Origin: Melioribacter roseus
Lineage (GTDB): Bacteria; Bacteroidota; Ignavibacteria; Ignavibacteriales; Melioribacteraceae
Assembly: GCA_020724265.1 (NCBI GenBank)
Contig: DYHH01000003.1
Span: 118,682 to 182,681, forward strand
Reading direction: 5' to 3'
DNA: 64,000 nt
The position numbers and the translations under genes were made by a program. Below, piece after piece: positions 1 through 64,000 of this stretch (its first letter is position 1; each line of letters begins with the position of its first letter). The notes below the pieces were generated by a model. That model made no database searches. It was not told the DNA's origin and saw only the letters and a list, made by a program, of their open reading frames with translations.

Positions 1-38
1 CCTCGAAGGAAAAAGCAAGTTACCTTCGAGGTTTTTTT
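1..38 (+). terminator. Rho-independent terminator, copy 1
   Basis: A perfect 9-bp stem (CCTCGAAGG at 1-9, CCTTCGAGG at 23-31) closes a 13-nt loop and is followed by seven T on the plus strand. It would terminate a plus-strand gene that ends before the window. The same 31-nt hairpin recurs exactly at 122-152. Confidence 0.75.
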
Positions 39-121
39 ATACTCTCAAACCTTGAGGGTAAGAGAGGCTCACAAGAGTTCGATATCTCTTCAAGGTTGCT
101 TAATTTTATAATACCAAGTAA

Positions 122-158
122 CCTCGAAGGAAAAAGCAAGTTACCTTCGAGGTTTTTT
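122..158 (+). terminator. Rho-independent terminator, copy 2 (exact repeat of copy 1)
   Basis: The stem, loop and T-tract are identical to the hairpin at 1-38, offset by 121 bp. The T-tract lies on the plus strand, so it does not serve the minus-strand peptidase that ends at 167. The 83 bp between the copies hold only short inverted repeats and no gene. Confidence 0.7.
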
Positions 159-166
159 AATATTTT

Positions 167-2002
167 TTAGTGGCTTATCATATCAGATTTATTTGAATTA
201 AACTTCTCATTATGAATTTCTTCAATCTTTGCTATTGCTTCATCAATTAAAGAAATTTGTTTCTTTGCGTTTTCATCTGCAGGTTTTAATTCTAAAACTT
301 TTTCAAAGGCTTTCTTTGCTTCGGAATATTTTTTATCAGTTAAAAGTTTTTCTGCTTTTTGCAGTGCCGTACGATATTCTTCTTCAACTTCAACAGAAAG
401 TTTTTTCATCTTAAACTTATCACCGCTTTCATCTACAATAAGTTTTTTGAATTCATCCGGATAGCCAATGTTTTTAGGTCTGTAAAATTCAGTCTTTGCA
501 ATACCATCTATATAATTAAGTATCAAATCTTCGCCTAATTTTTTCCATCTCTTTATTGTTATTTCAGCCATTTCATTTGTGTAATTTGTTAAATGATCTA
601 TGGCTTTACCTGGAGAGTCTTTATATAAAGCTAAAGCAGCATTTTCAATTGATTTTTGTCGAGATATAAATTTTCCTTCCAAATCATTTTGTACTTTTTG
701 TACATCATCGATAACCATTGAAAATTTCGGATAAGCAAAATTCGACACAAAATTAAAAACCCAAAAAGCCGAATCCCAACTAAACTTTGAAAGTGATGCA
801 ACACCTTCGCCAAAATTATATGGTGCTTTTGTAATTGAGGCATACATCGGAACATAAACAGTAAAATAAGTATCATCAACGCCGTACCAAAGAACTCCTC
901 CAATTTCACGAGGTAAATCAGATCTTGATTGGCTTACAAATGACCACGCAGTTTGTGGTGTTGAGATAGGTCGCTCATGAAAATATCGCTCACCTTCATG
1001 TTCCCATACAAGCGGACGCCAACGGTAAGGCATGTCATAAGGACCCGCTGCAATACCTTTAGTCATATCTAATTCAGTTCCTTGATAATGATCTCTCATC
1101 AAATGCATTACATCATGAACCGATAATTTGTTTTCGGGTTTTACATAAAGAGGCATTCTTTCGAGACTTTCGCCATTAATATAATCTATGTATTTATCCA
1201 TATCACCGTTAACTCTTCTAAACAAAGACCATACACGCGCATCACAAAATCTGATTGCTCCAAAATCAAGTGGTGCATATGCATCGGAAAAGTTAAATTC
1301 GGTATCATTACCTTCGAAATATCCTTTCTCGCGTGCAAATGAAATTACATCCGGTGAATAAAGATAATTTTCCGGATCATTTAATTTTATTTTTGTAATT
1401 CTTGCTTGGTTAGCATGACCGGAAACATAACCATCAGGAATTCTGACCGCAGCCCAAACCGCTCCTTTGTTTCCTTCACCTTTACCTATCATTTCCAAAA
1501 TCCATGCTTCATTTGCATCACCGATTGAAAATGATTCTCCTGAACTGTAATAGCCATATTCATCCACTAAATCAGTCATTACTTTAATAGCTTCACGAGC
1601 TGTTTTAGCTCTTTGCAATGTGATATACATTAAACTTCCGTAATCGATTATTCCTTGAGGATCCCGCAGTTCACTTCTTCCACCGAAAGTTGTTTCACCA
1701 ATAGCTACCTGGTATTCATTCATATTTCCAATAACATTATAAGTCTCTCTGGCTTGTTTGATTTTACCGAGAAATTTTCCGGTATCCCATTCATAGATAT
1801 CAAGCATAGCACCTTCAGGATATTTGGCAGCGGGATAATGATACAGTTCTCCATAAAACCCAAATGAATCTGCTGTATAACAGATATGCACAGACCCATC
1901 CGTTGATGCTCCCTTTGTAACAATAAAGTTAGTACAAGGGAATATATTGTTTGTTAAAACAAAGATTAGTCCTGTCATGAAAAAAAGAATTTGTTTACGC
2001 AC
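167..2002 (-). CDS. Secreted C69-family dipeptidase
   Basis: A 611-residue peptidase of family C69 (PepD-like Ntn hydrolase). A hydrophobic signal segment (residues 4-20) runs into Cys23 within FPCTNFIVTKGASTDGS, the family's usual context for the N-terminal nucleophile exposed by processing. The body keeps family features such as the GE(T)TFGGRSEL stretch and the GESFSIGDANEAW segment. The last ~60 residues (EYRTALQKAEKLLTDKKYSEA and following) look like a TPR-type helical hairpin, which is not part of the core peptidase. Probably exported and used in peptide scavenging. It is divergent from the S9 peptidase gene, with a 236-bp intergenic region between them. Substrate specificity cannot be read. 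Confidence 0.85.
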   Translation of the reverse strand: MRKQILFFMTGLIFVLTNNIFPCTNFIVTKGASTDGSVHICYTADSFGFYGELYHYPAAKYPEGAMLDIYEWDTGKFLGKIKQARETYNVIGNMNEYQVAIGETTFGGRSELRDPQGIIDYGSLMYITLQRAKTAREAIKVMTDLVDEYGYYSSGESFSIGDANEAWILEMIGKGEGNKGAVWAAVRIPDGYVSGHANQARITKIKLNDPENYLYSPDVISFAREKGYFEGNDTEFNFSDAYAPLDFGAIRFCDARVWSLFRRVNGDMDKYIDYINGESLERMPLYVKPENKLSVHDVMHLMRDHYQGTELDMTKGIAAGPYDMPYRWRPLVWEHEGERYFHERPISTPQTAWSFVSQSRSDLPREIGGVLWYGVDDTYFTVYVPMYASITKAPYNFGEGVASLSKFSWDSAFWVFNFVSNFAYPKFSMVIDDVQKVQNDLEGKFISRQKSIENAALALYKDSPGKAIDHLTNYTNEMAEITIKRWKKLGEDLILNYIDGIAKTEFYRPKNIGYPDEFKKLIVDESGDKFKMKKLSVEVEEEYRTALQKAEKLLTDKKYSEAKKAFEKVLELKPADENAKKQISLIDEAIAKIEEIHNEKFNSNKSDMISH

Positions 2003-2101
2003 GGTTCACCTACTTTTTGTTAATATTTACAAATTGGTTGGTAAGATAATAATTCAGAGGAAATATTTTAGAAAAATCGGTAATTGTTTAAGTGAAAAAA
2101 T

Positions 2102-2132
2102 TTTGTTACAGATTTAATGAGCTATACGTTTG
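2102..2132 (+). promoter_or_regulatory. Candidate promoter of the S9 peptidase gene
   Basis: TTTG at 2102-2105 and TACGTTTG at 2125-2132 are separated by exactly 19 bp, matching the Bacteroidota consensus TTTG-N19-TAnnTTTG. The implied 5' UTR of about 100 nt holds an 8-bp hairpin (AAATACAT 2144-2151 with ATGTATTT 2157-2164) and the palindrome TAGAAT-CA-ATTCTA (2178-2191). Confidence 0.6.
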
Positions 2133-2238
2133 ATTCCCTTTGTAAATACATTTTTTATGTATTTAAACTATATTTGATAGAATCAATTCTAATCAATTTC
2201 TGCCAAAAGGGTTAACTAAAACAAGAGGGGATTAACAA

Positions 2239-4914
2239 ATGAAAAACTTAAAACTATTTCTATTATTTATTATGGTATACTCAATGCAATTATTTGCTCA
2301 ACTTCCACCGCTCATTGATCGTGAGATATTTTTCGGAGATCCTGAAATTTCCGGAGCACAAATTTCACCCGATGGAAAATTTATTACCTTTGTCAAACCT
2401 TATAATAACATTAGAAATATCTGGGTTAAAGAGTTTGATGAACCGTTTGATAATGCTCGTCCATTAACCGCAGATTCATCCAGACCAATAAGAGCTTATT
2501 TCTGGTCTGTTGATAGTAAATATGTACTTTATGTACAAGACAAAGGGGGCGATGAAAATTTTAGAGTTTATGCAGTAAACCCCGCCGAAAGCGGTGACCC
2601 GGTTCCAAATGCAAGAGACTTGACACCTTACGATGATGTTAGAGCAACAATCTATTCAGTACCTAAGAAAACACCGGATCAAATTATAATTGGATTAAAT
2701 GATAGAGACCCGCAGGTACATGATGTTTACAGGCTTAATTTAACCGACGGTACAAGAGAATTATTATGGCAAAATGATCAGAATGTTGTCAGTTGGTCAA
2801 TTGATCTTGAAGGTAACTTACGGTTAGGAATTAGAATGCTTCCCGATGGAGGAAGTGAAATTTTAAAAATTGAGGACAGTGATTTAGTCTCTATTTATTC
2901 GGTAAATAATGAAGAAACAGCTTCTCCAATACGTTTTACACCAGACGGTAATAGTTTTTATATGATCACAAATAAAGGTGATGATTTAGATAAAACTCAA
3001 TTAGTACTTTACAATCTTGTCGACAATTCTATTGAGTTTATCGAGAAAGATCCGCTTGATGAAGTAGATTTTGGCGGAGCATTCTTTTCAGATATAACAA
3101 ACGAATTGATATTCACTGCATATGTTGGTGATAAACGAAGGCTTTATTTTAAAAACGATGAATTTGAAAAAGATTATGAAAAATTAAAAACACTTCTTCC
3201 CGACGGTGAAATTTCGCTCCGTTCGATGACAGATGATGAAAATATCTGGTTAGTTTCGGTTTCGAGAGATGTTGATCCCGGTTCGGTGTATGTTTTCAAT
3301 CGAAAAGAAGGGAAAGCTGAATTTTTATATCAGTCCAATCCTAAACTTCCTGTTGAACATCTGGCTCCAATGAAACCAATAAGATATGAGGCAAGAGATG
3401 GATTGGTGATTCCTGCTTATCTGACATTACCGAAAGGAATTCCATCAGAAAATTTACCGACAATACTTCTAATTCATGGGGGTCCTTGGGCTCGAGATTA
3501 CTGGGGTTATGATCCTATTGCTCAATTCTTAGCGAATAGAGGATATGCAGTATTGCAGCCAAATTTCAGAGGATCAACCGGTTATGGTAAAGCATTCTTA
3601 AATGCCGGAAATAAAGAGTGGGGAAGAGGTGCAATGCAGCATGATATTACCGATGCAGTTAAATGGTTGATCGAAGAAGGAATTGCCGATCCCGAAAGAG
3701 TCGGTATTGCCGGAGGTTCTTACGGCGGTTATGCTACTTTAGCCGGCTTGGCATTTACGCCGGAATTATATGCAGCCGGTTTCGATATAGTTGGTCCGTC
3801 AAATATTATTACACTTTTAAATTCAATTCCCCCATACTGGGCCCCTATTAAAAAGATGTTTGATGTAAGGGTAGGAGATATGAATGATCCTGAAGAACTG
3901 AAAATGTTAGAAGAACAATCTCCTTTAAATTATGCTGAAAATATTATAAGACCATTATTTGTTGTTCAGGGTGCAAATGACCCAAGAGTTAAAAAAGCCG
4001 AATCTGATCAAATTGTGGTTGCTTTACGTGACCTCGGTAGAGAAATTGAATATATGGTGGCGGAAGACGAAGGACATGGTTTTGCAGGGTTGGAAAATAG
4101 ACTTGCTATGACGGTAGCAATGGAAGAATTTTTTGCTAAACATCTTAAAGGCAGGTATCAAGAAGATGTTCGTGATGAAATAAAAGAGAGATTAGATCAG
4201 ATTATGGTAGATATTAATACGGTAGTATTACCTGTTAAAGAAGAAGTATCAGCAGAAAAAGTGTTTGAATTTGACGGAAGCAAAATTCAAGAACAAGAAT
4301 CAAAATATTTGATGACTATCGAAGCTCGCGGTCAAACTATGAATATGGATGTCTTCAGAAAAATAGCCAAAGCAGAATTGAATGATACTGAAGTTCTAAT
4401 GGTAATAGATGAAGTTACAGGAATGATGGGCGGACTTGATACACTTTACCTTAATAGTAAATCTCTTCAGCCGATTAAAAGATTGGCAAAGCAAGGAATG
4501 GCAAAGGTAAATGTTCAATTTGGTAACAAGAAAATTGAAGGATTAATTTCAGCCGGTCCGCAGCAAATGCCGATTGATGTCTCAATCGATTCACCGGTAC
4601 TTTCAGAGGGAACAAATACCGAACTTGCAATTTGTACTCTTCCTTTAAATGAAAATTATGCAGCTGTCTTAGATTTATTCGATATGATGGGAGGAAAAGT
4701 AAAATCATTATCTGTCAAAGTAGTGGGTACCGAAACGGTTGAAATAAACGGTAATTTTTACGATACCTATAAAGTCGAACTTGATCCGGTTGACGATGAA
4801 AATGGCGGTTCAATATTATGGATAAGCAAAGAGTTAAATAAAGTAATCAAATCTGAATCAAAATTACCACAAATGATGGGCGGCGGGACTGTAATAACTG
4901 AATTAGTTGAGTGA
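2239..4914 (+). CDS. Secreted S9-family prolyl oligopeptidase with C-terminal extension
   Basis: An 891-residue serine peptidase. A signal peptide (residues 1-20, ending LFAQ) precedes a WD40/beta-propeller-like region with repeated SPDGKFI/TPDGNSF motifs (about 35-390) and an alpha/beta-hydrolase domain (about 395-645). The catalytic triad reads as Ser494 in GGSYGG, Asp581 in GANDPRV and His613 in EGHGF. Family members usually end near residue 640-650. Here about 240 further residues follow, beta-rich and resembling DUF3108-type barrel proteins. The start is supported by AGAGGGG 9-10 nt upstream. Likely degrades peptides in the periplasm or outside the cell. The function of the extension is unknown. 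Confidence 0.88.
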   Translation: MKNLKLFLLFIMVYSMQLFAQLPPLIDREIFFGDPEISGAQISPDGKFITFVKPYNNIRNIWVKEFDEPFDNARPLTADSSRPIRAYFWSVDSKYVLYVQDKGGDENFRVYAVNPAESGDPVPNARDLTPYDDVRATIYSVPKKTPDQIIIGLNDRDPQVHDVYRLNLTDGTRELLWQNDQNVVSWSIDLEGNLRLGIRMLPDGGSEILKIEDSDLVSIYSVNNEETASPIRFTPDGNSFYMITNKGDDLDKTQLVLYNLVDNSIEFIEKDPLDEVDFGGAFFSDITNELIFTAYVGDKRRLYFKNDEFEKDYEKLKTLLPDGEISLRSMTDDENIWLVSVSRDVDPGSVYVFNRKEGKAEFLYQSNPKLPVEHLAPMKPIRYEARDGLVIPAYLTLPKGIPSENLPTILLIHGGPWARDYWGYDPIAQFLANRGYAVLQPNFRGSTGYGKAFLNAGNKEWGRGAMQHDITDAVKWLIEEGIADPERVGIAGGSYGGYATLAGLAFTPELYAAGFDIVGPSNIITLLNSIPPYWAPIKKMFDVRVGDMNDPEELKMLEEQSPLNYAENIIRPLFVVQGANDPRVKKAESDQIVVALRDLGREIEYMVAEDEGHGFAGLENRLAMTVAMEEFFAKHLKGRYQEDVRDEIKERLDQIMVDINTVVLPVKEEVSAEKVFEFDGSKIQEQESKYLMTIEARGQTMNMDVFRKIAKAELNDTEVLMVIDEVTGMMGGLDTLYLNSKSLQPIKRLAKQGMAKVNVQFGNKKIEGLISAGPQQMPIDVSIDSPVLSEGTNTELAICTLPLNENYAAVLDLFDMMGGKVKSLSVKVVGTETVEINGNFYDTYKVELDPVDDENGGSILWISKELNKVIKSESKLPQMMGGGTVITELVE

Positions 4915-4923
4915 TAATTTAAA

Positions 4924-4952
4924 GTGGAGCTGCCTAACAATGGCAGCTCCAC
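4924..4952. terminator. Convergent hairpin terminator
   Basis: A perfect 11-bp stem (GTGGAGCTGCC / GGCAGCTCCAC) with a 7-nt loop sits between the convergent ends of the S9 peptidase gene (4914) and the dehydrogenase gene (4964). The flanks are A/T-rich rather than pure T-runs, so it probably serves both strands with moderate strength. Confidence 0.6.
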
Positions 4953-4963
4953 AAATAAATAAT

Positions 4964-6211
4964 CTAAACCCATCCTCTTAATTTACATGCTTCTGCCACA
5001 CGTGCTACACCTACAACCATTGCAGCTAATCTTGGATGAATTTTCTTTTCTCTAAGGGCTTCCTGAACTGTATGATATGCTTTGGAAATTTTTTTATCTA
5101 ATCTTTGCTGAACCTGTTCTTCATCCCAAAAATACGAGTATTTATCTTGAACCATTTCAAAATAAGATACGGTTACTCCGCCGGCGCTTGCAAGTATATC
5201 AGGAATTACATGAACCCCTTTTTTATTTAATATAATATCAGCTTCGGGAGTAGTAGGACCATTAGCAAGCTCACTAATTATTTTTGCTTTAATGTTATCC
5301 GCATTTTGTGAAGTAATTGCATTTTCAAGTGCTGCCGGGTATAATATTTCTACATCAAGGGTAAGTAATTCATTATGTTGAATTTCTTTGGCACCCGGAA
5401 AATTTTTAACTGTTCCGGTTTTTAATTTATGCATAACAAGTTCTTTTGGGTCAAAGCCGTCGGGATTAAATATTGCTGCTCGTGAATCACTAACGGCTAT
5501 TAACTTTCCTCCGCCGAGTATTTCCTGATGAAGTAATGCAGCTCTTTGACCAGCGTTTCCAAATCCTTGAATTGCATAAGTTTTTGTAGGATCAAATCCG
5601 TAAACTTTACATGCTTCTCTAACATTAATTACACCACCTCGTGCAGTTGCGTCTCTTCTTCCTTCGGTACCTCCAACTTGCTGAGGCTTATCTGTTAAAA
5701 TACCCGGCTGATGATTGTTAACAATAGTTTCATATTCATCCATCATCCATGTCATAGTTTGCGGATTAGTATAAACATCCGGAGCCGGGATATCTCTTTC
5801 AATACCGATAATTGGGGCTATTGCCCTTATATAACCTCGGGAAACTGCTTCAAGTTCACGTTCGGACATTGTTTTGGGGTCGCAGCAAACGCCTCCTTTG
5901 CCGCCTCCGAGCGGAAGGTCTACAACAGCTGTTTTCCAGGTCATCCAGCAAGCTAAAGCGCGTATAGTATCAACTGTTTCTTCCGGATGAAATCTGATAC
6001 CTCCTTTAGCAGGACCACGTGCATAATTATATTGTATTCGCCAAGCATGGAAAACTTTTACTTTGCCATCATCCATCCTTACTGGGAAAGTAAACTTAAA
6101 TTCTCTTTGAGGATAAATAAGAAGCTCAATAGTCGCTTGATCTAAATTCAATAATTTTGCCGATTCCATTACTTGTTGCTGTGCGACTTTAAATGAATTA
6201 TAAGATTCCAT
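4964..6211 (-). CDS. Glu/Leu/Phe/Val dehydrogenase (RocG/GudB-like)
   Basis: A 415-residue amino-acid dehydrogenase that reversibly deaminates glutamate (or a related amino acid) to 2-oxoglutarate. The catalytic lysine motif PLGGGKGGVCCDPK, the catalytic Asp in ERDIPAPDVYTN and the Rossmann loop GFGNAGQ are all present. The frame opens at 6235, but the ATG at 6211 has AGGA 8 nt upstream and follows the stop of the zinc-ribbon gene, so 6211 is preferred. It is the last gene of a tight three-gene unit with the zinc ribbon and the receiver/ATP-grasp protein. It belongs to the ~420-residue subfamily, unlike the two ~450-residue GdhA proteins upstream. Cofactor choice is not clear from sequence. 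Confidence 0.9.
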   Translation of the reverse strand: MESYNSFKVAQQQVMESAKLLNLDQATIELLIYPQREFKFTFPVRMDDGKVKVFHAWRIQYNYARGPAKGGIRFHPEETVDTIRALACWMTWKTAVVDLPLGGGKGGVCCDPKTMSERELEAVSRGYIRAIAPIIGIERDIPAPDVYTNPQTMTWMMDEYETIVNNHQPGILTDKPQQVGGTEGRRDATARGGVINVREACKVYGFDPTKTYAIQGFGNAGQRAALLHQEILGGGKLIAVSDSRAAIFNPDGFDPKELVMHKLKTGTVKNFPGAKEIQHNELLTLDVEILYPAALENAITSQNADNIKAKIISELANGPTTPEADIILNKKGVHVIPDILASAGGVTVSYFEMVQDKYSYFWDEEQVQQRLDKKISKAYHTVQEALREKKIHPRLAAMVVGVARVAEACKLRGWV

Positions 6212-6215
6212 CCTT

Positions 6216-6422
6216 TTATTCCTGTTTTTTATCATTTGCAGAAGAATTTTTTGAGGTAGATTTTTTTACAACATCATCAAGAATAATTCTATACCAGCAA
6301 TTTTTACACATTAAAGCTCTATCTACACTAAGAAGAACTTGTTGCCACGGACTTAGTTTTTGCCCGCAGTGAGGGCAGCTGTCTAGTTCAACTTTTTTAA
6401 ATTCTTTTTTTTCTTCGGTCAA
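6216..6422 (-). CDS. Small zinc-ribbon protein
   Basis: A 68-residue basic/acidic mixed protein with two CxxC knuckles, CPHC near residue 16 and CKNC near residue 39, as in a zinc ribbon. No enzymatic domain is visible. It starts 1 nt after the receiver/ATP-grasp gene ends and stops 4 nt before the dehydrogenase start, so the three are probably co-transcribed. It could bind nucleic acid or act as a partner of one of its neighbours. I do not recognise a named family. Confidence 0.7.
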   Translation of the reverse strand: MTEEKKEFKKVELDSCPHCGQKLSPWQQVLLSVDRALMCKNCWYRIILDDVVKKSTSKNSSANDKKQE

Positions 6423-6423
6423 T

Positions 6424-9405
6424 TTAAACCTCCGGTTTAAGAATTATTCCTTTGTTTTCGTGACCGTTCATTTTCACTTTTATGGGTTTATCAAATCGAA
6501 TATGTTTAGTGAAGTTTTTTTCTTCAATTGGTTTCTGAGATAATATCCAATCCCAATCAATAATGTCTGATTTGTTTGTATCAACAGTAAAATAACCTAT
6601 CATAAAGGAGGTTATGTTCTGGAAGAAATGAGTACCTTGTGAAGGGGTTACGGAGAAATCTTTGAATCCCGTTTCAATTATTGCTCTTGCGCCTGCAATT
6701 TGTTCCCATGTAACCGGAATACCAAGCCACGGGTCTAAGGAACCCCATCTTCCAACCCCAATTAGTAAATATGGTTTTTGCTCGTTTAACATTTTCGAAT
6801 TAAAATAGCTTACTTCTTTTGCAACTTCTATGCTTTTTGCTCTTTCGAAAGTATTGTAATCAACATAAACAATATCTTTCATATCATCAATCAAACCATT
6901 TCCCAGAACTTGTTCGCTGTAACAAATAATATTTTCCTTCTGAGTATCCTCAATATCAAGTTCTTCAACTTCATGGTGAACTACAAGAGGTCTCATTTGA
7001 AGAATACCGAATTCTTTTGGTTTGCTTGTCATATTAACTGCAAACTCAATTTCAACCGGAGTACCCATACCCCAGGTTCCCATATCAAGTAGTAATTCTA
7101 AAATTTGCGGGAGCGGGAAAAGCTTATTTCTTAAAATCGGACCAAAAGTAACAAGTCTCATACCTTCTCTGCTCAGACCATCGTAAATTCTATCATTTTC
7201 AGGTGAATAAGTTGAGGCAACAAATTGTAGAGAATTGTCTTCCTCTGCGGCTTTTAAATCATGTTTTCTTAGAAGCATGTCGTAAGTTTCGTATCCGAAT
7301 TCTGAACTGCCGTCTAAGGCTAAAGCATAAAAATCACGCTGAGAAGTATTTAATGATTCTTTAACTGAATAAAATTGAATCAGATCGGTGGGATATTTAG
7401 GACAGAATCTTACCGTATTACCGCCGTCAACAACCATTTTCCCAAGACCAAGCGCAACTGAGATAATACCATCATTTGATTTCTGCGGTGATATTGGATA
7501 AAAATTATACGATTTGGCTACACCGGATATATCAGGATAAAATCTATTACCGTGAGTAGTTCCGACAGTTCTTTGAATAATAACCGCCATTTTTTCTTCT
7601 TCAAGTCTGTAGGAAGTTATTCTAATATAATTTTTTGCACTTTGATAATAAGTTGAAGCATATACTCGTTTTATGCTGTTAAGCAAATCGTTTAATCTTA
7701 TTAATGAATTGGAGTGAATGTTTGGGATCATGTAAGTCTGATAAACGCCGGCAAAGGGATGATATTGTGAATCTTCGAGGAGACTTGATGATCTTACCGC
7801 AAGGGGTGTCCTAACAATATCAAGAAAAGCTGCAAGTTCACCAAGAATTTCTTCGGGAAATTTTTCGGCTTCAAGAAATCTTTTTGTTATTTCCTTATCG
7901 TCATCACAGTTAAGTGCAAATTTTTTGAGATTGTTTTCTTCAAGAAATTGATCAAATACATCTGTACCAAGAACCACTGCCGAAGGAACGGAAATCTGTA
8001 CGTCTTCAAAACTCTCACGAACATTATAATTATTAATTAAAGTATTGACAAAACTTAATCCACGTGCTTTCCCACCGAGCGATCCTCCGCCAATTCTTGC
8101 AAAACTGCTGCCCGGGTCAAAAGTTTCTTTCGAGAAATCGGTAATTATACCACGTTGACGGAAACTAATATAATTAAGTACGGACTTAATTAAATACGAT
8201 CTAAGTTCTTCGATAGAATTGTAATCCGTAACTTTCCGTGGTCTAAGCTGATGAGCTAAGTAGAATTCGGTACGCGCTTTCAACCAATTAGAGAAATGAT
8301 TGCGTTCGGCATGATATTTAATACTTTCTACAGGTACAACTTTCATTTGTTCAACTAAGCTCTTTAAATCATAAGCCCGTCCAACTTCTATTCCGTTTGG
8401 CATTCGAAAAATAAAATCACCGAAGCTGAAATAATTTATCATAAATTGACGAAGTTCGTTCAGCAATGTAGGGGAGTCTTTCAAAATAAATGAAGTATTA
8501 TATTCTTCTGCTATTTTTTCATTTTCAGAATTATGGGATAATAGAAGAATCGGGATATCAATTTGCTGAGACTTAACCGTTGAAGCAAATTTAATACCGG
8601 CTTGGGAATCCTGAACTCCGTTCATCGGGAAATCGATATCCGAAATTACACCTAAAGTGAAATCCTTATATCGTGAATAATAATCCCATGCCTCCTCATA
8701 AGTTGAACAAAGTAAAATTTTCGGACGTGCTCGCATTCTTAAAAATTTATGACTCAGATTTATTCCTTCAGAAATAAGTCTCTGTGATTGCTTCATTGTT
8801 TCCGTATAAATAATAGGAAGGAAAGAAGAATAATATCTAACACTATCTTCAATAACTATAATGTTTTGAACACCAACAATTTTCGTATCATGTGCTACAT
8901 TAGCCCTGTCTTCAAAGTATTTTATTATTGCAATAATAATTCGAAAGTCGCCTTGCCAAACAAAGATTTTATCAAAAACATTTGTGTTTTTATTAAGCAA
9001 TAGATGCATTAGTTCTTTGTTATCATGAGCCAATAATACAATCGGAATGTCGAGATCGGATTCTTTAACAAGTTTAGCTAATTGAGTAGCATGCATATCT
9101 TCGATATGTAAAGTAGTAATTATAAGATCGAAACGTTTTTCTTCTTTTGCAATAGCAATTGCATCATGACCGCTTGATACGCGGGTTAGTTCGGGGGAAT
9201 GACTTAACTGCAATCCTTGATATTCGTTTCGAATTAATTCATACAATCTTCCGTCTTCTTCGTATAGATAAAGATCATAGAGACTAGAAACTAAAAGAAT
9301 ATCCCGGATTCGGAATCGCATAAGATTTTGAAAACCTTGAAAACGATTACCGTATCCATGTTCAATCCATATCGAATCTAAAACTTCAAAGGATGCATCT
9401 TTCAT
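6424..9405 (-). CDS. Double receiver / PEP-synthase-type ATP-grasp fusion protein (paralog 1)
   Basis: A 993-residue soluble multidomain protein. Residues ~33-167 form a receiver-like fold in which the phospho-acceptor position is Thr (LIITTLHIEDM). Residues ~181-325 form a second receiver that keeps the acidic pair (E186, D187), the acceptor D256 (ISDIDFP) and K309, with an insertion after its first helix. Residues ~430-808 match the pyruvate phosphate dikinase/PEP synthase N-terminal ATP-grasp domain (GGGSLGGKARGL, AVRSSSLLEDSQYHPFAGVYQTY, LQMRPL). No swivelling His domain (TSHAA-type) or PEP-binding barrel follows. Instead there is a ~180-residue C-terminal domain with VGRWGS and PSQGTHFFQN. 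It therefore should not be a complete PEP synthase. A paralog lies at 13198-16188. Confidence 0.8.
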   Translation of the reverse strand: MKDASFEVLDSIWIEHGYGNRFQGFQNLMRFRIRDILLVSSLYDLYLYEEDGRLYELIRNEYQGLQLSHSPELTRVSSGHDAIAIAKEEKRFDLIITTLHIEDMHATQLAKLVKESDLDIPIVLLAHDNKELMHLLLNKNTNVFDKIFVWQGDFRIIIAIIKYFEDRANVAHDTKIVGVQNIIVIEDSVRYYSSFLPIIYTETMKQSQRLISEGINLSHKFLRMRARPKILLCSTYEEAWDYYSRYKDFTLGVISDIDFPMNGVQDSQAGIKFASTVKSQQIDIPILLLSHNSENEKIAEEYNTSFILKDSPTLLNELRQFMINYFSFGDFIFRMPNGIEVGRAYDLKSLVEQMKVVPVESIKYHAERNHFSNWLKARTEFYLAHQLRPRKVTDYNSIEELRSYLIKSVLNYISFRQRGIITDFSKETFDPGSSFARIGGGSLGGKARGLSFVNTLINNYNVRESFEDVQISVPSAVVLGTDVFDQFLEENNLKKFALNCDDDKEITKRFLEAEKFPEEILGELAAFLDIVRTPLAVRSSSLLEDSQYHPFAGVYQTYMIPNIHSNSLIRLNDLLNSIKRVYASTYYQSAKNYIRITSYRLEEEKMAVIIQRTVGTTHGNRFYPDISGVAKSYNFYPISPQKSNDGIISVALGLGKMVVDGGNTVRFCPKYPTDLIQFYSVKESLNTSQRDFYALALDGSSEFGYETYDMLLRKHDLKAAEEDNSLQFVASTYSPENDRIYDGLSREGMRLVTFGPILRNKLFPLPQILELLLDMGTWGMGTPVEIEFAVNMTSKPKEFGILQMRPLVVHHEVEELDIEDTQKENIICYSEQVLGNGLIDDMKDIVYVDYNTFERAKSIEVAKEVSYFNSKMLNEQKPYLLIGVGRWGSLDPWLGIPVTWEQIAGARAIIETGFKDFSVTPSQGTHFFQNITSFMIGYFTVDTNKSDIIDWDWILSQKPIEEKNFTKHIRFDKPIKVKMNGHENKGIILKPEV

Positions 9406-9482
9406 TGTATTCTATTGTATGTTATTGCAAATAAATATATGAAAAAAGATATATGCGTTAAAGAATATTAATTTAAAATTAG

Positions 9483-9532
9483 CGGCAGATTTGTATCTAC
9501 AAACATATAAATAACTTCATACAAATCTGCCG
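9483..9532 (-). terminator. Long hairpin downstream of gdhA paralog 1
   Basis: A perfect 14-bp inverted repeat (CGGCAGATTTGTAT at 9483-9496, ATACAAATCTGCCG at 9519-9532) has a 22-nt loop. It lies between the end of gdhA (9561) and the start of the receiver/ATP-grasp gene (9405). Neither side has a clear T-run (the minus-strand tail is CTAATTTTAA), so it may be a weak terminator, an RNA-stability element or a processing site that uncouples the two genes. Confidence 0.5.
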
Positions 9533-9560
9533 TACTGTTATTTACATCAAAATATTTCAG

Positions 9561-10967
<1,407 letters not shown>

Positions 10968-11024
10968 TCAAAAACAAATTAGAGATAGATTTTCTTAGGA
11001 GGTAGAACAAAAGTTATGAATTGA

Positions 11025-11045
11025 CTGTAACAAATTTTGTTACAG
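11025..11045. promoter_or_regulatory. Perfect 21-bp palindrome, candidate operator of gdhA
   Basis: The half-site CTGTAACAAA (11025-11034) and its exact complement TTTGTTACAG (11036-11045) flank a single central base. It lies in the 180-bp gap between the response-regulator gene end (11103) and the gdhA start (10922), 103 bp upstream of gdhA. The symmetry suits a dimeric repressor or activator. The regulator is unknown; the spacing does not fit NtcA, and the 19-bp core is longer than the TnrA box. Confidence 0.55.
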
Positions 11046-11102
11046 ATAAACGGTTATTGAGTGAAGGAATTAATGTAATGATTAATAATTGAGAAGGTTC
11101 TT

Positions 11103-11735
11103 TTAGATAATCAATTTATTACGAAGTACATATTGAGTTAATTCGACATTCGATTTAATATGCATTTTTTCGAATATTCTGTTGCGGTAACTATAGAACG
11201 TATTTATACTAATATTCAATTCCGAAGAAATTATTTCTGCAGTTTTGCCGGAAGCTATTTTTAACATAACGCTGTATTCTCTATCGGATAATATTTCATG
11301 CGGAGAATCAATCTTTGCAGTATCAAAATACTCTGCAAGTTTATCTGCAAGAGAATCGCTGATATATTTTCTTCCGTCCACAATTTTCCTGATCGCTGAA
11401 ATTAATTCGGTAGGGGCACTAACTTTTTGAAGATAACCTGAAGCACCTGATTTAATAGCACGAATTCCATATTGTTCTTCGCTGTACATACTTAAAATTA
11501 ATACCGGCAGATTCGGATATTGTAATTTAATTTCTTTCATTATCTCAATGCCGGATTTATCCGGCATATTTATATCAAGAACAACTATGTTACATTCCTT
11601 TACTTTAATTAATTCGAATAACTGATTTGAATTCTCAGCTTCACCGGTTACACAAATATCGGATACTTCCGCAACTATTTGTTTTAACCCTTCTCTAACG
11701 ATAGCATGATCATCTGCTATTATAATCTTTATCAT
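11103..11735 (-). CDS. NarL/FixJ-type response regulator
   Basis: A 210-residue two-domain regulator. The N-terminal receiver carries the acidic pair D8/D9, the phospho-acceptor D54 (VVLDINMPDKSG) and K104. The C-terminal LuxR-type helix-turn-helix spans about 148-205 (LSDREYSVMLKIASGKTAEIISSELNIS in outline). It begins 4 nt after the histidine-kinase stop and is surely its partner. As the last gene before gdhA, it is well placed to control gdhA or the adjacent receiver/ATP-grasp genes. Its binding site cannot be assigned. Confidence 0.92.
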   Translation of the reverse strand: MIKIIIADDHAIVREGLKQIVAEVSDICVTGEAENSNQLFELIKVKECNIVVLDINMPDKSGIEIMKEIKLQYPNLPVLILSMYSEEQYGIRAIKSGASGYLQKVSAPTELISAIRKIVDGRKYISDSLADKLAEYFDTAKIDSPHEILSDREYSVMLKIASGKTAEIISSELNISINTFYSYRNRIFEKMHIKSNVELTQYVLRNKLII

Positions 11736-11739
11736 ATAT

Positions 11740-13176
11740 TTATTTGTCTAATGGTAAAATTAAACTAACAAGAGTTCCGCTGCCCATCGTACTTTTTATA
11801 TTAAACTTTCCACCTAAAATTTCCGTACGCTCTCTCATTCCTAAGATTCCCAATGATTTGGGGTTTTGTATTTGATTCTTAGTAATTCCTTTACCGTTAT
11901 CTTTTATTTGCAAATGTAAAAAATTATCGTCGCAAATAAGCTTTATCGAAACTTTACTTGCATTTGCATGTCTTGCAATATTTGTTAAAGCTTCTTGAAA
12001 TATTCTAAATACTGCTGTTTTTTTATCAGCATCAAGATTAATTTCTTCTCCCGGTAAATCTGTATTGCAATCAATTCCGGTTCTTTTTGAAAATTCATTT
12101 GTCTGCCATTCAATAGCAGCAATAATTCCCAGGTCATCTAAAATTCCCGGTCTTAATTTTTCACAAATTTTTTGTACTGATTCTACTGATTTGTCGATCA
12201 TTTCAATAATGGAATCAAATTTTTGCTTTAACTCGACTTGAGACGGTGTAAGTTTATTTGCCAGTAAAGATACTTGAATTTTCAACACGGTTAAAACTTG
12301 TCCTAATTCATCATGGATTTCACGAGAAATAATCGTTCTTTCTTCTTCTCTTATAGATTGAATATGAAGTGCTAGGTTTCTGAGTTTATCTCCATATTTC
12401 ATCAACATCGATTCGTATTTATTTCTTTCAGTTAAGTCACGTGCAATAAAAATTACTGCAGGTCTATTTTGATATTCAAATAGGTGAGAGTTAATTTCAA
12501 CAGATAATTCTAATTTATTCTTTGACATTATCGATGAAGTAAAAACATAACTCCCGTTTTCAAGTAATTTTTCGAGCACATCAACTAAGAATTCTTCTTC
12601 ATTTCTAAAAAGAATTTCAAGTGGATGTCGCATTAAAATTTCTTTGCGGTTGAAATTAAGTTTATTAAATGTCTCAACGTTAGCATCAAGGAAATTACTT
12701 AATGTCTTCCCGTAATTAACATTACAGATTAATACTATATCATTTATATTATTGAATAAAGTTTGAAAGTGATATACTTTATTCTGCATATCTAGTAACA
12801 ACTTTTTTTGACGGGTTATATCTTCGATGAAAAGAAATAAAATTGTTTGACCATTTAAGAGAGCCGCATTTTGATTGCATTTAATCCAAATCGTTTTCTT
12901 GCTTGACGTAACGATTTCTTTTTCATAAGATTCAAAGTTTTCATTCGAAGAAAAAGATTTCTGAAGATATGGTCTAATGTCGTTTTGTGAGTTGAAAGAA
13001 AAAAGCGAATAGAAATTTATATTTATTATTTGATCAGCCGCCTTATCAAATAGCTTAGCAAAATATTCATTTGCAAATTGTATTATACCTTCACGGTTAA
13101 TAACGACAAAACCATGAGGTAAATTATCCAATAATACATCGGTAATACCGTGATGTGTTTTGTTACCGGTGAACAT
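11740..13176 (-). CDS. Soluble PAS-domain sensor histidine kinase (HisKA_3 type)
   Basis: A 478-residue kinase without a transmembrane segment. Two PAS-like domains (about 12-125 and 135-250) precede the dimerisation/phospho-acceptor helix with His288 in SREIHDELGQ. A HATPase domain follows, with the N-box FQEALTNIARHA (N399), DNGKGI (from D426) and GILGMRER. This layout is the NarX/DegS-like class that pairs with NarL-type regulators. It starts 21 nt after the receiver/ATP-grasp paralog 2 ends and runs into the response regulator, so the three form one transcription unit. The cytosolic PAS domains imply an internal signal such as redox state or a metabolite (inference). Confidence 0.92.
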   Translation of the reverse strand: MFTGNKTHHGITDVLLDNLPHGFVVINREGIIQFANEYFAKLFDKAADQIININFYSLFSFNSQNDIRPYLQKSFSSNENFESYEKEIVTSSKKTIWIKCNQNAALLNGQTILFLFIEDITRQKKLLLDMQNKVYHFQTLFNNINDIVLICNVNYGKTLSNFLDANVETFNKLNFNRKEILMRHPLEILFRNEEEFLVDVLEKLLENGSYVFTSSIMSKNKLELSVEINSHLFEYQNRPAVIFIARDLTERNKYESMLMKYGDKLRNLALHIQSIREEERTIISREIHDELGQVLTVLKIQVSLLANKLTPSQVELKQKFDSIIEMIDKSVESVQKICEKLRPGILDDLGIIAAIEWQTNEFSKRTGIDCNTDLPGEEINLDADKKTAVFRIFQEALTNIARHANASKVSIKLICDDNFLHLQIKDNGKGITKNQIQNPKSLGILGMRERTEILGGKFNIKSTMGSGTLVSLILPLDK

Positions 13177-13197
13177 TTTTATATAATTTTTTTCAAT

Positions 13198-16188
13198 TTA
13201 TTTACCGGGTTTTAGAATAATCCCTTGGTTTTGATGTCCATTAATTTTAACGGAAATCGGTTCTTCAAATTGCAGATGCCTGGTATACTTAAATTCTTCC
13301 ATTGCAGGTTGACTGCAAAGCCAATCCCAATCAATAAAACCTTTCTTATCATGTGAATTAACAGTAAAATAACCGACTCTAAAACTTGTAATATTTTGGA
13401 AAAAATGCGAGCCCTGTGATGGAGTAACTTCAAAATCCTTAAATCCGGATTCAATGATAGCTCCGGCTCCGGATATTTGATCCCATGTTACAGGAATACC
13501 GAGCCAATGATCAAACGAACCCCATCTGCCAACCCCGATTAATACATAAGGTTTCTGTTGTTCAATTAACTTCTTGTTTAATTGACTGATTTCATATGCA
13601 ACTTCTTTACTTTTCCCTCTATCAAATTTATTTATATCAACTACTATAATATCATGAATACCATAAAGTGAACCATTTCCAAGAACCTGAGTACTTCTGC
13701 AAATAAGATTTCCCTTCGGGAATTCGTCCAAATTCAAACTCTCGACTTCTCTACTAATAACAAGCGGACGCATCTGCAGAAAAGAAAATTCTTTGGGTGT
13801 TTTATTCATGTTTACGGCGAATTCAATTTCTACAAACGTTCCCATTCCCCAGGTTCCTAATTCAAGCAATAGATCAAGAACTTCTGCTAAAGGGAAGACC
13901 TTGTGTTTTAATATCGGTGCAAATGTTACTACTCTTGTTCCGTTTCTAGATATCCCATCGTAGACTGCATCATTTTCCGACGAGTATGTTGAACCAACAT
14001 AAGATAGTGTTTGATCTTTTTCAGCGGCAGTGAGTTCGTAGTTTTTAACAAAAATTTCAGGATCTTGTTCAGAACTTGTGATCTTTGTTGATACATCTAA
14101 TGCATAAAAATTTTGTTGAGCATTCCGCAGTGTTTCTTTTGTTGAGAAAAATTGCAATAGATGTTTCGGAAACTTTGGACAGAAACGAACGGTTTCACCT
14201 CCTTCAACAACTGTTTGTCCCAACCCAAGTGCAACATATGCAATTCCATCGGGTGATTTTTGAGGCGGCACAGGATAAAAATTATAAGATTTGGCCACAC
14301 CGGCAAAATCAGGGTAGAATCTATTCCCATGTTTTGTCCCGATCAATCTTTGCACGATAACCGCCATCTTTTCTTCTTCCAGCCTGTAGGATGTTGCCTT
14401 CATATAATCTTTTGCTGCTGTTAAAAATTGAGAAGCATAAACACTTTTAATTGCGGTTAATAATTCTTGCAGTCTAACTCCAATATCGTCATCATTATTA
14501 GGTATCATGTAAGTTTTGTACACACCGGCAAATGGTTGAAACTGAGAGTCTTCTAAAAGACTTGATGAACGCACGGCAAGGGGTTCTCTTATTATATCAA
14601 GAAAATCCTTTAGTTTCAGAACTATATCTTCGGGAAAGAAAGAAGCTTCCCGGAAAGTCTTTGCAATCAGTTTATCATCGGTTTCATTTAGGGCAAAATT
14701 GAACAGCTTATTTTCATCGATAAATTGGTCGAATACATCTGTTGCAATAACTACTGCAGATGGGACTGAAATTTCAATCCCTTTGAATTTATCGTGAAGT
14801 TCATAATTATTGATTAATGTATTAATAAAACCAAGACCTCTTGCTTTACCGCCGAGTGAACCACCGCCAATCCTAGCAAAACTATTTTGAGGGTCAAATG
14901 AATCTTTATTAAAATCGGTAACAATTCCGCGTGTCCGTAATTGCTGATATAGCACCAAAGAATCAATGAGGTCTTTTCTGAGATCTGCCGGAGTATCAAA
15001 ATCACTTAACTTGCGAGGTCTTAATCTATCGGCCAACCAAAATTCGGTTCTTGCTTTTAACCAGCGTGAAAAATCATTTCTTGCTGCATGAAAAATTATC
15101 GATTCATCGGGGACAATTCTTAATTTTTCTTCAAGTTGTTTTAGGTTTGATGCACGATCAACTTCGCTGCCGTCGGGCAATCTAAAAATGAAATCGCCGA
15201 ATCCAAAATTCTCAAGCATAAAATTTCGTAAATCATGCAGAAGTCTTGGAGAGCCCTTTAATAGAAAACCGACACCAATTTCAGTTGCCCTAACTTGGTA
15301 TTCCGGGTTGCTTGACTGTAAGACAATTGGAATATCATGATGAAGCTTTCGTACTTCAATTGCAAATTTAATACCTGCTTCGGGATCACGCACACCATTA
15401 TGTTTAAAATTAATGTCAGTAATTACTCCCAAAATGTATTCATGAAATTGTTCGAAATAACTCCATGCTTCTTCATAAGTTGTACAAAGAAGGATTTTAG
15501 GGCGGGCACGCATTCTAAGGTATTTATGTGTAAGATTTACTCCTTCTGAAAGCAATTGTTGTGACTGTTTAAGTATTACTTTATAAATTAAGGGGAGATA
15601 GGTAGAATAAAATTTTACATTATCTTCAACAAGAATTATTGATTGCACGCCTGCATTTAAAGTATCATTCTCTACGTTTAATTTATCTTCTATGTATTTA
15701 ATAATTCCAATTAATAATCGGTAATCTCCTTGCCAAATAAATATTTTATCGAATATGGAAGTATCGTAATGAGTTTGAATTTCTTTTCTTTCTCTGTTAT
15801 CATAAGCCAATAATACTACAGGCGTTAGAATATTTTTTTCTTTTATTGTTCGTGTAAATTCAATAACATGCATATCCTCGATGTGAAGAGTTGTAATGAT
15901 AAGATCATAAGTGTTTTGTCCGTTGCCTAATATTTCAAGAGCTTCTGCAGCGGTTGTAACTGCTGTTAATTCAGGCGCATGACTAAGATTTAGATTTTGA
16001 TATTCTTCTCTAATCAGTTCATAAAGTCGTCCGTCTTCTTCAAAAAGATAGTTATCATATAAGCTCGAAACTAAAAGAATATCTCGAATTTTATGCCGCA
16101 TTAACTTTTGAAATCTTTTTATTCTTTGTCCGAACATATTCTTCATATTAAGCTGTTCGATCTTATTCATTTTCATAAGAGTATTCAT
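13198..16188 (-). CDS. Double receiver / PEP-synthase-type ATP-grasp fusion protein (paralog 2)
   Basis: A 996-residue paralog of the 6424-9405 product, alignable end to end. The first receiver-like domain (about 35-170) again has Thr at the acceptor site (LIITTLHIEDM). The second (about 183-327) keeps E188/D189, D258 (VITDINF) and K311. The ATP-grasp domain has GGGSLGGKARGL and AVRSSSLLEDSQFQPFAGVYKTY and ends at LQMRPL. The C-terminal domain keeps VGRWGS and PSQGSHFFQN. The catalytic-histidine swivel domain of PEP synthases is missing. It heads a unit with the histidine kinase and response regulator, so phosphotransfer to its second receiver is plausible (inference). The exact start among several early Met codons is uncertain. 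Confidence 0.8.
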   Translation of the reverse strand: MNTLMKMNKIEQLNMKNMFGQRIKRFQKLMRHKIRDILLVSSLYDNYLFEEDGRLYELIREEYQNLNLSHAPELTAVTTAAEALEILGNGQNTYDLIITTLHIEDMHVIEFTRTIKEKNILTPVVLLAYDNRERKEIQTHYDTSIFDKIFIWQGDYRLLIGIIKYIEDKLNVENDTLNAGVQSIILVEDNVKFYSTYLPLIYKVILKQSQQLLSEGVNLTHKYLRMRARPKILLCTTYEEAWSYFEQFHEYILGVITDINFKHNGVRDPEAGIKFAIEVRKLHHDIPIVLQSSNPEYQVRATEIGVGFLLKGSPRLLHDLRNFMLENFGFGDFIFRLPDGSEVDRASNLKQLEEKLRIVPDESIIFHAARNDFSRWLKARTEFWLADRLRPRKLSDFDTPADLRKDLIDSLVLYQQLRTRGIVTDFNKDSFDPQNSFARIGGGSLGGKARGLGFINTLINNYELHDKFKGIEISVPSAVVIATDVFDQFIDENKLFNFALNETDDKLIAKTFREASFFPEDIVLKLKDFLDIIREPLAVRSSSLLEDSQFQPFAGVYKTYMIPNNDDDIGVRLQELLTAIKSVYASQFLTAAKDYMKATSYRLEEEKMAVIVQRLIGTKHGNRFYPDFAGVAKSYNFYPVPPQKSPDGIAYVALGLGQTVVEGGETVRFCPKFPKHLLQFFSTKETLRNAQQNFYALDVSTKITSSEQDPEIFVKNYELTAAEKDQTLSYVGSTYSSENDAVYDGISRNGTRVVTFAPILKHKVFPLAEVLDLLLELGTWGMGTFVEIEFAVNMNKTPKEFSFLQMRPLVISREVESLNLDEFPKGNLICRSTQVLGNGSLYGIHDIIVVDINKFDRGKSKEVAYEISQLNKKLIEQQKPYVLIGVGRWGSFDHWLGIPVTWDQISGAGAIIESGFKDFEVTPSQGSHFFQNITSFRVGYFTVNSHDKKGFIDWDWLCSQPAMEEFKYTRHLQFEEPISVKINGHQNQGIILKPGK

Positions 16189-16219
16189 TTTGATTAATAA
16201 TTGGTTAGCTAAAATATAA

Positions 16220-16266
16220 TAAAAAAGGCAATCGATTCATCATGTGAAAATGACAACCGATTGCCT
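16220..16266 (-). terminator. Terminator of gdhA paralog 2
   Basis: Read on the minus strand, AGGCAATCG (from 16266) pairs with CGATTGCCT (ending 16226) as a 9-bp stem followed by a T-run. It separates gdhA paralog 2 from the receiver/ATP-grasp gene, which therefore probably has its own promoter or depends on read-through. Confidence 0.75.
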
Positions 16267-16289
16267 AAAAAAAATAAATGTTGATATTA

Positions 16290-17963
<1,674 letters not shown>

Positions 17964-18026
17964 ATGAATTTAACATTACATCACGCTCATCACCATTTAA
18001 TCTTTCTCATGGAAGCGTCGATGTGA
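17964..18026 (+). CDS. hisL: his operon leader peptide
   Basis: A 20-codon open reading frame, too short for most gene finders, running from ATG at 17964 to TGA at 18024-18026. The peptide begins MNLTLHHAHHHLIF: five of six consecutive codons (residues 6-11) are histidine, the hallmark of a His-tRNA-sensing leader. It lies between a promoter and a strong terminator directly in front of hisG. Ribosome stalling at the His run when His-tRNA is scarce should relieve termination. I could not pair an obvious antiterminator by eye. Confidence 0.88.
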   Translation: MNLTLHHAHHHLIFLMEASM

Positions 18027-18054
18027 TTTAAATAATTTTATAAAAATTAATAAG

Positions 18055-18080
18055 AACCCCGGCGCATGCCGGGGTTTTTT
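18055..18080 (+). terminator. his attenuator terminator
   Basis: The GC-rich stem AACCCCGGC / GCCGGGGTT with loop GCAT is followed by TTTTTT. It starts 28 nt after the leader-peptide stop and ends 18 nt before hisG. The arrangement is that of a transcription attenuator, not an operon end. Confidence 0.88.
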
Positions 18081-18098
18081 GTTTTAAAGGAGAATATA

Positions 18099-18959
18099 AT
18101 GAACGGTAATCTAAAATTAGCAATCCAGAAAAAGGGGAGGTTGTCTGATAAATCTCTCGAACTCCTAAAATCATGCGGCTTCGATATTGAAAATTATTCT
18201 GAGCGATTATTTATATCGGCTAATAATTTCAAATTAGATGTTCTTTTTCTGCGGGATGATGATATTCCCGAATATGTTCAAGACGGTGTAGCCGATATCG
18301 GCATTGTTGGTGAGAATGTATTAATTGAAAGAGGTTCCAAAGCGGAAATAATAAAAAAACTTAGTTTCGGGAAATGTAAACTTATGATTGGTGTTCCTGA
18401 AGAAGAAGATATCTCGGATATCAAAGCACTTAACAACAAAAAAATTGCAACGTCCCACCCACGCTTACTTAATAATTATTTAAAGAACAATTCAATCAAC
18501 TCAAAAGTAATTGAGATAAGCGGTTCGGTCGAGATAGCACCTTCACTCGGAGTAGCAGATTATATATGCGATATTGTATCAACCGGCAACACACTTAAGT
18601 TCAATAAACTCAAAAAATCATTTACCGTTTTTGAATCAGAAGCTGTTTTAATAAAAAGTAGAACATTCAACCCAGCTAAGCAAGATTTATTGGACCAATT
18701 TAAAGCAAGAATTGATTCCGTTTTACTTGCAAAGAATTCAAAGTATCTAATGATGAATGTTGAGCGAAAAGCATTGGAGGAGATACAAAGAATTATTCCT
18801 TCATTAAAAAGTCCTACGGTTGTACCACTGGCTGAAGAAAATTTAGTAGCGGTTCACGCTGTAATTCCTAAAGAAAAATTTTGGTTGATTGTAGGGGAAT
18901 TAAAATCAATCGGTGCCACCGGAATAATTTTATTACCAATAGAGAATATGATATTATGA
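18099..18959 (+). CDS. hisG: ATP phosphoribosyltransferase (long form)
   Basis: A 286-residue first enzyme of histidine synthesis, condensing ATP with PRPP. The length and the ~75-residue C-terminal extension (from about NSKYLMMNVERKALEEIQ) mark the long, self-regulating HisG with a histidine-binding domain, rather than the short HisG/HisZ form. The frame opens at 18066 inside the attenuator hairpin, but ATG 18099, preceded by AAAGGAGA, is the real start. Its TGA overlaps the hisD ATG by 4 nt. Both attenuation and feedback inhibition are therefore expected. Confidence 0.94.
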   Translation: MNGNLKLAIQKKGRLSDKSLELLKSCGFDIENYSERLFISANNFKLDVLFLRDDDIPEYVQDGVADIGIVGENVLIERGSKAEIIKKLSFGKCKLMIGVPEEEDISDIKALNNKKIATSHPRLLNNYLKNNSINSKVIEISGSVEIAPSLGVADYICDIVSTGNTLKFNKLKKSFTVFESEAVLIKSRTFNPAKQDLLDQFKARIDSVLLAKNSKYLMMNVERKALEEIQRIIPSLKSPTVVPLAEENLVAVHAVIPKEKFWLIVGELKSIGATGIILLPIENMIL

Positions 18960-20230
18960 AAAAAGTAAATCTAAAATATATTTCAAAAGATGATTATCAA
19001 TTACTGCTCAAAAGACCGGCGATTGATAATGATAAAGTATTTGAAATTGTAAAACCCATTTTGACAGAAATCAAAAAGGATGGAATGAATTCAGTTATTA
19101 AATTCGCCAAAGAATTTGACGGATTAAATGATTCCGAATTGCGAGTAAATCAAAAAGACATTGATGAATCAGAAAAAACTATTGATTCTGATTTGAAGCA
19201 AGCGATTAAATCAGCGATTGAAAACATTACAAAATTTCATTATGAACAGTCGCCAAAGGAATATGAAATTGAGACAATGACCGGTGTTAAATGCGGGAGA
19301 GTTTACAGAGCTATTGAAAATGTTGGGCTTTATATTCCCGGCGGAACTGCTTCGTTATTTTCAACTTTATTAATGCTTGCGATTCCGGCAAAGATTACCG
19401 GCTGTAAACGAATTGTTGTTTGTTCTCCAAAACCATCAAATGAAATTCTTTATTGTGCAAAACTTCTTGGGCTTGATGAAGTCTATAATCTAGGCGGTGC
19501 ACAAGCAATTGGTTTAATGGCTTACGGAACAGAGGAAATAAAAAAAGTTGATAAAGTTTTTGGACCTGGCAACCAATTTGTTACCGCTGCGAAAACTTTT
19601 GTAAGCATTGACCCCGACGGATGTGCAATAGATATGCCTGCCGGACCGAGTGAAGTGCTAATCATTAGCGATGAAACCGCAAATCCAAAATATGCCGCCG
19701 CTGATTTACTCTCGCAAGCTGAACATGGATCCGATTCTCAGGTTATATTTATATCAACAAATCAAAAATTGATAGACTGGGTTGAAGATGAAGTGGCATC
19801 ACAATTAATTAATCTCCCTCGTAAGGAAATTGCTGAGAAAGCTTTAGCCGATGGATTACTCATTAAATGTGATTCTCTTGAAGAGGCAATTGAATTCAGC
19901 AATGAATATGCGCCTGAGCATTTGATTCTGCAAACTATAGATGCTGATTCGATTCTAAAACAAATTCAAAATGCCGGTTCAGTTTTTCTCGGAAATTATA
20001 CACCGGAAAGTGTGGGAGATTACTCTTCCGGTACAAATCACTCTCTTCCCACTTATGGTTATGCAAAAACTTTCAGTGGTGTAAATTTACTTTCTTTCAT
20101 GAAAGGAATTACTTATCAGTCGCTATCGAAAGAAGGAATTATAAACATTGGTAAAACTGTTATAGATATGGCAAATGCAGAAGGTTTAAAGGCTCATGCA
20201 AATGCAGTGGAGGTAAGATTAAATGATTGA
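18956..20230 (+). CDS. hisD: Histidinol dehydrogenase
   Basis: A 424-residue zinc enzyme for the last two steps of histidine synthesis, oxidising histidinol to histidine with NAD. Family motifs include GLYIPGGTASLFSTLLMLAIP, the signature region around GPGNQFVTAAK and DMPAGPSEVL, and the catalytic stretch SVGDYSSGTNHSLPTYG. The start is the ATG overlapping the hisG stop (ATGA), which removes 25 residues from the longest frame. It overlaps hisC by 8 nt. Confidence 0.95.
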   Translation: MKKVNLKYISKDDYQLLLKRPAIDNDKVFEIVKPILTEIKKDGMNSVIKFAKEFDGLNDSELRVNQKDIDESEKTIDSDLKQAIKSAIENITKFHYEQSPKEYEIETMTGVKCGRVYRAIENVGLYIPGGTASLFSTLLMLAIPAKITGCKRIVVCSPKPSNEILYCAKLLGLDEVYNLGGAQAIGLMAYGTEEIKKVDKVFGPGNQFVTAAKTFVSIDPDGCAIDMPAGPSEVLIISDETANPKYAAADLLSQAEHGSDSQVIFISTNQKLIDWVEDEVASQLINLPRKEIAEKALADGLLIKCDSLEEAIEFSNEYAPEHLILQTIDADSILKQIQNAGSVFLGNYTPESVGDYSSGTNHSLPTYGYAKTFSGVNLLSFMKGITYQSLSKEGIINIGKTVIDMANAEGLKAHANAVEVRLND

Positions 20231-21272
20231 CTTAGAAAAACTTGTTAGACCAAATATTCTAAAACTGAAGCCATATACATCTGCGAGAAGTCAGCATCTC
20301 AACGGATTACTTTTAGATGCCAATGAAAATGCATTTGGTTCAGTTATTGAAGATGATAATCTAGAATTGAATAGATATCCCGATCCAACTCAAATAAAAC
20401 TTAGGCAAAGTATCGGAGATTATTTAAATATCAATCAGGATAGTATTTTCTGTGGTGTCGGTTCTGATGAAATAATTGAGTTATTAATAAGAATATTTTG
20501 TGAACCGGGTAAAGATAAAGCAGCAATCTTCGAACCGACATATGGTATGTATAAAGTAGTTTGCGATATTCAAGGAGTGGATACAAAATCATTTGAATTA
20601 GACAACAACTTTCAAATTAATGTGGATCAATTTCTAATTCAGGAATTGGAATCAATAAAAATAATTTTTATCTGTTCGCCAAATAATCCGACGGCTAACT
20701 TTATAAATAAAAAGGATATCATTCATTTATCCGAAAAAATTAACGGCATTGTTGTTATTGACCAAGCGTATATTGATTTTTTTGATGAACGTGAACTATT
20801 GGATGAAATTAATAATCATTCTAATATAGTTTTACTTCGAACCTTTTCTAAAGCATGGGGTTTAGCAGGAGCTCGATTTGGTTTTGCCGTTGCGGATTCA
20901 TTTATTGTGAAGTTATTGATGAATATAAAATCACCATATAACATCAATAAATTAACTGAAAATATTGTACTTAGATCTTTGAAAAAGATTGATCGAAAAA
21001 ATGATATTTTAGTAAAAATAAAAATCGAAAGAGATTATCTTACGGAAGAATTGAGATCAATAAATGGTATTAAAAACGTCTATACTTCTGATGCAAATTT
21101 TATTTTATTTAAAGTTGATAATGCTGATAAGATTCATGAAAAATTAATCAACAAAGGAATAATAATTAGAAATAGATCGAATCAATTGAACTTGGAAGGT
21201 TGCTTGAGAGTTACTGTTGGGACACATGAACAAAATCAAAAGTTCATTAAAGAATTGAGAGCAGTATTATGA
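20223..21272 (+). CDS. hisC: Histidinol-phosphate aminotransferase
   Basis: A 349-residue class I/II PLP aminotransferase converting imidazole-acetol phosphate to histidinol phosphate. It shows DANENAFG near the N-terminus, CSPNNPTAN, the Asp/Tyr pair in VVIDQAYIDF, and the PLP lysine K210 in TFSKAWGLAGARFG. The ATG lies inside the hisD stop region and the end overlaps hisB by 4 nt, indicating translational coupling through the operon. Confidence 0.95.
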   Translation: MIDLEKLVRPNILKLKPYTSARSQHLNGLLLDANENAFGSVIEDDNLELNRYPDPTQIKLRQSIGDYLNINQDSIFCGVGSDEIIELLIRIFCEPGKDKAAIFEPTYGMYKVVCDIQGVDTKSFELDNNFQINVDQFLIQELESIKIIFICSPNNPTANFINKKDIIHLSEKINGIVVIDQAYIDFFDERELLDEINNHSNIVLLRTFSKAWGLAGARFGFAVADSFIVKLLMNIKSPYNINKLTENIVLRSLKKIDRKNDILVKIKIERDYLTEELRSINGIKNVYTSDANFILFKVDNADKIHEKLINKGIIIRNRSNQLNLEGCLRVTVGTHEQNQKFIKELRAVL

Positions 21273-22171
21273 CAAGAGTCATTGTAAATAAAAGTCTATT
21301 AAATCTACATTCCGATCTTTCTATAGGAATGATAAGTTCTTTGAAAAAATTAGTTAATCGTGGAGTGGCAGTTTCGCTTTATCCAACACCAACATTCTCA
21401 GACCCGATTATTCACAGGTTACTGGAATTGGAAGGAATTAACTTTGAATCTGACTCTACTAATGATTATCAATCAAATTATTTTATAACGGATAAGAAAA
21501 ACAAAAAAGTAAAAGCTAAACAAATACTTGTCGGTAAGAATAGAAAAAGTAAAAATATTTCAGAAGCTATTGAATTCGTTATATCTCAAGCTAGAACAGC
21601 TCAGCAAATTCGTAATACAAATGAAACAAAAGTAAATGTAAAACTAAATCTTGACAGTTCAGGTAAGTTTAAGATAAATACCCGCATCGGATTTTTTGAT
21701 CATATGTTACAACAGTTAAGCAAACATTCAAATATTGATATGATGATTAATGTTAAAGGCGATTTGCAAGTAGATTATCATCATACAGTTGAGGATACAG
21801 GGATTACTTTAGGTGAATGTTTAGTAAAAGCATTAGGAGACAAGAAGGGAATAAAAAGATTTGGTTTTATGCTTCCTATGGATGATTCAATTGCAGAGAC
21901 AGCTCTGGATTTAAGCGGTAGACCTTACTTAAATTTCAAAACTAAGTTTACCAGAGAACAGGTCGGTGAATTTCCAACAGAACTTGTGGAGGAATTTTTC
22001 AGAGGTTTAACAATAGGATTAAAAGCAAATATCTACATTAAAGCTTCCGGAAAGAATGATCATCACAAAATTGAAGCAATATTCAAATCATTTGCCAAAT
22101 CGCTTAATGAAGCCGTTCGGTTTGATGAGAGAAGCGAAAATAAATTACCTACTACAAAGGGAAGACTATGA
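21269..22171 (+). CDS. hisB: Imidazoleglycerol-phosphate dehydratase with degenerate N-terminal domain
   Basis: A 300-residue protein. Residues ~112-300 are a full IGP dehydratase with metal-binding motifs FDHML (H145), DYHHTVEDTG and DHHKIEA. The first ~110 residues align by pattern with the HAD histidinol-phosphatase half of bifunctional E. coli-type HisB, including the linker RNTNETKVNVKLNLD. However, this part is shorter than the usual ~165 residues and lacks the DxDGT nucleophile motif. The dehydratase should work; phosphatase activity is unlikely. No other histidinol-phosphatase candidate is seen in this operon. Confidence 0.9.
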   Translation: MTRVIVNKSLLNLHSDLSIGMISSLKKLVNRGVAVSLYPTPTFSDPIIHRLLELEGINFESDSTNDYQSNYFITDKKNKKVKAKQILVGKNRKSKNISEAIEFVISQARTAQQIRNTNETKVNVKLNLDSSGKFKINTRIGFFDHMLQQLSKHSNIDMMINVKGDLQVDYHHTVEDTGITLGECLVKALGDKKGIKRFGFMLPMDDSIAETALDLSGRPYLNFKTKFTREQVGEFPTELVEEFFRGLTIGLKANIYIKASGKNDHHKIEAIFKSFAKSLNEAVRFDERSENKLPTTKGRL

Positions 22172-22755
22172 TAGCATTAATTGAATACGGAGCCGGTAAT
22201 ACAGCATCAGTATCAAATGCGTTGGAAGAGATTGGTGTTGACCACATAATCTCACAAAATGAAAAAGATATAAGTAGAGCTAATAAGATAATTTTCCCGG
22301 GAGTCGGCGAAGCCTCCTCGGCAGTCAAAAAATTACACTTGTTAAATCTGTTCTCTCTATTACGTGTAATCAAAAAGCCAATGCTAGGAATTTGTTTAGG
22401 GATGCACATTTTATGTGATCGTTCAGAAGAGGGTAATGTTGCTTGCCTCGGAGTAATAAATGGAGAAGCAAAAAAGTTTGATGCGACAAAAGTTAAAGTC
22501 CCGCATATGGGTTGGAACAATGTGAAAATAATTAAGGAGAGTAAATTATTTAATAATATTGATGATAAATCTTATTTCTATTTTGCTCACTCATATTATT
22601 TACCTAAAAATGATTCTACCATAGCAACAACTGAACATAATTTAGAATTTTGTGCAGCTTTAGAAAAAGACAATTTTTATGGTGTCCAATTTCACCCGGA
22701 AAAATCGGGTGAAACGGGACTTCAATTATTAAAAAACTTTGTTGAACTATGTTAG
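22168..22755 (+). CDS. hisH: Imidazole glycerol phosphate synthase, glutaminase subunit
   Basis: A 195-residue class I glutamine amidotransferase that supplies ammonia to HisF. The triad is visible as C76 in GICLGMH and H176/E178 in FHPEKSGETG. It overlaps hisB by 4 nt (ATGA) and hisA by 7 nt. Confidence 0.95.
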   Translation: MIALIEYGAGNTASVSNALEEIGVDHIISQNEKDISRANKIIFPGVGEASSAVKKLHLLNLFSLLRVIKKPMLGICLGMHILCDRSEEGNVACLGVINGEAKKFDATKVKVPHMGWNNVKIIKESKLFNNIDDKSYFYFAHSYYLPKNDSTIATTEHNLEFCAALEKDNFYGVQFHPEKSGETGLQLLKNFVELC

Positions 22756-23465
22756 TCATACCAGCTATAGATATAATCGAAAACAAAGCAGTTAGATTAA
22801 GCAAGGGGGATTTCAATTCCGTAAAACAATATTCTGAAAATCCCTTGGAACTTGTGAAGCAATTTTATGATGCCGGTTTTAAGAGAATTCATATAGTTGA
22901 TTTAGAGGCATCCAAAAGCGGTTCATTTACTTGCTTGAATCTTTTAGAAGAAATAAAAAATACTCTTGAAATAGAAATTCAATTCGGCGGCGGAATTAGA
23001 AAATTAAATGATCTAAAACTGCTGGATAACATAGGTATTGATTACTTTATCTTAGGTTCAATAACCGTAAAAGAGGAAGCGGTTGTTAAATCGATGATTG
23101 ATTTGTTCGATAAAAGTAAATTTATTTTTGCAGCAGATGTATTAGATGAAAAAATCAAAGTTAGCGGTTGGACTGAATCGACAAACATTTCTTTAAATGA
23201 GTACATTCAAAAATGGAGTGGGCAAAATATTTTTAATTATTTATGTACCGACATCAACAAAGATGGAATGCTGAAAGGACCAAATACTGAACTGTATAAA
23301 AAGACTATTAGCAAGTTCCCAAATATTAACTTAATTGCTTCAGGTGGAATTAGCAGAATTGGCGATATAATTAAGCTGCAAGAGGAAAGGATAAAGTATG
23401 CTGTCGTTGGGAAAGCATTTTATGAAGGAAAAATTTCAATAGAGGAGTTGAGTAATTTTGCTTAG
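22749..23465 (+). CDS. hisA: ProFAR isomerase
   Basis: A 238-residue TIM barrel performing the Amadori rearrangement of ProFAR to PRFAR. It has catalytic D8 (PAIDII) and D130 (AADVLDEK), T167 in CTDINKDGM, and the loop-5 tryptophan W141 (SGWTEST), all expected for HisA. It is embedded between hisH and hisF with overlaps on both sides. A second, divergent HisA lies at 50066-50818. Confidence 0.94.
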   Translation: MLVIPAIDIIENKAVRLSKGDFNSVKQYSENPLELVKQFYDAGFKRIHIVDLEASKSGSFTCLNLLEEIKNTLEIEIQFGGGIRKLNDLKLLDNIGIDYFILGSITVKEEAVVKSMIDLFDKSKFIFAADVLDEKIKVSGWTESTNISLNEYIQKWSGQNIFNYLCTDINKDGMLKGPNTELYKKTISKFPNINLIASGGISRIGDIIKLQEERIKYAVVGKAFYEGKISIEELSNFA

Positions 23466-24216
23466 TAAAAGAATAATACCTTGTCTGGATGTGAAGGATG
23501 GTCGCGTTGTAAAGGGAACAAACTTTGTCAATCTTCGCGATGCCGGTTCTGCGGTTGAACTTGCCGAGAGATATTATCGAGAAGGTGCAGATGAACTTGT
23601 ATTTCTTGATATAACCGCCTCGTCTGATAAAAGAAAAATACTAATTGAATTAGTAAAAGATGTTGCCAAAGTTATACAAATTCCATTTACAGTCGGCGGC
23701 GGCATTACTGAGTTAAGCGATATTGATATGCTCTTGAAAGCCGGAGCAGATAAAGTATCGCTGAATACATCCATTGTTAAAAATCCTCAGTTAATAAATG
23801 ATGCGTCCAAACAATTCGGAAGTCAAGCTGTAGTTGCTGCGATTGATGTTAAAAAGATTGATGATGCTTATAAAGTTTTTATTAAAGGCGGAAGAGAAGA
23901 AACCGAACTTGAAGGTTATGCATGGTGTAGAGAAGTGGATGAAAGGGGTGCGGGTGAGATTTTACTTACCTCGATGGATAAAGACGGCACTAAAAGTGGA
24001 TATGATTTAGAATTTTTATCAAAGCTTACTAAAATGATATCGATACCGGTAATTGCATCCGGCGGAGCAGGAACGAAAGAACATTTTCTTGATGCATTTA
24101 AAAATGCCCATGTTGATGCTTGTTTAGCTGCCAGTCTTTTTCATTACAAGGAACTAGAGATTAGTGATTTAAAGAAATATTTAAAAGAAAACGGTGTTGA
24201 AATTAGATTATATTAA
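23458..24216 (+). CDS. hisF: Imidazole glycerol phosphate synthase, cyclase subunit
   Basis: A 252-residue TIM barrel with [17 protein letters not shown] at the N-terminus and [14 protein letters not shown], the usual HisF motifs. The start codon is TTG (23458), overlapping the hisA stop by 8 nt and supported by GAGGAG 10 nt upstream. No in-frame ATG fits the family N-terminus. Confidence 0.95.
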
Positions 24217-24219
24217 AAA

Positions 24220-24285
24220 CTTTGCGTTTCAGCGCCTTTGCGGTAAATAAATAAAAAACAACCTCGGAGACGCCAAGACGTAAAG
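24220..24285. repeat. Imperfect inverted repeat (CTTTGCG/ACGCCAAGACG type)
   Basis: A 24-nt arm (24220-24243, CTTTGCGTTTCAGCGCC in part) and a partly complementary arm (24262-24285, CGGAGACGCCAAGACG in part) surround an A/T loop. About two thirds of positions pair. It lies between hisF and hisIE and resembles the dispersed GC-richer palindromic remnants also seen at 28136-28215 and 42451-42490. Confidence 0.55.
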
Positions 24286-24314
24286 CAGTTAATTTAAATA
24301 TTTGAGAGAAATGA

Positions 24315-24920
24315 ATGATTGACATAAGCAAAATTGATTTTGATAAAATGAACGGACTTGTCCCGGCGATAATTACGGACAATATTACCGGGCAAGTATT
24401 GATGCTTGGATATATGAACAAAGAAGCAGTTCAAAAAACCATCGACGAAAGGAAAGTAATTTTTTACAGTCGCTCAAAAAAGAGATTATGGACGAAAGGT
24501 GAAACTTCGAGTAACTTTCTAAATTTGATAGATATCAAATTAGATTGTGATTATGATACGTTATTAATATCCGCAAATCCAGAAGGTAATACTTGTCATT
24601 TAGACCAATATTCTTGCTTCGGAGTTGAAAAAGAGAATTACAATTTTTTAAAGTATTTAGATGAGTTAATAAAAGATCGCAAACAGAAACTCCCAGAAAA
24701 TTCTTACACCACGCAATTATTTAAGCAAGGTGAAAATAGAATAATTCAGAAAGTCGGGGAAGAAGCAGTTGAAACAGTTATTGCAGCTAAGAACAATGAT
24801 CTTAAAGAGATTATAAATGAATCTGCCGACTTACTTTTTCACTTACTTGTTATGTTGAATGAGAAAAATATCTCCTTAAATGAAGTAATTTCTGAATTAG
24901 AATTCCGGCATGGCGGATAA
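24315..24920 (+). CDS. hisI: Bifunctional phosphoribosyl-AMP cyclohydrolase / phosphoribosyl-ATP pyrophosphatase
   Basis: A 201-residue HisIE fusion catalysing steps two and three of histidine synthesis. The N-terminal cyclohydrolase half has RSKKRLWTKGETS and the zinc motif NTCHLDQYSCFG. The C-terminal pyrophosphatase half has the acidic helix GEEAVETVIAAK. It is separated from hisF by a 98-bp gap holding an inverted repeat, the only sizeable gap in the operon, and it ends the operon. Confidence 0.95.
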   Translation: MIDISKIDFDKMNGLVPAIITDNITGQVLMLGYMNKEAVQKTIDERKVIFYSRSKKRLWTKGETSSNFLNLIDIKLDCDYDTLLISANPEGNTCHLDQYSCFGVEKENYNFLKYLDELIKDRKQKLPENSYTTQLFKQGENRIIQKVGEEAVETVIAAKNNDLKEIINESADLLFHLLVMLNEKNISLNEVISELEFRHGG

Positions 24921-25061
24921 AATTTTTTTACTTTAGCTAAATATAAAAGTCAGGGCAAATGAAAGTTCTGCAATATACTCTAAAGTCGACCGTAATATTT
25001 GTTTTACTTAAACTATCCATTGCCGTCGCTTTCAAGCAACGGAGAAAGATAACCACATAAA

Positions 25062-25078
25062 TAAAAGGGCTTTCGCCC
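25062..25078 (-). terminator. trp operon terminator
   Basis: On the minus strand GGGC-GAAA-GCCC is followed by TTTTATTTAT, ten bases after the trpA stop. A second hairpin (25023-25042, CCGTCGCT / AGCAACGG, one mismatch) lies just beyond and may serve the convergent his operon. Confidence 0.7.
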
Positions 25079-25087
25079 CATTCAAAG

Positions 25088-25873
25088 TTAATTATTTTTA
25101 CATGCACCAGAAAGTTCACCTATCAATTTTAATGTTCTCGTAAACTTTTCATCATCTTCGCCAAGTGATTTTATTACAGCGCTTCCCACAATAAATCCAT
25201 CTGTATAATCTCTATAATCTTTTATGTTCTCCGGTGAAGAAATTCCAAATCCCAACATCATCTTGTTTTTAGATATTATATTATATGTTCTTTCAAGATT
25301 TTGTTTTACCTCATTTCCGAATTTATTTCGCACGCCTGTTGTTCCTGTAACACTTACGCAGTAAACGAACCCTGAACTTAACTCATCAATTTTCCTAATT
25401 CTTTCTTGCGAGGATGTTGGAGTTGTGAGCAGTGTTATCTCAAAATCTTTGAATTTATTTGTGAAGAAATCTTCATATTCTTCAAGAGGAATATCGGGAA
25501 TTATTAATCCATCTACTTTTGCTTTCTTTGCATCACTAATTAATTTTTCAATTCCGTAATGCATAATTGGATTAGCGTAACCCATTAGTATTATCGGTTT
25601 ATCGACTCTTTCTTTTATTTTAGATGTCATCTCAAGAACCGAGCTGAGCGATACGCCGTTTGACAAAGCTGCTTCAGAAGATTTTTGAATAACCGGTCCA
25701 TCGGCTAGCGGATCGCTGAAGGGAATACCGAGTTCGATTAAATCCGCTCCTGCATCGTAAACTTTGCACACTAGATCAACAAAAGAATCAACTTTGGGGT
25801 AACCGGCAGTTAAATAAATTGATAATGCTTTTTGATTTTTTGCATTAATTTTTTCTATAGTTTCGCGTATCAT
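25088..25873 (-). CDS. trpA: Tryptophan synthase alpha subunit
   Basis: A 261-residue TIM barrel that releases indole from indole-3-glycerol phosphate. It shows [19 protein letters not shown], with the catalytic Glu/Asp pair expected in ELG and in the later [11 protein letters not shown] region. It overlaps trpB by 4 nt and is the last gene of the operon. Confidence 0.95.
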
Positions 25874-27081
25874 TCTTTATCACCAAGATTTTGAATAATT
25901 GTATTGATATCTTTATCACCCCGACCGCTTATGTTGACAACAACAATATCATCATTATTTGTCTTCGGCATCAATTCGTTTAAGTAAGCAATTGCATGAG
26001 CGGTTTCGAGAGCAGGGAGAATGCCTTCGGTTTGCGTCAACAGCTTAATTCCTTCGAGAGCTTCTTCATCGGTAACGGAATAATACTCTGCACGTTTAAT
26101 ATCTTTTAGCAATGCATGTTCTGGACCTACTCCCGGATAATCTAATCCCGCTGAGATTGAATGAACTTCAGAAATCTGTCCGTTACTATCCTGCAAAAGA
26201 TAAGTATACATCCCTTGGAAAATTCCTTGTGAACCAATTGTTAAAGTTGCACAGTGTTTACCTGAATCAATTCCGTAACCTTCTGCTTCAATACCGATTA
26301 GCTTAACCGATTCATTATTAACAAATGGATAAAAAATACCAATTGCATTTGAACCGCCGCCAACACAAGCGAGAATGTGAGTCGGTAATTTATTTTCTTT
26401 TTCATGTAACTGCTCTTTAGTTTCTGCTCCAATGACTGATTGAAAGTCACGTACAATCATTGGATAGGGGTGCGGACCCACAACTGAACCGATTATATAA
26501 TGAGTATCGTGAACATTAGTTACCCAATCACGAATAGATTCATTGGTTGCATCTTTCAAAGTTTTACTTCCCGATTTAACGGTTCTAACTTCTGCTCCGA
26601 GCAGTTTCATTCTAAATACATTTAAACTCTGTCGCTCAACATCAACTTCACCCATATAAACGATGCATTTCAACCCAAACTTAGCGCAGACTGTAGCCGT
26701 TGCAACGCCGTGCTGACCGGCACCGGTTTCCGCAATGATTCTTTTCTTTCCCAGTTTCTTTGCTAAAAGAATTTGTCCGATTGCATTATTTAATTTATGC
26801 GCACCAGTATGACAAAGGTCTTCGCGCTTCAAATAAATTTTACCTTTACCAAAATGTTCGGTTAACCTTTTTGCGTATGTGAGGGGAGTTGGACGACCGT
26901 TGTAATCTTTTTGAATTTCTCTCAGCTCAGACAAAAAATTCTCGTCATTTCGAAGTTCTTTATAAGTTGTCTCTAATTCATAAAGAGCTGTCATTAAAGT
27001 TTCGGGGACAAATTTACCACCGTAAACTCCAAACTTTCCTTTTTCGTTTGGAAAATTATATTTAGCTTTTTGCTCATTCAT
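25870..27081 (-). CDS. trpB: Tryptophan synthase beta subunit
   Basis: A 403-residue PLP enzyme that joins indole to serine. K96 in [10 protein letters not shown] binds PLP and GGGSNAIG holds its phosphate. Length and N-terminus ([13 protein letters not shown]) are those of TrpB1. The start ATG shares one base with the stop of the DAHP synthase gene. Confidence 0.96.
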
Positions 27082-28097
27082 TACACTAACTCCTTACCGA
27101 CAATCGGTGCGAGTTCTTTTATTTTTTCGAGTAACGATTTAAATCTTTTTGGATCGAGAGCTTGATAACCGTCAGATAAAGCTTCCCCAGGTCTTTGATG
27201 GACTTCTATCATTAGCCCGTCGGCACCTGCAGCTATTGAAGCCAAAGCCATCGGTGGAATTTTATCCCAAATTCCAACGCCGTGCGAAGGATCAACAAAT
27301 ACTGGCAAGTGAGTTTCCTTTTTAAGAACCGGCACAGCGTTTAAGTCAAGTGTGTTTCGTGTTGCGGTTTCAAATGTTCTTATTCCACGCTCACATAAAA
27401 TAATATTGTAATCATTTTGTGAAATAATGTATTCTGCACTTAGAAGTAAGTCTTCAACAGTTGCCGACATTCCGCGCTTAAGCAAAACTGGTTTTTGAGT
27501 CTTTCCGGCTTCTTCAAGCAGCGTAAAATTCTGCATATTACGCGCGCCTATTTGAATAATATCGGCAACTGCCGCAACAGCATCGACTGTATGTTGATTC
27601 AATAGTTCCGTTACGATCTTTAAATCGAATTCCTTTTTGACTTCTTCGAGATATTTTAATCCCTCTTCTTTTAATCCTTGGAATGAATACGGACTTGAAC
27701 GAGGTTTATAAGCACCGGCACGCAAAAAGTTGATTCCCATATTTTTTAGAATTTCTGCGATCTCAAAAATTTGATCGCGTGATTCGACTGAACAAGGTCC
27801 GGCAATTATTTGCAGTCTGTTTCCGCCGATTGATTTATTTCCGAAGTCAATAATTGTATCTTCGCTCTTCATCATTCGAGAGACGAGTTTATATTTTTTT
27901 GTTACTCTTACAACGTCTTCAACTGAAGGCATCAAACTGAAATCCTCTTGTTTTAAATTATGAGTTGGACCTGTAATTCCGATTGCAAGTTTAGAAGCGC
28001 CGGGAATTTCGTGCGGTGTGCAATTCAATTGCTTAATTTTTAGTTTTATTTTTTCGATATCTTCCCGCGGTGCGTTTAAATCCATTACTATCAACAT
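27081..28097 (-). CDS. aroF: 3-deoxy-7-phosphoheptulonate synthase (ACT-like domain type)
   Basis: A 338-residue DAHP synthase, first enzyme of the shikimate pathway, of the Thermotoga type. A ferredoxin-like regulatory domain occupies about residues 1-75 and the barrel follows, with [24 protein letters not shown] and VDPSHGVG. The extra domain usually mediates feedback inhibition by an aromatic amino acid. It sits inside the trp operon between trpF and trpB, so tryptophan attenuation also sets carbon entry to the pathway. AAAGGAATC precedes the start. Confidence 0.93.
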
Positions 28098-28135
28098 CTA
28101 TGATTCCTTTTTTTATTAATGTCCAATTCATTATG

Positions 28136-28215
28136 GAACACAGATGACACAGAAAAAACTGATTCTCGCAGATATTTATCTGTGCCTATCTATTGTTTCT
28201 GCGTCCTCTGCGTTC
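28136..28215. repeat. Imperfect inverted repeat (ACACAGA/TCTGCG type)
   Basis: The arm at 28136-28155 (GAACACAGATGACACAGAAA) pairs with 28196-28215 at 17 of 20 positions. An inner hairpin, CGCAGATA-TT-TATCTGTG, lies between them. The element fills the gap between trpF and aroF and runs into the trpF stop codon (28215-28217). Confidence 0.6.
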
Positions 28216-28820
28216 TATTCTTTTAGCGTATCTATTTTTTTAAAGAATGATTTTACTTTTTCGTGATCTTTAAATCCCGGTTCTTTTTCAAGCGATGAAG
28301 AAAGATCAACTGCCTGTGGTTTAACTCTGTAAAAAATTTCGTCGATATTTTCTTCAGAAACTCCGCCGGCTAAAATAATTTTGTTCCTATAACTTTCCGG
28401 AATGAGCTCCCAATCGAAACGTTTTCCCGTTCCGCCGTATTCTCTTGCATCTTTTGAGTCAAGAAGAATTGTATGCTCAGAATAATTTTCAAGGTTTTCA
28501 TTCAATCTCTCATCTACTCGAATTGCTTTTATAACCGGGTAATTAATTTTTTTGCAGTAGTCCAAACTTTCATTACCGTGTAATTGAACGGCATTTAAAC
28601 CGATATTTTTCGCAGTGGAATTAACGTTTTCAAAATTTTCATTTACGAAGACACCAACTTTTAAAACAAAGAAGGGGAGTTTATCAATTATCTTTTTTGC
28701 TTCATCCGGTTCGATGTATCTTTTACTTTCTTTGTAAAAAATAAAGCCAAGCGCATCCGCACCGCAGTCAACACAAATTTTGGCATCGTCAATATTTGTT
28801 ATTCCGCATATCTTAACTTT
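28215..28820 (-). CDS. trpF: Phosphoribosylanthranilate isomerase
   Basis: About 201 residues; a small TIM barrel isomerising PRA to CdRP. KVKICGITN is the family N-terminus, and DALGFIFYKESKRYI and LAGGVSEENI follow. The frame opens at 28856, but homologs begin at KVKICG, so GTG at 28820 (8-nt overlap with trpC) is preferred. The longer ATG start cannot be excluded. It ends in a dispersed inverted repeat. Confidence 0.92.
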   Translation of the reverse strand, partial: KVKICGITNIDDAKICVDCGADALGFIFYKESKRYIEPDEAKKIIDKLPFFVLKVGVFVNENFENVNSTAKNIGLNAVQLHGNESLDYCKKINYPVIKAIRVDERLNENLENYSEHTILLDSKDAREYGGTGKRFDWELIPESYRNKIILAGGVSEENIDEIFYRVKPQAVDLSSSLEKEPGFKDHEKVKSFFKKIDTLKE

Positions 28821-29607
28821 CACGATGACACCATTCTTTGAATTTTTTGAGTTCATCAGAAATATTTTGTGCGCGCATAAAATGTTCGCCGATTAAGAGA
28901 GCATCGATTTTTTCATTCTTAACTTTATCGACAGATGTTTTATCGCTAAACCCACTTTCAGCGACAACGTAAACATTTCCCGGGATTAGTTTTGATATTT
29001 CAATTGAGTTATTGATATCAACATCAAAAGTTTTTAGATCGCGGTTATTTATCCCTACGATTTTATGCAAATCGAAATCAACTTTGTTTAACTGTTCTTT
29101 CGAATGAAGTTCAAGCAGCACTTCTAAATCCAATTCATTTGCTGCGTGTGTTAATTCTTTAACTTGTGCTTCGGATAAAATTTCGCAAATCAAAAGAACA
29201 ACATCGGCGCCGTATGCTTTTGCTTCATACACTTGATATTCATCAATTATAAAATCTTTTCTAAGAAGGGGAACAGATTTGATTTTTGCAATGCTGTTTA
29301 AGTATTCTATCGAACCTTTGAAAAAATTTTTGTCTGTTAAAACAGAGATTCCGGAAACTTCGTTTTCAAAATATATTTTTGCAATATCAAGGTAATTAAA
29401 ATCTTCTCTTATGATTCCTTTCGATGGGGAAGCTTTTTTTATTTCGGCAATGATTGATAGGTTTTTGTCGTATGATATATTTTTATACAGACTCAACGTT
29501 TTATTTTCGAAAAATTGGTAATCCGAAAAACGAGACAGCGTAAATCCCTTACGAAGTTTTTTCACCTCCTCTTTTTTGACTTCGACTATTTCTTCAAGAA
29601 TTGTCAT
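28813..29607 (-). CDS. trpC: Indole-3-glycerol phosphate synthase
   Basis: A 264-residue TIM barrel converting CdRP to indole-glycerol phosphate. It has IIAEIKKASPSKGII, VPLLRKDFIIDEYQ, VGINNRDLKTF and AESGF, the conserved active-site strands. A 4-nt ATGA overlap couples it to trpD. It is a separate protein from TrpF, not a fusion. Confidence 0.95.
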   Translation of the reverse strand: MTILEEIVEVKKEEVKKLRKGFTLSRFSDYQFFENKTLSLYKNISYDKNLSIIAEIKKASPSKGIIREDFNYLDIAKIYFENEVSGISVLTDKNFFKGSIEYLNSIAKIKSVPLLRKDFIIDEYQVYEAKAYGADVVLLICEILSEAQVKELTHAANELDLEVLLELHSKEQLNKVDFDLHKIVGINNRDLKTFDVDINNSIEISKLIPGNVYVVAESGFSDKTSVDKVKNEKIDALLIGEHFMRAQNISDELKKFKEWCHRES

Positions 29608-30623
29608 TTATGTTTCTCACCGAATTCTTTTAGCTCATTCAACTTTTTTAAGGTCGCACCGGATTTAATAGATTCTTCTGCAATTTGTTTGCATTCAAGC
29701 AAGTCAACTGATAACCCGGATGTCTTCAATGCCATTGCCGCATTTGCAATAACTACTTCATATGCTGCCCCGTTAGTTTCACCAGAAAAAACTTTATAAA
29801 TTATTTCGGCATTCTCTTTCGCGGAACCACCTTGGAGTTTTTCCAATGTTGCTTTGGGAAAACCGAAGTTTTCGTTTGTCAATGTATAAAAGTACATTGA
29901 GTTGTCGTGATTTACTTCGAACACTTTTGTTATATCTGTAAGTGTGATTTCGTCATATCTATTACTTGTGCAGAGGAATGCAACTTTTTCCATTTCCAAT
30001 AATCGAATTGCATCAGTCATTAATCGGGCAACATCATCATTGAAAGTTCCTATTAGTTGATGTTTAACTCCAGCTGGATTTGTAAGCGGGCCAAGTATGT
30101 TAAAGATGGATCGAAACTCCAATTCTTTTCTTATCGGTGCGACGTGTTTCATCGCAGGATGATAAAGCGGCGCAAACAAAAATGCGATTCCGATTTCGTT
30201 CAATGCTTTTTCAGATAATCCCGGATTGAGCTGAACATCAACACCGAGCTCGTGCAGTACATCGGAACTGCCGCTTTTACTGGATATCGAACGGTTTCCG
30301 TGTTTTGCTACGCTCACTCCCGCAGCGGCAACGACAAATGAAACAGCAGTCGAAATATTAAATGTTCCGGAGCCGTCTCCTCCCGTACCGCAGACGTCGA
30401 TTACTCTTTCGTTTTCACATTTTATCTTAATTACTTTTTCTCGCATTGCTTTTACAAAGCCGGCGACTTCTTCGGAGGTTTCACCTTTTATTTTAAGCGC
30501 AGTTAAAAGTGAAGCAATCTTCGAATTGTTCTCGTTTCCGCTCATTACCGAATACATTACATTATAAGCTTCATCGAACGAAAGATTATGTCCTTCAATT
30601 ATTTTTTCTAATTCTGCTTTCAT
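29604..30623 (-). CDS. trpD: Anthranilate phosphoribosyltransferase
   Basis: About 339 residues; transfers phosphoribose from PRPP to anthranilate. Visible motifs are CGTGGDGSGTFNIST (PRPP site), KHGNRSISSKSGSSDVL and HHP-region LYHPAMKHV. The frame opens at 30635; the ATG at 30623 overlaps the trpG stop (ATGA) and is preferred. Confidence 0.95.
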   Translation of the reverse strand: MKAELEKIIEGHNLSFDEAYNVMYSVMSGNENNSKIASLLTALKIKGETSEEVAGFVKAMREKVIKIKCENERVIDVCGTGGDGSGTFNISTAVSFVVAAAGVSVAKHGNRSISSKSGSSDVLHELGVDVQLNPGLSEKALNEIGIAFLFAPLYHPAMKHVAPIRKELEFRSIFNILGPLTNPAGVKHQLIGTFNDDVARLMTDAIRLLEMEKVAFLCTSNRYDEITLTDITKVFEVNHDNSMYFYTLTNENFGFPKATLEKLQGGSAKENAEIIYKVFSGETNGAAYEVVIANAAMALKTSGLSVDLLECKQIAEESIKSGATLKKLNELKEFGEKHK

Positions 30624-31186
30624 TGTTCCAACCAATTTTTAATTAGATAATAACCTTGTGGAGTTAAAACCGATTCGGGATGAAATTGAATTCCCTCTAT
30701 TGGGTATTCTTTATGACGAATTCCCATTATTACGTTGTCGTTTGTGTGTGAAGTAACAATAAGCTCCTCTGAGAAAGAATTGTTCTTTAGCGCAAGCGAA
30801 TGATAACGACCCGCTTCAAAATTCTGCGGAATATCTTTATAAATTTTTTGATTATCGTGGGAAATTGTTGACGTTTTGCCGTGCATCAAAGTTGGTGCAT
30901 TTGTTACAACTCCTCCGAATGAAATCCCGATTGCCTGATGACCGAGACAAACACCGAGTATCGGAATTTCTTGCCCCAATTCTTTTATTACATCGAGTGA
31001 AACTTTGGAGTCCTCCGGTTTACCGGGACCGGGGGAGACTACAATTTTGTCAACATCCATTTTACGAATCTCGTTAACCGATGTTTTATCGTTTCGTTTT
31101 ACGAGAATATCCTTCGTAAAACTTCCGATAAGCTGAACCAGATTAAACGTAAACGAATCGTAATTATCAATTACTAATATTCTCAT
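30620..31186 (-). CDS. trpG: Anthranilate synthase, glutaminase component
   Basis: A 188-residue class I amidotransferase with C80 in GVCLGHQAIG and a FHPES-type histidine motif near the end, feeding ammonia to TrpE. The ATG at 31186 (MRILVIDNYDSF) is preceded by AGAGGA and overlaps trpE by 20 nt; the frame opens slightly earlier, at 31201. Confidence 0.95.
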   Translation of the reverse strand: MRILVIDNYDSFTFNLVQLIGSFTKDILVKRNDKTSVNEIRKMDVDKIVVSPGPGKPEDSKVSLDVIKELGQEIPILGVCLGHQAIGISFGGVVTNAPTLMHGKTSTISHDNQKIYKDIPQNFEAGRYHSLALKNNSFSEELIVTSHTNDNVIMGIRHKEYPIEGIQFHPESVLTPQGYYLIKNWLEQ

Positions 31187-32645
31187 CCAAGTCCTCTGCA
31201 AACTTTAATGCTTTTTTTAATGCGGCTGATTTATTTTGAATCTCATAAAATTCATTTTCGGGAATACTATCGGCAACAATTCCGGCGCCTGCCTGCCAGT
31301 AAATTTTTGAACCCTTTGAAAAGAGTGTTCGTATTGCGATGCACAAATCGAGATTGCCGTTAAAGTCAATGTAACCGACTGCACCCGCATAAACATTGCG
31401 AATTAAATTTTCGTATTCATTAATTAATTGCATTGCTCTTATTTTTGGCGCACCGGTAACCGTTCCGGCTGGAAAGCTTGCTTTGAGTGCATCGATACAG
31501 TCTTTATCCTTTTGCAATTCACCGACAACTCTCGATACAATATGCATAACGTGAGAAAAGCGATTTACATTCATATTCTCAGTTATTTTAACGGAACCGT
31601 AATCGCATACTCTGCCTAAATCATTTCTCGCTAAATCTACCAGCATTGTGTGTTCTGCAATTTCTTTCGGGTCAGAAAGTAAATCTTTTTCTAATTTGAT
31701 ATCTTCTTCTAAGGTTTTCCCTCGTTTACGTGTACCGGCGATTGGCAATATTTCGGCGGTTCTATTTTTCACCTTCAATAAATCTTCCGGCGAAGTTCCG
31801 ATGACAACTTTTGAATCGGGGAATTCCATATAGTACATATATGGCGATGGATTGATAATTCTAAGAGCACGATAAACATTCAACAAATCACCTTCGAACT
31901 CTGCATTGAATCTCTTTGATAATACTATTTGAAACACATCACCGTTGTAAATGTTCTCTTTGGCTTTTGTGACTAATTTTTCGAAACCTGATTTGCCTTC
32001 TTCAGAATTTGTTTCATTTATTATTTTGAATGATTCGGAATAATTAACTGTTTTTGATAATTGTTTGTGCAGATTTTCAATTTCTTGATTAGCTTCTTTA
32101 TATAATTGTTCGATGTTTGACTCATCTTCAATAAATACATTACTGATTAAAATTATCTGGTGTTTATAATGATCGAATGCAACAATGTTTTTATAAATCC
32201 CGAAAACAGAATCGGGGGAATCATAATCTTTTTCTCCTGTGAAGTTTAGAACGTCTTCAATCAATGAAATATTTTCATAGCCCAAGTAACCGACAATGCC
32301 ACCGCTGAAATCGGGCAGACCATCAATCGTAGCACAATTATATTTCTTTATGATTGATTGTAGGTAGTCGAGAATGTTTTCTTTATGAGATTCGATTTTG
32401 TTTTCGGTTGTAATAGTTAATTCATTCCCTTTGTTTGAAATAATTTGATGCGGATTTCTACCGATGAAAGAATAACGAGCAAGTCTGCCGATACCTTCAA
32501 CCGATTCAAGAAGAAAAGACGATTCACTAAACGAGCGCAGTTTTATATAAGCCAAAACCGGTGTAAGTAAATCCGCTGTTATTCTTTTATAAACCGGGAT
32601 TACATTGTGCTTTTGTGCAAGTATTTTAAATTCTTCAAATGACAT
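31167..32645 (-). CDS. trpE: Anthranilate synthase component I
   Basis: About 492 residues; a chorismate-utilising enzyme. It keeps the LLES element of the tryptophan feedback site (SSFLLESVEG) and the catalytic region PAGTVTGAPKIRAMQ, with AGAGIVADSIPENE. The frame opens at a TTG (32663) in the attenuator T-run, so the ATG at 32645 (MSFEEFKIL) is the start. As the first structural gene after the trp leader it should be under both attenuation and feedback control. Confidence 0.95.
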   Translation of the reverse strand: MSFEEFKILAQKHNVIPVYKRITADLLTPVLAYIKLRSFSESSFLLESVEGIGRLARYSFIGRNPHQIISNKGNELTITTENKIESHKENILDYLQSIIKKYNCATIDGLPDFSGGIVGYLGYENISLIEDVLNFTGEKDYDSPDSVFGIYKNIVAFDHYKHQIILISNVFIEDESNIEQLYKEANQEIENLHKQLSKTVNYSESFKIINETNSEEGKSGFEKLVTKAKENIYNGDVFQIVLSKRFNAEFEGDLLNVYRALRIINPSPYMYYMEFPDSKVVIGTSPEDLLKVKNRTAEILPIAGTRKRGKTLEEDIKLEKDLLSDPKEIAEHTMLVDLARNDLGRVCDYGSVKITENMNVNRFSHVMHIVSRVVGELQKDKDCIDALKASFPAGTVTGAPKIRAMQLINEYENLIRNVYAGAVGYIDFNGNLDLCIAIRTLFSKGSKIYWQAGAGIVADSIPENEFYEIQNKSAALKKALKFAEDLDENISN

Positions 32646-32661
32646 TTTATATCCACATAAC

Positions 32662-32696
32662 AAAAAACCCTTCCCAGTGCTGGACTGAGAAGGGTT
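32662..32696 (-). terminator. trp attenuator terminator
   Basis: On the minus strand AACCCTTCTCAGT pairs with ACTGGGAAGGGTT (13 bp, one G-U) around a short loop and runs into TTTTTT. It begins 25 nt after the leader-peptide stop (32721) and ends 17 nt before the trpE start. Confidence 0.88.
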
Positions 32697-32720
32697 CTTA
32701 AAATTATTATTTACTCAGTT

Positions 32721-32801
32721 TTACACAGGAGTTCCATAGTTTTTATTAAACCAAAACCAAGCCCAAGTAAAACTGAAATATTTATTTTTGTGATTCATCA
32801 T
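32721..32801 (-). CDS. trpL: trp operon leader peptide
   Basis: A 26-codon frame (or 25 from the second of two adjacent ATG codons) ending in TAA. Its middle reads FTWAWFWFN: three Trp codons within five residues, also rich in Phe. It precedes the attenuator terminator and trpE, which is the classical arrangement for tryptophanyl-tRNA sensing by a stalled ribosome. The start codon lies only 9-12 nt beyond the promoter's -7 element, so the transcript may be almost leaderless. Confidence 0.85.
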   Translation of the reverse strand: MMNHKNKYFSFTWAWFWFNKNYGTPV

Positions 32802-32809
32802 ATTGAATG

Positions 32810-32841
32810 CAAAGATAGAGAATTATCTTCTTGTTTGTCAA
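32810..32841 (-). promoter_or_regulatory. trp operon promoter
   Basis: On the minus strand TTGACA (32841-32836) and TATCTTTG (32817-32810) are 18 bp apart (TTG-N21-TAnnTTTG). The match to the his promoter is close in both elements. Confidence 0.65.
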
Positions 32842-32929
32842 GAATAAATTTTAAGAAACTTTCGGCATTTTATATTTTGCTTAATATCCTATCGGTAATT
32901 AACATATCATTGCTGAATATAATTTACTA

Positions 32930-33253
32930 TTAGAAAGAAAGTACTTCGCCGGTTTGAATTATTTCATTCGCAAAGGGGTTTGTCCTGTCAAATTCTGATA
33001 GAATGAACGGATGTGGTTCAATAATTACATCAAACTCTCTTGCATACTTCATTAGCGTCAAACGTGTATTAAATCTATCGTCTAAGTATTCCCGCAATAC
33101 AACAGCGACATCAATATCGCTATAATTAGTTTGTTCATTACGCTTATACGACCCAAATAGAAATACCTTTTCTACAGGGATTCCGGATTGTAAAAGAATT
33201 CTGTAATACTTTTTGACGATTTCTTTTATTTCTTCAGTTGTTCGAGCAACCAT
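32930..33253 (-). CDS. MNT-type nucleotidyltransferase (antitoxin-like)
   Basis: A 107-residue minimal nucleotidyltransferase. The motif FLFGSYKRNEQTNYSDIDVAVVL gives GS followed by the DxD pair, the active site used by MntA proteins to AMPylate HEPN toxins. It overlaps the upstream HEPN reading frame by 28 nt, as in HEPN/MNT pairs. Because the HEPN partner carries an early stop codon, this gene may now be a remnant antitoxin or have another target. Confidence 0.82.
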   Translation of the reverse strand: MVARTTEEIKEIVKKYYRILLQSGIPVEKVFLFGSYKRNEQTNYSDIDVAVVLREYLDDRFNTRLTLMKYAREFDVIIEPHPFILSEFDRTNPFANEIIQTGEVLSF

Positions 33254-33618
33254 AATCTAACTTCTTTTATTTGATTGATATATGTTGAAGTAAAATTTGA
33301 ATCACATTTTTTATAAAATTCCTTTTTATAGTCAGGGTATCTTGCCTCAATATTGAATGAAGTAATAATATCCATAAGGTTTTTACGTTCTTCATCCAAT
33401 TCAAGAAAAGATTTTTCGGCTAATCTGTTTAAGTCGTGAATTTTGGGAGTAATTTCTTGATTGTGTTTTACGACCAAAGCTTTCAATAATTTTTCAATTA
33501 CAAGATGACCAATGAAAAGAGACCAAACATAATCCTTTGACTAAAACAAATTTTCCATTGCTTTGAAGTCTATATTAGAAGCATCAATCCAATATTTGAT
33601 AAGTTCTTCTCTATTCAT
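33226..33618 (-). pseudogene. HEPN-domain toxin-like gene interrupted by an amber codon
   Basis: Read from ATG 33618, the frame encodes 25 residues (MNREELIKYWIDASN...), then TAG at 33543-33541. It continues in the same frame for 105 codons with SKDYVWSLFIGHLVIEKLL, the typical second HEPN helix, and KIHDLNRLAEKS, the conserved HDL segment. The total of about 130 codons is the normal HEPN length, so one base change explains the break. The only restart is a TTG at 33486, which would lose the first two helices. It overlaps the MNT gene. Amber suppression or a sequencing error are the alternatives. Confidence 0.8.
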
Positions 33619-33760
33619 AATCAAAATTTTGGTCAAATATACTCACTAATAATATATGTATCAATGTTTAAGCTGGGAAATTCTCGGGCTTGCAATTTGA
33701 TTGATACTTTGCACATTGATGATATTTTACATGGGCTAATTTATCGTGACATACAAAAAT

Positions 33761-35224
33761 CTAAACCTCAAACCAACTTTCAATTACTTTGTGTTGATCG
33801 TTACCGGAGATGTGATAGTACTCATTTGTTTTTGGGGAGTAAGTATAATCTTTCTCCCACTTATATATGTTTTCGATTATTTCTTTAATTGCGTTTAAGA
33901 TGAAATATAATTCATCATTCGTCATCGTGGGATGAAGTGACAAGCGCACCCAGCCCGGTTTTTCGGAAAGGTCACCTTCGTTAATTTTATCGGTAATTCT
34001 TTTTGAACGGGTTGGATCAACGTGAAGTAAATAGTGACCGTAAGTTCCGGCACAAGAACATCCACCTCTTACTTGAATTCCAAATCGATCATTGAGAAGT
34101 TTTACCATAAGATTGTAATGAATATCTTCTACATAAAATGAAATCACACCAAGTCTTTCTTCAAACTCCGGTGCAAGAATATGAACACTCGGCATTTTAT
34201 GAAATTCTTCAAACGCGATTTTTAATAATTCATGCTCTCGCTCGAGAATATTTTTAGTCCCCATTTCTTCTTTCAATTTTATTGCTAAAGCTGTCTTGAT
34301 AGTTTGAAGAAATCCTGGAGTACCACCGTCTTCTCGCAATTCAATATCATTAACATATTTATGTTCACCCCAAGGGTTTGTCCAGTCAACTGTGCCACCG
34401 CCGGGATGATCAGGAATTTTTCTTTTGTAGAGAGAAGAATTAAATACAAGCACTCCGGTTGTCCCAGGTCCGCCCAAAAATTTATGAGGGGAGAAGAAGA
34501 TTGCATCGAGTTTTTCTTCGGGATCATCTGGATGCATATTTATATCCACGTATGGAGCGGCTGCAGCAAAATCTACAAAACATAATCCACCGTGTTGATG
34601 CATTATTTTTGCCATCTTGTGATAATCGGTTTGAACACCTGTAACATTTGAGGCAGCCGTAAAAGAACCGATTTTGAGTTTTCTATCTTTATAAACTTCG
34701 AGTTGTTCTTCGAGATGATCCAAATCGATATAACTTCTTTCATCCGGTTCAATAATTACAACATCGCAAATAGTTTCTAACCACGAAGTATGGTTGGAAT
34801 GATGCTCCATGTGAGTAATGAAAACAACCGGTTTATCTTCCTTTGGAAAGTTTAGATAAGTTTCAAGTTGTTCGCAAACACGTAATCCTAAAATTCTTTG
34901 AAGTTTGTTAACCATTCCGGTCATTCCGGTTCCTTGTGTAATTATTACGTCATCATCTGAGGCGTTGACATGTTTTTTAATAATTTCTTTTGCATGATGA
35001 TACGCAAATGTCATTGAAGTTCCGGTAAAACTCGACTCAGAATGTGTGTTCCCTACATTTGGATAAAAATCATTAATAAGTTTTTCTTCAATCGGTTTAT
35101 ACAATCTTCCGCTTGCAATCCAATCAGCATAGATTAGTTTTTGTTTACCATAAGGGGAGGTAAACTCTTGATCTATTCCAATTATGTTTGATCTAAAAGC
35201 TTTGAAATAATTTTGTAGATTCAT
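33761..35224 (-). CDS. Class V PLP aminotransferase (cysteine desulfurase-like)
   Basis: 487 residues from ATG 35224; the frame opens at a TTG (35269) with no support. The fold-type I motifs are clear: THSESSFTG, the Asp in CFVDFAAAAPYVDI, the PLP lysine in FFSPHKFLGGPGTTG, and a cysteine loop QVRGGCSCAGTYGH that could serve desulfuration. It is larger than SufS/IscS (about 400-420) and belongs to a less studied branch. Reaction and substrate are not certain. No suf or isc genes are adjacent. Confidence 0.85.
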   Translation of the reverse strand: MNLQNYFKAFRSNIIGIDQEFTSPYGKQKLIYADWIASGRLYKPIEEKLINDFYPNVGNTHSESSFTGTSMTFAYHHAKEIIKKHVNASDDDVIITQGTGMTGMVNKLQRILGLRVCEQLETYLNFPKEDKPVVFITHMEHHSNHTSWLETICDVVIIEPDERSYIDLDHLEEQLEVYKDRKLKIGSFTAASNVTGVQTDYHKMAKIMHQHGGLCFVDFAAAAPYVDINMHPDDPEEKLDAIFFSPHKFLGGPGTTGVLVFNSSLYKRKIPDHPGGGTVDWTNPWGEHKYVNDIELREDGGTPGFLQTIKTALAIKLKEEMGTKNILEREHELLKIAFEEFHKMPSVHILAPEFEERLGVISFYVEDIHYNLMVKLLNDRFGIQVRGGCSCAGTYGHYLLHVDPTRSKRITDKINEGDLSEKPGWVRLSLHPTMTNDELYFILNAIKEIIENIYKWEKDYTYSPKTNEYYHISGNDQHKVIESWFEV

Positions 35225-35394
35225 ATTTATTACATTAAAATCATTTGTCAGATAGAGAAATATAGGCAATTAAAAGATATTTTGAACATTAATCCTATTT
35301 GAAAGACTTAACTTTATTTGACAATTTATATAAAAAATTCGTATCTATCAGAAACATACAACAAAAAAAGATACAAAATATTTTGAGGGATAAT

Positions 35395-35730
35395 ATGAAA
35401 AGGCGAGCCGAAATTAATTTTAGAGTAGATCTTGATGAAGACAAAATGCCTTCACAAATTAAATGGGATGCAACAGATGCCGAGAATCCCGGAACAAAGC
35501 ATTGTGAAGCAATGTTAATTTCTCTTTGGGATAGCCAAGTTAAAAACACTTTAGGAATTGATCTATGGACAAAAAATATGCTTATCGACGATATGAATAT
35601 TTTTATTTACCAAACATTGAAAAAACTTGCCGATACATATTCAAACGCAACTAATGATCCCGAAACGGCTGATATAATTTATAAATGTGCTTCTGATGTA
35701 GCGAATAAACTGAAACTTTTGAACAAATAA
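35395..35730 (+). CDS. gldC: GldC-like gliding-motility-associated protein
   Basis: A 111-residue soluble protein beginning KRRAEINFRVDLDEDKMPSQIKWDATDA, characteristic of the GldC family found in the Bacteroidota/Chlorobiota group. In gliding Flavobacteria GldC affects motility, but many carriers do not glide. ATG 35395 has GAGGGA upstream and gives the family length; the frame itself opens at 35299. It lies 10 nt ahead of the ytxH-like gene. Confidence 0.82.
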   Translation: MKRRAEINFRVDLDEDKMPSQIKWDATDAENPGTKHCEAMLISLWDSQVKNTLGIDLWTKNMLIDDMNIFIYQTLKKLADTYSNATNDPETADIIYKCASDVANKLKLLNK

Positions 35731-35740
35731 AGGAGGAATT

Positions 35741-36010
35741 ATGAATAACCATGAAAACGACAAATTCGGATATTTTGCAAGCGGTATTTTACTAGGTGCG
35801 GTAATTGGCTCTGTAGTGGCATTACTTTTTGCACCTGATAGCGGAAAAAGGACCCGCAAGAGAATTCATCGTAAATCCGATGAATTACTTGATGATGTGA
35901 TTGATTATGCTAAACAAAGCCGTGGAAAAGCAGAAGAAATTGTGGAAGAGGGAAAAAAGCGAGTGGAAGAATTAATTGAAGAAGCAAAAACCACTTTAAA
36001 AAAGAAATAA
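35741..36010 (+). CDS. YtxH-domain protein
   Basis: An 89-residue protein with one membrane helix (GYFASGILLGAVIGSVVALLFAP), the YtxH signature, followed by a charged coiled-coil tail (KAEEIVEEGKKRVEELIEEAK). Related proteins are linked to the envelope and stress. A strong AAAGGAGG precedes the start. It ends at a terminator shared with rpoD. Confidence 0.88.
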   Translation: MNNHENDKFGYFASGILLGAVIGSVVALLFAPDSGKRTRKRIHRKSDELLDDVIDYAKQSRGKAEEIVEEGKKRVEELIEEAKTTLKKK

Positions 36011-36039
36011 AAAAAAATCCCGCCGAGGCGGGATTTTTT
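36011..36039. terminator. Bidirectional terminator between ytxH-like gene and rpoD
   Basis: ATCCCGCC / GGCGGGAT with a tight loop is flanked by seven A on the left and six T on the right, so it ends both convergent transcripts. Confidence 0.88.
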
Positions 36040-36040
36040 A

Positions 36041-36901
36041 CTAACCTAAATAAGCTTTAAGAGCTTTACTTCGAGATGCATGACGCAATCGTTGTAAAGC
36101 TTTTTCTTTAATTTGACGAACTCTTTCACGAGTTAAATTTAATCTCTCACCAATTTCTTCTAAAGTTGCGGGATGTTCGGAGTTCAAACCGAAATATAAT
36201 TTTACAACTTCGGCTTCTCTATCAGTTAAAGTAGAAAGTGCACGTTCAATATCGTTTTTTAATGATTCATCGTTAAGTGCGTGATCCGGTTTTGGTTGTT
36301 CTTTATTTTCAAGAACATCCAATAAACTATTTTTACCATCATCGCTTTGAGAGAAGGGAGCATCCATTGAAATATGACGTCCTGCCATCTGCATTGCAGC
36401 CGCAACTTCTTCAACATCCATATCAAGTTCTTTTGCAATTTCTTCCGGACTTGCGTTTCTTTCGTAATCTTGCTCAAGTTTACTAGCGGTTTTACCCACT
36501 TTGGTTAAAGCACCAACTCGATTCAGAGGAAGACGAACAATTCTAGATTGTTCGGCAATTGCCTGCATAATTGATTGGCGAATCCACCAAACAGCATAAG
36601 AGATAAATTTAAAACCACGAGTTTCATCAAATCTTTTACCGGCTTTTATCAAACCAAGATTTCCTTCGTTAATTAAATCAACCAAAGGTAATCCTTGATT
36701 TTGATATTGTTTTGCAACGCTGACCACAAATCGTAAATTTGCTTTTACTAATTTTTCGAGGGCTAGTTCATCCCCCTTTTTAATTTTTATTGCGAGTTCA
36801 ATTTCTTCGTCCGGAGTAAGAAGATCGACTTTTCCTATTTCTTGTAGGTATTGATCTAAAGACTTGCTTTCTCGGTTGGTGAATTGCTTAGTAATTTTCA
36901 A
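36041..36901 (-). CDS. rpoD: Primary RNA polymerase sigma factor (sigma-70)
   Basis: A 286-residue group 1 sigma factor lacking region 1.1, as in the Bacteroidota/Chlorobiota. It has region 1.2 ([19 protein letters not shown]), region 2 with [26 protein letters not shown] and [13 protein letters not shown], region 3, and the region 4 helix-turn-helix ending [20 protein letters not shown]. It presumably reads the TTG/TAnnTTTG promoters found in this window. Confidence 0.94.
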
Positions 36902-37202
36902 GCTTCATCTCTCCAGTTTTATGAGTTTTTGAGTTATTTATTCTTTGTAATTTGATTGAAACAATTCGATTTACACCTTTGTTCCGAATTTTATTTTGAA
37001 GGAGTTTAAGCGGAACTTCAAAAATTGCAAACACCAAATATATGTAATTTATGACGTAAAATGAAACAGAAAATTTAAGAATCTTCTTCAATTATCAAAA
37101 AATCAGCCTACATTCATTGAATTTACGCTCTATTCGTCATTTTGAAGAGTTTAGAAGTAAATATATTTGATTCAAATCTATATTATATTATATTATATTA
37201 TA
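36902..37202. other. Intergenic region upstream of rpoD with AT pentamer repeat
   Basis: About 300 bp between rpoD and the trxA terminator. It contains an AT-only repeat of TATTA units (four perfect copies at 37181-37200), a small palindrome ATTTGA-T-TCAAAT (37165-37177) and a possible minus-strand -7 element TATATTTG at 37035-37042. No gene is visible. Confidence 0.5.
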
Positions 37203-37228
37203 TAAAACAAACCCGCCTTTCGGCGGGT
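37203..37228 (-). terminator. trxA terminator
   Basis: On the minus strand ACCCGCC-GAAA-GGCGGGT is followed by TTGTTTTA, 24 nt after the trxA stop. Confidence 0.75.
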
Positions 37229-37251
37229 CTTTCCCCAAACAAGAAGAAATA

Positions 37252-37620
37252 TTAGTTAACTGTTTCTTCTTTTAATAAAACATTTTCGATTGCATCTTTG
37301 AGTGCATCTTTTGGTAACGCACCTTGTGCCATTTGAGGTTGATCTTCTTTTGGAATGAAAAGTAATGATGGAATACTTCTAATACCGAAAGCTGCGGCTA
37401 ATTCCTGTTCAACTTCTGTATCTATTTTATAGATATTAATTTTACCGGCATATTCTTCCGATAATTCTTCAAGAATTGGGGCAACCATTTTACAAGGTCC
37501 GCACCAATCTGCATAAAAATCTATTAAAGCAGGCAATTCTCCTTGATATTTCCATTCTTTATTATTTTCATAATCAAAAACTTTTTCGAGGAAAGTTTGT
37601 TTTGTTAAATGCTCTGTCAT
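37252..37620 (-). CDS. trxA: Thioredoxin
   Basis: A 122-residue cytosolic thiol-disulfide oxidoreductase with the active site WCGPC (C40, C43) in YADWCGPCKMVAP and the cis-proline segment RSIPSLLFI. The slightly long N-terminus (~28 residues before the core) has no signal peptide. The start follows TGGAG. A single-gene unit with its own terminator. Confidence 0.94.
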   Translation of the reverse strand: MTEHLTKQTFLEKVFDYENNKEWKYQGELPALIDFYADWCGPCKMVAPILEELSEEYAGKINIYKIDTEVEQELAAAFGIRSIPSLLFIPKEDQPQMAQGALPKDALKDAIENVLLKEETVN

Positions 37621-37698
37621 TACTACTCCATTATTTTTTGTGATTTTTGTGAGTTTGATGTAGGAAATTTAAAAAGGATTCAGAATAAAAGGTGTAAA

Positions 37699-38427
37699 TT
37701 ATTTGACAATATCTTCAGGTGATAATTTTTCGAATACGAAGTTATCGCAAAGTTCTCTAGCTTTAAAAAGTTGTGCTTTTGTCTTTACCGTCCATGCTAA
37801 AATAGGCAAGCCGTGATTCCTATATAATTCAACAGGTATGTAGGGGAGGTCATCAATATTGTAATTGATAAAATGAGGTTTTGCAGTAAAGTTTAAAGTT
37901 AAATTCCGCAGAATATATTTGTAGTGTAAAGGGACCGGTATTTCTCTAAATCTTGCGGAAATCTGTCCGCACATAATATCCGGCGCATTATTTTTCAACC
38001 ATCTAACAGCAAGCGGATTGAAAGATTGAACAGCAAATTCACCTTTGTATGATTTTAATATATCTACAAGATTTTCTTCTAATGCATTTGGTCTGGAAAA
38101 GTTTTTTGTCTCAATTAGTAAAGGAACTTTTCCGTTGACTAAATCTAATACATCGGACAATAATGGAATTGTTTGAGAGGTGTTGCTTATAGGATATTGC
38201 TTAATCGATTCCCAGTTTGTGTGATTAACAAATTCATCAATTCCGGTAAGTCGTAAAAAATTATCGTCATGAAAAACTATTATTTGCTTATCATTTGTCA
38301 ATTGAACATCTAATTCGATGGGAAGATTAAATGATAATGCATTTTCAAATGCAGCAATAGAATTTTCCGGAATTTCATATCCATGTAAACCTCTATGGGC
38401 AATCGGCTTTGATTTTATCCAATTCAA
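37699..38427 (-). CDS. Glycerophosphodiester phosphodiesterase
   Basis: A 242-residue GDPD-family TIM barrel without a signal peptide, hydrolysing glycerophosphodiesters to glycerol-3-phosphate. Catalytic motifs are AHRGLHGYEIPENSIAAF (His-Arg and Glu), ELDVQLTNDKQIIVFHDD and LIETKNF. The later barrel strands are shorter than in E. coli UgpQ-type enzymes. Divergent from the secreted hypothetical gene at 38489. Confidence 0.9.
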   Translation of the reverse strand: MNWIKSKPIAHRGLHGYEIPENSIAAFENALSFNLPIELDVQLTNDKQIIVFHDDNFLRLTGIDEFVNHTNWESIKQYPISNTSQTIPLLSDVLDLVNGKVPLLIETKNFSRPNALEENLVDILKSYKGEFAVQSFNPLAVRWLKNNAPDIMCGQISARFREIPVPLHYKYILRNLTLNFTAKPHFINYNIDDLPYIPVELYRNHGLPILAWTVKTKAQLFKARELCDNFVFEKLSPEDIVK

Positions 38428-38488
38428 TTTACGGTGATTTATTATTTGTAATTGGTTAGTTTAATTTAATGAAATAATTCGAAACAAT

Positions 38489-38905
38489 ATGATTAAGATA
38501 AGTAATAAACTTTTAATTTTGTTTTGCATCATATTTTTAATTTCTTCGAATCTATATGCACAGTCATTTCCAGATGATTCACTTGATACGAGAAAACATT
38601 CGGTTGAGTCTCACTACAAACTTCATTTAAATCCATTGCTTTATTCTAATAAGATATTTTTGGGGCAGGATGAATTTGAGATTTACGATAAATTAATTAT
38701 CGGCTCAGAATTTCAATTAAATTTATCATCAGATTCGAAGAGCCTAACTGAATTAAAATTTACAATGGCAGAATATTTAAAAAATCGACAAGCCCTTCTC
38801 CCAAACTATGATCTTGGAGATTTTGGAAAGTATTTAGGTTATGCTCAAACATTAGCTGTTGTTTTACTTGCAATAGCCCATATTTCTAAATATGGTTTTA
38901 AGTAG
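38489..38905 (+). CDS. Hypothetical exported protein with C-terminal membrane helix
   Basis: 138 residues with a clear signal peptide (IKISNKLLILFCIIFL... ending NLYAQ) and a hydrophobic C-terminal helix (TLAVVLLAIAHIS). I recognise no family. The middle is polar, with LHLNPLLYSNKIFLGQ. It precedes the small membrane protein at 38958 and may be co-transcribed with it. Confidence 0.6.
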   Translation: MIKISNKLLILFCIIFLISSNLYAQSFPDDSLDTRKHSVESHYKLHLNPLLYSNKIFLGQDEFEIYDKLIIGSEFQLNLSSDSKSLTELKFTMAEYLKNRQALLPNYDLGDFGKYLGYAQTLAVVLLAIAHISKYGFK

Positions 38906-38957
38906 GAATCTTTTCCCACTTCCTTACATCAAACAAATATCAAAAAAAGGAGGTTGT

Positions 38958-39152
38958 ATGAAAGAGAATGTTGGTGGTTTTGATAAGTATTTAAGAATTG
39001 TATTAGGATTAGTAATACTTATTGCCGGATATATTTACGAATCTTGGTTGGGGTTGATCGGTATCATCCCATTATTAACCGGGTTGGTTAATCGATGCGG
39101 ATTATATTATTTGATTGGGGTTTCTACTTGTAAAACAAAACCGCAGCAGTAA
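38958..39152 (+). CDS. Small DUF2892/YgaP-like membrane protein
   Basis: 64 residues with two membrane helices (YLRIVLGLVILIAGYIY and GLIGIIPLLTGLV) and the pattern NRCGLYYLIGVSTC, as in the stand-alone YgaP transmembrane domain (DUF2892). These proteins often sit near rhodanese or metal-handling genes. ATG 38958 is preceded by AAAGGAGG; the frame opens upstream at 38892, overlapping the previous gene. Confidence 0.85.
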   Translation: MKENVGGFDKYLRIVLGLVILIAGYIYESWLGLIGIIPLLTGLVNRCGLYYLIGVSTCKTKPQQ

Positions 39153-39162
39153 TTTTTAAATT

Positions 39163-39192
39163 ACTCTCAATCAAAATGATTTGATTGAGAGT
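39163..39192. terminator. Bidirectional hairpin terminator
   Basis: A perfect 13-bp stem (ACTCTCAATCAAA / TTTGATTGAGAGT) with a 4-nt loop sits between the convergent DUF2892 and efflux-adaptor genes. Confidence 0.75.
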
Positions 39193-39199
39193 ATTAATT

Positions 39200-40993
39200 T
39201 CAATGCTGATGTTCCACGGGTTGCTGAGGTACATCAGCATTTTCTTTGTAACTATTAACCGAACTAATCTTTTTTGTAACCTCTCCGCAGGTTAACATCA
39301 TGTCACCGAAGTACGGATTTCTAATATTTTCCGATTCACTTAACCAATATGCACCTTTATCATCAAAAGCCATTGGACAAAACTGAACATAAACCCAATC
39401 GATGTTTACTCCAAATAATTCTGCAGCGTTAATTAATTCTTCGGAAATTATTTCAAAATGTTTTCTTTGTTCTTCAATGTCGTTGGTTTCTAAAACTGAA
39501 GAAAGTGAACTGCTTAAATTATTTTCTATTTCCATCCATTGATGGTGCGGGTCGTTTTCAAGTAAACTCATATTTACATTTTTTAGAGAGCGGTTAACTT
39601 TTTGTGCCTCTTTTTTTACTTTATCTACTTCGCTTTCTACAAATGCATTTTTAAGAAGGAAGTAATTTTTTACAACATCCGTTAATTGTGTTTTGAATGT
39701 ATTATTAACTTCAAAACGTTTGCTTTCCGGTTGATTCATCATACTGTGTTTGCCACTGAGCTGAGCTGCAGCATCAACGGCGAAGACTCCATTAACAACT
39801 ATTTCTTCACCTTCGGTTAAACCTTTTTCGACTATGTAATTATTCCCGACTTGCGGACCTAAAATTACTTCACGCATTTCAAAAGTAGGGGATTCGGCTC
39901 TTGGTGTTTTTACATAAACCACCGAACGCTTGCCAGTCCACAACACAGATGTTTTAGGAATCATCAATGATTTTGATCCACTGTTCCTGGACATTGTTAA
40001 ATTTGATGAAGTTGATTTCAAAATTGCATTAACAAACATGCCCGGCTTCAACAATAAACCGGGATTACCGGTTTCGGTTCTTACAGAAGCTGTTCTTGTT
40101 TGAAGGTTGATTAACGGATCAACGAATGTAACAGTCGAACTAAATTCTTTACCGGGTAGCGAAGCTACATTAAAATTCACTTTACTTCCAAGATTAATCC
40201 AAGGAAGATCATTTTCATAAGCATCAAGCATTATCCATACAGAACTCAGGTCGGCAATTTCAAAAAGAATATCTCCTTTATTTGTATAGTCTCCGGTTGA
40301 AATATTTCTTTTTGTGACAATCCCGGAAACATCAGCATAAATGTCCAATTCTGTAAATACTTCACCAGCAGATTCAATATATGAAATTTGTTTTTCTGTC
40401 ATTTTCCACAAACGAAGTTTTTCTTTAACTGCCGAATAAATTGAAGGATTGCGTTCTTTGTTTTTTGCAGCTTCAAGAAGTTCTTTTTGCGCGCTTACTA
40501 ATTCGGGTGAATAGATCGTTCCTAGTTTTTCATCTTTTTGAACTGTTTGCCCGGTGAAATCAACAAATAATTTTTCAATTCTACCGGAAAAATCGGCAGT
40601 TATTGAAACAAGTTTTCTTTCATCGGGAAAGACTTTACCTGTTAATCTTATTTCATATTCAGGAATATTGTAAGTTACTTTTTTTGTTTGGACATTTGCT
40701 AAAGCTGCTGCTTCCGGTGACATTGAATAAGTGAAATTATTTTGAACCCCTTGATTATTATTAGATAGGGGAATCAAATCCATTCCACAAATCGGACATT
40801 TGCCCGGTTCATTTTGCCTAATTTGAGGATGCATTGAGCAAGTCCATATTGTTTCTTCAGTTACAGTTTCACTATGCTGATGGTATTCTTCTCCGGAACT
40901 ACCAAAAATCCACCAACCGAGGAATAATCCAAATGCAAGAATGAATGTATAATGTAATATTTTATTCTGAAGTAATTGTTTCATAATGTTCAT
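39200..40993 (-). CDS. cusB: RND efflux periplasmic adaptor (CusB-like)
   Basis: A 597-residue membrane-fusion protein. After an N-terminal membrane anchor (residues ~12-30) comes a heavy-metal-binding YHS-like domain with C52, H55, C66 and C69 (CSMHPQ, CPICGMD). The lipoyl/barrel-sandwich and beta-barrel domains follow to about residue 410. The C-terminus is a DUF3347-type domain ending VQFCPMAFDDKGAYWLSES, also able to bind metal. It links the CusA pump to the TolC-type channel. Last gene of the minus-strand operon, 40 nt after the outer-membrane gene. The Cys/Met/His content suits Cu(I) or Ag(I). Confidence 0.92.
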   Translation of the reverse strand: MNIMKQLLQNKILHYTFILAFGLFLGWWIFGSSGEEYHQHSETVTEETIWTCSMHPQIRQNEPGKCPICGMDLIPLSNNNQGVQNNFTYSMSPEAAALANVQTKKVTYNIPEYEIRLTGKVFPDERKLVSITADFSGRIEKLFVDFTGQTVQKDEKLGTIYSPELVSAQKELLEAAKNKERNPSIYSAVKEKLRLWKMTEKQISYIESAGEVFTELDIYADVSGIVTKRNISTGDYTNKGDILFEIADLSSVWIMLDAYENDLPWINLGSKVNFNVASLPGKEFSSTVTFVDPLINLQTRTASVRTETGNPGLLLKPGMFVNAILKSTSSNLTMSRNSGSKSLMIPKTSVLWTGKRSVVYVKTPRAESPTFEMREVILGPQVGNNYIVEKGLTEGEEIVVNGVFAVDAAAQLSGKHSMMNQPESKRFEVNNTFKTQLTDVVKNYFLLKNAFVESEVDKVKKEAQKVNRSLKNVNMSLLENDPHHQWMEIENNLSSSLSSVLETNDIEEQRKHFEIISEELINAAELFGVNIDWVYVQFCPMAFDDKGAYWLSESENIRNPYFGDMMLTCGEVTKKISSVNSYKENADVPQQPVEHQH

Positions 40994-41033
40994 CTCATTA
41001 ATTAAAAATTAGCTGTTTCAAAAAAGATTATTG

Positions 41034-42515
41034 TTATCTCCCAATTAATCTATCAATCATTGCTACTGATAAATTCCGGTCAACTACCGCTTTAATACTT
41101 TTTAATTGATATTCAATCAGTTGTTGTTGTATTCTAAGAAGCTCTTCAAACTGTGTACCCGATGTTGAATATTGAACAATAAGTAAATCAAGAGTTTGTT
41201 GTGCAATATCCCTTTGTTTTTGATACAATGTCACTCGTCTTTCTGCATCATTGAAATCCTTAATGATGTTTTCATAACTCGAAATTAATTGATTACTTGT
41301 TTCAAGTCTAAGTTGAGATATTTCCTTTTGTCTTATTTTTGATTCTTCGATAGCACCGTCATACTTACCACGCCATAAAGGAATACTTATCGTTGCCATC
41401 GGCATTACCATATTATTCGGTTCCATCATCGATCCGGGTCTCTGTTGAAAAATAGAATATTGCAAACCGAGACCAATCATCGGGTAACTCATTTTTCTAT
41501 TCATTTCCTCTTTTGCAATTAATGCTTCTTCTTCTTTTTGAAGCATGCGAATCATCGGATTTAGAGAGCGAATATTGTTAGCTAATTCATTATCCTTCCC
41601 GGGTAATTGCGAAGGTTGGAGTGTATCGGGAATATTTACAAATTCATCCTCTGACCGGTTTAATAAATAATTGAAACGAACAATCAACGGCTTCATACTA
41701 TCGTGCATCAGTTCTAATTTATTTTGCAATTCATTTATCTCAAGCTGCACACGAAGTACATCAATCATTGAATTATCAGCACTCATCGCAGACATACTAC
41801 TCATACTTGATTTACCGGACGTAGGCATTGAGCTGGAACTTTGATTACCCATACTCATTCCACCCATACCGTTTGATGAAGCAGAAGGTTGTTCTGATTT
41901 CATTGACGGGGTTTTTGAACTTCTTGTTTGACTTGTCCCACCGCTTCTTAGTCTATTGATTGCAAGCTTTTCCAATGTTTGAAGGATCTCTAAATTCTCT
42001 TCGGTTATTTTTATTTCTTCCTGAAGCAGGTAAAGTTCATACCAAGTTGACTTAACTTCGAAGAATAACATACTCTTTGCATCGTTGAATGATTCATATT
42101 TAGCTTTAGCCATAAGAGCAGCTTCTTCTTCAGCAGCTCCAAGTGTACCAAACCAAGGAAACATTTGCATAAGAGAAATATCTGCTACCTGGTTGCCCAT
42201 ATATCTTTCCATCGGTTCAATGAAGTAGCCGAAAGTAAGTTGCGGATCGGGCAGGCTACCAACTTGATTGATTTTTTCTAATGATGCTTGGTATGAATAA
42301 AATTTAGATCTTAATCCGGGATTGTTTTCTGCCGCAATCTTTAAATAATCATCTAATGTTTGTGAAGAGATGGTTATTGCACTAACAAAAAATATAAATA
42401 AAGATTGCTTTGTTAAGTATGTAATATTTCGAGTAATGGTTCCATTTTTTGGACACAGAGAGCCACAGAGTTGCACAGAGAACCACCGAGTAATATTTTT
42501 CATATATTTTTTCAT
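41034..42515 (-). CDS. TolC-type outer-membrane efflux protein with Met/Ser-rich insert
   Basis: A 493-residue outer-membrane factor. The usual hydrophobic signal segment (about residues 36-51, KQSLFIFFVSAITIS) is displaced by an unusual N-terminal extension. Residues 9-22 are encoded by a CACAGAG-type repeat (42451-42490), and no in-frame ATG exists between that repeat and the signal segment. Residues ~191-250 are a Ser/Met-rich low-complexity insert (GMGGMSMGNQ, SSMSSMSAMS) that could bind Cu(I)/Ag(I). The start overlaps the cusA stop. The real initiation site and the efficiency of export deserve attention. Confidence 0.85.
   Translation of the reverse strand: MKKYMKNITRWFSVQLCGSLCPKNGTITRNITYLTKQSLFIFFVSAITISSQTLDDYLKIAAENNPGLRSKFYSYQASLEKINQVGSLPDPQLTFGYFIEPMERYMGNQVADISLMQMFPWFGTLGAAEEEAALMAKAKYESFNDAKSMLFFEVKSTWYELYLLQEEIKITEENLEILQTLEKLAINRLRSGGTSQTRSSKTPSMKSEQPSASSNGMGGMSMGNQSSSSMPTSGKSSMSSMSAMSADNSMIDVLRVQLEINELQNKLELMHDSMKPLIVRFNYLLNRSEDEFVNIPDTLQPSQLPGKDNELANNIRSLNPMIRMLQKEEEALIAKEEMNRKMSYPMIGLGLQYSIFQQRPGSMMEPNNMVMPMATISIPLWRGKYDGAIEESKIRQKEISQLRLETSNQLISSYENIIKDFNDAERRVTLYQKQRDIAQQTLDLLIVQYSTSGTQFEELLRIQQQLIEYQLKSIKAVVDRNLSVAMIDRLIGR
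42451..42490. repeat. CACAGAG-type repeat inside a coding start region
   Basis: Three CACAGAG heptamers spaced about 10 nt apart (42454-42480) and a trailing CACCGAG form a short GC-richer patch. It is akin to the ACACAGA arms at 28136-28215 and lies within codons 9-22 of the outer-membrane efflux gene. Confidence 0.6.
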
Positions 42516-45500
42516 TATTGATTCTTCCTTAATATAAATTCTTCACGTGCAGAATAAAGTACGGGCACAACAAACAATGTAATCAACGCAATCGTCATTC
42601 CGCCGAAAGCCGGTATTGCCATAGGTATCATAATATCCGAACCTCTTCCGCTTGACGTTAAAACAGGTAACAGCGCTAACAATGTTGTTGCAGTTGTCAT
42701 CAAACAAGGACGAACTCTTTTTATTCCCGCTTCTAATACTGCGGTATGAATTTCATCTAAACTTTCAGGTTTATGTTTTTGGAAACTCTGTTTTAAGTAA
42801 GTTGCAATAACTACTCCGTCATCAGTAGCAATTCCAAACAATGCTATAAAACCGACCCACACAGCAACACTTAAGTTAAAAGTCCGCATTTGGAATAATT
42901 CTCTCATGTTAGTGCCGAATAAAGAGAAATCCATAAACCAATTTTGTCCATATAACCATAACATCACAAAGCCACCGGCAAACGCTAATGCTATTGCAGT
43001 GAATATCATCAATGATGTAGTACTCGAACGGAATTGGAAATAAAGAATTAAAAAGATAACAGCAAGTACAAGCGGAACAATTATGCTTAAACGCTTTTCA
43101 GCACGTAGTTGGTTTTCATAACTTCCGGAAAATTTATAACTAACTCCGGCTGGTACTTCCAATTCACCGGAGGCAATTTTTGACTCAAGATATTTCTGAG
43201 CTTCTTCAACAACTGTTACTTCTGCATAGCCGGGTTTTTTATCCAATAGAACATAACCGACAAGAAATGTATCTTCACCTCTTATCATTGCCGGACCTTG
43301 GCGGAATTCGATCTTTGCAATTTGTCCAAGCGGAATTTGCGAACCGGTTGGTGTGGGAATTAAAATTCGTTTAATCATTTCGGGATTATCACGCCATTCT
43401 CTTGCATATCTTGCTCTTATATTAAATCGCTCTCTTCCTTCAACTGTTTGTGTTAGAGGAATACCGCCGATTGCAACTTCGATATACATTTGAACATCAC
43501 CGATACTTAATCCGTAACGAGACATTTCCGTACGATCAAGATCGATTTCAAGATAAGGCTTACCTAAACTTCGATCCGCAAATACTGCTTCTGCTTTAAC
43601 GGAAGGAACTTCTTTGAGGAGTGATTCTAATTTTAAACCAAAATCTTCGATGGTTTTTAAACTAGGTCCGTATACTTTAATTCCCATCGGGGCACGCATT
43701 CCGGTTTGCAACATTACAAGTCGAGTTTCAATGGGCTGCAATTTAGGTGCTGAAGTTACTCCGGGAATATCATTTGTAGCTTTTACAATTTCGTCCCAAA
43801 TATCATCCGGTGTTTTTATGTGATCACGCCATTGACGAAAGTATCTACCATTTTTATCTTCGATTAAACTACCTTTTTCGTCTCTAACGAATTCGTCATT
43901 ATTATCAACCCTAAAACGAATTGGATAACCGTTTTCATCAGTTATATATTCGTTTTTATAAAGTATAACATTTTCAAACATTGAAAGAGGTGCTGGGTCA
44001 AGTGCACTTTCAACTCTTCCGGCTTTCCCGACAACTGTTTCTACTTCCGGAATTGCTTGTACGCGCATATCAAGTTGTTGTAAATATTTTTGATTTGCTT
44101 CAACTCCGGAGTGCGGCATTGAAGTAGGCATCAATAAAAAGGAACCTTCATCAAGCGAGGGCATAAATTCTTTTCCCATTCCGGGGAAAGAGTGAGATAA
44201 AGAACTCCAAACAGAGGTTGTTCTGATATTTAATCCAACTGTATCGAAACTCTTGGGAATAACGCCGAACACTTTGTCGAAGCCGAGCCAAATATTTAAT
44301 CCGAATAATATTATTAAAACAGGAACAGCTAAGAATATTTTTTTATTATCAAGACACCATTGTAAAATCTTTGGATAATAATTTATGAATACTTTAAAGA
44401 TACCGAGCACAAGAGCTATGATGAGAATTATAAAAAAGAAATTAATTAACAAAGGATTCTTCACACCTAACGGCATCCACTCTCCGGCAAGAAGCCAAGC
44501 AACAGCGCCGGTAATTATTGCTACTGTAATTTTTTCGTGATGTTTTATTAGAAAGTCAATATATAAACGGTATCGGGAAAGATTATATTTTTTGTAAAAT
44601 GGATTTTCTGTTATTTCCTCATCATTAAATAGATTGTAGAGAGTATTGTTTAATCCAAGTAAAATTAAAACAACACCCGCCCATGAAATCCAGAACAAAG
44701 AAATAAATCCGAATACAATTAATGCGATGTTAAGATAAACTCGATGAACATTTTTACGAGTCTTTAACGAAAATAACCAATGAGCAAATGCCGGCATCAT
44801 AAACAATGTTATGATGAGTGCTGCAACCAATGCAAATGTTTTTGTGAAAGCGAGTGGTCCGAATAATTTTCCTTCGGCTGCTTGTAAAGTAAACACGGGA
44901 AGAAAACTAACAATTGTTGTTGATACGGCTGTTAAAATCGCAGAAGCCACTTCTGTTGATGCATTATAAACTGTTGCCAACATTGATTGTCCCGGAGGGG
45001 CTTCGTCTTTATGTCGAAGAATATTCTCACTCAGTATAATGCCGAGATCAACCATAGTCCCGATGGCAATTGCAATACCGGAAAGAGCAACAATGTTGGC
45101 ATCTACATTAAAATATTTCATCATAATAAAGACCATCAACACTGCAATAGGGAGCAGAGCGGAAATCATTAAAGAAGCTCGCAGATGCATTACCATAATA
45201 ATGATTACTATAATCGTTATTAGAATTTGAAGACTAATTGCTTCATTTAACGTCCCAAGTGTTTCGTATATTAAATCGGTTCGATCGTAGAATGGAACAA
45301 TTGTAACTTTTGATATTCTTCCGTCATCAAGTTTTTTAGACGGAAGTCCCGGAGAAATTTCTTTTATTTTCTCTTTAACATTCTGAATAACCTTAAGCGG
45401 GTTATCACCGTAGCGAGCGACAACAACCCCGCCAACTGCTTCAGCTCCTCCTTTATCTAAGAAACCGCTATGACCTCTTGGGGCAGGTCCGATGTTTACT

Positions 45501-46342
45501 TTGGCAACGTCTCTTATTCGTATGGGTACATTGTTCGTCACTTTAACTACAGCTTGTTCGATATCTTCTAAGGATTTTACATAACCTAATCCGCGCACAT
45601 AATATTCAGCCAAATTTAACTCGATAGTATTTGCACCGACATCAAGATTGCTTTGTTTGATTGCATCAACCACCTGCATCATGCTTACATTGTGAGCTTT
45701 AAGTGCAACGGGATCAAGATCAACTTGGTATTCTTTTATAAATCCGCCAATTGATGCAACTTCGGAAACACCTTCCGATGCTGTCAATGAGTAACGAACA
45801 TAGTAGTCTTGTATTGTTCTTAACTCATGAGGATCCCAACCACCAATTGGGTTTCCATCTTGATCTCTACCTTCGAGTGTGTACCAAAATATTTGTCCCA
45901 ATGCAGTTGCATCCGGACCCAGTGTAGGCGAAACTCCCTCCGGAAGAAGATCACTTGAAAGTGAATTTAATTTTTCGAGAACACGAGTTCTGCTCCAATA
46001 GTATTCAACGTCTTCATCGAAGATTATATAAATACTTGAGAAGCCGAACATTGATGTACTTCGTATACTTTTAACTCCCGGTAAACCGAGAAGTGAAGTA
46101 GTAAGCGGATAAGTTATTTGGTCTTCAACATCTTGCGGACTTCTACCTATCCATTCGGTAAATACAATTTGCTGGTTTTCACCAATATCCGGAATTGCAT
46201 CTACAGGAACCGGATCGCGGGGAAGAAGTTCAATATCCCAATTAAAAGGGGCTGTTACGATGCCCCATCCCACAAACAAAATGAGAAGCAGCACCGTAAC
46301 AAGCTTATTTTCGAGAAAGAATTTTATTAGTGTATTTATCAT
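42515..46342 (-). CDS. cusA: RND heavy-metal efflux pump (CusA/CzcA family)
   Basis: A 1275-residue inner-membrane proton-driven pump. The TM4 relay reads GIAIAIGTMVDLGIILSEN, the CusA-like (monovalent-ion) pattern. KEFMPSLDEGSFLLMPTSMP and VMLQTGMRAPMG supply methionines at positions that bind Cu(I)/Ag(I) in CusA. It is about 230 residues longer than E. coli CusA: extra hydrophobic segments lie between TM6 and TM7 (about residues 540-700) and a polar insert lies near YITDENGYPIRFRVD. The gene follows the HMA protein by 18 nt and overlaps the outer-membrane gene. Confidence 0.93.
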   Translation of the reverse strand: MINTLIKFFLENKLVTVLLLILFVGWGIVTAPFNWDIELLPRDPVPVDAIPDIGENQQIVFTEWIGRSPQDVEDQITYPLTTSLLGLPGVKSIRSTSMFGFSSIYIIFDEDVEYYWSRTRVLEKLNSLSSDLLPEGVSPTLGPDATALGQIFWYTLEGRDQDGNPIGGWDPHELRTIQDYYVRYSLTASEGVSEVASIGGFIKEYQVDLDPVALKAHNVSMMQVVDAIKQSNLDVGANTIELNLAEYYVRGLGYVKSLEDIEQAVVKVTNNVPIRIRDVAKVNIGPAPRGHSGFLDKGGAEAVGGVVVARYGDNPLKVIQNVKEKIKEISPGLPSKKLDDGRISKVTIVPFYDRTDLIYETLGTLNEAISLQILITIIVIIIMVMHLRASLMISALLPIAVLMVFIMMKYFNVDANIVALSGIAIAIGTMVDLGIILSENILRHKDEAPPGQSMLATVYNASTEVASAILTAVSTTIVSFLPVFTLQAAEGKLFGPLAFTKTFALVAALIITLFMMPAFAHWLFSLKTRKNVHRVYLNIALIVFGFISLFWISWAGVVLILLGLNNTLYNLFNDEEITENPFYKKYNLSRYRLYIDFLIKHHEKITVAIITGAVAWLLAGEWMPLGVKNPLLINFFFIILIIALVLGIFKVFINYYPKILQWCLDNKKIFLAVPVLIILFGLNIWLGFDKVFGVIPKSFDTVGLNIRTTSVWSSLSHSFPGMGKEFMPSLDEGSFLLMPTSMPHSGVEANQKYLQQLDMRVQAIPEVETVVGKAGRVESALDPAPLSMFENVILYKNEYITDENGYPIRFRVDNNDEFVRDEKGSLIEDKNGRYFRQWRDHIKTPDDIWDEIVKATNDIPGVTSAPKLQPIETRLVMLQTGMRAPMGIKVYGPSLKTIEDFGLKLESLLKEVPSVKAEAVFADRSLGKPYLEIDLDRTEMSRYGLSIGDVQMYIEVAIGGIPLTQTVEGRERFNIRARYAREWRDNPEMIKRILIPTPTGSQIPLGQIAKIEFRQGPAMIRGEDTFLVGYVLLDKKPGYAEVTVVEEAQKYLESKIASGELEVPAGVSYKFSGSYENQLRAEKRLSIIVPLVLAVIFLILYFQFRSSTTSLMIFTAIALAFAGGFVMLWLYGQNWFMDFSLFGTNMRELFQMRTFNLSVAVWVGFIALFGIATDDGVVIATYLKQSFQKHKPESLDEIHTAVLEAGIKRVRPCLMTTATTLLALLPVLTSSGRGSDIMIPMAIPAFGGMTIALITLFVVPVLYSAREEFILRKNQ

Positions 46343-46360
46343 TGTCTTCTATTGTTTTTA

Positions 46361-46804
46361 TTAGCAGCAAGATTTTTTCTTATCACCTTTATGGTTTGTT
46401 CCGTGTGAGTCGGAATGATTATGATCGTTGTGATCATTTTCTTTTTTTACTTCTTCGGTTCTATCAAATTTGCAGCAGCCGGGAAGATTTGAATAGACTT
46501 CATCAGAAGCTTTATATTTCTCTGTGTCGTGCCCTACTTCAGCTACATTTTTATGAAGTTGATCTTCTGATACTTTCCCTTTAATATAAACTACAGTTGC
46601 CATTTTTGTTTCTTTATCCCAATCAGCCGATTCAACTCCATCGACCATTAAGGCTTTCTCGATTCTTTTTTCGCACATACCGCAATTACCGAACACTTTA
46701 AATTCTGTGGTAACCTTTGCAACTTCTTCTTGTGCAGTAATATTTATGAAGGATAAGATTGACAATGATAAAAACAGAACGATAGATTTATTGATGGTTT
46801 TCAT
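46361..46804 (-). CDS. Secreted heavy-metal-associated (HMA) protein
   Basis: A 147-residue periplasmic protein with a signal peptide (ending NITAQ) and an HMA domain with the metal motif GNCGMCEKRIEKAL (CxxC at about residues 40-43). A His/Asp-rich tail (HNDHNHSDSHGTNHKGD) ends in CC, and GCC occurs earlier. It likely binds or passes copper or silver to the CusABC pump encoded immediately downstream. Confidence 0.9.
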   Translation of the reverse strand: MKTINKSIVLFLSLSILSFINITAQEEVAKVTTEFKVFGNCGMCEKRIEKALMVDGVESADWDKETKMATVVYIKGKVSEDQLHKNVAEVGHDTEKYKASDEVYSNLPGCCKFDRTEEVKKENDHNDHNHSDSHGTNHKGDKKKSCC

Positions 46805-46901
46805 GGTGATACTCCTTTTATTTATTTATGATTTTAATTAGTTAATGTATGTTTGATTGATAACCGCTTAGGTAAGTAATTTTCAGAATTAATGGAGATT
46901 A

Positions 46902-46943
46902 GGATAAAGAGTAAGATTACGATTAAGAGTAAGATTATGATTA
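46902..46943. repeat. 18-bp tandem repeat, 2.3 copies
   Basis: GGATAAAGAGTAAGATTA and CGATTAAGAGTAAGATTA are adjacent and followed by TGATTA. They lie in the 267-bp gap between the HYC_CC_PP and HMA genes, upstream of the HMA gene. The rest of the gap is AT-rich with no visible gene. Confidence 0.55.
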
Positions 46944-47071
46944 ACATATGGACTTAATCAATTTACCAAGATTATGCTCTGAATAGTGATTAAAAACCAG
47001 AGTACACTTTAGTTAATCGGAATAATTAATTCTTAGCTACTTAATTACAAGCAGTTATGATTGAGTAAGTA

Positions 47072-47512
47072 TCAAATTAGAAATACGGAAATGGAGAGAT
47101 AGATTTTATTGTTTGTAATAAGAGGGGGAGAGTGATCGGTATTGAATATATTTTTATCTGATGCAAATTCAATAAGATTATTGCTAAAAGAAATAATGGA
47201 AATAATTTCTTTGTAAATATTAAGTTCAATCTTTGAAGACAGGAATGTGTCTTTAACCGAATTATCAATTATATAATCTTCACAGCAGTCTTCGGGATAT
47301 TCGAAATTATCCGCCGATTTATCTTGCGTAGATTCACAGCAAGAAGGTTCTTCAACTTTTGGAGAATGCATTTCGCAATATTCACCAAATTGAATGGAGC
47401 TCCATAAACTAAGAGAATCCATAGAACCGCAGTAATGCAACATTAACGGCATACCCGTTGTTGACAAAGTAAATAAAAAGATCAGACCTAATATGTAAAT
47501 TTTCTTTTTCAT
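47072..47512 (-). CDS. HYC_CC_PP-family small exported protein
   Basis: A 146-residue protein with a signal segment (KKKIYILGLIFLFTLS). It shows the three elements that name the Bacteroidota HYC_CC_PP family: LHYCGS, paired cysteines (SCCES and DCCED), and SPPL near the C-terminus. Members are commonly found next to CusA/HMA-type metal-resistance genes, as here. The six-plus cysteines suggest metal or disulfide chemistry; no function is established. Confidence 0.78.
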   Translation of the reverse strand: MKKKIYILGLIFLFTLSTTGMPLMLHYCGSMDSLSLWSSIQFGEYCEMHSPKVEEPSCCESTQDKSADNFEYPEDCCEDYIIDNSVKDTFLSSKIELNIYKEIISIISFSNNLIEFASDKNIFNTDHSPPLITNNKIYLSISVFLI

Positions 47513-47523
47513 TGGAATTGAGA

Positions 47524-47554
47524 CAAACTTATAAATTTATCTGGTATAATGCAA
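47524..47554 (-). promoter_or_regulatory. Candidate promoter of the HYC_CC_PP gene
   Basis: On the minus strand TTG (47554-47552) and TAAGTTTG (47531-47524) are separated by 20 bp. The -7 element lies 12 bp before the start codon. Confidence 0.5.
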
Positions 47555-47581
47555 TTCATGATTGCTTTTACCTGCAAAATA

Positions 47582-47611
47582 TTGTTTTAGTTCCACCACA
47601 TATTAACTTTG
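47582..47611 (+). promoter_or_regulatory. Candidate promoter of the TPR gene
   Basis: TTG at 47582-47584 and TAACTTTG at 47604-47611 are separated by exactly 19 bp, about 60 bp ahead of the start codon. Confidence 0.6.
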
Positions 47612-47671
47612 TTGTTTATTTTTGAATATTGTTTATTATTTTAGTTCACTATTAAAGTCGAAGGAGCAAAA

Positions 47672-48253
47672 ATGAAAATAAAACCATTATACATATATTT
47701 AAGTTTGTTTGCAGTTGTTATCATAATATTAGTTATAATTTCTTCTGGCGGGAAGACCGAACGTTCGGTGCAAAATCAAACAATGCCGCAGGATGAAATC
47801 CATCAAAATTTGGGAAGTGCGCCCGGTGGTGGGAATGTTTCTTCTGAATTTAAACAGCGGATGGAAAAATTAAAATCAAATTATGAAACTAATCCAAAAG
47901 ATACCGTCAATTCAAAAGAGTATGCAAGGTTACTTGCTGCAGCTCATAAACCTGAAGAATCAGTTGAAATTTTTCAATCAATTCTGAATTTAGATAATGC
48001 AAGAGATGATATCAGGGTTGAACTTGCAACGGTCTATTACAATTTGAATCAATATGAAGATGCAAAAAAACAATTAGAGACAGTACTCAATAATAATCCT
48101 TCTTCTACCGAAGTTATTTATAATCTTGGTGCTATTGAAGCTTCAATGGGGAATTCTGAAAAAGCGAGGGAAATTTGGGAAAAGTTAGTTGCTGATTTTC
48201 CTGAGAGCGAGGCAGCACAATTTGCAAGTTCGGCACTGCAAAGCCTGAATTAA
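47672..48253 (+). CDS. Membrane-anchored TPR protein
   Basis: 193 residues with an N-terminal membrane helix (LYIYLSLFAVVIIILVIIS), a polar linker and three TPR-like helical pairs (about 70-190; for example EYARLLAAAHKPEESVEIFQ and AKKQLETVLNNNPSSTEVIY). It probably acts as a scaffold on the outer face of the inner membrane. AAGGAG precedes the start. Partners are unknown. Confidence 0.82.
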   Translation: MKIKPLYIYLSLFAVVIIILVIISSGGKTERSVQNQTMPQDEIHQNLGSAPGGGNVSSEFKQRMEKLKSNYETNPKDTVNSKEYARLLAAAHKPEESVEIFQSILNLDNARDDIRVELATVYYNLNQYEDAKKQLETVLNNNPSSTEVIYNLGAIEASMGNSEKAREIWEKLVADFPESEAAQFASSALQSLN

Positions 48254-48260
48254 TTTATGG

Positions 48261-48295
48261 GGAGTTAATCCGTAATAATTTCTGTGATTAACTCC
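48261..48295. terminator. Hairpin between convergent TPR and eIF2B-like genes
   Basis: A perfect 10-bp stem (GGAGTTAATC / GATTAACTCC) with a 15-nt loop overlaps the last codons of the eIF2B-like gene. There is no clear T-run, so termination strength is uncertain. Confidence 0.45.
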
Positions 48296-49044
48296 TTGGT
48301 AATCTCTTCAAAATAAAAGTTGTGAATCTCAATTTTCTTTTCTGTCTTAAAGATTTCATCCCTGTTATATTCTTTTGGAATAAAGCAATTATCAAGACAA
48401 GATTTTGATTTGTCTGCCAAAACAAAAAATGGTTTATTTAGTTCTTTACAAGCTAATGCTAACAAATAGCTACCGACTTTATTTATAACATTTCCATTAG
48501 CTAAAATTTTATCCGCCCCAATAATTGCACAATCAGTTTTTTGAGCAAACTGATAAATTTGTGCTTCTGTAATTAATGTAGTAGAAATATTACTTTCTGC
48601 AAGTCGTTCAGCAAATATAGTTCCTTCATTATTCGGTCTGCCTTCACTTATAATTACTTTTAAACTTTTATTTGATTGTGAAATTAGTTTAAGTACTTCT
48701 GAGATTGTTTTACTGTTTGAAATAGTAATAATTGTCTGGAAGTTCTTGATATATGGCAGGAAATTAGTAAAAATTTTCTTATATACTACTTTATCATCAA
48801 TTGGATTTTCTTTAAAAAAATGTTCGAGTCTTTTATTTTTAAAAGCAATACTGAATTTTTTTAGAAATGAATTGATTGTTTGGAAATCTGAAAAATGATT
48901 TTGAAGATGAATGATAATATCCGCATCAATTTCATTTTGATGTTTCTGTAAAAACTTAATGAGTTTGATTAATAACTCCCGGCTTCCGGAAGTATTATCC
49001 GCAATTAATCTTTGATACTCTTTAGCGAACTCACTTGAGATCAT
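48265..49044 (-). CDS. eIF-2B alpha/beta/delta-like sugar-phosphate isomerase family protein
   Basis: 259 residues. The C-terminal Rossmann-like half carries family motifs ISEGRPNNEGT, CAIIGADKILANGNVINKVGSYLLAL and PFFVLADKSK. These are seen in archaeal ribose-1,5-bisphosphate isomerase and in MtnA (methylthioribose-1-phosphate isomerase), as well as in eIF2B subunits. It is shorter than MtnA (~350), so an R15P-isomerase-like or uncharacterised aldose-phosphate isomerase is more likely. It overlaps the universal stress gene by 4 nt in a four-gene operon that also encodes a HisA paralog. Confidence 0.8.
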   Translation of the reverse strand: MISSEFAKEYQRLIADNTSGSRELLIKLIKFLQKHQNEIDADIIIHLQNHFSDFQTINSFLKKFSIAFKNKRLEHFFKENPIDDKVVYKKIFTNFLPYIKNFQTIITISNSKTISEVLKLISQSNKSLKVIISEGRPNNEGTIFAERLAESNISTTLITEAQIYQFAQKTDCAIIGADKILANGNVINKVGSYLLALACKELNKPFFVLADKSKSCLDNCFIPKEYNRDEIFKTEKKIEIHNFYFEEITKELITEIITD

Positions 49045-49508
49045 TTTTCAAATCGAAAACCTTTTATAGGTTCTCGTAAAGTAAGGACCGGGCAGGGTGC
49101 TTTTCTAACAACTTTTTCTGCCGTACTGCCAAAAAGTAAATGTTCAACCCCGGTATGTCCATGTGTAGCGATAATAATTAAATCAACATCTTCTTCACGA
49201 GCAGTTTCAACAATTTCATAGAAGGGCTTGCCCGATTTAATTATTCTTTTGGACTTAACCTGGTTACCGATTTCATTTTCCTCAAGAGATTTCAACTCAT
49301 TTTCAATTCTTTCAGTAAGATTTTGATCGGTTGCAGGAATTGCTACTTGCCCCATACTGAAATCAGCCGGGTAAATCATTGGTTCAATTACAGAGACAAG
49401 TATTAATTCCGAATTAAAATGTTTTGAAAAATCAATTGCATATCTCAATGCACGTTTTGAGTAATCGGAGAAATCAATAGGTACTAAGATTTTTTTAATC
49501 GGGTCCAT
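49041..49508 (-). CDS. Universal stress protein (UspA family)
   Basis: A 155-residue single-domain Usp with ILVPIDFSDYSKRALRYAIDF at the N-terminus and the ATP-binding pattern ATHGHTGVEHLLFGSTAEKVVRKAPCPV. It is probably a nucleotide-binding stress protein in the cytosol. It lies 1 nt after the cyclic-nucleotide-binding gene, suggesting a shared stress or energy signal. Confidence 0.92.
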   Translation of the reverse strand: MDPIKKILVPIDFSDYSKRALRYAIDFSKHFNSELILVSVIEPMIYPADFSMGQVAIPATDQNLTERIENELKSLEENEIGNQVKSKRIIKSGKPFYEIVETAREEDVDLIIIATHGHTGVEHLLFGSTAEKVVRKAPCPVLTLREPIKGFRFEK

Positions 49509-49509
49509 T

Positions 49510-50052
49510 TTATTCCTCCACTTTTATTTTATCTATGTATAGAGAAAAATACTCGTCATTTAATCTTCTCAGTCGTGTCGATATAATATTCGATATACCG
49601 CGTAAAATTTTTATCCCAGCTTTAGGATATCTTTCAATAAATTCATCTAAGTCGGGTTTGAAAATCACTGCAACACTTGAAGGTTCCATAGCAATAGCAG
49701 AGCCGGAACGTACTTCATCATCTAAAAGAGCTAACTCACCGAAGAAATCACCACGAGTTAAATTAGCAAGTTCTACTTTTTCATTTTCGTTAATGGATTG
49801 AATTATTTTTACTGTTCCTTCCCGGAGCATATATAAACCGATACCGGGGTCACCCTGATAAAAAATATACTCATTTGTTTCATATGCACGATTATGAATT
49901 ATCTGCATTATTAACTTGATATACTTACTGCTTAAATTTTCAAAAGGAGGCATTGATTGCAGTAATTCTTCAAGGTCACTTTTTTCAGCCGGGGTCTTAA
50001 AGAGGTTAGCCCAAAAACTGCTCCCGGTTTTAATTACTTGGTTTTCGTCCAT
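49510..50052 (-). CDS. Cyclic-nucleotide-binding domain protein without DNA-binding domain
   Basis: 180 residues. A CRP-type beta-roll spans about 35-155 with FYQGDPGIGLYMLREGTVKI and the phosphate-binding cassette GDFFGELALLDDEVRSGSA. No helix-turn-helix follows, unlike CRP/FNR. It may relay cyclic nucleotide levels to the Usp or isomerase encoded downstream. It starts 13 nt after the HisA-like gene ends. Confidence 0.88.
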   Translation of the reverse strand: MDENQVIKTGSSFWANLFKTPAEKSDLEELLQSMPPFENLSSKYIKLIMQIIHNRAYETNEYIFYQGDPGIGLYMLREGTVKIIQSINENEKVELANLTRGDFFGELALLDDEVRSGSAIAMEPSSVAVIFKPDLDEFIERYPKAGIKILRGISNIISTRLRRLNDEYFSLYIDKIKVEE

Positions 50053-50065
50053 TATTTATCCATTC

Positions 50066-50818
50066 TTAATTAAAAATACCGGATTCTGCCACACGCCAAA
50101 TTTTTTGACACGGAAATTTATTTTCATAAAGTGCACGACCAATAATTACCGAATCAATTTTTTCATGCCGTTCATTTTGAATATTAAATAAATCAGCATA
50201 ACCACCAACGCCTCCGGATAGTGTAACTTTTAGGTTTGTTCCTTCGGCAACTTTATTCGATAAATTAATATTTGGTCCGCTCATCATACCGTTTGTTTTA
50301 ACATCTGTCACAATTACTCTACAAACCCCAAGTGATTCCAGATGTTGTGCATAATCAATTACATTTATATTAGTTTTAACGCTTCTACCACGAATTATCA
50401 CTTTATCATCGACTACATCTATTGCGGCAGCAACTTTTTGAATTCCAAATTCACTAATTATTTTAAGAAATTCCGATTCATTTTCAAAGGCAAGACTACC
50501 AATAATAATTCTAAAAACACCGAGATCAAAAACTTCTTTTGCATCATCAAGGTTTTTAATACCTCCACCGTATTCAACCGGAATTATAACCGACTCACAG
50601 ATTTTTTTAACTATTTCAAAATTTTTGTGAGAATGTTCATGAGCAGCATCAAAATCAACAATATGAATAGTTTTTGAATTTTCAGCACGCCAAATCATTG
50701 CCATTTCTACCGGATCGTCACCGTATGCGGAACAATTTAATTCCGGTATACCTTGAACAATGCGAACAGTTTTCCCGTCTTTAATGTCTATTGATGGTAT
50801 TACTAATAAATTACTCAT
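50066..50818 (-). CDS. HisA-like isomerase outside the his operon
   Basis: A 250-residue TIM barrel of the HisA/HisF family, second to the operon-encoded HisA. The catalytic aspartates are kept (D11 in PSIDIKDG, D134 in AAIDVVDD), as is T171. The loop-5 Trp of HisA is Arg145 (RGRSVKTN) and the usual TD..DG aspartate is Asn176 (TDVKTNGM). These changes could alter the substrate. No hisF or hisH partner is adjacent; it heads an operon with a cNMP-binding protein, a Usp and an eIF2B-like isomerase. A redundant ProFAR isomerase is the conservative reading. Confidence 0.85.
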   Translation of the reverse strand: MSNLLVIPSIDIKDGKTVRIVQGIPELNCSAYGDDPVEMAMIWRAENSKTIHIVDFDAAHEHSHKNFEIVKKICESVIIPVEYGGGIKNLDDAKEVFDLGVFRIIIGSLAFENESEFLKIISEFGIQKVAAAIDVVDDKVIIRGRSVKTNINVIDYAQHLESLGVCRVIVTDVKTNGMMSGPNINLSNKVAEGTNLKVTLSGGVGGYADLFNIQNERHEKIDSVIIGRALYENKFPCQKIWRVAESGIFN

Positions 50819-51168
50819 TGAACTTCAGAAAAAATAGAAAAATGGATTTTCCTTTCATTTAATAAGTTTTTAACTATTTATTTTGTCCCAAACGAAAATG
50901 AAAATTTTCCTATTAAATAAAATGAAAATAAATAAAAATGTTAATTACAGAAAACAAAAATCAAATGAAATTTTATGAAATAAAAAATTGTGCATAATTA
51001 AACGAAAAACAGTAATTCAAACAGAAAATTGCTAAAATCCTTTATTGATAATCTATATGAAAAATAACCAATTAGATACAAAAAAATAAATCCAATCAAA
51101 ATTACCAAAATATTTTATTATGATATTAAATCTTGACTTTTCAGACGCTAATAGGCATATTTAAGATT
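50819..51168. other. A-rich intergenic region
   Basis: 350 bp of very A-rich sequence between divergent genes. It must hold promoters for both sides, but only weak elements are seen, for example TTGACT with TATTTA near 51132-51160. No gene, repeat or RNA is apparent. Confidence 0.5.
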
Positions 51169-51996
51169 ATGAGCAAAGAGTATGTGCTTGAAACCCCTGA
51201 TAACGAAAAAATACGAATAACTACTTACGGAAACGTTAAGAATAATTGTTTAATTTTTGTGCATGGTTTTAAAGGATTCAAAGATTGGGGATTTAATCCA
51301 TACTTATCGGAATATTTTGCTAAGAGTGGTTTTTTTGTAATAACTTTTAATTTTTCGCTTAACGGTATTGGTGATAATCCTACCGAATTTACTGAATTAG
51401 ATAAATTTGCTGAAAATACATATTCGCGTGAAGTTGATGAATTAAATCTTATTATTAATTCTTATCGAAATGGATTTTTCGGCAATACGGATTCCAAAGT
51501 AAAAATCGGGTTATTGGGGCACAGCAGGGGAGGTGCGATTTCAATAATAGTCGGTTCACTTAATCAAGAGGTTACTGCTGTTGCTACATGGTCGGCAATT
51601 GCTCATCTTGATAGATATTCTGAACGACAAAAGAAAGATTGGAAAGAAAAAGGATTCTTCGAAGCATTAAATACTCGTACAAATCAATTAATGCGGATGA
51701 ATTATAGTTTTTTAGAGGATATAGAGAAGAATAAAAATTCCAAATTAAATTTAGAAGCTGCAGTTCGAAATTTTGAAAAACCACTTTTTATTGCACATGG
51801 TGATCAGGATTTGGCAGTACCGGTTCAAGAAGCAAATATACTTTATAGCTGGTCAAATAAAAGTTTTACGGAGTTATATATAATACACAATACAGGGCAT
51901 ACATTTAATGCTCAGCATCAGTTTAACGGAACTAACGATAAGCTGGAAAAATTATTATACGAAACAAATAAATTCTTCATTAAGCAATTAAATTAG
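51169..51996 (+). CDS. Alpha/beta hydrolase
   Basis: 275 residues from ATG 51169; the frame opens at 51133 but the start fits the family N-terminus. It has HGFKGFKDWGF (oxyanion region), the nucleophile elbow GHSRGGA, the acid in HGDQDLAVPV and the histidine in NTGHTF. A cytosolic esterase/peptidase-like hydrolase of the dienelactone-hydrolase-like group; the substrate is unknown. It lies 13 nt upstream of bioY. Confidence 0.88.
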   Translation: MSKEYVLETPDNEKIRITTYGNVKNNCLIFVHGFKGFKDWGFNPYLSEYFAKSGFFVITFNFSLNGIGDNPTEFTELDKFAENTYSREVDELNLIINSYRNGFFGNTDSKVKIGLLGHSRGGAISIIVGSLNQEVTAVATWSAIAHLDRYSERQKKDWKEKGFFEALNTRTNQLMRMNYSFLEDIEKNKNSKLNLEAAVRNFEKPLFIAHGDQDLAVPVQEANILYSWSNKSFTELYIIHNTGHTFNAQHQFNGTNDKLEKLLYETNKFFIKQLN

Positions 51997-52009
51997 TATC
52001 GAGGTAGAA

Positions 52010-52588
52010 ATGTCAGTAAAAGAAAACGTTAAGACAAACATTTTAGTACAATACTTAAATAAGGTTACAACTACACAATTATTTTGGATAGCAACTTTTT
52101 CTGTATTAATGGTTTTTGCAGCACAGGTAAGCATCCCGGTTAAACCGGTTCCATTCACATTACAAACGATGCTTGTAATTTTATCCGGTGCATTTTTAGG
52201 CGCACGAAACGGCGCTTTAAGTCAAGTAGCTTATATTACCGCAGGTACCGTCGGATTACCGGTTTTTGCAAATTTTAGTTTTGGGTTTGCAACTTTAGCT
52301 GGTCCAACCGGCGGCTATTTAATTGCCTTCCCGGTAGCAGCATTTTTAGTTGGAAAAATTTTGGAAAATAATAAATCATTTTTAGCAATTACCATCGCAA
52401 TGATTTTAGGGTCGTTAACAATATTATTAGTTGGCGCCGCTTATCTTTCTTTATTTTTCGGTGGAAATTTCAATGAAGCATTTAAAGCCGGTGTACTAAT
52501 TTTTTCTGTATGGGATGTTATTAAAATCTCGGCAGCAATTAGTATTTATTTTGCCATTTCAAAAAAGTATCCAAAGCTTCCGGCTTAA
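52010..52588 (+). CDS. bioY: Biotin transporter substrate-binding component
   Basis: A 192-residue ECF S-component with about six membrane helices. The BioY pattern is visible in PVKPVPFTLQTMLVILSGAFLG and LPVFANFSFGFATLAGPTGGYLIAFPVAA. No energising AT module (BioMN) is adjacent, so it works alone or with a shared ECF module encoded elsewhere. GAGG precedes the start; a terminator follows. Confidence 0.93.
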   Translation: MSVKENVKTNILVQYLNKVTTTQLFWIATFSVLMVFAAQVSIPVKPVPFTLQTMLVILSGAFLGARNGALSQVAYITAGTVGLPVFANFSFGFATLAGPTGGYLIAFPVAAFLVGKILENNKSFLAITIAMILGSLTILLVGAAYLSLFFGGNFNEAFKAGVLIFSVWDVIKISAAISIYFAISKKYPKLPA

Positions 52589-52595
52589 GTTTTTT

Positions 52596-52629
52596 AGGGA
52601 TTTCTCTTTGTTGAGGAATCCCTTTTTTT
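52596..52629 (+). terminator. bioY terminator
   Basis: AGGGATT (52596-52602) pairs with AATCCCT (52617-52623) and is followed by a run of seven T. Confidence 0.8.
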
Positions 52630-52664
52630 GTTCTTGTTCTTTTTTATCATAATCATCGAGTACA

Positions 52665-54662
52665 ATGGAACTAAAAAACATCATTTTTATAATTGTATTT
52701 TTTGCCGCATTTGCATTTCTTTTTTATAATGTAAGAAGATTAATATCTTATCTTACAATCGGAAAAAAAGAAAACCGGTTTGATAATCCCGCCGCTCGAA
52801 TTAAAAATGTTATTAAAATTGCTTTCGGTCAGTCAAAATTATTACGCGATCCTGTTGCCGGTATAATTCACTTCCTTATTTTTTGGGGATTTATGTTGTT
52901 CCTTGTCGCAGTAATTGAAAGCATTATTCAAGGTTTTTATTCTCCGTTTGATTTAGAGTTTTTAGGTGCATTGCAAGCAGTTATAACTGTTATCAAAGAT
53001 ATTTTTGGATTGTTGGTAATTTTATCGGTAGTGTTTGCTTTATATAGAAGATATATATTAAAAATAGATAGGTTGGAAGTTGGAAAAGAAGGGAAAGTAG
53101 ATGCAACATTAATTCTTACAATGATTTTATTGGTTGTTCTTTCGATGTTTGGGCAAAGTGCAGCACATATTGCAAAAAGCGGTTTTATTTCAGCAGAGTA
53201 TGAAATTTATCCGATTTCATTTCAATTAGCATCTGCGTTTTACGAAAGCGGAAGTTCATCTGCAATACTTTGCTATGAAATTTTTTGGTGGATTCATATT
53301 CTTGTAATTTTTGCTTTTATGAACTATCTCCCTTATTCAAAACATCTTCATGTTTTTTCTTCCATTCCCAATGTTTACTTCAATAAACTTGATGAAAATA
53401 AATATCAGCTAAATTCCCTTAACCTTGAGGATGAAAACATAGAGCAATTCGGAGTTTCGGATGTTGAACACATGACATGGAAACAATTACTTGATGGGTA
53501 TGCATGTACGGAGTGCGGCAGATGTACTGCTGCATGTCCCGCTGCCAACACCGGGAAAACTTTATCACCGAGGAAAATAATTGTTGATATAAGACATCGA
53601 TTAGAAGAAAAAGCTCCTCTTATTATAAATGGAAAAGAAGTTGAAGGAATAACAGATAAAACTTTAGTACATGATTTTATTACCGATGAAGAGCTTTGGG
53701 CATGCACCACTTGTAATGCTTGCGTTTACGAATGTCCGGTTACAATTGAACATATTGATTCTATAATTGATATGCGTCGAAATCTTGTATTGATGGAATC
53801 ACAATTTCCAAATGAATTGAATACAATTTTTAAGAATCTCGAAACCAACTTCACTCCATGGGCATTCAATCATCAAGACCGTGCTAATTGGGCAGAAGGC
53901 ATGAATATTAAAACTATGGCTGAAGACCCAAACGGTGAAATTCTATTTTGGGTAGGATGTGCAGGTTCATTTGATGAACGGTATAAAAAAGTAACAAAAG
54001 CTTTTGCTCAAATAATGCAAAAAGCAGGGATCAATTTTAGAATTTTAGGAACCGAAGAAAAATGTAATGGCGACACGGCTCGCAGACTCGGTAATGAATA
54101 TCTTGCGCAAATGTTGATGCAGGAAAATATCGAAGTACTGAACGGTTATAATGTGAAGAAAATTGTTACCGGTTGTCCTCATTGTTATAATTCGATTAAA
54201 AATGAATTCCCTCAATTCGGAGGTAAGTTTGAAGTTGTTCATCATTCCGAAATGATAGAAGAACTTGTTAATGAAGGTAGAATAGAATTAAAAGAAGAAG
54301 ACGTGAAATCAAAAGTAACATTTCATGATTCGTGTTATCTTGGAAGATATAATGATATTTATGATTCGCCTAGAAATCCGTTAAAAAGCATACACGGATT
54401 AGAGTTAGTTGAAATGCAGCGAAATAAAGATAAAGGATTCTGCTGCGGTGCTGGCGGCGGAAGAATGTTCTTGGAAGAAACAGAGGGACAGAGAATTAAC
54501 GAAAACAGAACCGAAGAAGCGTTAAATACTAATGCCGATACAATTGCTTCCGCTTGTCCGTTTTGTATGACTATGATGACTGACGGTGTTAAGTCATTCG
54601 ATAAACAAGATGACGTGGAAGTAAAGGATATTGCTGAAATAATTCTCGCTAATTCTAAATAA
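52665..54662 (+). CDS. Membrane-bound Fe-S oxidoreductase (HdrD/EMO-like)
   Basis: 665 residues. About five or six membrane helices in the first 240 residues resemble a NarI-type cytochrome b domain. Two [4Fe-4S] motifs follow (CTECGRCTAACP and CTTCNACVYECP), then two CCG domains (TGCPHC, HDSCYLGRYND, CCGAGGGRM, ACPFC). This architecture is shared with membrane oxidoreductases that pass electrons between electron-transfer flavoprotein and menaquinone, and with LutA/GlpC-like proteins. No etfAB genes lie alongside, so the donor is inferred only by architecture. Confidence 0.87.
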   Translation: MELKNIIFIIVFFAAFAFLFYNVRRLISYLTIGKKENRFDNPAARIKNVIKIAFGQSKLLRDPVAGIIHFLIFWGFMLFLVAVIESIIQGFYSPFDLEFLGALQAVITVIKDIFGLLVILSVVFALYRRYILKIDRLEVGKEGKVDATLILTMILLVVLSMFGQSAAHIAKSGFISAEYEIYPISFQLASAFYESGSSSAILCYEIFWWIHILVIFAFMNYLPYSKHLHVFSSIPNVYFNKLDENKYQLNSLNLEDENIEQFGVSDVEHMTWKQLLDGYACTECGRCTAACPAANTGKTLSPRKIIVDIRHRLEEKAPLIINGKEVEGITDKTLVHDFITDEELWACTTCNACVYECPVTIEHIDSIIDMRRNLVLMESQFPNELNTIFKNLETNFTPWAFNHQDRANWAEGMNIKTMAEDPNGEILFWVGCAGSFDERYKKVTKAFAQIMQKAGINFRILGTEEKCNGDTARRLGNEYLAQMLMQENIEVLNGYNVKKIVTGCPHCYNSIKNEFPQFGGKFEVVHHSEMIEELVNEGRIELKEEDVKSKVTFHDSCYLGRYNDIYDSPRNPLKSIHGLELVEMQRNKDKGFCCGAGGGRMFLEETEGQRINENRTEEALNTNADTIASACPFCMTMMTDGVKSFDKQDDVEVKDIAEIILANSK

Positions 54663-54691
54663 CTAATCACCAATTCATTAAGGAGGTCTTC

Positions 54692-54889
54692 ATGAGTGAA
54701 TCTTATCAAAAACTGTTTGATCACTTAAAAACAATGGAGCAGGACGTAGAAAAATTCTACGTTAAAGGGCAAGCTGCTGCAGGTACAAGAGTGCGTAAAG
54801 GTTTGAGCGAATTGAAAAAATTAGCTCAAGATATGCGTAACGAGATTCAAGATCTTAAAACTCAACGCAAGGAAGGGAATACTCCATAA
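54692..54889 (+). CDS. Histone H1-like protein
   Basis: 65 residues; a charged helical protein matching the Bacteroidota histone H1/Hc1-like pattern (MEQDVEKFYVKGQAAAGTRVRKGLSELKK). Probably nucleoid-associated. AAGGAGG precedes the start, 29 nt after the oxidoreductase gene. A terminator follows. Confidence 0.85.
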   Translation: MSESYQKLFDHLKTMEQDVEKFYVKGQAAAGTRVRKGLSELKKLAQDMRNEIQDLKTQRKEGNTP

Positions 54890-54911
54890 AATTCTTTTCT
54901 CTTTTATTTTG

Positions 54912-54957
54912 AAGACCGTTCGTTAATCTTTATTATTTCGGACGGTCTTTTTTTTAT
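54912..54957 (+). terminator. Terminator after the histone-like gene
   Basis: AAGACCGTTCG pairs with CGGACGGTCTT (one G-U) around a loop of about 16 nt, followed by eight T. The capA-like start codon lies immediately beyond. Confidence 0.8.
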
Positions 54958-54959
54958 TT

Positions 54960-56177
54960 ATGAAAAAAACTTTTCTCATATCGTTAAAGAAAATCAGCAT
55001 TTTGCTTTTTATTGTATTCTCGCTGAATGACCTTAATTCGTTCAGTGATAAATCGATAAGTGATAATAAAACAATTGTATATACTTCAAAGATTTCTTTT
55101 TCGGCTGTCGGTGATTTGATGTGTCATTCGGTACAATATAACTATGCGAAAACAGATTCCGGTTATGATTTTTCAGAGAATTTTGAAATTATTAAAGATT
55201 TTTTTCATGCCTCCGATTTTACAATTGGGAATTTGGAAACAGTTTTAGCAGGTAAAGAGAGAGGGTATTCCGGCTACCCTTTATTCAATTCACCCGATGA
55301 ATATTTATATGCAATTAAAGATGCCGGATTTGATTTTCTTGTAACTGCAAATAATCATTCTCTCGATAAAGGAAAAAAAGGTCTGCTTCGTACTATAGAT
55401 AAAATCAGAGAGGTAGAACTTAATCAAACCGGGACATTCAAATCAAAAGAAGAAAGAGATTCGATAATTGTATTTAACAAAAATGGAATAACTTTTACTA
55501 TTATATCTTATTCATATGGAACTAATGGAATGCCGATTCTCAAAGGGGAAGATTATTTAATTAATCTTATTGATACAACACTGATTAAAAACGATATAGC
55601 GAAAGCAATTGATAACGGAGTTGATTTGATAATCGTTTATTTTCATTTCGGGAATGAATACAAGCGAGAACCGTCATCTTATCAAAAGGATATTGTAAAA
55701 AAAACAATTGAATATGGTGCAGATATAATAATCGGAAGTCATCCTCACGTACCGCAACCATTGGAATATTTTAAAACAAATAATAGGAAATTAGATTCAG
55801 GATTTGTTGCTTACTCTTTGGGAAATTTTATTTCTAATCAAAGATGGAGATATTCGGACGGTGGACCAATATTAGATTTTACAATTGGCAAAGATTTCGT
55901 CCGTGATTCATTATTCATAGAAGATGTAACTATTATTCCTACATGGGTTTTCAAAGGTAACAGGAATGGAAATTTGGACTATGTTATTCTTCCATCCGAT
56001 TCGGTCATTAATAAAAATCTATACCCCTTTATGACTAAAAAAGATTGGGAAGATTATAAACAAAGTTATAAAGATATAGTTGATATTATGAGTTCTAAAT
56101 CGAAAAAAATAAGATTCCATTCACCTCATTCAGAACTTCTGTATTTTATTAAAAATATCAGCATCAATTCTAACTAA
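54960..56177 (+). CDS. CapA-family putative metallophosphoesterase
   Basis: 405 residues with an N-terminal hydrophobic segment (ISLKKISILLFIVFSLN) and a CapA/PgsA-type domain. Motifs are FSAVGDLMCH, FTIGNLETVL, FLVTANNHSLDKG, DLIIVYFHFGNEY and IIGSHPHVPQP. Despite the polyglutamate-synthesis name, the domain is a metallophosphatase-like fold; no pgs/cap genes lie nearby. The start follows the preceding terminator by only a few bases, so its promoter must overlap that region or it relies on read-through. Confidence 0.85.
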   Translation: MKKTFLISLKKISILLFIVFSLNDLNSFSDKSISDNKTIVYTSKISFSAVGDLMCHSVQYNYAKTDSGYDFSENFEIIKDFFHASDFTIGNLETVLAGKERGYSGYPLFNSPDEYLYAIKDAGFDFLVTANNHSLDKGKKGLLRTIDKIREVELNQTGTFKSKEERDSIIVFNKNGITFTIISYSYGTNGMPILKGEDYLINLIDTTLIKNDIAKAIDNGVDLIIVYFHFGNEYKREPSSYQKDIVKKTIEYGADIIIGSHPHVPQPLEYFKTNNRKLDSGFVAYSLGNFISNQRWRYSDGGPILDFTIGKDFVRDSLFIEDVTIIPTWVFKGNRNGNLDYVILPSDSVINKNLYPFMTKKDWEDYKQSYKDIVDIMSSKSKKIRFHSPHSELLYFIKNISINSN

Positions 56178-56240
56178 TCAAATCTGAAAAAAGAGATAAT
56201 ATTTCTTATTTTTGAAGTCATTTTTTAACAAAAGTACATA

Positions 56241-57431
56241 ATGAAAAAAGCTTCACTCAGCGTAATATTCTTAACTGTTTTTATTGATTTAATGGGATTC
56301 GGAATACTAATCCCAATTCTTCCAACTTTTGCAAGTAAAGAACTCGGCATTTCCGATTTTGAAATTGGAATTATTATAGCTGTCTATTCACTTGTCCAAT
56401 TTTTATTTAACCCGCTTTTAGGTAAACTTTCCGATAGAATAGGTAGAAGACCTGTTATTATAGTCTCACTTTTATTTACGGTTTGTTCTTATGTATTGTT
56501 CAGTCTTTCGAAAACCTTCTTCCTGTTACTTTTAAGTCGAATATTGGGCGGATTCGGAGGAAGCAATATTGGTGTCGCTCAAGCATATATTGCAGATGTA
56601 ACTTCGAAAGAAGAACGTTCGAAAGGTATGGGATTAATAGGTGCAGCATTCGGTTTAGGATTTGTTTTCGGTCCTATGATAGGCGGCTTTCTTTCTGAAT
56701 ACGGATATGATATTGCTGGTTTGGGTGCCGCCGGTTTTTCATTCTTAGCTTTTTTGTTTGCTGTTTTTGCTTTACCGGAATCTAATTTTAACCGAGCTGT
56801 ATCTAAGAAATTTGAGATAAAACTCTTCGATATAAATTTCACGAAAAAAACAATAAAAAGACCGGTAATTGGTACGATGATTATTTTGTTCTTTATTATT
56901 GTTTTTTCTATGGCAAATATTTACGGAACGTTTTCACTTATTGCATATAAAGTTTATCATTTCTCAGATAAGCAAATCGGTTATCTCTTTGGAATGATAG
57001 GGATTATCGGAGCTATTATTCAAGGCGGAGGTATTCGGTATCTCTCGGTTATATTTAGTGATAGAACACTTATACTTATGGGTACTATTTGTATGACCAT
57101 TGGTTTAGGTATGATTCCATACGGGCAGAATTTCATAGGTGTAGCAATAATTGCTTCAGTTTTAGCAATAGGAACCGGTATGTTGCAACCAACAATTTTA
57201 AGCTTGATTTCCCGGTATTCCCCCGATAAAGAGCAAGGGGCAATACTTGGTTTGAATCAATCTGCTTCCTCGTTTGCACGTGTTCTTGGGCCGCTATGGG
57301 GCGGTTTCTCTTATGATTTCTTGGGTTATGAAGCACCATTTTTAACTGGAGCTTTTTTTACTCTTCTAACTTTTTTGATTGCATTAATATTATTAAATTC
57401 ACAACATCTTGAACAAGCTGCAGAAACATAA
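56241..57431 (+). CDS. MFS transporter (TetA-like DHA1 family)
   Basis: A 396-residue, 12-helix transporter with the signature GKLSDRIGRRPVI between TM2 and TM3 and the TM5 motif GAAFGLGFVFGPMIGG typical of drug/proton antiporters. The substrate is unknown. A possible -7 element TATTTTTG lies at 56207-56214. The stop shares one base with the dusB start. Confidence 0.9.
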   Translation: MKKASLSVIFLTVFIDLMGFGILIPILPTFASKELGISDFEIGIIIAVYSLVQFLFNPLLGKLSDRIGRRPVIIVSLLFTVCSYVLFSLSKTFFLLLLSRILGGFGGSNIGVAQAYIADVTSKEERSKGMGLIGAAFGLGFVFGPMIGGFLSEYGYDIAGLGAAGFSFLAFLFAVFALPESNFNRAVSKKFEIKLFDINFTKKTIKRPVIGTMIILFFIIVFSMANIYGTFSLIAYKVYHFSDKQIGYLFGMIGIIGAIIQGGGIRYLSVIFSDRTLILMGTICMTIGLGMIPYGQNFIGVAIIASVLAIGTGMLQPTILSLISRYSPDKEQGAILGLNQSASSFARVLGPLWGGFSYDFLGYEAPFLTGAFFTLLTFLIALILLNSQHLEQAAET

Positions 57432-58429
57432 TGTGGAAAATAGGTAACATAGAAATAAAAAATGCTTTACTTCTTGCTCCAATGGAAGATGTCACAAATA
57501 TTGGATTCAGAAAGTTATGCAAAGAATTCGGCGCTGATGTTGTATATACGGAGTTTGTAAATTCGGATGGATTGATTCGCAAAAATGAAAAAACTCATAA
57601 AAAACTTCGGATTAGCGAAGATGAAAGACCTGTCGGTATTCAAATTTATGGCGGAAATCTTGAACCAATGATTGAAGCAGCAAAAATTGCTGAGGAAGAG
57701 AATCCTGATATAATAGATATTAATGCCGGATGCTGGGTTAAAAAAGTTGCTAAAAGAGGTGCCGGTGCCGGACTCTTACTTGATCCGCCTTATATGCAGA
57801 AAATGGTAGATGAAATTGTGAAAGCAGTTAATAAACCGGTCACTGTTAAAACACGAATAGGCTGGGATCAAGAAAATATTATGATCCTTGAGATAGCTAA
57901 GAGATTGGAAGATGTCGGAGTTGCTGCATTAACAATTCATTGCAGAACCAGACAGCAAGGGCATAAAGGTGAGCCTGATTGGAGTTGGATTCCCAAAATA
58001 AAAGAAGTTGTCAATATTCCGGTTGCGGTAAACGGCGGAATAATGATCCCCGAAGATGCAAAACTTGCCTTTGAACAAACCGGTGCGGATGCCGTAATGA
58101 TTGCTCGCGGAGCTATTGGTAACCCTTGGATTTTTAGTCAAACAAAAGAATTAATTGAAAACGGAAAACTTCCTTCTGAACCATCGATTGATGAAAAAAT
58201 AAAAGTTACTCTTCAACATCTTCGTTATGAAATCGCAAGAGCAGATAACGAAAGATGGGCTGTAATTCCGTTTAGAAAATTTTATTCCGGTTACTTAAAA
58301 GGTTTTCATCACGTTTCGAAAATCCGGCAGCAAATAATGCAGTTTGAATCTTACGAACCGATTGAAGAATTATTGTTAAATTACTTGGAAGAAATTAAAA
58401 ACTCTCCTCACTACGAACAAGCGGTTTAA
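57431..58429 (+). CDS. dusB: tRNA-dihydrouridine synthase
   Basis: A 332-residue FMN enzyme reducing uridines in tRNA. LLAPMEDVTNIGFRKLC opens the barrel. The catalytic C101 lies in NAGCWVKKVAKRGAGAGLL, where Trp replaces the usual Pro after Cys. VAVNGGI and GADAVMIARGAIGNPWIF bind FMN. It overlaps the MFS gene by 1 nt. Confidence 0.93.
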   Translation: MWKIGNIEIKNALLLAPMEDVTNIGFRKLCKEFGADVVYTEFVNSDGLIRKNEKTHKKLRISEDERPVGIQIYGGNLEPMIEAAKIAEEENPDIIDINAGCWVKKVAKRGAGAGLLLDPPYMQKMVDEIVKAVNKPVTVKTRIGWDQENIMILEIAKRLEDVGVAALTIHCRTRQQGHKGEPDWSWIPKIKEVVNIPVAVNGGIMIPEDAKLAFEQTGADAVMIARGAIGNPWIFSQTKELIENGKLPSEPSIDEKIKVTLQHLRYEIARADNERWAVIPFRKFYSGYLKGFHHVSKIRQQIMQFESYEPIEELLLNYLEEIKNSPHYEQAV

Positions 58430-58431
58430 AA

Positions 58432-59022
58432 TTGCTTACTTTAAGAAAAGCTGCAAGAATAATATCGGACTTATTCATTCCCCCGACCTTTAATCTTTTG
58501 GGATTTACTCTAATTGCCTATAAAACAGAGGAACTTGCATCAAATAGAATTACTATAATTCTTTCATCAGTAATCTTTGGTGTAATCCTTCCAATACTGC
58601 TTTTTTCCATAATGAGAAAGAAAAAATTAATTTATGACAATGATGCTGTGATAAAAGAGCAGCGTCATATACCTTATTATGCTGCAATTGTATTAAGTTT
58701 ATTAGGAATGACTTCAATTTATCTTTTTGCGTATAACTCTTACGCATTCTATTACTGGTTAACTTTTGGTATTACAACATTGGGCTTAACAATTATCAAT
58801 TACTTTTGGAAGATCAGTGCTCATGCAATCGGTGTAGCTGCATTTCTTGCTATAATTTATTTATTAGAAAGTACATTTTTTTCTTACTTTTTGATATTGC
58901 TAATTTTAATAGGAATCTCGCGATTGATTCTTAAAGTTCATACACCCATGCAGATTCTAATGGGCACTATTTACGGATTTTTCGTAACATTATTTTTAAT
59001 GAAAATTTTTATCGGGAGCTAA
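58432..59022 (+). CDS. PAP2-like integral membrane protein
   Basis: 196 residues, mostly membrane helices. Weak PAP2 phosphatase motifs are seen in order: KEQRHIP, SAHAIGVAAF and SRLILKVHTPMQILMGTIYG. It could be a lipid phosphatase or a divergent relative. The start appears to be TTG (58432), 2 nt after the dusB stop; there is no nearby in-frame ATG. The polX start follows by 1 nt. Confidence 0.7.
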   Translation: MLTLRKAARIISDLFIPPTFNLLGFTLIAYKTEELASNRITIILSSVIFGVILPILLFSIMRKKKLIYDNDAVIKEQRHIPYYAAIVLSLLGMTSIYLFAYNSYAFYYWLTFGITTLGLTIINYFWKISAHAIGVAAFLAIIYLLESTFFSYFLILLILIGISRLILKVHTPMQILMGTIYGFFVTLFLMKIFIGS

Positions 59023-59023
59023 T

Positions 59024-60700
59024 ATGTCTCTCAAAAAAGAAATAATAAATTTACTTGAAGAGATGGCTGAATTAATGGAATTCGATGGGCAGAATCGTTT
59101 TAAGGTGAATGCTTTTCGTAATGGCGCGAATGTTATTAGAAGATTGGAAGGGGATATAGAGGAAAAAATCAACAATAAATCAATTCAAGAAGTAAAGGGA
59201 ATAGGTAAGGGGCTTCAGCAAGTTATATATGAATTTTATGAAACCGGCAGCGCACAAGAATATGAAGAATTAATTAAAAATATTCCTTCGGGTATTTATG
59301 ATATATTAAAAATAAGAGGGCTTGGTGCTAAGAAAGTAAAAACGTTATTTGATGAATTAGAAATCGATACATTAGAAAAATTGGAGCAAGCTTGTTCTTC
59401 GGGAAGTATTGCTGATCTAAAGGGATTCGGAGAAAAAACTTCCGAAAAGATTTTGGAGGAAATAAAACGATTAAAAAAGACAAGCGGTTACATGTTATTA
59501 AGCTTAGCCTTGGATCGGAGCAAGCAAATTGTTGAGATACTTTCACAATTAAAATCTATTCAAAAAGTGGAAATAACGGGTGAACTTAGACGAATTCGAG
59601 AAATCATTTCACAGATTGAGTTGATTTGTAAAGTTGATGATCAAGAAAAATTTATTACAGAAATATCTAAGTTGTTTGAATATAATAAAATAAGTTCTTC
59701 TTCCTCAAGTTCTATTTATCAATTGAAAAGCGAAGAACATGGCGATTTTATTTTACACGTTACATCTGAGAATTATTACGATTTTACACTGCTCCATACA
59801 ACTGGATCGCTGGAATTTCTGCAGAATATGCATGATCCCGATAAAATTGTTGACTTATCGGAAAAGGAATATTTTAGTTCGAACAATCTGAAATTCGTAC
59901 AACCGGAAATGAGAGAAATAAATTATTTCGAACTTCCGGAAAAATTGAGGGAGCAAACCGGTTTATCTTTGGAGCATCTCAATGGGTTTTTCCATTTTCA
60001 TACTACATATTCTGACGGGAATAATTCGCTTCCCGAAATGATTGACGAGGTGGCACGCCAAGGATTTGAATATGCAGCGGTTTGTGATCACAGTAAATCA
60101 GCGTTTTATGCTAATGGATTGAAGGAGGATCGAATCCTTCAACAGAAAAAAGAAATTGATGAATTCAACAAATCGAGTAAAATCAAAGTTTATCATGGAA
60201 TTGAAAGTGATATTCTAAAAGATGGTTCTCTTGATTATCATGAAGAAATATTATCACAATTTCAGTTTATAGTTGCTTCAATTCATTCACTTTTTAATTT
60301 GAGTGAAGATGAAATGACACAAAGAATAATTAGAGCAGTTGAAAATCCTTTTACGGATATTTTAGCTCACCCGACAGGAAGATTACTTTTATCAAGAGAT
60401 GGTTACAAAGTCGATATAAAAAAAGTTATTGATGCTTGCGTTGCTAATCAGGTTGCAATTGAAATAAATGCAAACCCTCATCGGTTGGATTTAGATTGGC
60501 GTAATCTTTATTATGCGCGTGAAAAGGGATGTCTTATTACAATCAATCCGGATGCTCATTCAACAGAGGGAGTTAGTGATATTGAATATGGAATTATGAT
60601 TGCTAGAAAAGCGGGGGTTCAACCTGAAGAAGTACTAAATTGTTATCAAGAAAAAGAATTTATTAAATTCATAAACCGGAAAGTGAAAAGAACAATTTAA
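59024..60700 (+). CDS. polX: PolX-type DNA polymerase/PHP protein with degenerate palm
   Basis: 558 residues laid out as bacterial PolX: helix-hairpin-helix repeats (about 52-145), a polX palm/fingers region (160-300) and a C-terminal PHP nuclease domain (320-558). The PHP metal motifs are intact (FHFHTTYSDG, CDHSK, ASIHS, HPTGR, NPDAHS). The palm motif that reads GSLRRARETVKDLDY in B. subtilis is here GELRRIREIISQIEL: Ser is replaced by Glu187 and the two metal Asp by Gln197 and Glu199. Polymerase activity is therefore doubtful while PHP exonuclease/endonuclease function is likely. Confidence 0.87.
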   Translation: MSLKKEIINLLEEMAELMEFDGQNRFKVNAFRNGANVIRRLEGDIEEKINNKSIQEVKGIGKGLQQVIYEFYETGSAQEYEELIKNIPSGIYDILKIRGLGAKKVKTLFDELEIDTLEKLEQACSSGSIADLKGFGEKTSEKILEEIKRLKKTSGYMLLSLALDRSKQIVEILSQLKSIQKVEITGELRRIREIISQIELICKVDDQEKFITEISKLFEYNKISSSSSSSIYQLKSEEHGDFILHVTSENYYDFTLLHTTGSLEFLQNMHDPDKIVDLSEKEYFSSNNLKFVQPEMREINYFELPEKLREQTGLSLEHLNGFFHFHTTYSDGNNSLPEMIDEVARQGFEYAAVCDHSKSAFYANGLKEDRILQQKKEIDEFNKSSKIKVYHGIESDILKDGSLDYHEEILSQFQFIVASIHSLFNLSEDEMTQRIIRAVENPFTDILAHPTGRLLLSRDGYKVDIKKVIDACVANQVAIEINANPHRLDLDWRNLYYAREKGCLITINPDAHSTEGVSDIEYGIMIARKAGVQPEEVLNCYQEKEFIKFINRKVKRTI

Positions 60701-60711
60701 CTGAGGTCATA

Positions 60712-61233
60712 ATGGATATTAAATCATTAATAAGAGATGTACCCGATTTCCCGATCAAAGGAATCATTTTCAAGGATATTACAACATTATTGAAAAGTGC
60801 GAGGGGATTAAAAACAGCTAGTGAAGAACTCTTGGAATTTGCAAAAGGAAAGCACATAAACAAAGTTGTCGGTATCGAATCGCGCGGTTTTATTTTTGGA
60901 TGTCTGCTTGCAGAAAAATTAGATGCCGGATTTGTCCCGATTCGTAAACCCGGGAAATTGCCTGCCGAAACTCTAAGTGAAACTTACACTTTGGAATATG
61001 GCGAAGACAAAATTGAAATTCATAAAGATGCTATTGAACCGGGTGATAAAGTTCTTTTACACGATGATTTGCTTGCAACCGGCGGCACAATGGAAGCCGC
61101 AGCAAAATTAATTGAAAGAATGGGCGGAGAAATTATTCAGATTTCTTTTTTAATTGAGTTGAACTTTCTTAAAGGAAGAGAAAAACTAAAAAAGTATGAT
61201 GTCCATTCGCTTATTCAATATGACAGTGAATGA
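60712..61233 (+). CDS. apt: Adenine phosphoribosyltransferase
   Basis: A 173-residue purine-salvage enzyme making AMP from adenine and PRPP. The PRPP loop reads VLLHDDLLATGGTMEAA, and VGIESRGFIFG and KPGKLPAET are family motifs. GAGG precedes the start, 11 nt after polX. A terminator follows. Confidence 0.95.
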   Translation: MDIKSLIRDVPDFPIKGIIFKDITTLLKSARGLKTASEELLEFAKGKHINKVVGIESRGFIFGCLLAEKLDAGFVPIRKPGKLPAETLSETYTLEYGEDKIEIHKDAIEPGDKVLLHDDLLATGGTMEAAAKLIERMGGEIIQISFLIELNFLKGREKLKKYDVHSLIQYDSE

Positions 61234-61268
61234 GTAAAGAAACATTTATCAATTTTCGTAGTAAAATT

Positions 61269-61293
61269 AACCCACGAATTAACGTGGGTTTTT
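61269..61293 (+). terminator. apt terminator
   Basis: AACCCACG / CGTGGGTT with a 6-nt loop followed by TTT, between apt and the DoxX-like gene. Confidence 0.75.
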
Positions 61294-61314
61294 AAATAAC
61301 TATATGGAAAATTT

Positions 61315-61785
61315 ATGATGACATTGGAAGATAAATTTGTAAAAAAACATCTTGATAATCTTGATAATATTTTAGTTGAATGGATGACCCGATACGGACT
61401 ACTAGTTCTTAGAATCGGATTAGGAATAGTATTCCTTTGGTTCGGAGTTCTTAAGTTTTTCCCGGGTTTAAGCCCGGCTGAAGGATTAGTTAGAAATACA
61501 ATTTATTTCATTAATCCGGATTTTTTCTTACCTATCTTAGCAGCTTGGGAAACATTAATCGGCATCGGATTGATATGGGGAAAGTATATGAGATTAACTC
61601 TTCTCTTACTTTTTCTCCAAATGCCGGGAACTGCTTTACCAATAATTGTTTTACCCGAAGTTGTTTGGACACAATTCCCATTCGGATTAACGCTTGAGGG
61701 ACAATACATCATAAAAAATTTGGTATTAATTGGCGCAGGACTTGTATTAGGTGCAACTGTGAGAGGAAAAACTAAGAAATTTTGA
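61315..61785 (+). CDS. DoxX-like membrane protein
   Basis: 156 residues with four membrane helices; [23 protein letters not shown] and [15 protein letters not shown] are typical of the DoxX/DUF417 group. The role in this organism is unknown; relatives are linked to quinone or oxidative-stress functions. Convergent with trmB, with 1 bp between the stops. Confidence 0.78.
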
Positions 61786-61786
61786 A

Positions 61787-62431
61787 CTAGCTCAAAACAA
61801 ATTCAATGTACTTAATTTTTCTGCCTTCATTTAGATAATACTTTTCATAACGTGTTTTTATCTTTTTTATTTCATCTAATTCATTTAGAGAATAAAGATC
61901 ATCGCTTTTGAATAAGATTGTTGCTTTAACTTTATTTAAAATTTCCAAAGCGTAGTTGTATAGAAAATCATCGTCAGTTTTTAGATGAATATGTCCGCAC
62001 TGCATTATAATCTGTTTATAAAATTCTAAAAATCTTGGTGAGACCAATCTTTTTCTTTCAGATCTTCTTTTTACATGAGGTTCGGGAAAAGTTATAAAAA
62101 TTTCTTCAATTTTAGTATTCTTAAAAAATTCGGGTAATTTCTCTGCATTAATCCACAGAAATGTGGTGTTGGTAATTTTATTTTCAAGAGCTTTTTTCGC
62201 CCCGATATAAATTCTGGCACCTTTGAAATCTATTCCAATAAAATTCCTTTTTGGAAAAAGTTTTGCTAAGGAAATAGTATAATCGCCTTCACCGCAGCCG
62301 ATTTCTAAGGAAATTGAATTAGAGTTTCCAAAATATTTAAGTAATTCTTCTTCGGTATTTCCGGCTTTATAATCAAAAACATTTTCGAAGGAAGAAACTT
62401 CATTTAATTTTTTATGTTTTGTGCGAGCCAT
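61787..62431 (-). CDS. trmB: tRNA (guanine-N7-)-methyltransferase
   Basis: A 214-residue SAM-dependent enzyme making m7G46 in tRNA. ISLEIGCGEGDYTISLA binds SAM and ITFPEPHVKRRSERKRL is the TrmB signature. The frame opens at a GTG (62440); the ATG at 62431, preceded by GTGGGAA, is preferred. Confidence 0.93.
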   Translation of the reverse strand: MARTKHKKLNEVSSFENVFDYKAGNTEEELLKYFGNSNSISLEIGCGEGDYTISLAKLFPKRNFIGIDFKGARIYIGAKKALENKITNTTFLWINAEKLPEFFKNTKIEEIFITFPEPHVKRRSERKRLVSPRFLEFYKQIIMQCGHIHLKTDDDFLYNYALEILNKVKATILFKSDDLYSLNELDEIKKIKTRYEKYYLNEGRKIKYIEFVLS

Positions 62432-62565
62432 ATTTCCCACATTTTAAGGGTAAAATTAGTAAGAACATGGGTGTTAAAAAAATTAAAGAACTATTACCAT
62501 TAATGTGCATTTAAAACTTCATTTAATTAATTTATTAAAAAGGTATAAAATGAAATAGAGCAGTT

Positions 62566-63141
62566 ATGTCAGAGAAGCAATTTAATAAAGATGGTTTTAT
62601 TCCTAAACATGGTGGTTATCAGAATCTGTTATCGTATAAAAAGGCTGAAATCATTTATGACGGTACAGTTTATTTTTGTAATCGTTTTTTTGCTAAATAT
62701 GACCGTACCATTGGGCAAATGATTCAAGCAGCTCGTTCCGGTAAACAAAACATTGCAGAAGGAAGTATGTTCTCTGCCACTTCTAAAGAGGCTGAAATTA
62801 AATTGACGAATGTTGCTAGATCTAGTCTAGAAGAATTATTAAATGATTATAGGGATTTTTTAAGAACAAATAAATATAGTGAGTGGCATAAAGACCATCC
62901 TTATGCAAAGCGTTTAAGAGAATTAAACAGAGACCCGGACGCAAATTATGATTCGCTTAAGAAAGGAATTGAACATGAAAATCCTGAGATTTGTGCTAAT
63001 GTTTTAATAGGTTTAATAAAAGTTGCCAAGTATTTATTAACAAAACAGATAGCGAAACTTGAAGAAGAATTTTTAAATGAAGGTGGAATAAAAGAAAGAA
63101 TGGCTAAATCGAGATATGACAAGCGTAGGAAAGGACGCTAA
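62566..63141 (+). CDS. Four-helix-bundle suffix-domain protein (S23/Avd-like)
   Basis: 191 residues. The core (about 20-165) has the four-helix pattern of S23/intervening-sequence and Avd-related proteins (LLSYKKAEIIYDGTVYFCNRF, QMIQAARSGKQNIAEGS, RSSLEELLNDYRDFL). It is extended by a basic C-terminal tail (MAKSRYDKRRKGR). No reverse transcriptase or variable repeat is nearby, so it is not part of a visible retroelement. It is followed by an AGTCCCT-type repeat. Confidence 0.8.
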   Translation: MSEKQFNKDGFIPKHGGYQNLLSYKKAEIIYDGTVYFCNRFFAKYDRTIGQMIQAARSGKQNIAEGSMFSATSKEAEIKLTNVARSSLEELLNDYRDFLRTNKYSEWHKDHPYAKRLRELNRDPDANYDSLKKGIEHENPEICANVLIGLIKVAKYLLTKQIAKLEEEFLNEGGIKERMAKSRYDKRRKGR

Positions 63142-63171
63142 TAACAAAAGGGATATAGTAATTGTCGCTTG

Positions 63172-63187
63172 AGTCCCTGAAGTCCTT
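63172..63187 (+). repeat. AGTCCCTGAAGTCCTT short repeat
   Basis: Two near-copies of AGTCC(C)T spaced 9 nt apart, between the four-helix-bundle gene and rsmI. Only one and a half units remain. Confidence 0.35.
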
Positions 63188-63193
63188 AAAAAA

Positions 63194-63877
63194 TTAGCAT
63201 AACCAATTTTTCGGAGCAATTAAAACAACAAACTCACCTTTAGTAACTTTGTTTGGTAAATCTTCAAGTAATTCTTTTGCAGTTCCGCGCCAGGTTTCTT
63301 CGAATTTTTTAGTGAGTTCTCTGCAAACGACGATTAGTCTTTCGGGCATAAATTCATTTAGCTCAGTAAGTAATTTTTCAATTCTATAAGTTGATTCATA
63401 TAAGACTATTGTACGATTCTCTTCCGCAAGTTCTTTTAATTTTTTCTGTCTTCCTTTTTTCTGCGGAAGAAATCCTTCGAAGAGAAATGAATCAGTCGGC
63501 AAGCCGGCAATACTTAATGCTGCAATTGCGGCATTAACACCGGGAATTGATACAACTTCAATTTCTTCTTTAATTGCGGCGCTGACTAATCTTATTCCGG
63601 GATCGGAAATTGTCGGAGTTCCGGCATCGGAAACAAGTGCTGCGTTTTGTCCGTTTTTAATTCTAGATAAAACAGACGGAATTTTTCTCTTTTCGGATTG
63701 CGCATTGAATGAAAACAACTCTTTTGTGATTTCATATTCCTTCAGAAGAAATCCCGTTACTCGAGTATCTTCACAAATTACGAAATCAACTTCTTTTAGT
63801 GTTTCAATTGCACGGAGAGTAATATCTTTCAAATTACCGATTGGAGTTGCAACAATATATAATTTACCGGGCTGCAT
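63194..63877 (-). CDS. rsmI: 16S rRNA (cytidine-1402 2'-O)-methyltransferase
   Basis: A 227-residue tetrapyrrole-methylase-fold enzyme. It has LYIVATPIGNLKDITLRAIETL, FVICEDTR, SDAGTPTISDPG and FEGFLPQKKGRQKKL, all RsmI hallmarks. It begins just after the carboxylase gene stop on the same strand. Confidence 0.95.
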   Translation of the reverse strand: MQPGKLYIVATPIGNLKDITLRAIETLKEVDFVICEDTRVTGFLLKEYEITKELFSFNAQSEKRKIPSVLSRIKNGQNAALVSDAGTPTISDPGIRLVSAAIKEEIEVVSIPGVNAAIAALSIAGLPTDSFLFEGFLPQKKGRQKKLKELAEENRTIVLYESTYRIEKLLTELNEFMPERLIVVCRELTKKFEETWRGTAKELLEDLPNKVTKGEFVVLIAPKNWLC

Positions 63878-64000
63878 CTATGTTTGAATTACACCGACAT
63901 TAAATTTCGGCATAATAGGATTGTGATCAGCTACTTCCAAACTCATAGAAATATATTCACGGGTTTTAGCCGGATCGATAACTTCATCAACCCATAATCT
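63878..64000 (-). CDS. Acyl-CoA carboxylase carboxyltransferase subunit, C-terminal fragment
   Basis: The last 40 codons of a minus-strand gene that enters from the right edge. The peptide starts RLWVDEVIDPAKTREYIS and ends KFNVGVIQT. The LWVDEVIDPxxTR pattern is the C-terminus of biotin-dependent carboxyltransferase (acetyl/propionyl/methylcrotonyl-CoA carboxylase beta) proteins. Which acyl-CoA it uses cannot be told from this piece. Confidence 0.8.
   Translation of the reverse strand, partial: RLWVDEVIDPAKTREYISMSLEVADHNPIMPKFNVGVIQT

Follow-up and report, generated by a model that had tools for sequence, protein, structure and literature searches.

What does a PEP-synthase-like protein do when it carries two receivers in front of its ATP-grasp domain, has no PEP/pyruvate barrel behind it, and is encoded between genes for glutamate dehydrogenase (GDH)? 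The question is posed by a stretch of 64,000 nucleotides from Melioribacter roseus (contig DYHH01000003.1, positions 118,682 to 182,681), which we call the window and within which all positions below are counted. A single uninterrupted ORF of 993 aa spans exactly positions 6424-9405 on the minus strand, and its product, PPS1, is by its parts a variant of the PPDK_N/phosphohistidine kind, with the following features.

6424..9405, minus strand: PPS1, a receiver-receiver-PPDK_N-C-domain protein of 993 aa (ORF, Pfam, 89-row alignment, AF2 model)
8875..9303, minus strand: receiver 1, a pseudo-receiver, residues ~35-177 (Pfam Response_reg at 70-132; Thr98 replaces the phospho-acceptor Asp)
8410..8874, minus strand: receiver 2, residues ~178-332, with the complete site E186, D187, D256, S290, K309 (column counts; structural match over 178-332, best Z 14.6)
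8164..8379, minus strand: DUF5752-like stretch, residues 343-414 (Pfam score 19.8 bits, short of the cut-off of 23)
6976..8133, minus strand: PPDK_N ATP-grasp domain, residues ~425-810 (Pfam 1.5e-38; six residues 89/89; Foldseek 5hv3, E 1.1e-12)
6427..6963, minus strand: C-terminal swivel-like domain, residues 815-993 (folded alone by AF2, pLDDT 89.2, pTM 0.88; PPDK/RPH swivels among the best rows, Z ~7)
6628..6630, minus strand: codon of His926, a candidate phospho-histidine (88/88 rows with a residue; 27/27 over three subfamilies)

An earlier, sequence-only reading of this gene had called the ATP-grasp half complete, and this description stands: the motifs that it quoted are present, the Pfam match to PPDK_N covers residues 442-824 (1.5e-38), and K446, R538, E785, E787, Q803, and R805, which we take to be catalytic-type positions by comparison with PPDK/RPH motifs, are identical in 89/89 aligned rows. 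The same reading held that PPS1 is not a PEP synthase, and we agree, because no PEP/pyruvate barrel follows the ATP-grasp domain. A Pfam scan of the protein matched neither that barrel nor PF00391, the chain ending with the C-domain, and the family models for PEP synthase (TIGR01418, 51.3 bits against a cut-off of 739.75) and rifampin phosphotransferase (NF041857, 31.3 bits against 999) score far under their cut-offs. Pfam likewise recognised no substrate or acceptor domain after the ATP-grasp domain and no DNA-binding family in PPS1, and no nucleotidyltransferase in either PPS1 or its paralogue PPS2. The further claim that PPS1 phosphorylates, or signals to, something other than pyruvate is probably right. 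The missing barrel is also what might be expected of a PEP synthase that has decayed and lost all function, and we rejected this explanation as very improbable, given the conservation across 89 rows, the presence of PPS1 matches in 55/58 genomes (its own included), and a separate 927-aa ORF with both PPDK_N and PF00391 in the same genome.

In the AlphaFold model of the full chain (mean pLDDT 82.4, pTM 0.59), residues 419..992 of PPS1 align with residues 10..467 of PEP synthase 2ols (Z 26.1, rmsd 4.6, 362 aligned), and the domain order is therefore the same. The best Foldseek match of the whole model is the rifampin phosphotransferase (RPH) 5hv3, and a PDB sequence search with the whole of PPS1 also matched rifampin phosphotransferases, over the ATP-grasp domain only. 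What occupies the place of the swivel is a folded domain of ~180 residues with swivel phosphohistidine domains among its structural neighbours (at Z ~7, which is suggestive only) and an invariant His926, so the earlier statement that no swivel histidine domain follows is probably wrong. By sequence, residues 815-993 match no family. PF00391 was matched by 0/86 C-domains scanned singly at E up to 10; a profile-profile comparison with 29 EI/PPDK swivel sequences (from 31 swivel loci, L165 and L169 being left out) was not significant with either the shallow or the larger profile; and a PDB search with the C-domain profile returned one irrelevant match (E 0.55). Folded alone by AF2 with 86 sequences, the same residues gave a confident model (pLDDT 89.2, pTM 0.88). 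At the top of its VIA-align list stand the RPH swivel 5fbu 756-867 (Z 7.1), the PPDK swivels 5jvj 381-511 (Z 7.3, rmsd 3.5, 120 aligned) and 1vbg (Z 7.1), and the phosphoryl-carrier domain of PPDK 2fm4 (Z 7.0), all at values under 8, which may reflect only a common arrangement. Other proteins among them score equally high, namely the pyruvate-kinase C-terminal domain 3t05 (Z 7.1) and the DRTGG protein 2ioj (Z 7.3), and EI-type swivels rank lower in the list. Many further rows (aconitase, CCT apical domains, RraA-like, PSMA, and LdcA) belong to the one swivelling beta/beta/alpha fold of SCOP, which makes the fold class of the C-domain look coherent. The structure prediction that had been proposed as a way of revealing a cryptic swivel has gone largely, if not conclusively, in favour of one and against the earlier reading: the confident fold, the PPDK and RPH rows, and the invariant His926 speak for one, while the tie with other proteins at Z ~7 and a Foldseek search of the C-domain alone with nothing significant (best E 0.024, a glycosylase) speak against it.

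The position of the histidine bears on the same point. The loop of residues 923-926 falls under pLDDT 50 in the full PPS1 model, which counts against the assignment. In the C-domain model, His926 is residue 112 and opens a helix (111-119), eleven residues ahead of the next strand, and the His of the TSH motif in the PPDK of the same genome likewise lies eleven residues before a hydrophobic stretch, presumably a strand. A helix start is also where the catalytic swivel has its histidine. His926 is kept in 88/88 rows of the 89-row alignment that have a residue there, and across 27 sequences from three subfamilies it is the sole invariant His between positions 425 and 993. A larger set of C-domains was collected by means of the motif G[ST]HFF, which makes counts at positions 924-928 circular, and these were left out. 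Judged from the models and the invariance of the histidine, we consider it quite probable that the C-domain is a cryptic swivel with a catalytic His926, in which case a highly diverged swivel domain may escape current sequence models. A search of the genome for the absent His domain on a protein of its own, another suggestion of the sequence-only reading, found PF00391 only in the 927-aa ORF, alongside PPDK_N, and in an ORF of 597 aa, and these two are the only holders of PPDK_N or PF00391 besides PPS1 and PPS2. From their size and content, we take them for an ordinary PPDK and PTS enzyme I. PF00391 was present in 39/39 genomes searched, mostly in ORFs of PPDK (~930 aa) or enzyme-I (~590 aa) size, with some of other lengths.

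At the other end of the protein, receiver 2 has the acid pair, phospho-acceptor Asp, Ser/Thr, and Lys of a response-regulator receiver (E186 in 89/89 rows, D187 in 88/89, D256, S/T290, and K309 each in 89/89), and receiver 1 is without the Asp, position 98 being T in 87 rows, S in 1, and a gap in 1. Transfer of phosphate to the protein's own receiver is possible, as the residues of the receiver 2 site are complete. The DUF5752-like stretch behind the receivers exceeds the 23-bit Pfam cut-off in PPS2 (25.8 bits).

The surroundings of PPS1, with a paralogue and GDH genes that the sequence-only reading of this gene left unmentioned, give the stronger finding, a tie of the family to GDH. On the minus strand of the window the genes run in the order gdh3-PPS2-HK-RR-gdh2-PPS1-gdhArch.

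16290..17630, minus strand: gdh3, a GDH of NADP type, immediately upstream of PPS2 (Pfam; exceeds the NCBIfam PRK09414 cut-off)
13198..16188, minus strand: PPS2, paralogue of PPS1, 996 aa (60% identity; Pfam)
11740..13176, minus strand: PAS histidine kinase (HisKA_3), a candidate input (Pfam)
11103..11735, minus strand: LuxR/NarL-type response regulator (Pfam)
9561..10922, minus strand: gdh2, a GDH of NADP type, immediately upstream of PPS1 (Pfam; exceeds the NCBIfam PRK09414 cut-off)
4964..6235, minus strand: gdhArch, a GDH most similar to the archaeal type, immediately downstream of PPS1 (Pfam; best NCBIfam match GdhA_Arch, 565 bits, under the 750 cut-off)
4924..4952, minus strand: terminator-like hairpin just after gdhArch (11 pairs, 8 G-C; strongest on the strand in 4800-18200)

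Three GDH genes of two types (4964-6235, 9561-10922, and 16290-17630) thus lie within 13 kb on one strand. PPS2 sits 4 kb from PPS1, and a search of the genome with the PPS1 protein returns PPS1 and PPS2 only. The hairpin is possibly the end of a gdh3-to-gdhArch transcript; counts of terminator-like hairpins (9 against 7.6 in shuffles) and of promoters (66 against 52.6) are near chance, and scans of the window with Rfam at gathering scores and for tRNAs found none.

The association with GDH extends well beyond the window. Among 96 window-type genes counted over 76 named loci (L039-L114), with upstream defined as on the same strand and within 1 kb, a GDH gene is directly upstream in 69, and 6 are too near a contig end to tell; of the 21 without an upstream GDH, 4 have one downstream and 17 are flanked by no GDH gene within 1 kb. 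A GDH gene is present on at least one side in 76/96. Where an NADP-type GDH is directly upstream, 65/67 pairs fall into matching groups on both trees (33 PPS1-gdh2 and 32 PPS2-gdh3), the exceptions being L160 and L147. Matches to the histidine kinase and response regulator are both present at 9/76 loci, many of them truncated. The titles of the 76 loci are mostly those of Ignavibacteria-type or unspecific Bacteroidetes MAGs, with a few others, and in 296 genomes drawn across the phylum only a small number of full-length matches came from outside the class. At three loci (L060, L090, and L104), copies of PPS1 in two or three pieces, through frameshifts or assembly errors, stand beside an intact PPS2. 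A contig titled Oligoflexia (L106) has a window-type gene (59%) and a gdh3-like gene 82% identical to that of the window, and is possibly a misbinned Ignavibacteria contig.

The family occurs in three builds, the window type of ~995 aa, one of 585 aa that is little but the PPDK_N ATP-grasp and C-domain, and one of 1063 aa in which an N-terminus, PPDK_N, and C-domain are followed by a nucleotidyltransferase (both scanned members exceed the Pfam cut-off for NTP_transf_2). The N-terminus of the last, found at L150 (6374-9562) and at L194-L223, looks GAF-like by eye only. A GDH gene adjoins the family member in 16/20 regions chosen to cover outliers and the other builds, the exceptions being L148, L153, L155, and L156; those with one include the outliers L145-L147, which are 41-42% identical, with the GDH gene convergent in L145 and L146. 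At the 30 best-scoring loci of the 1063-aa build, with 1.5-kb flanks, the 5' side holds a GDH gene in 14 cases, once in divergent orientation, and in the other 16 the 585-aa build, which mostly abuts or overlaps the 1063-aa gene by a few bases. In a survey of 245 genomes of the class, the family is present in 116/122 that have a close NADP-GDH and in 28 that lack one, and 95 have neither, a co-occurrence that is confounded by ancestry and rests on cut-offs chosen in the analysis and on handles transferred manually. The partnership with GDH is well supported overall, and we hold it very probable that the PPS family is a functional partner of this enzyme.

A shared pathway would also explain the linkage to GDH. 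PPS1 could be a metabolic dikinase that uses His926 to phosphorylate a small metabolite close to glutamate or 2-oxoglutarate, with receivers that only regulate it, much as RPH, which has the same core and is placed by its authors in a large unexplored group with unknown substrates, phosphorylates a small molecule (PMC4844700). However, no substrate domain is recognised behind the ATP-grasp domain, the 585-aa build has room for little besides the two core domains, and both the receivers and the nucleotidyltransferase of the 1063-aa build fit regulation better; we therefore consider a dikinase of this kind rather unlikely.

PPS1 shares with PpsA and PPDK a PPDK_N ATP-grasp domain with its conserved residues, followed in the order of 2ols by a probable swivel fold with an invariant His, but differs from them in the absence of the PEP/pyruvate barrel and PF00391 signature, in its two leading receivers, and in its GDH neighbours. 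The likeness to RPH lies in the whole-model Foldseek match and in a His domain that is C-terminal in RPH as well, where the swivel with His825 shuttles between the site for ATP and that for the drug (PMC4844700); PPS1, however, has receivers in front and no recognised rifampin-binding domain between its ATP-grasp and C-domain. The known cousins combine an ATP-grasp domain, a phospho-His, and an acceptor domain, either the PEP barrel or a drug-binding domain, and PPS1 is without a recognised acceptor. PspR of Haloferax, whose domains are given as ATP-binding, ligand- or DNA-binding, and His, is described as a PPS/RPH-like protein turned regulator, which binds a promoter and reportedly showed no phosphorylation of rifampin (PMC10948481). 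It is this change of role that makes it comparable to PPS1, although PspR acts on a promoter and PPS1 has receivers and GDH neighbours.

The same precedent would serve for a sensor of ATP or phosphorylation without phosphotransfer, in which the ATP-grasp domain binds ATP, the C-domain is no phospho-carrier, and GDH or transcription is controlled by binding alone, as by PspR with DNA (PMC10948481). A swivel that is invisible to sequence methods is consistent with such a sensor. Pure binding, however, would not demand the strict retention of His926 and of six catalytic-type positions in the ATP-grasp domain, nor does a Pfam scan that matched no DNA-binding family speak for it, and we regard this as distinctly unlikely. 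With no recognised acceptor domain but a conserved neighbour enzyme and the PspR precedent, we favour the reading of PPS1 as a receiver-gated ATP-to-His926 phosphotransferase that acts on, or through, GDH. The ATP-grasp domain, from its conserved residues, would bind ATP and, as fold and invariance suggest, would phosphorylate His926 on a mobile C-terminal swivel-like domain, and receiver 2 together with pseudo-receiver 1 may gate this step in response to a histidine kinase. Linkage makes the neighbouring GDH the most likely acceptor, or else the most likely partner to be recognised once the His is phosphorylated, and its activity might in this way follow nitrogen or energy status. For the whole chain, taken loosely, in which phosphate passes from ATP to His926 in the service of GDH control by any route, our estimate is a probability of roughly 0.5; direct phosphoryl transfer to GDH, or covalent control of it, falls somewhat short of an even chance.

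Ammonium enters metabolism by a few main routes, of which GDH is one, and GlnE and GlnD are nucleotidyltransferases of the glutamine synthetase system. The PPS family resembles these in being a nucleotide-using regulator tied to an enzyme of nitrogen assimilation, with NTP_transf_2 in its 1063-aa members, but it is tied to GDH, has another core, and in the window is represented by proteins without a nucleotidyltransferase match. We tentatively suggest, while leaning against it in this full form, that Ignavibacteria and some other Bacteroidota have a dedicated system for post-translational control of GDH, in which the three builds (receiver-gated, bare, and nucleotidyltransferase), each usually beside its own GDH, phosphorylate or nucleotidylate the enzyme in a role comparable to that of GlnE and GlnD. 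If true, GDH would be under direct, post-translational control in a broad group of bacteria, via an ATP-grasp/phosphohistidine partner with receiver inputs, and the machinery of PEP synthase would have been rebuilt as a signalling device without a substrate domain. A search of openly accessible published papers, at the level of titles and abstracts, found no description of a GDH control device of this kind.

Two further observations concern the rest of the window. A histidine-biosynthesis-like run of ORFs lies on the plus strand at 18066-24216, with hisG identified by Pfam and the others by eye, and hisG is also close to relatives at L150, L151, and L162. Farther along, positions 39200-46342 encode an HlyD/CusB-like protein with a heavy-metal-binding domain, an outer membrane efflux protein, and an AcrB-family transporter, a set that is likely to serve metal efflux.
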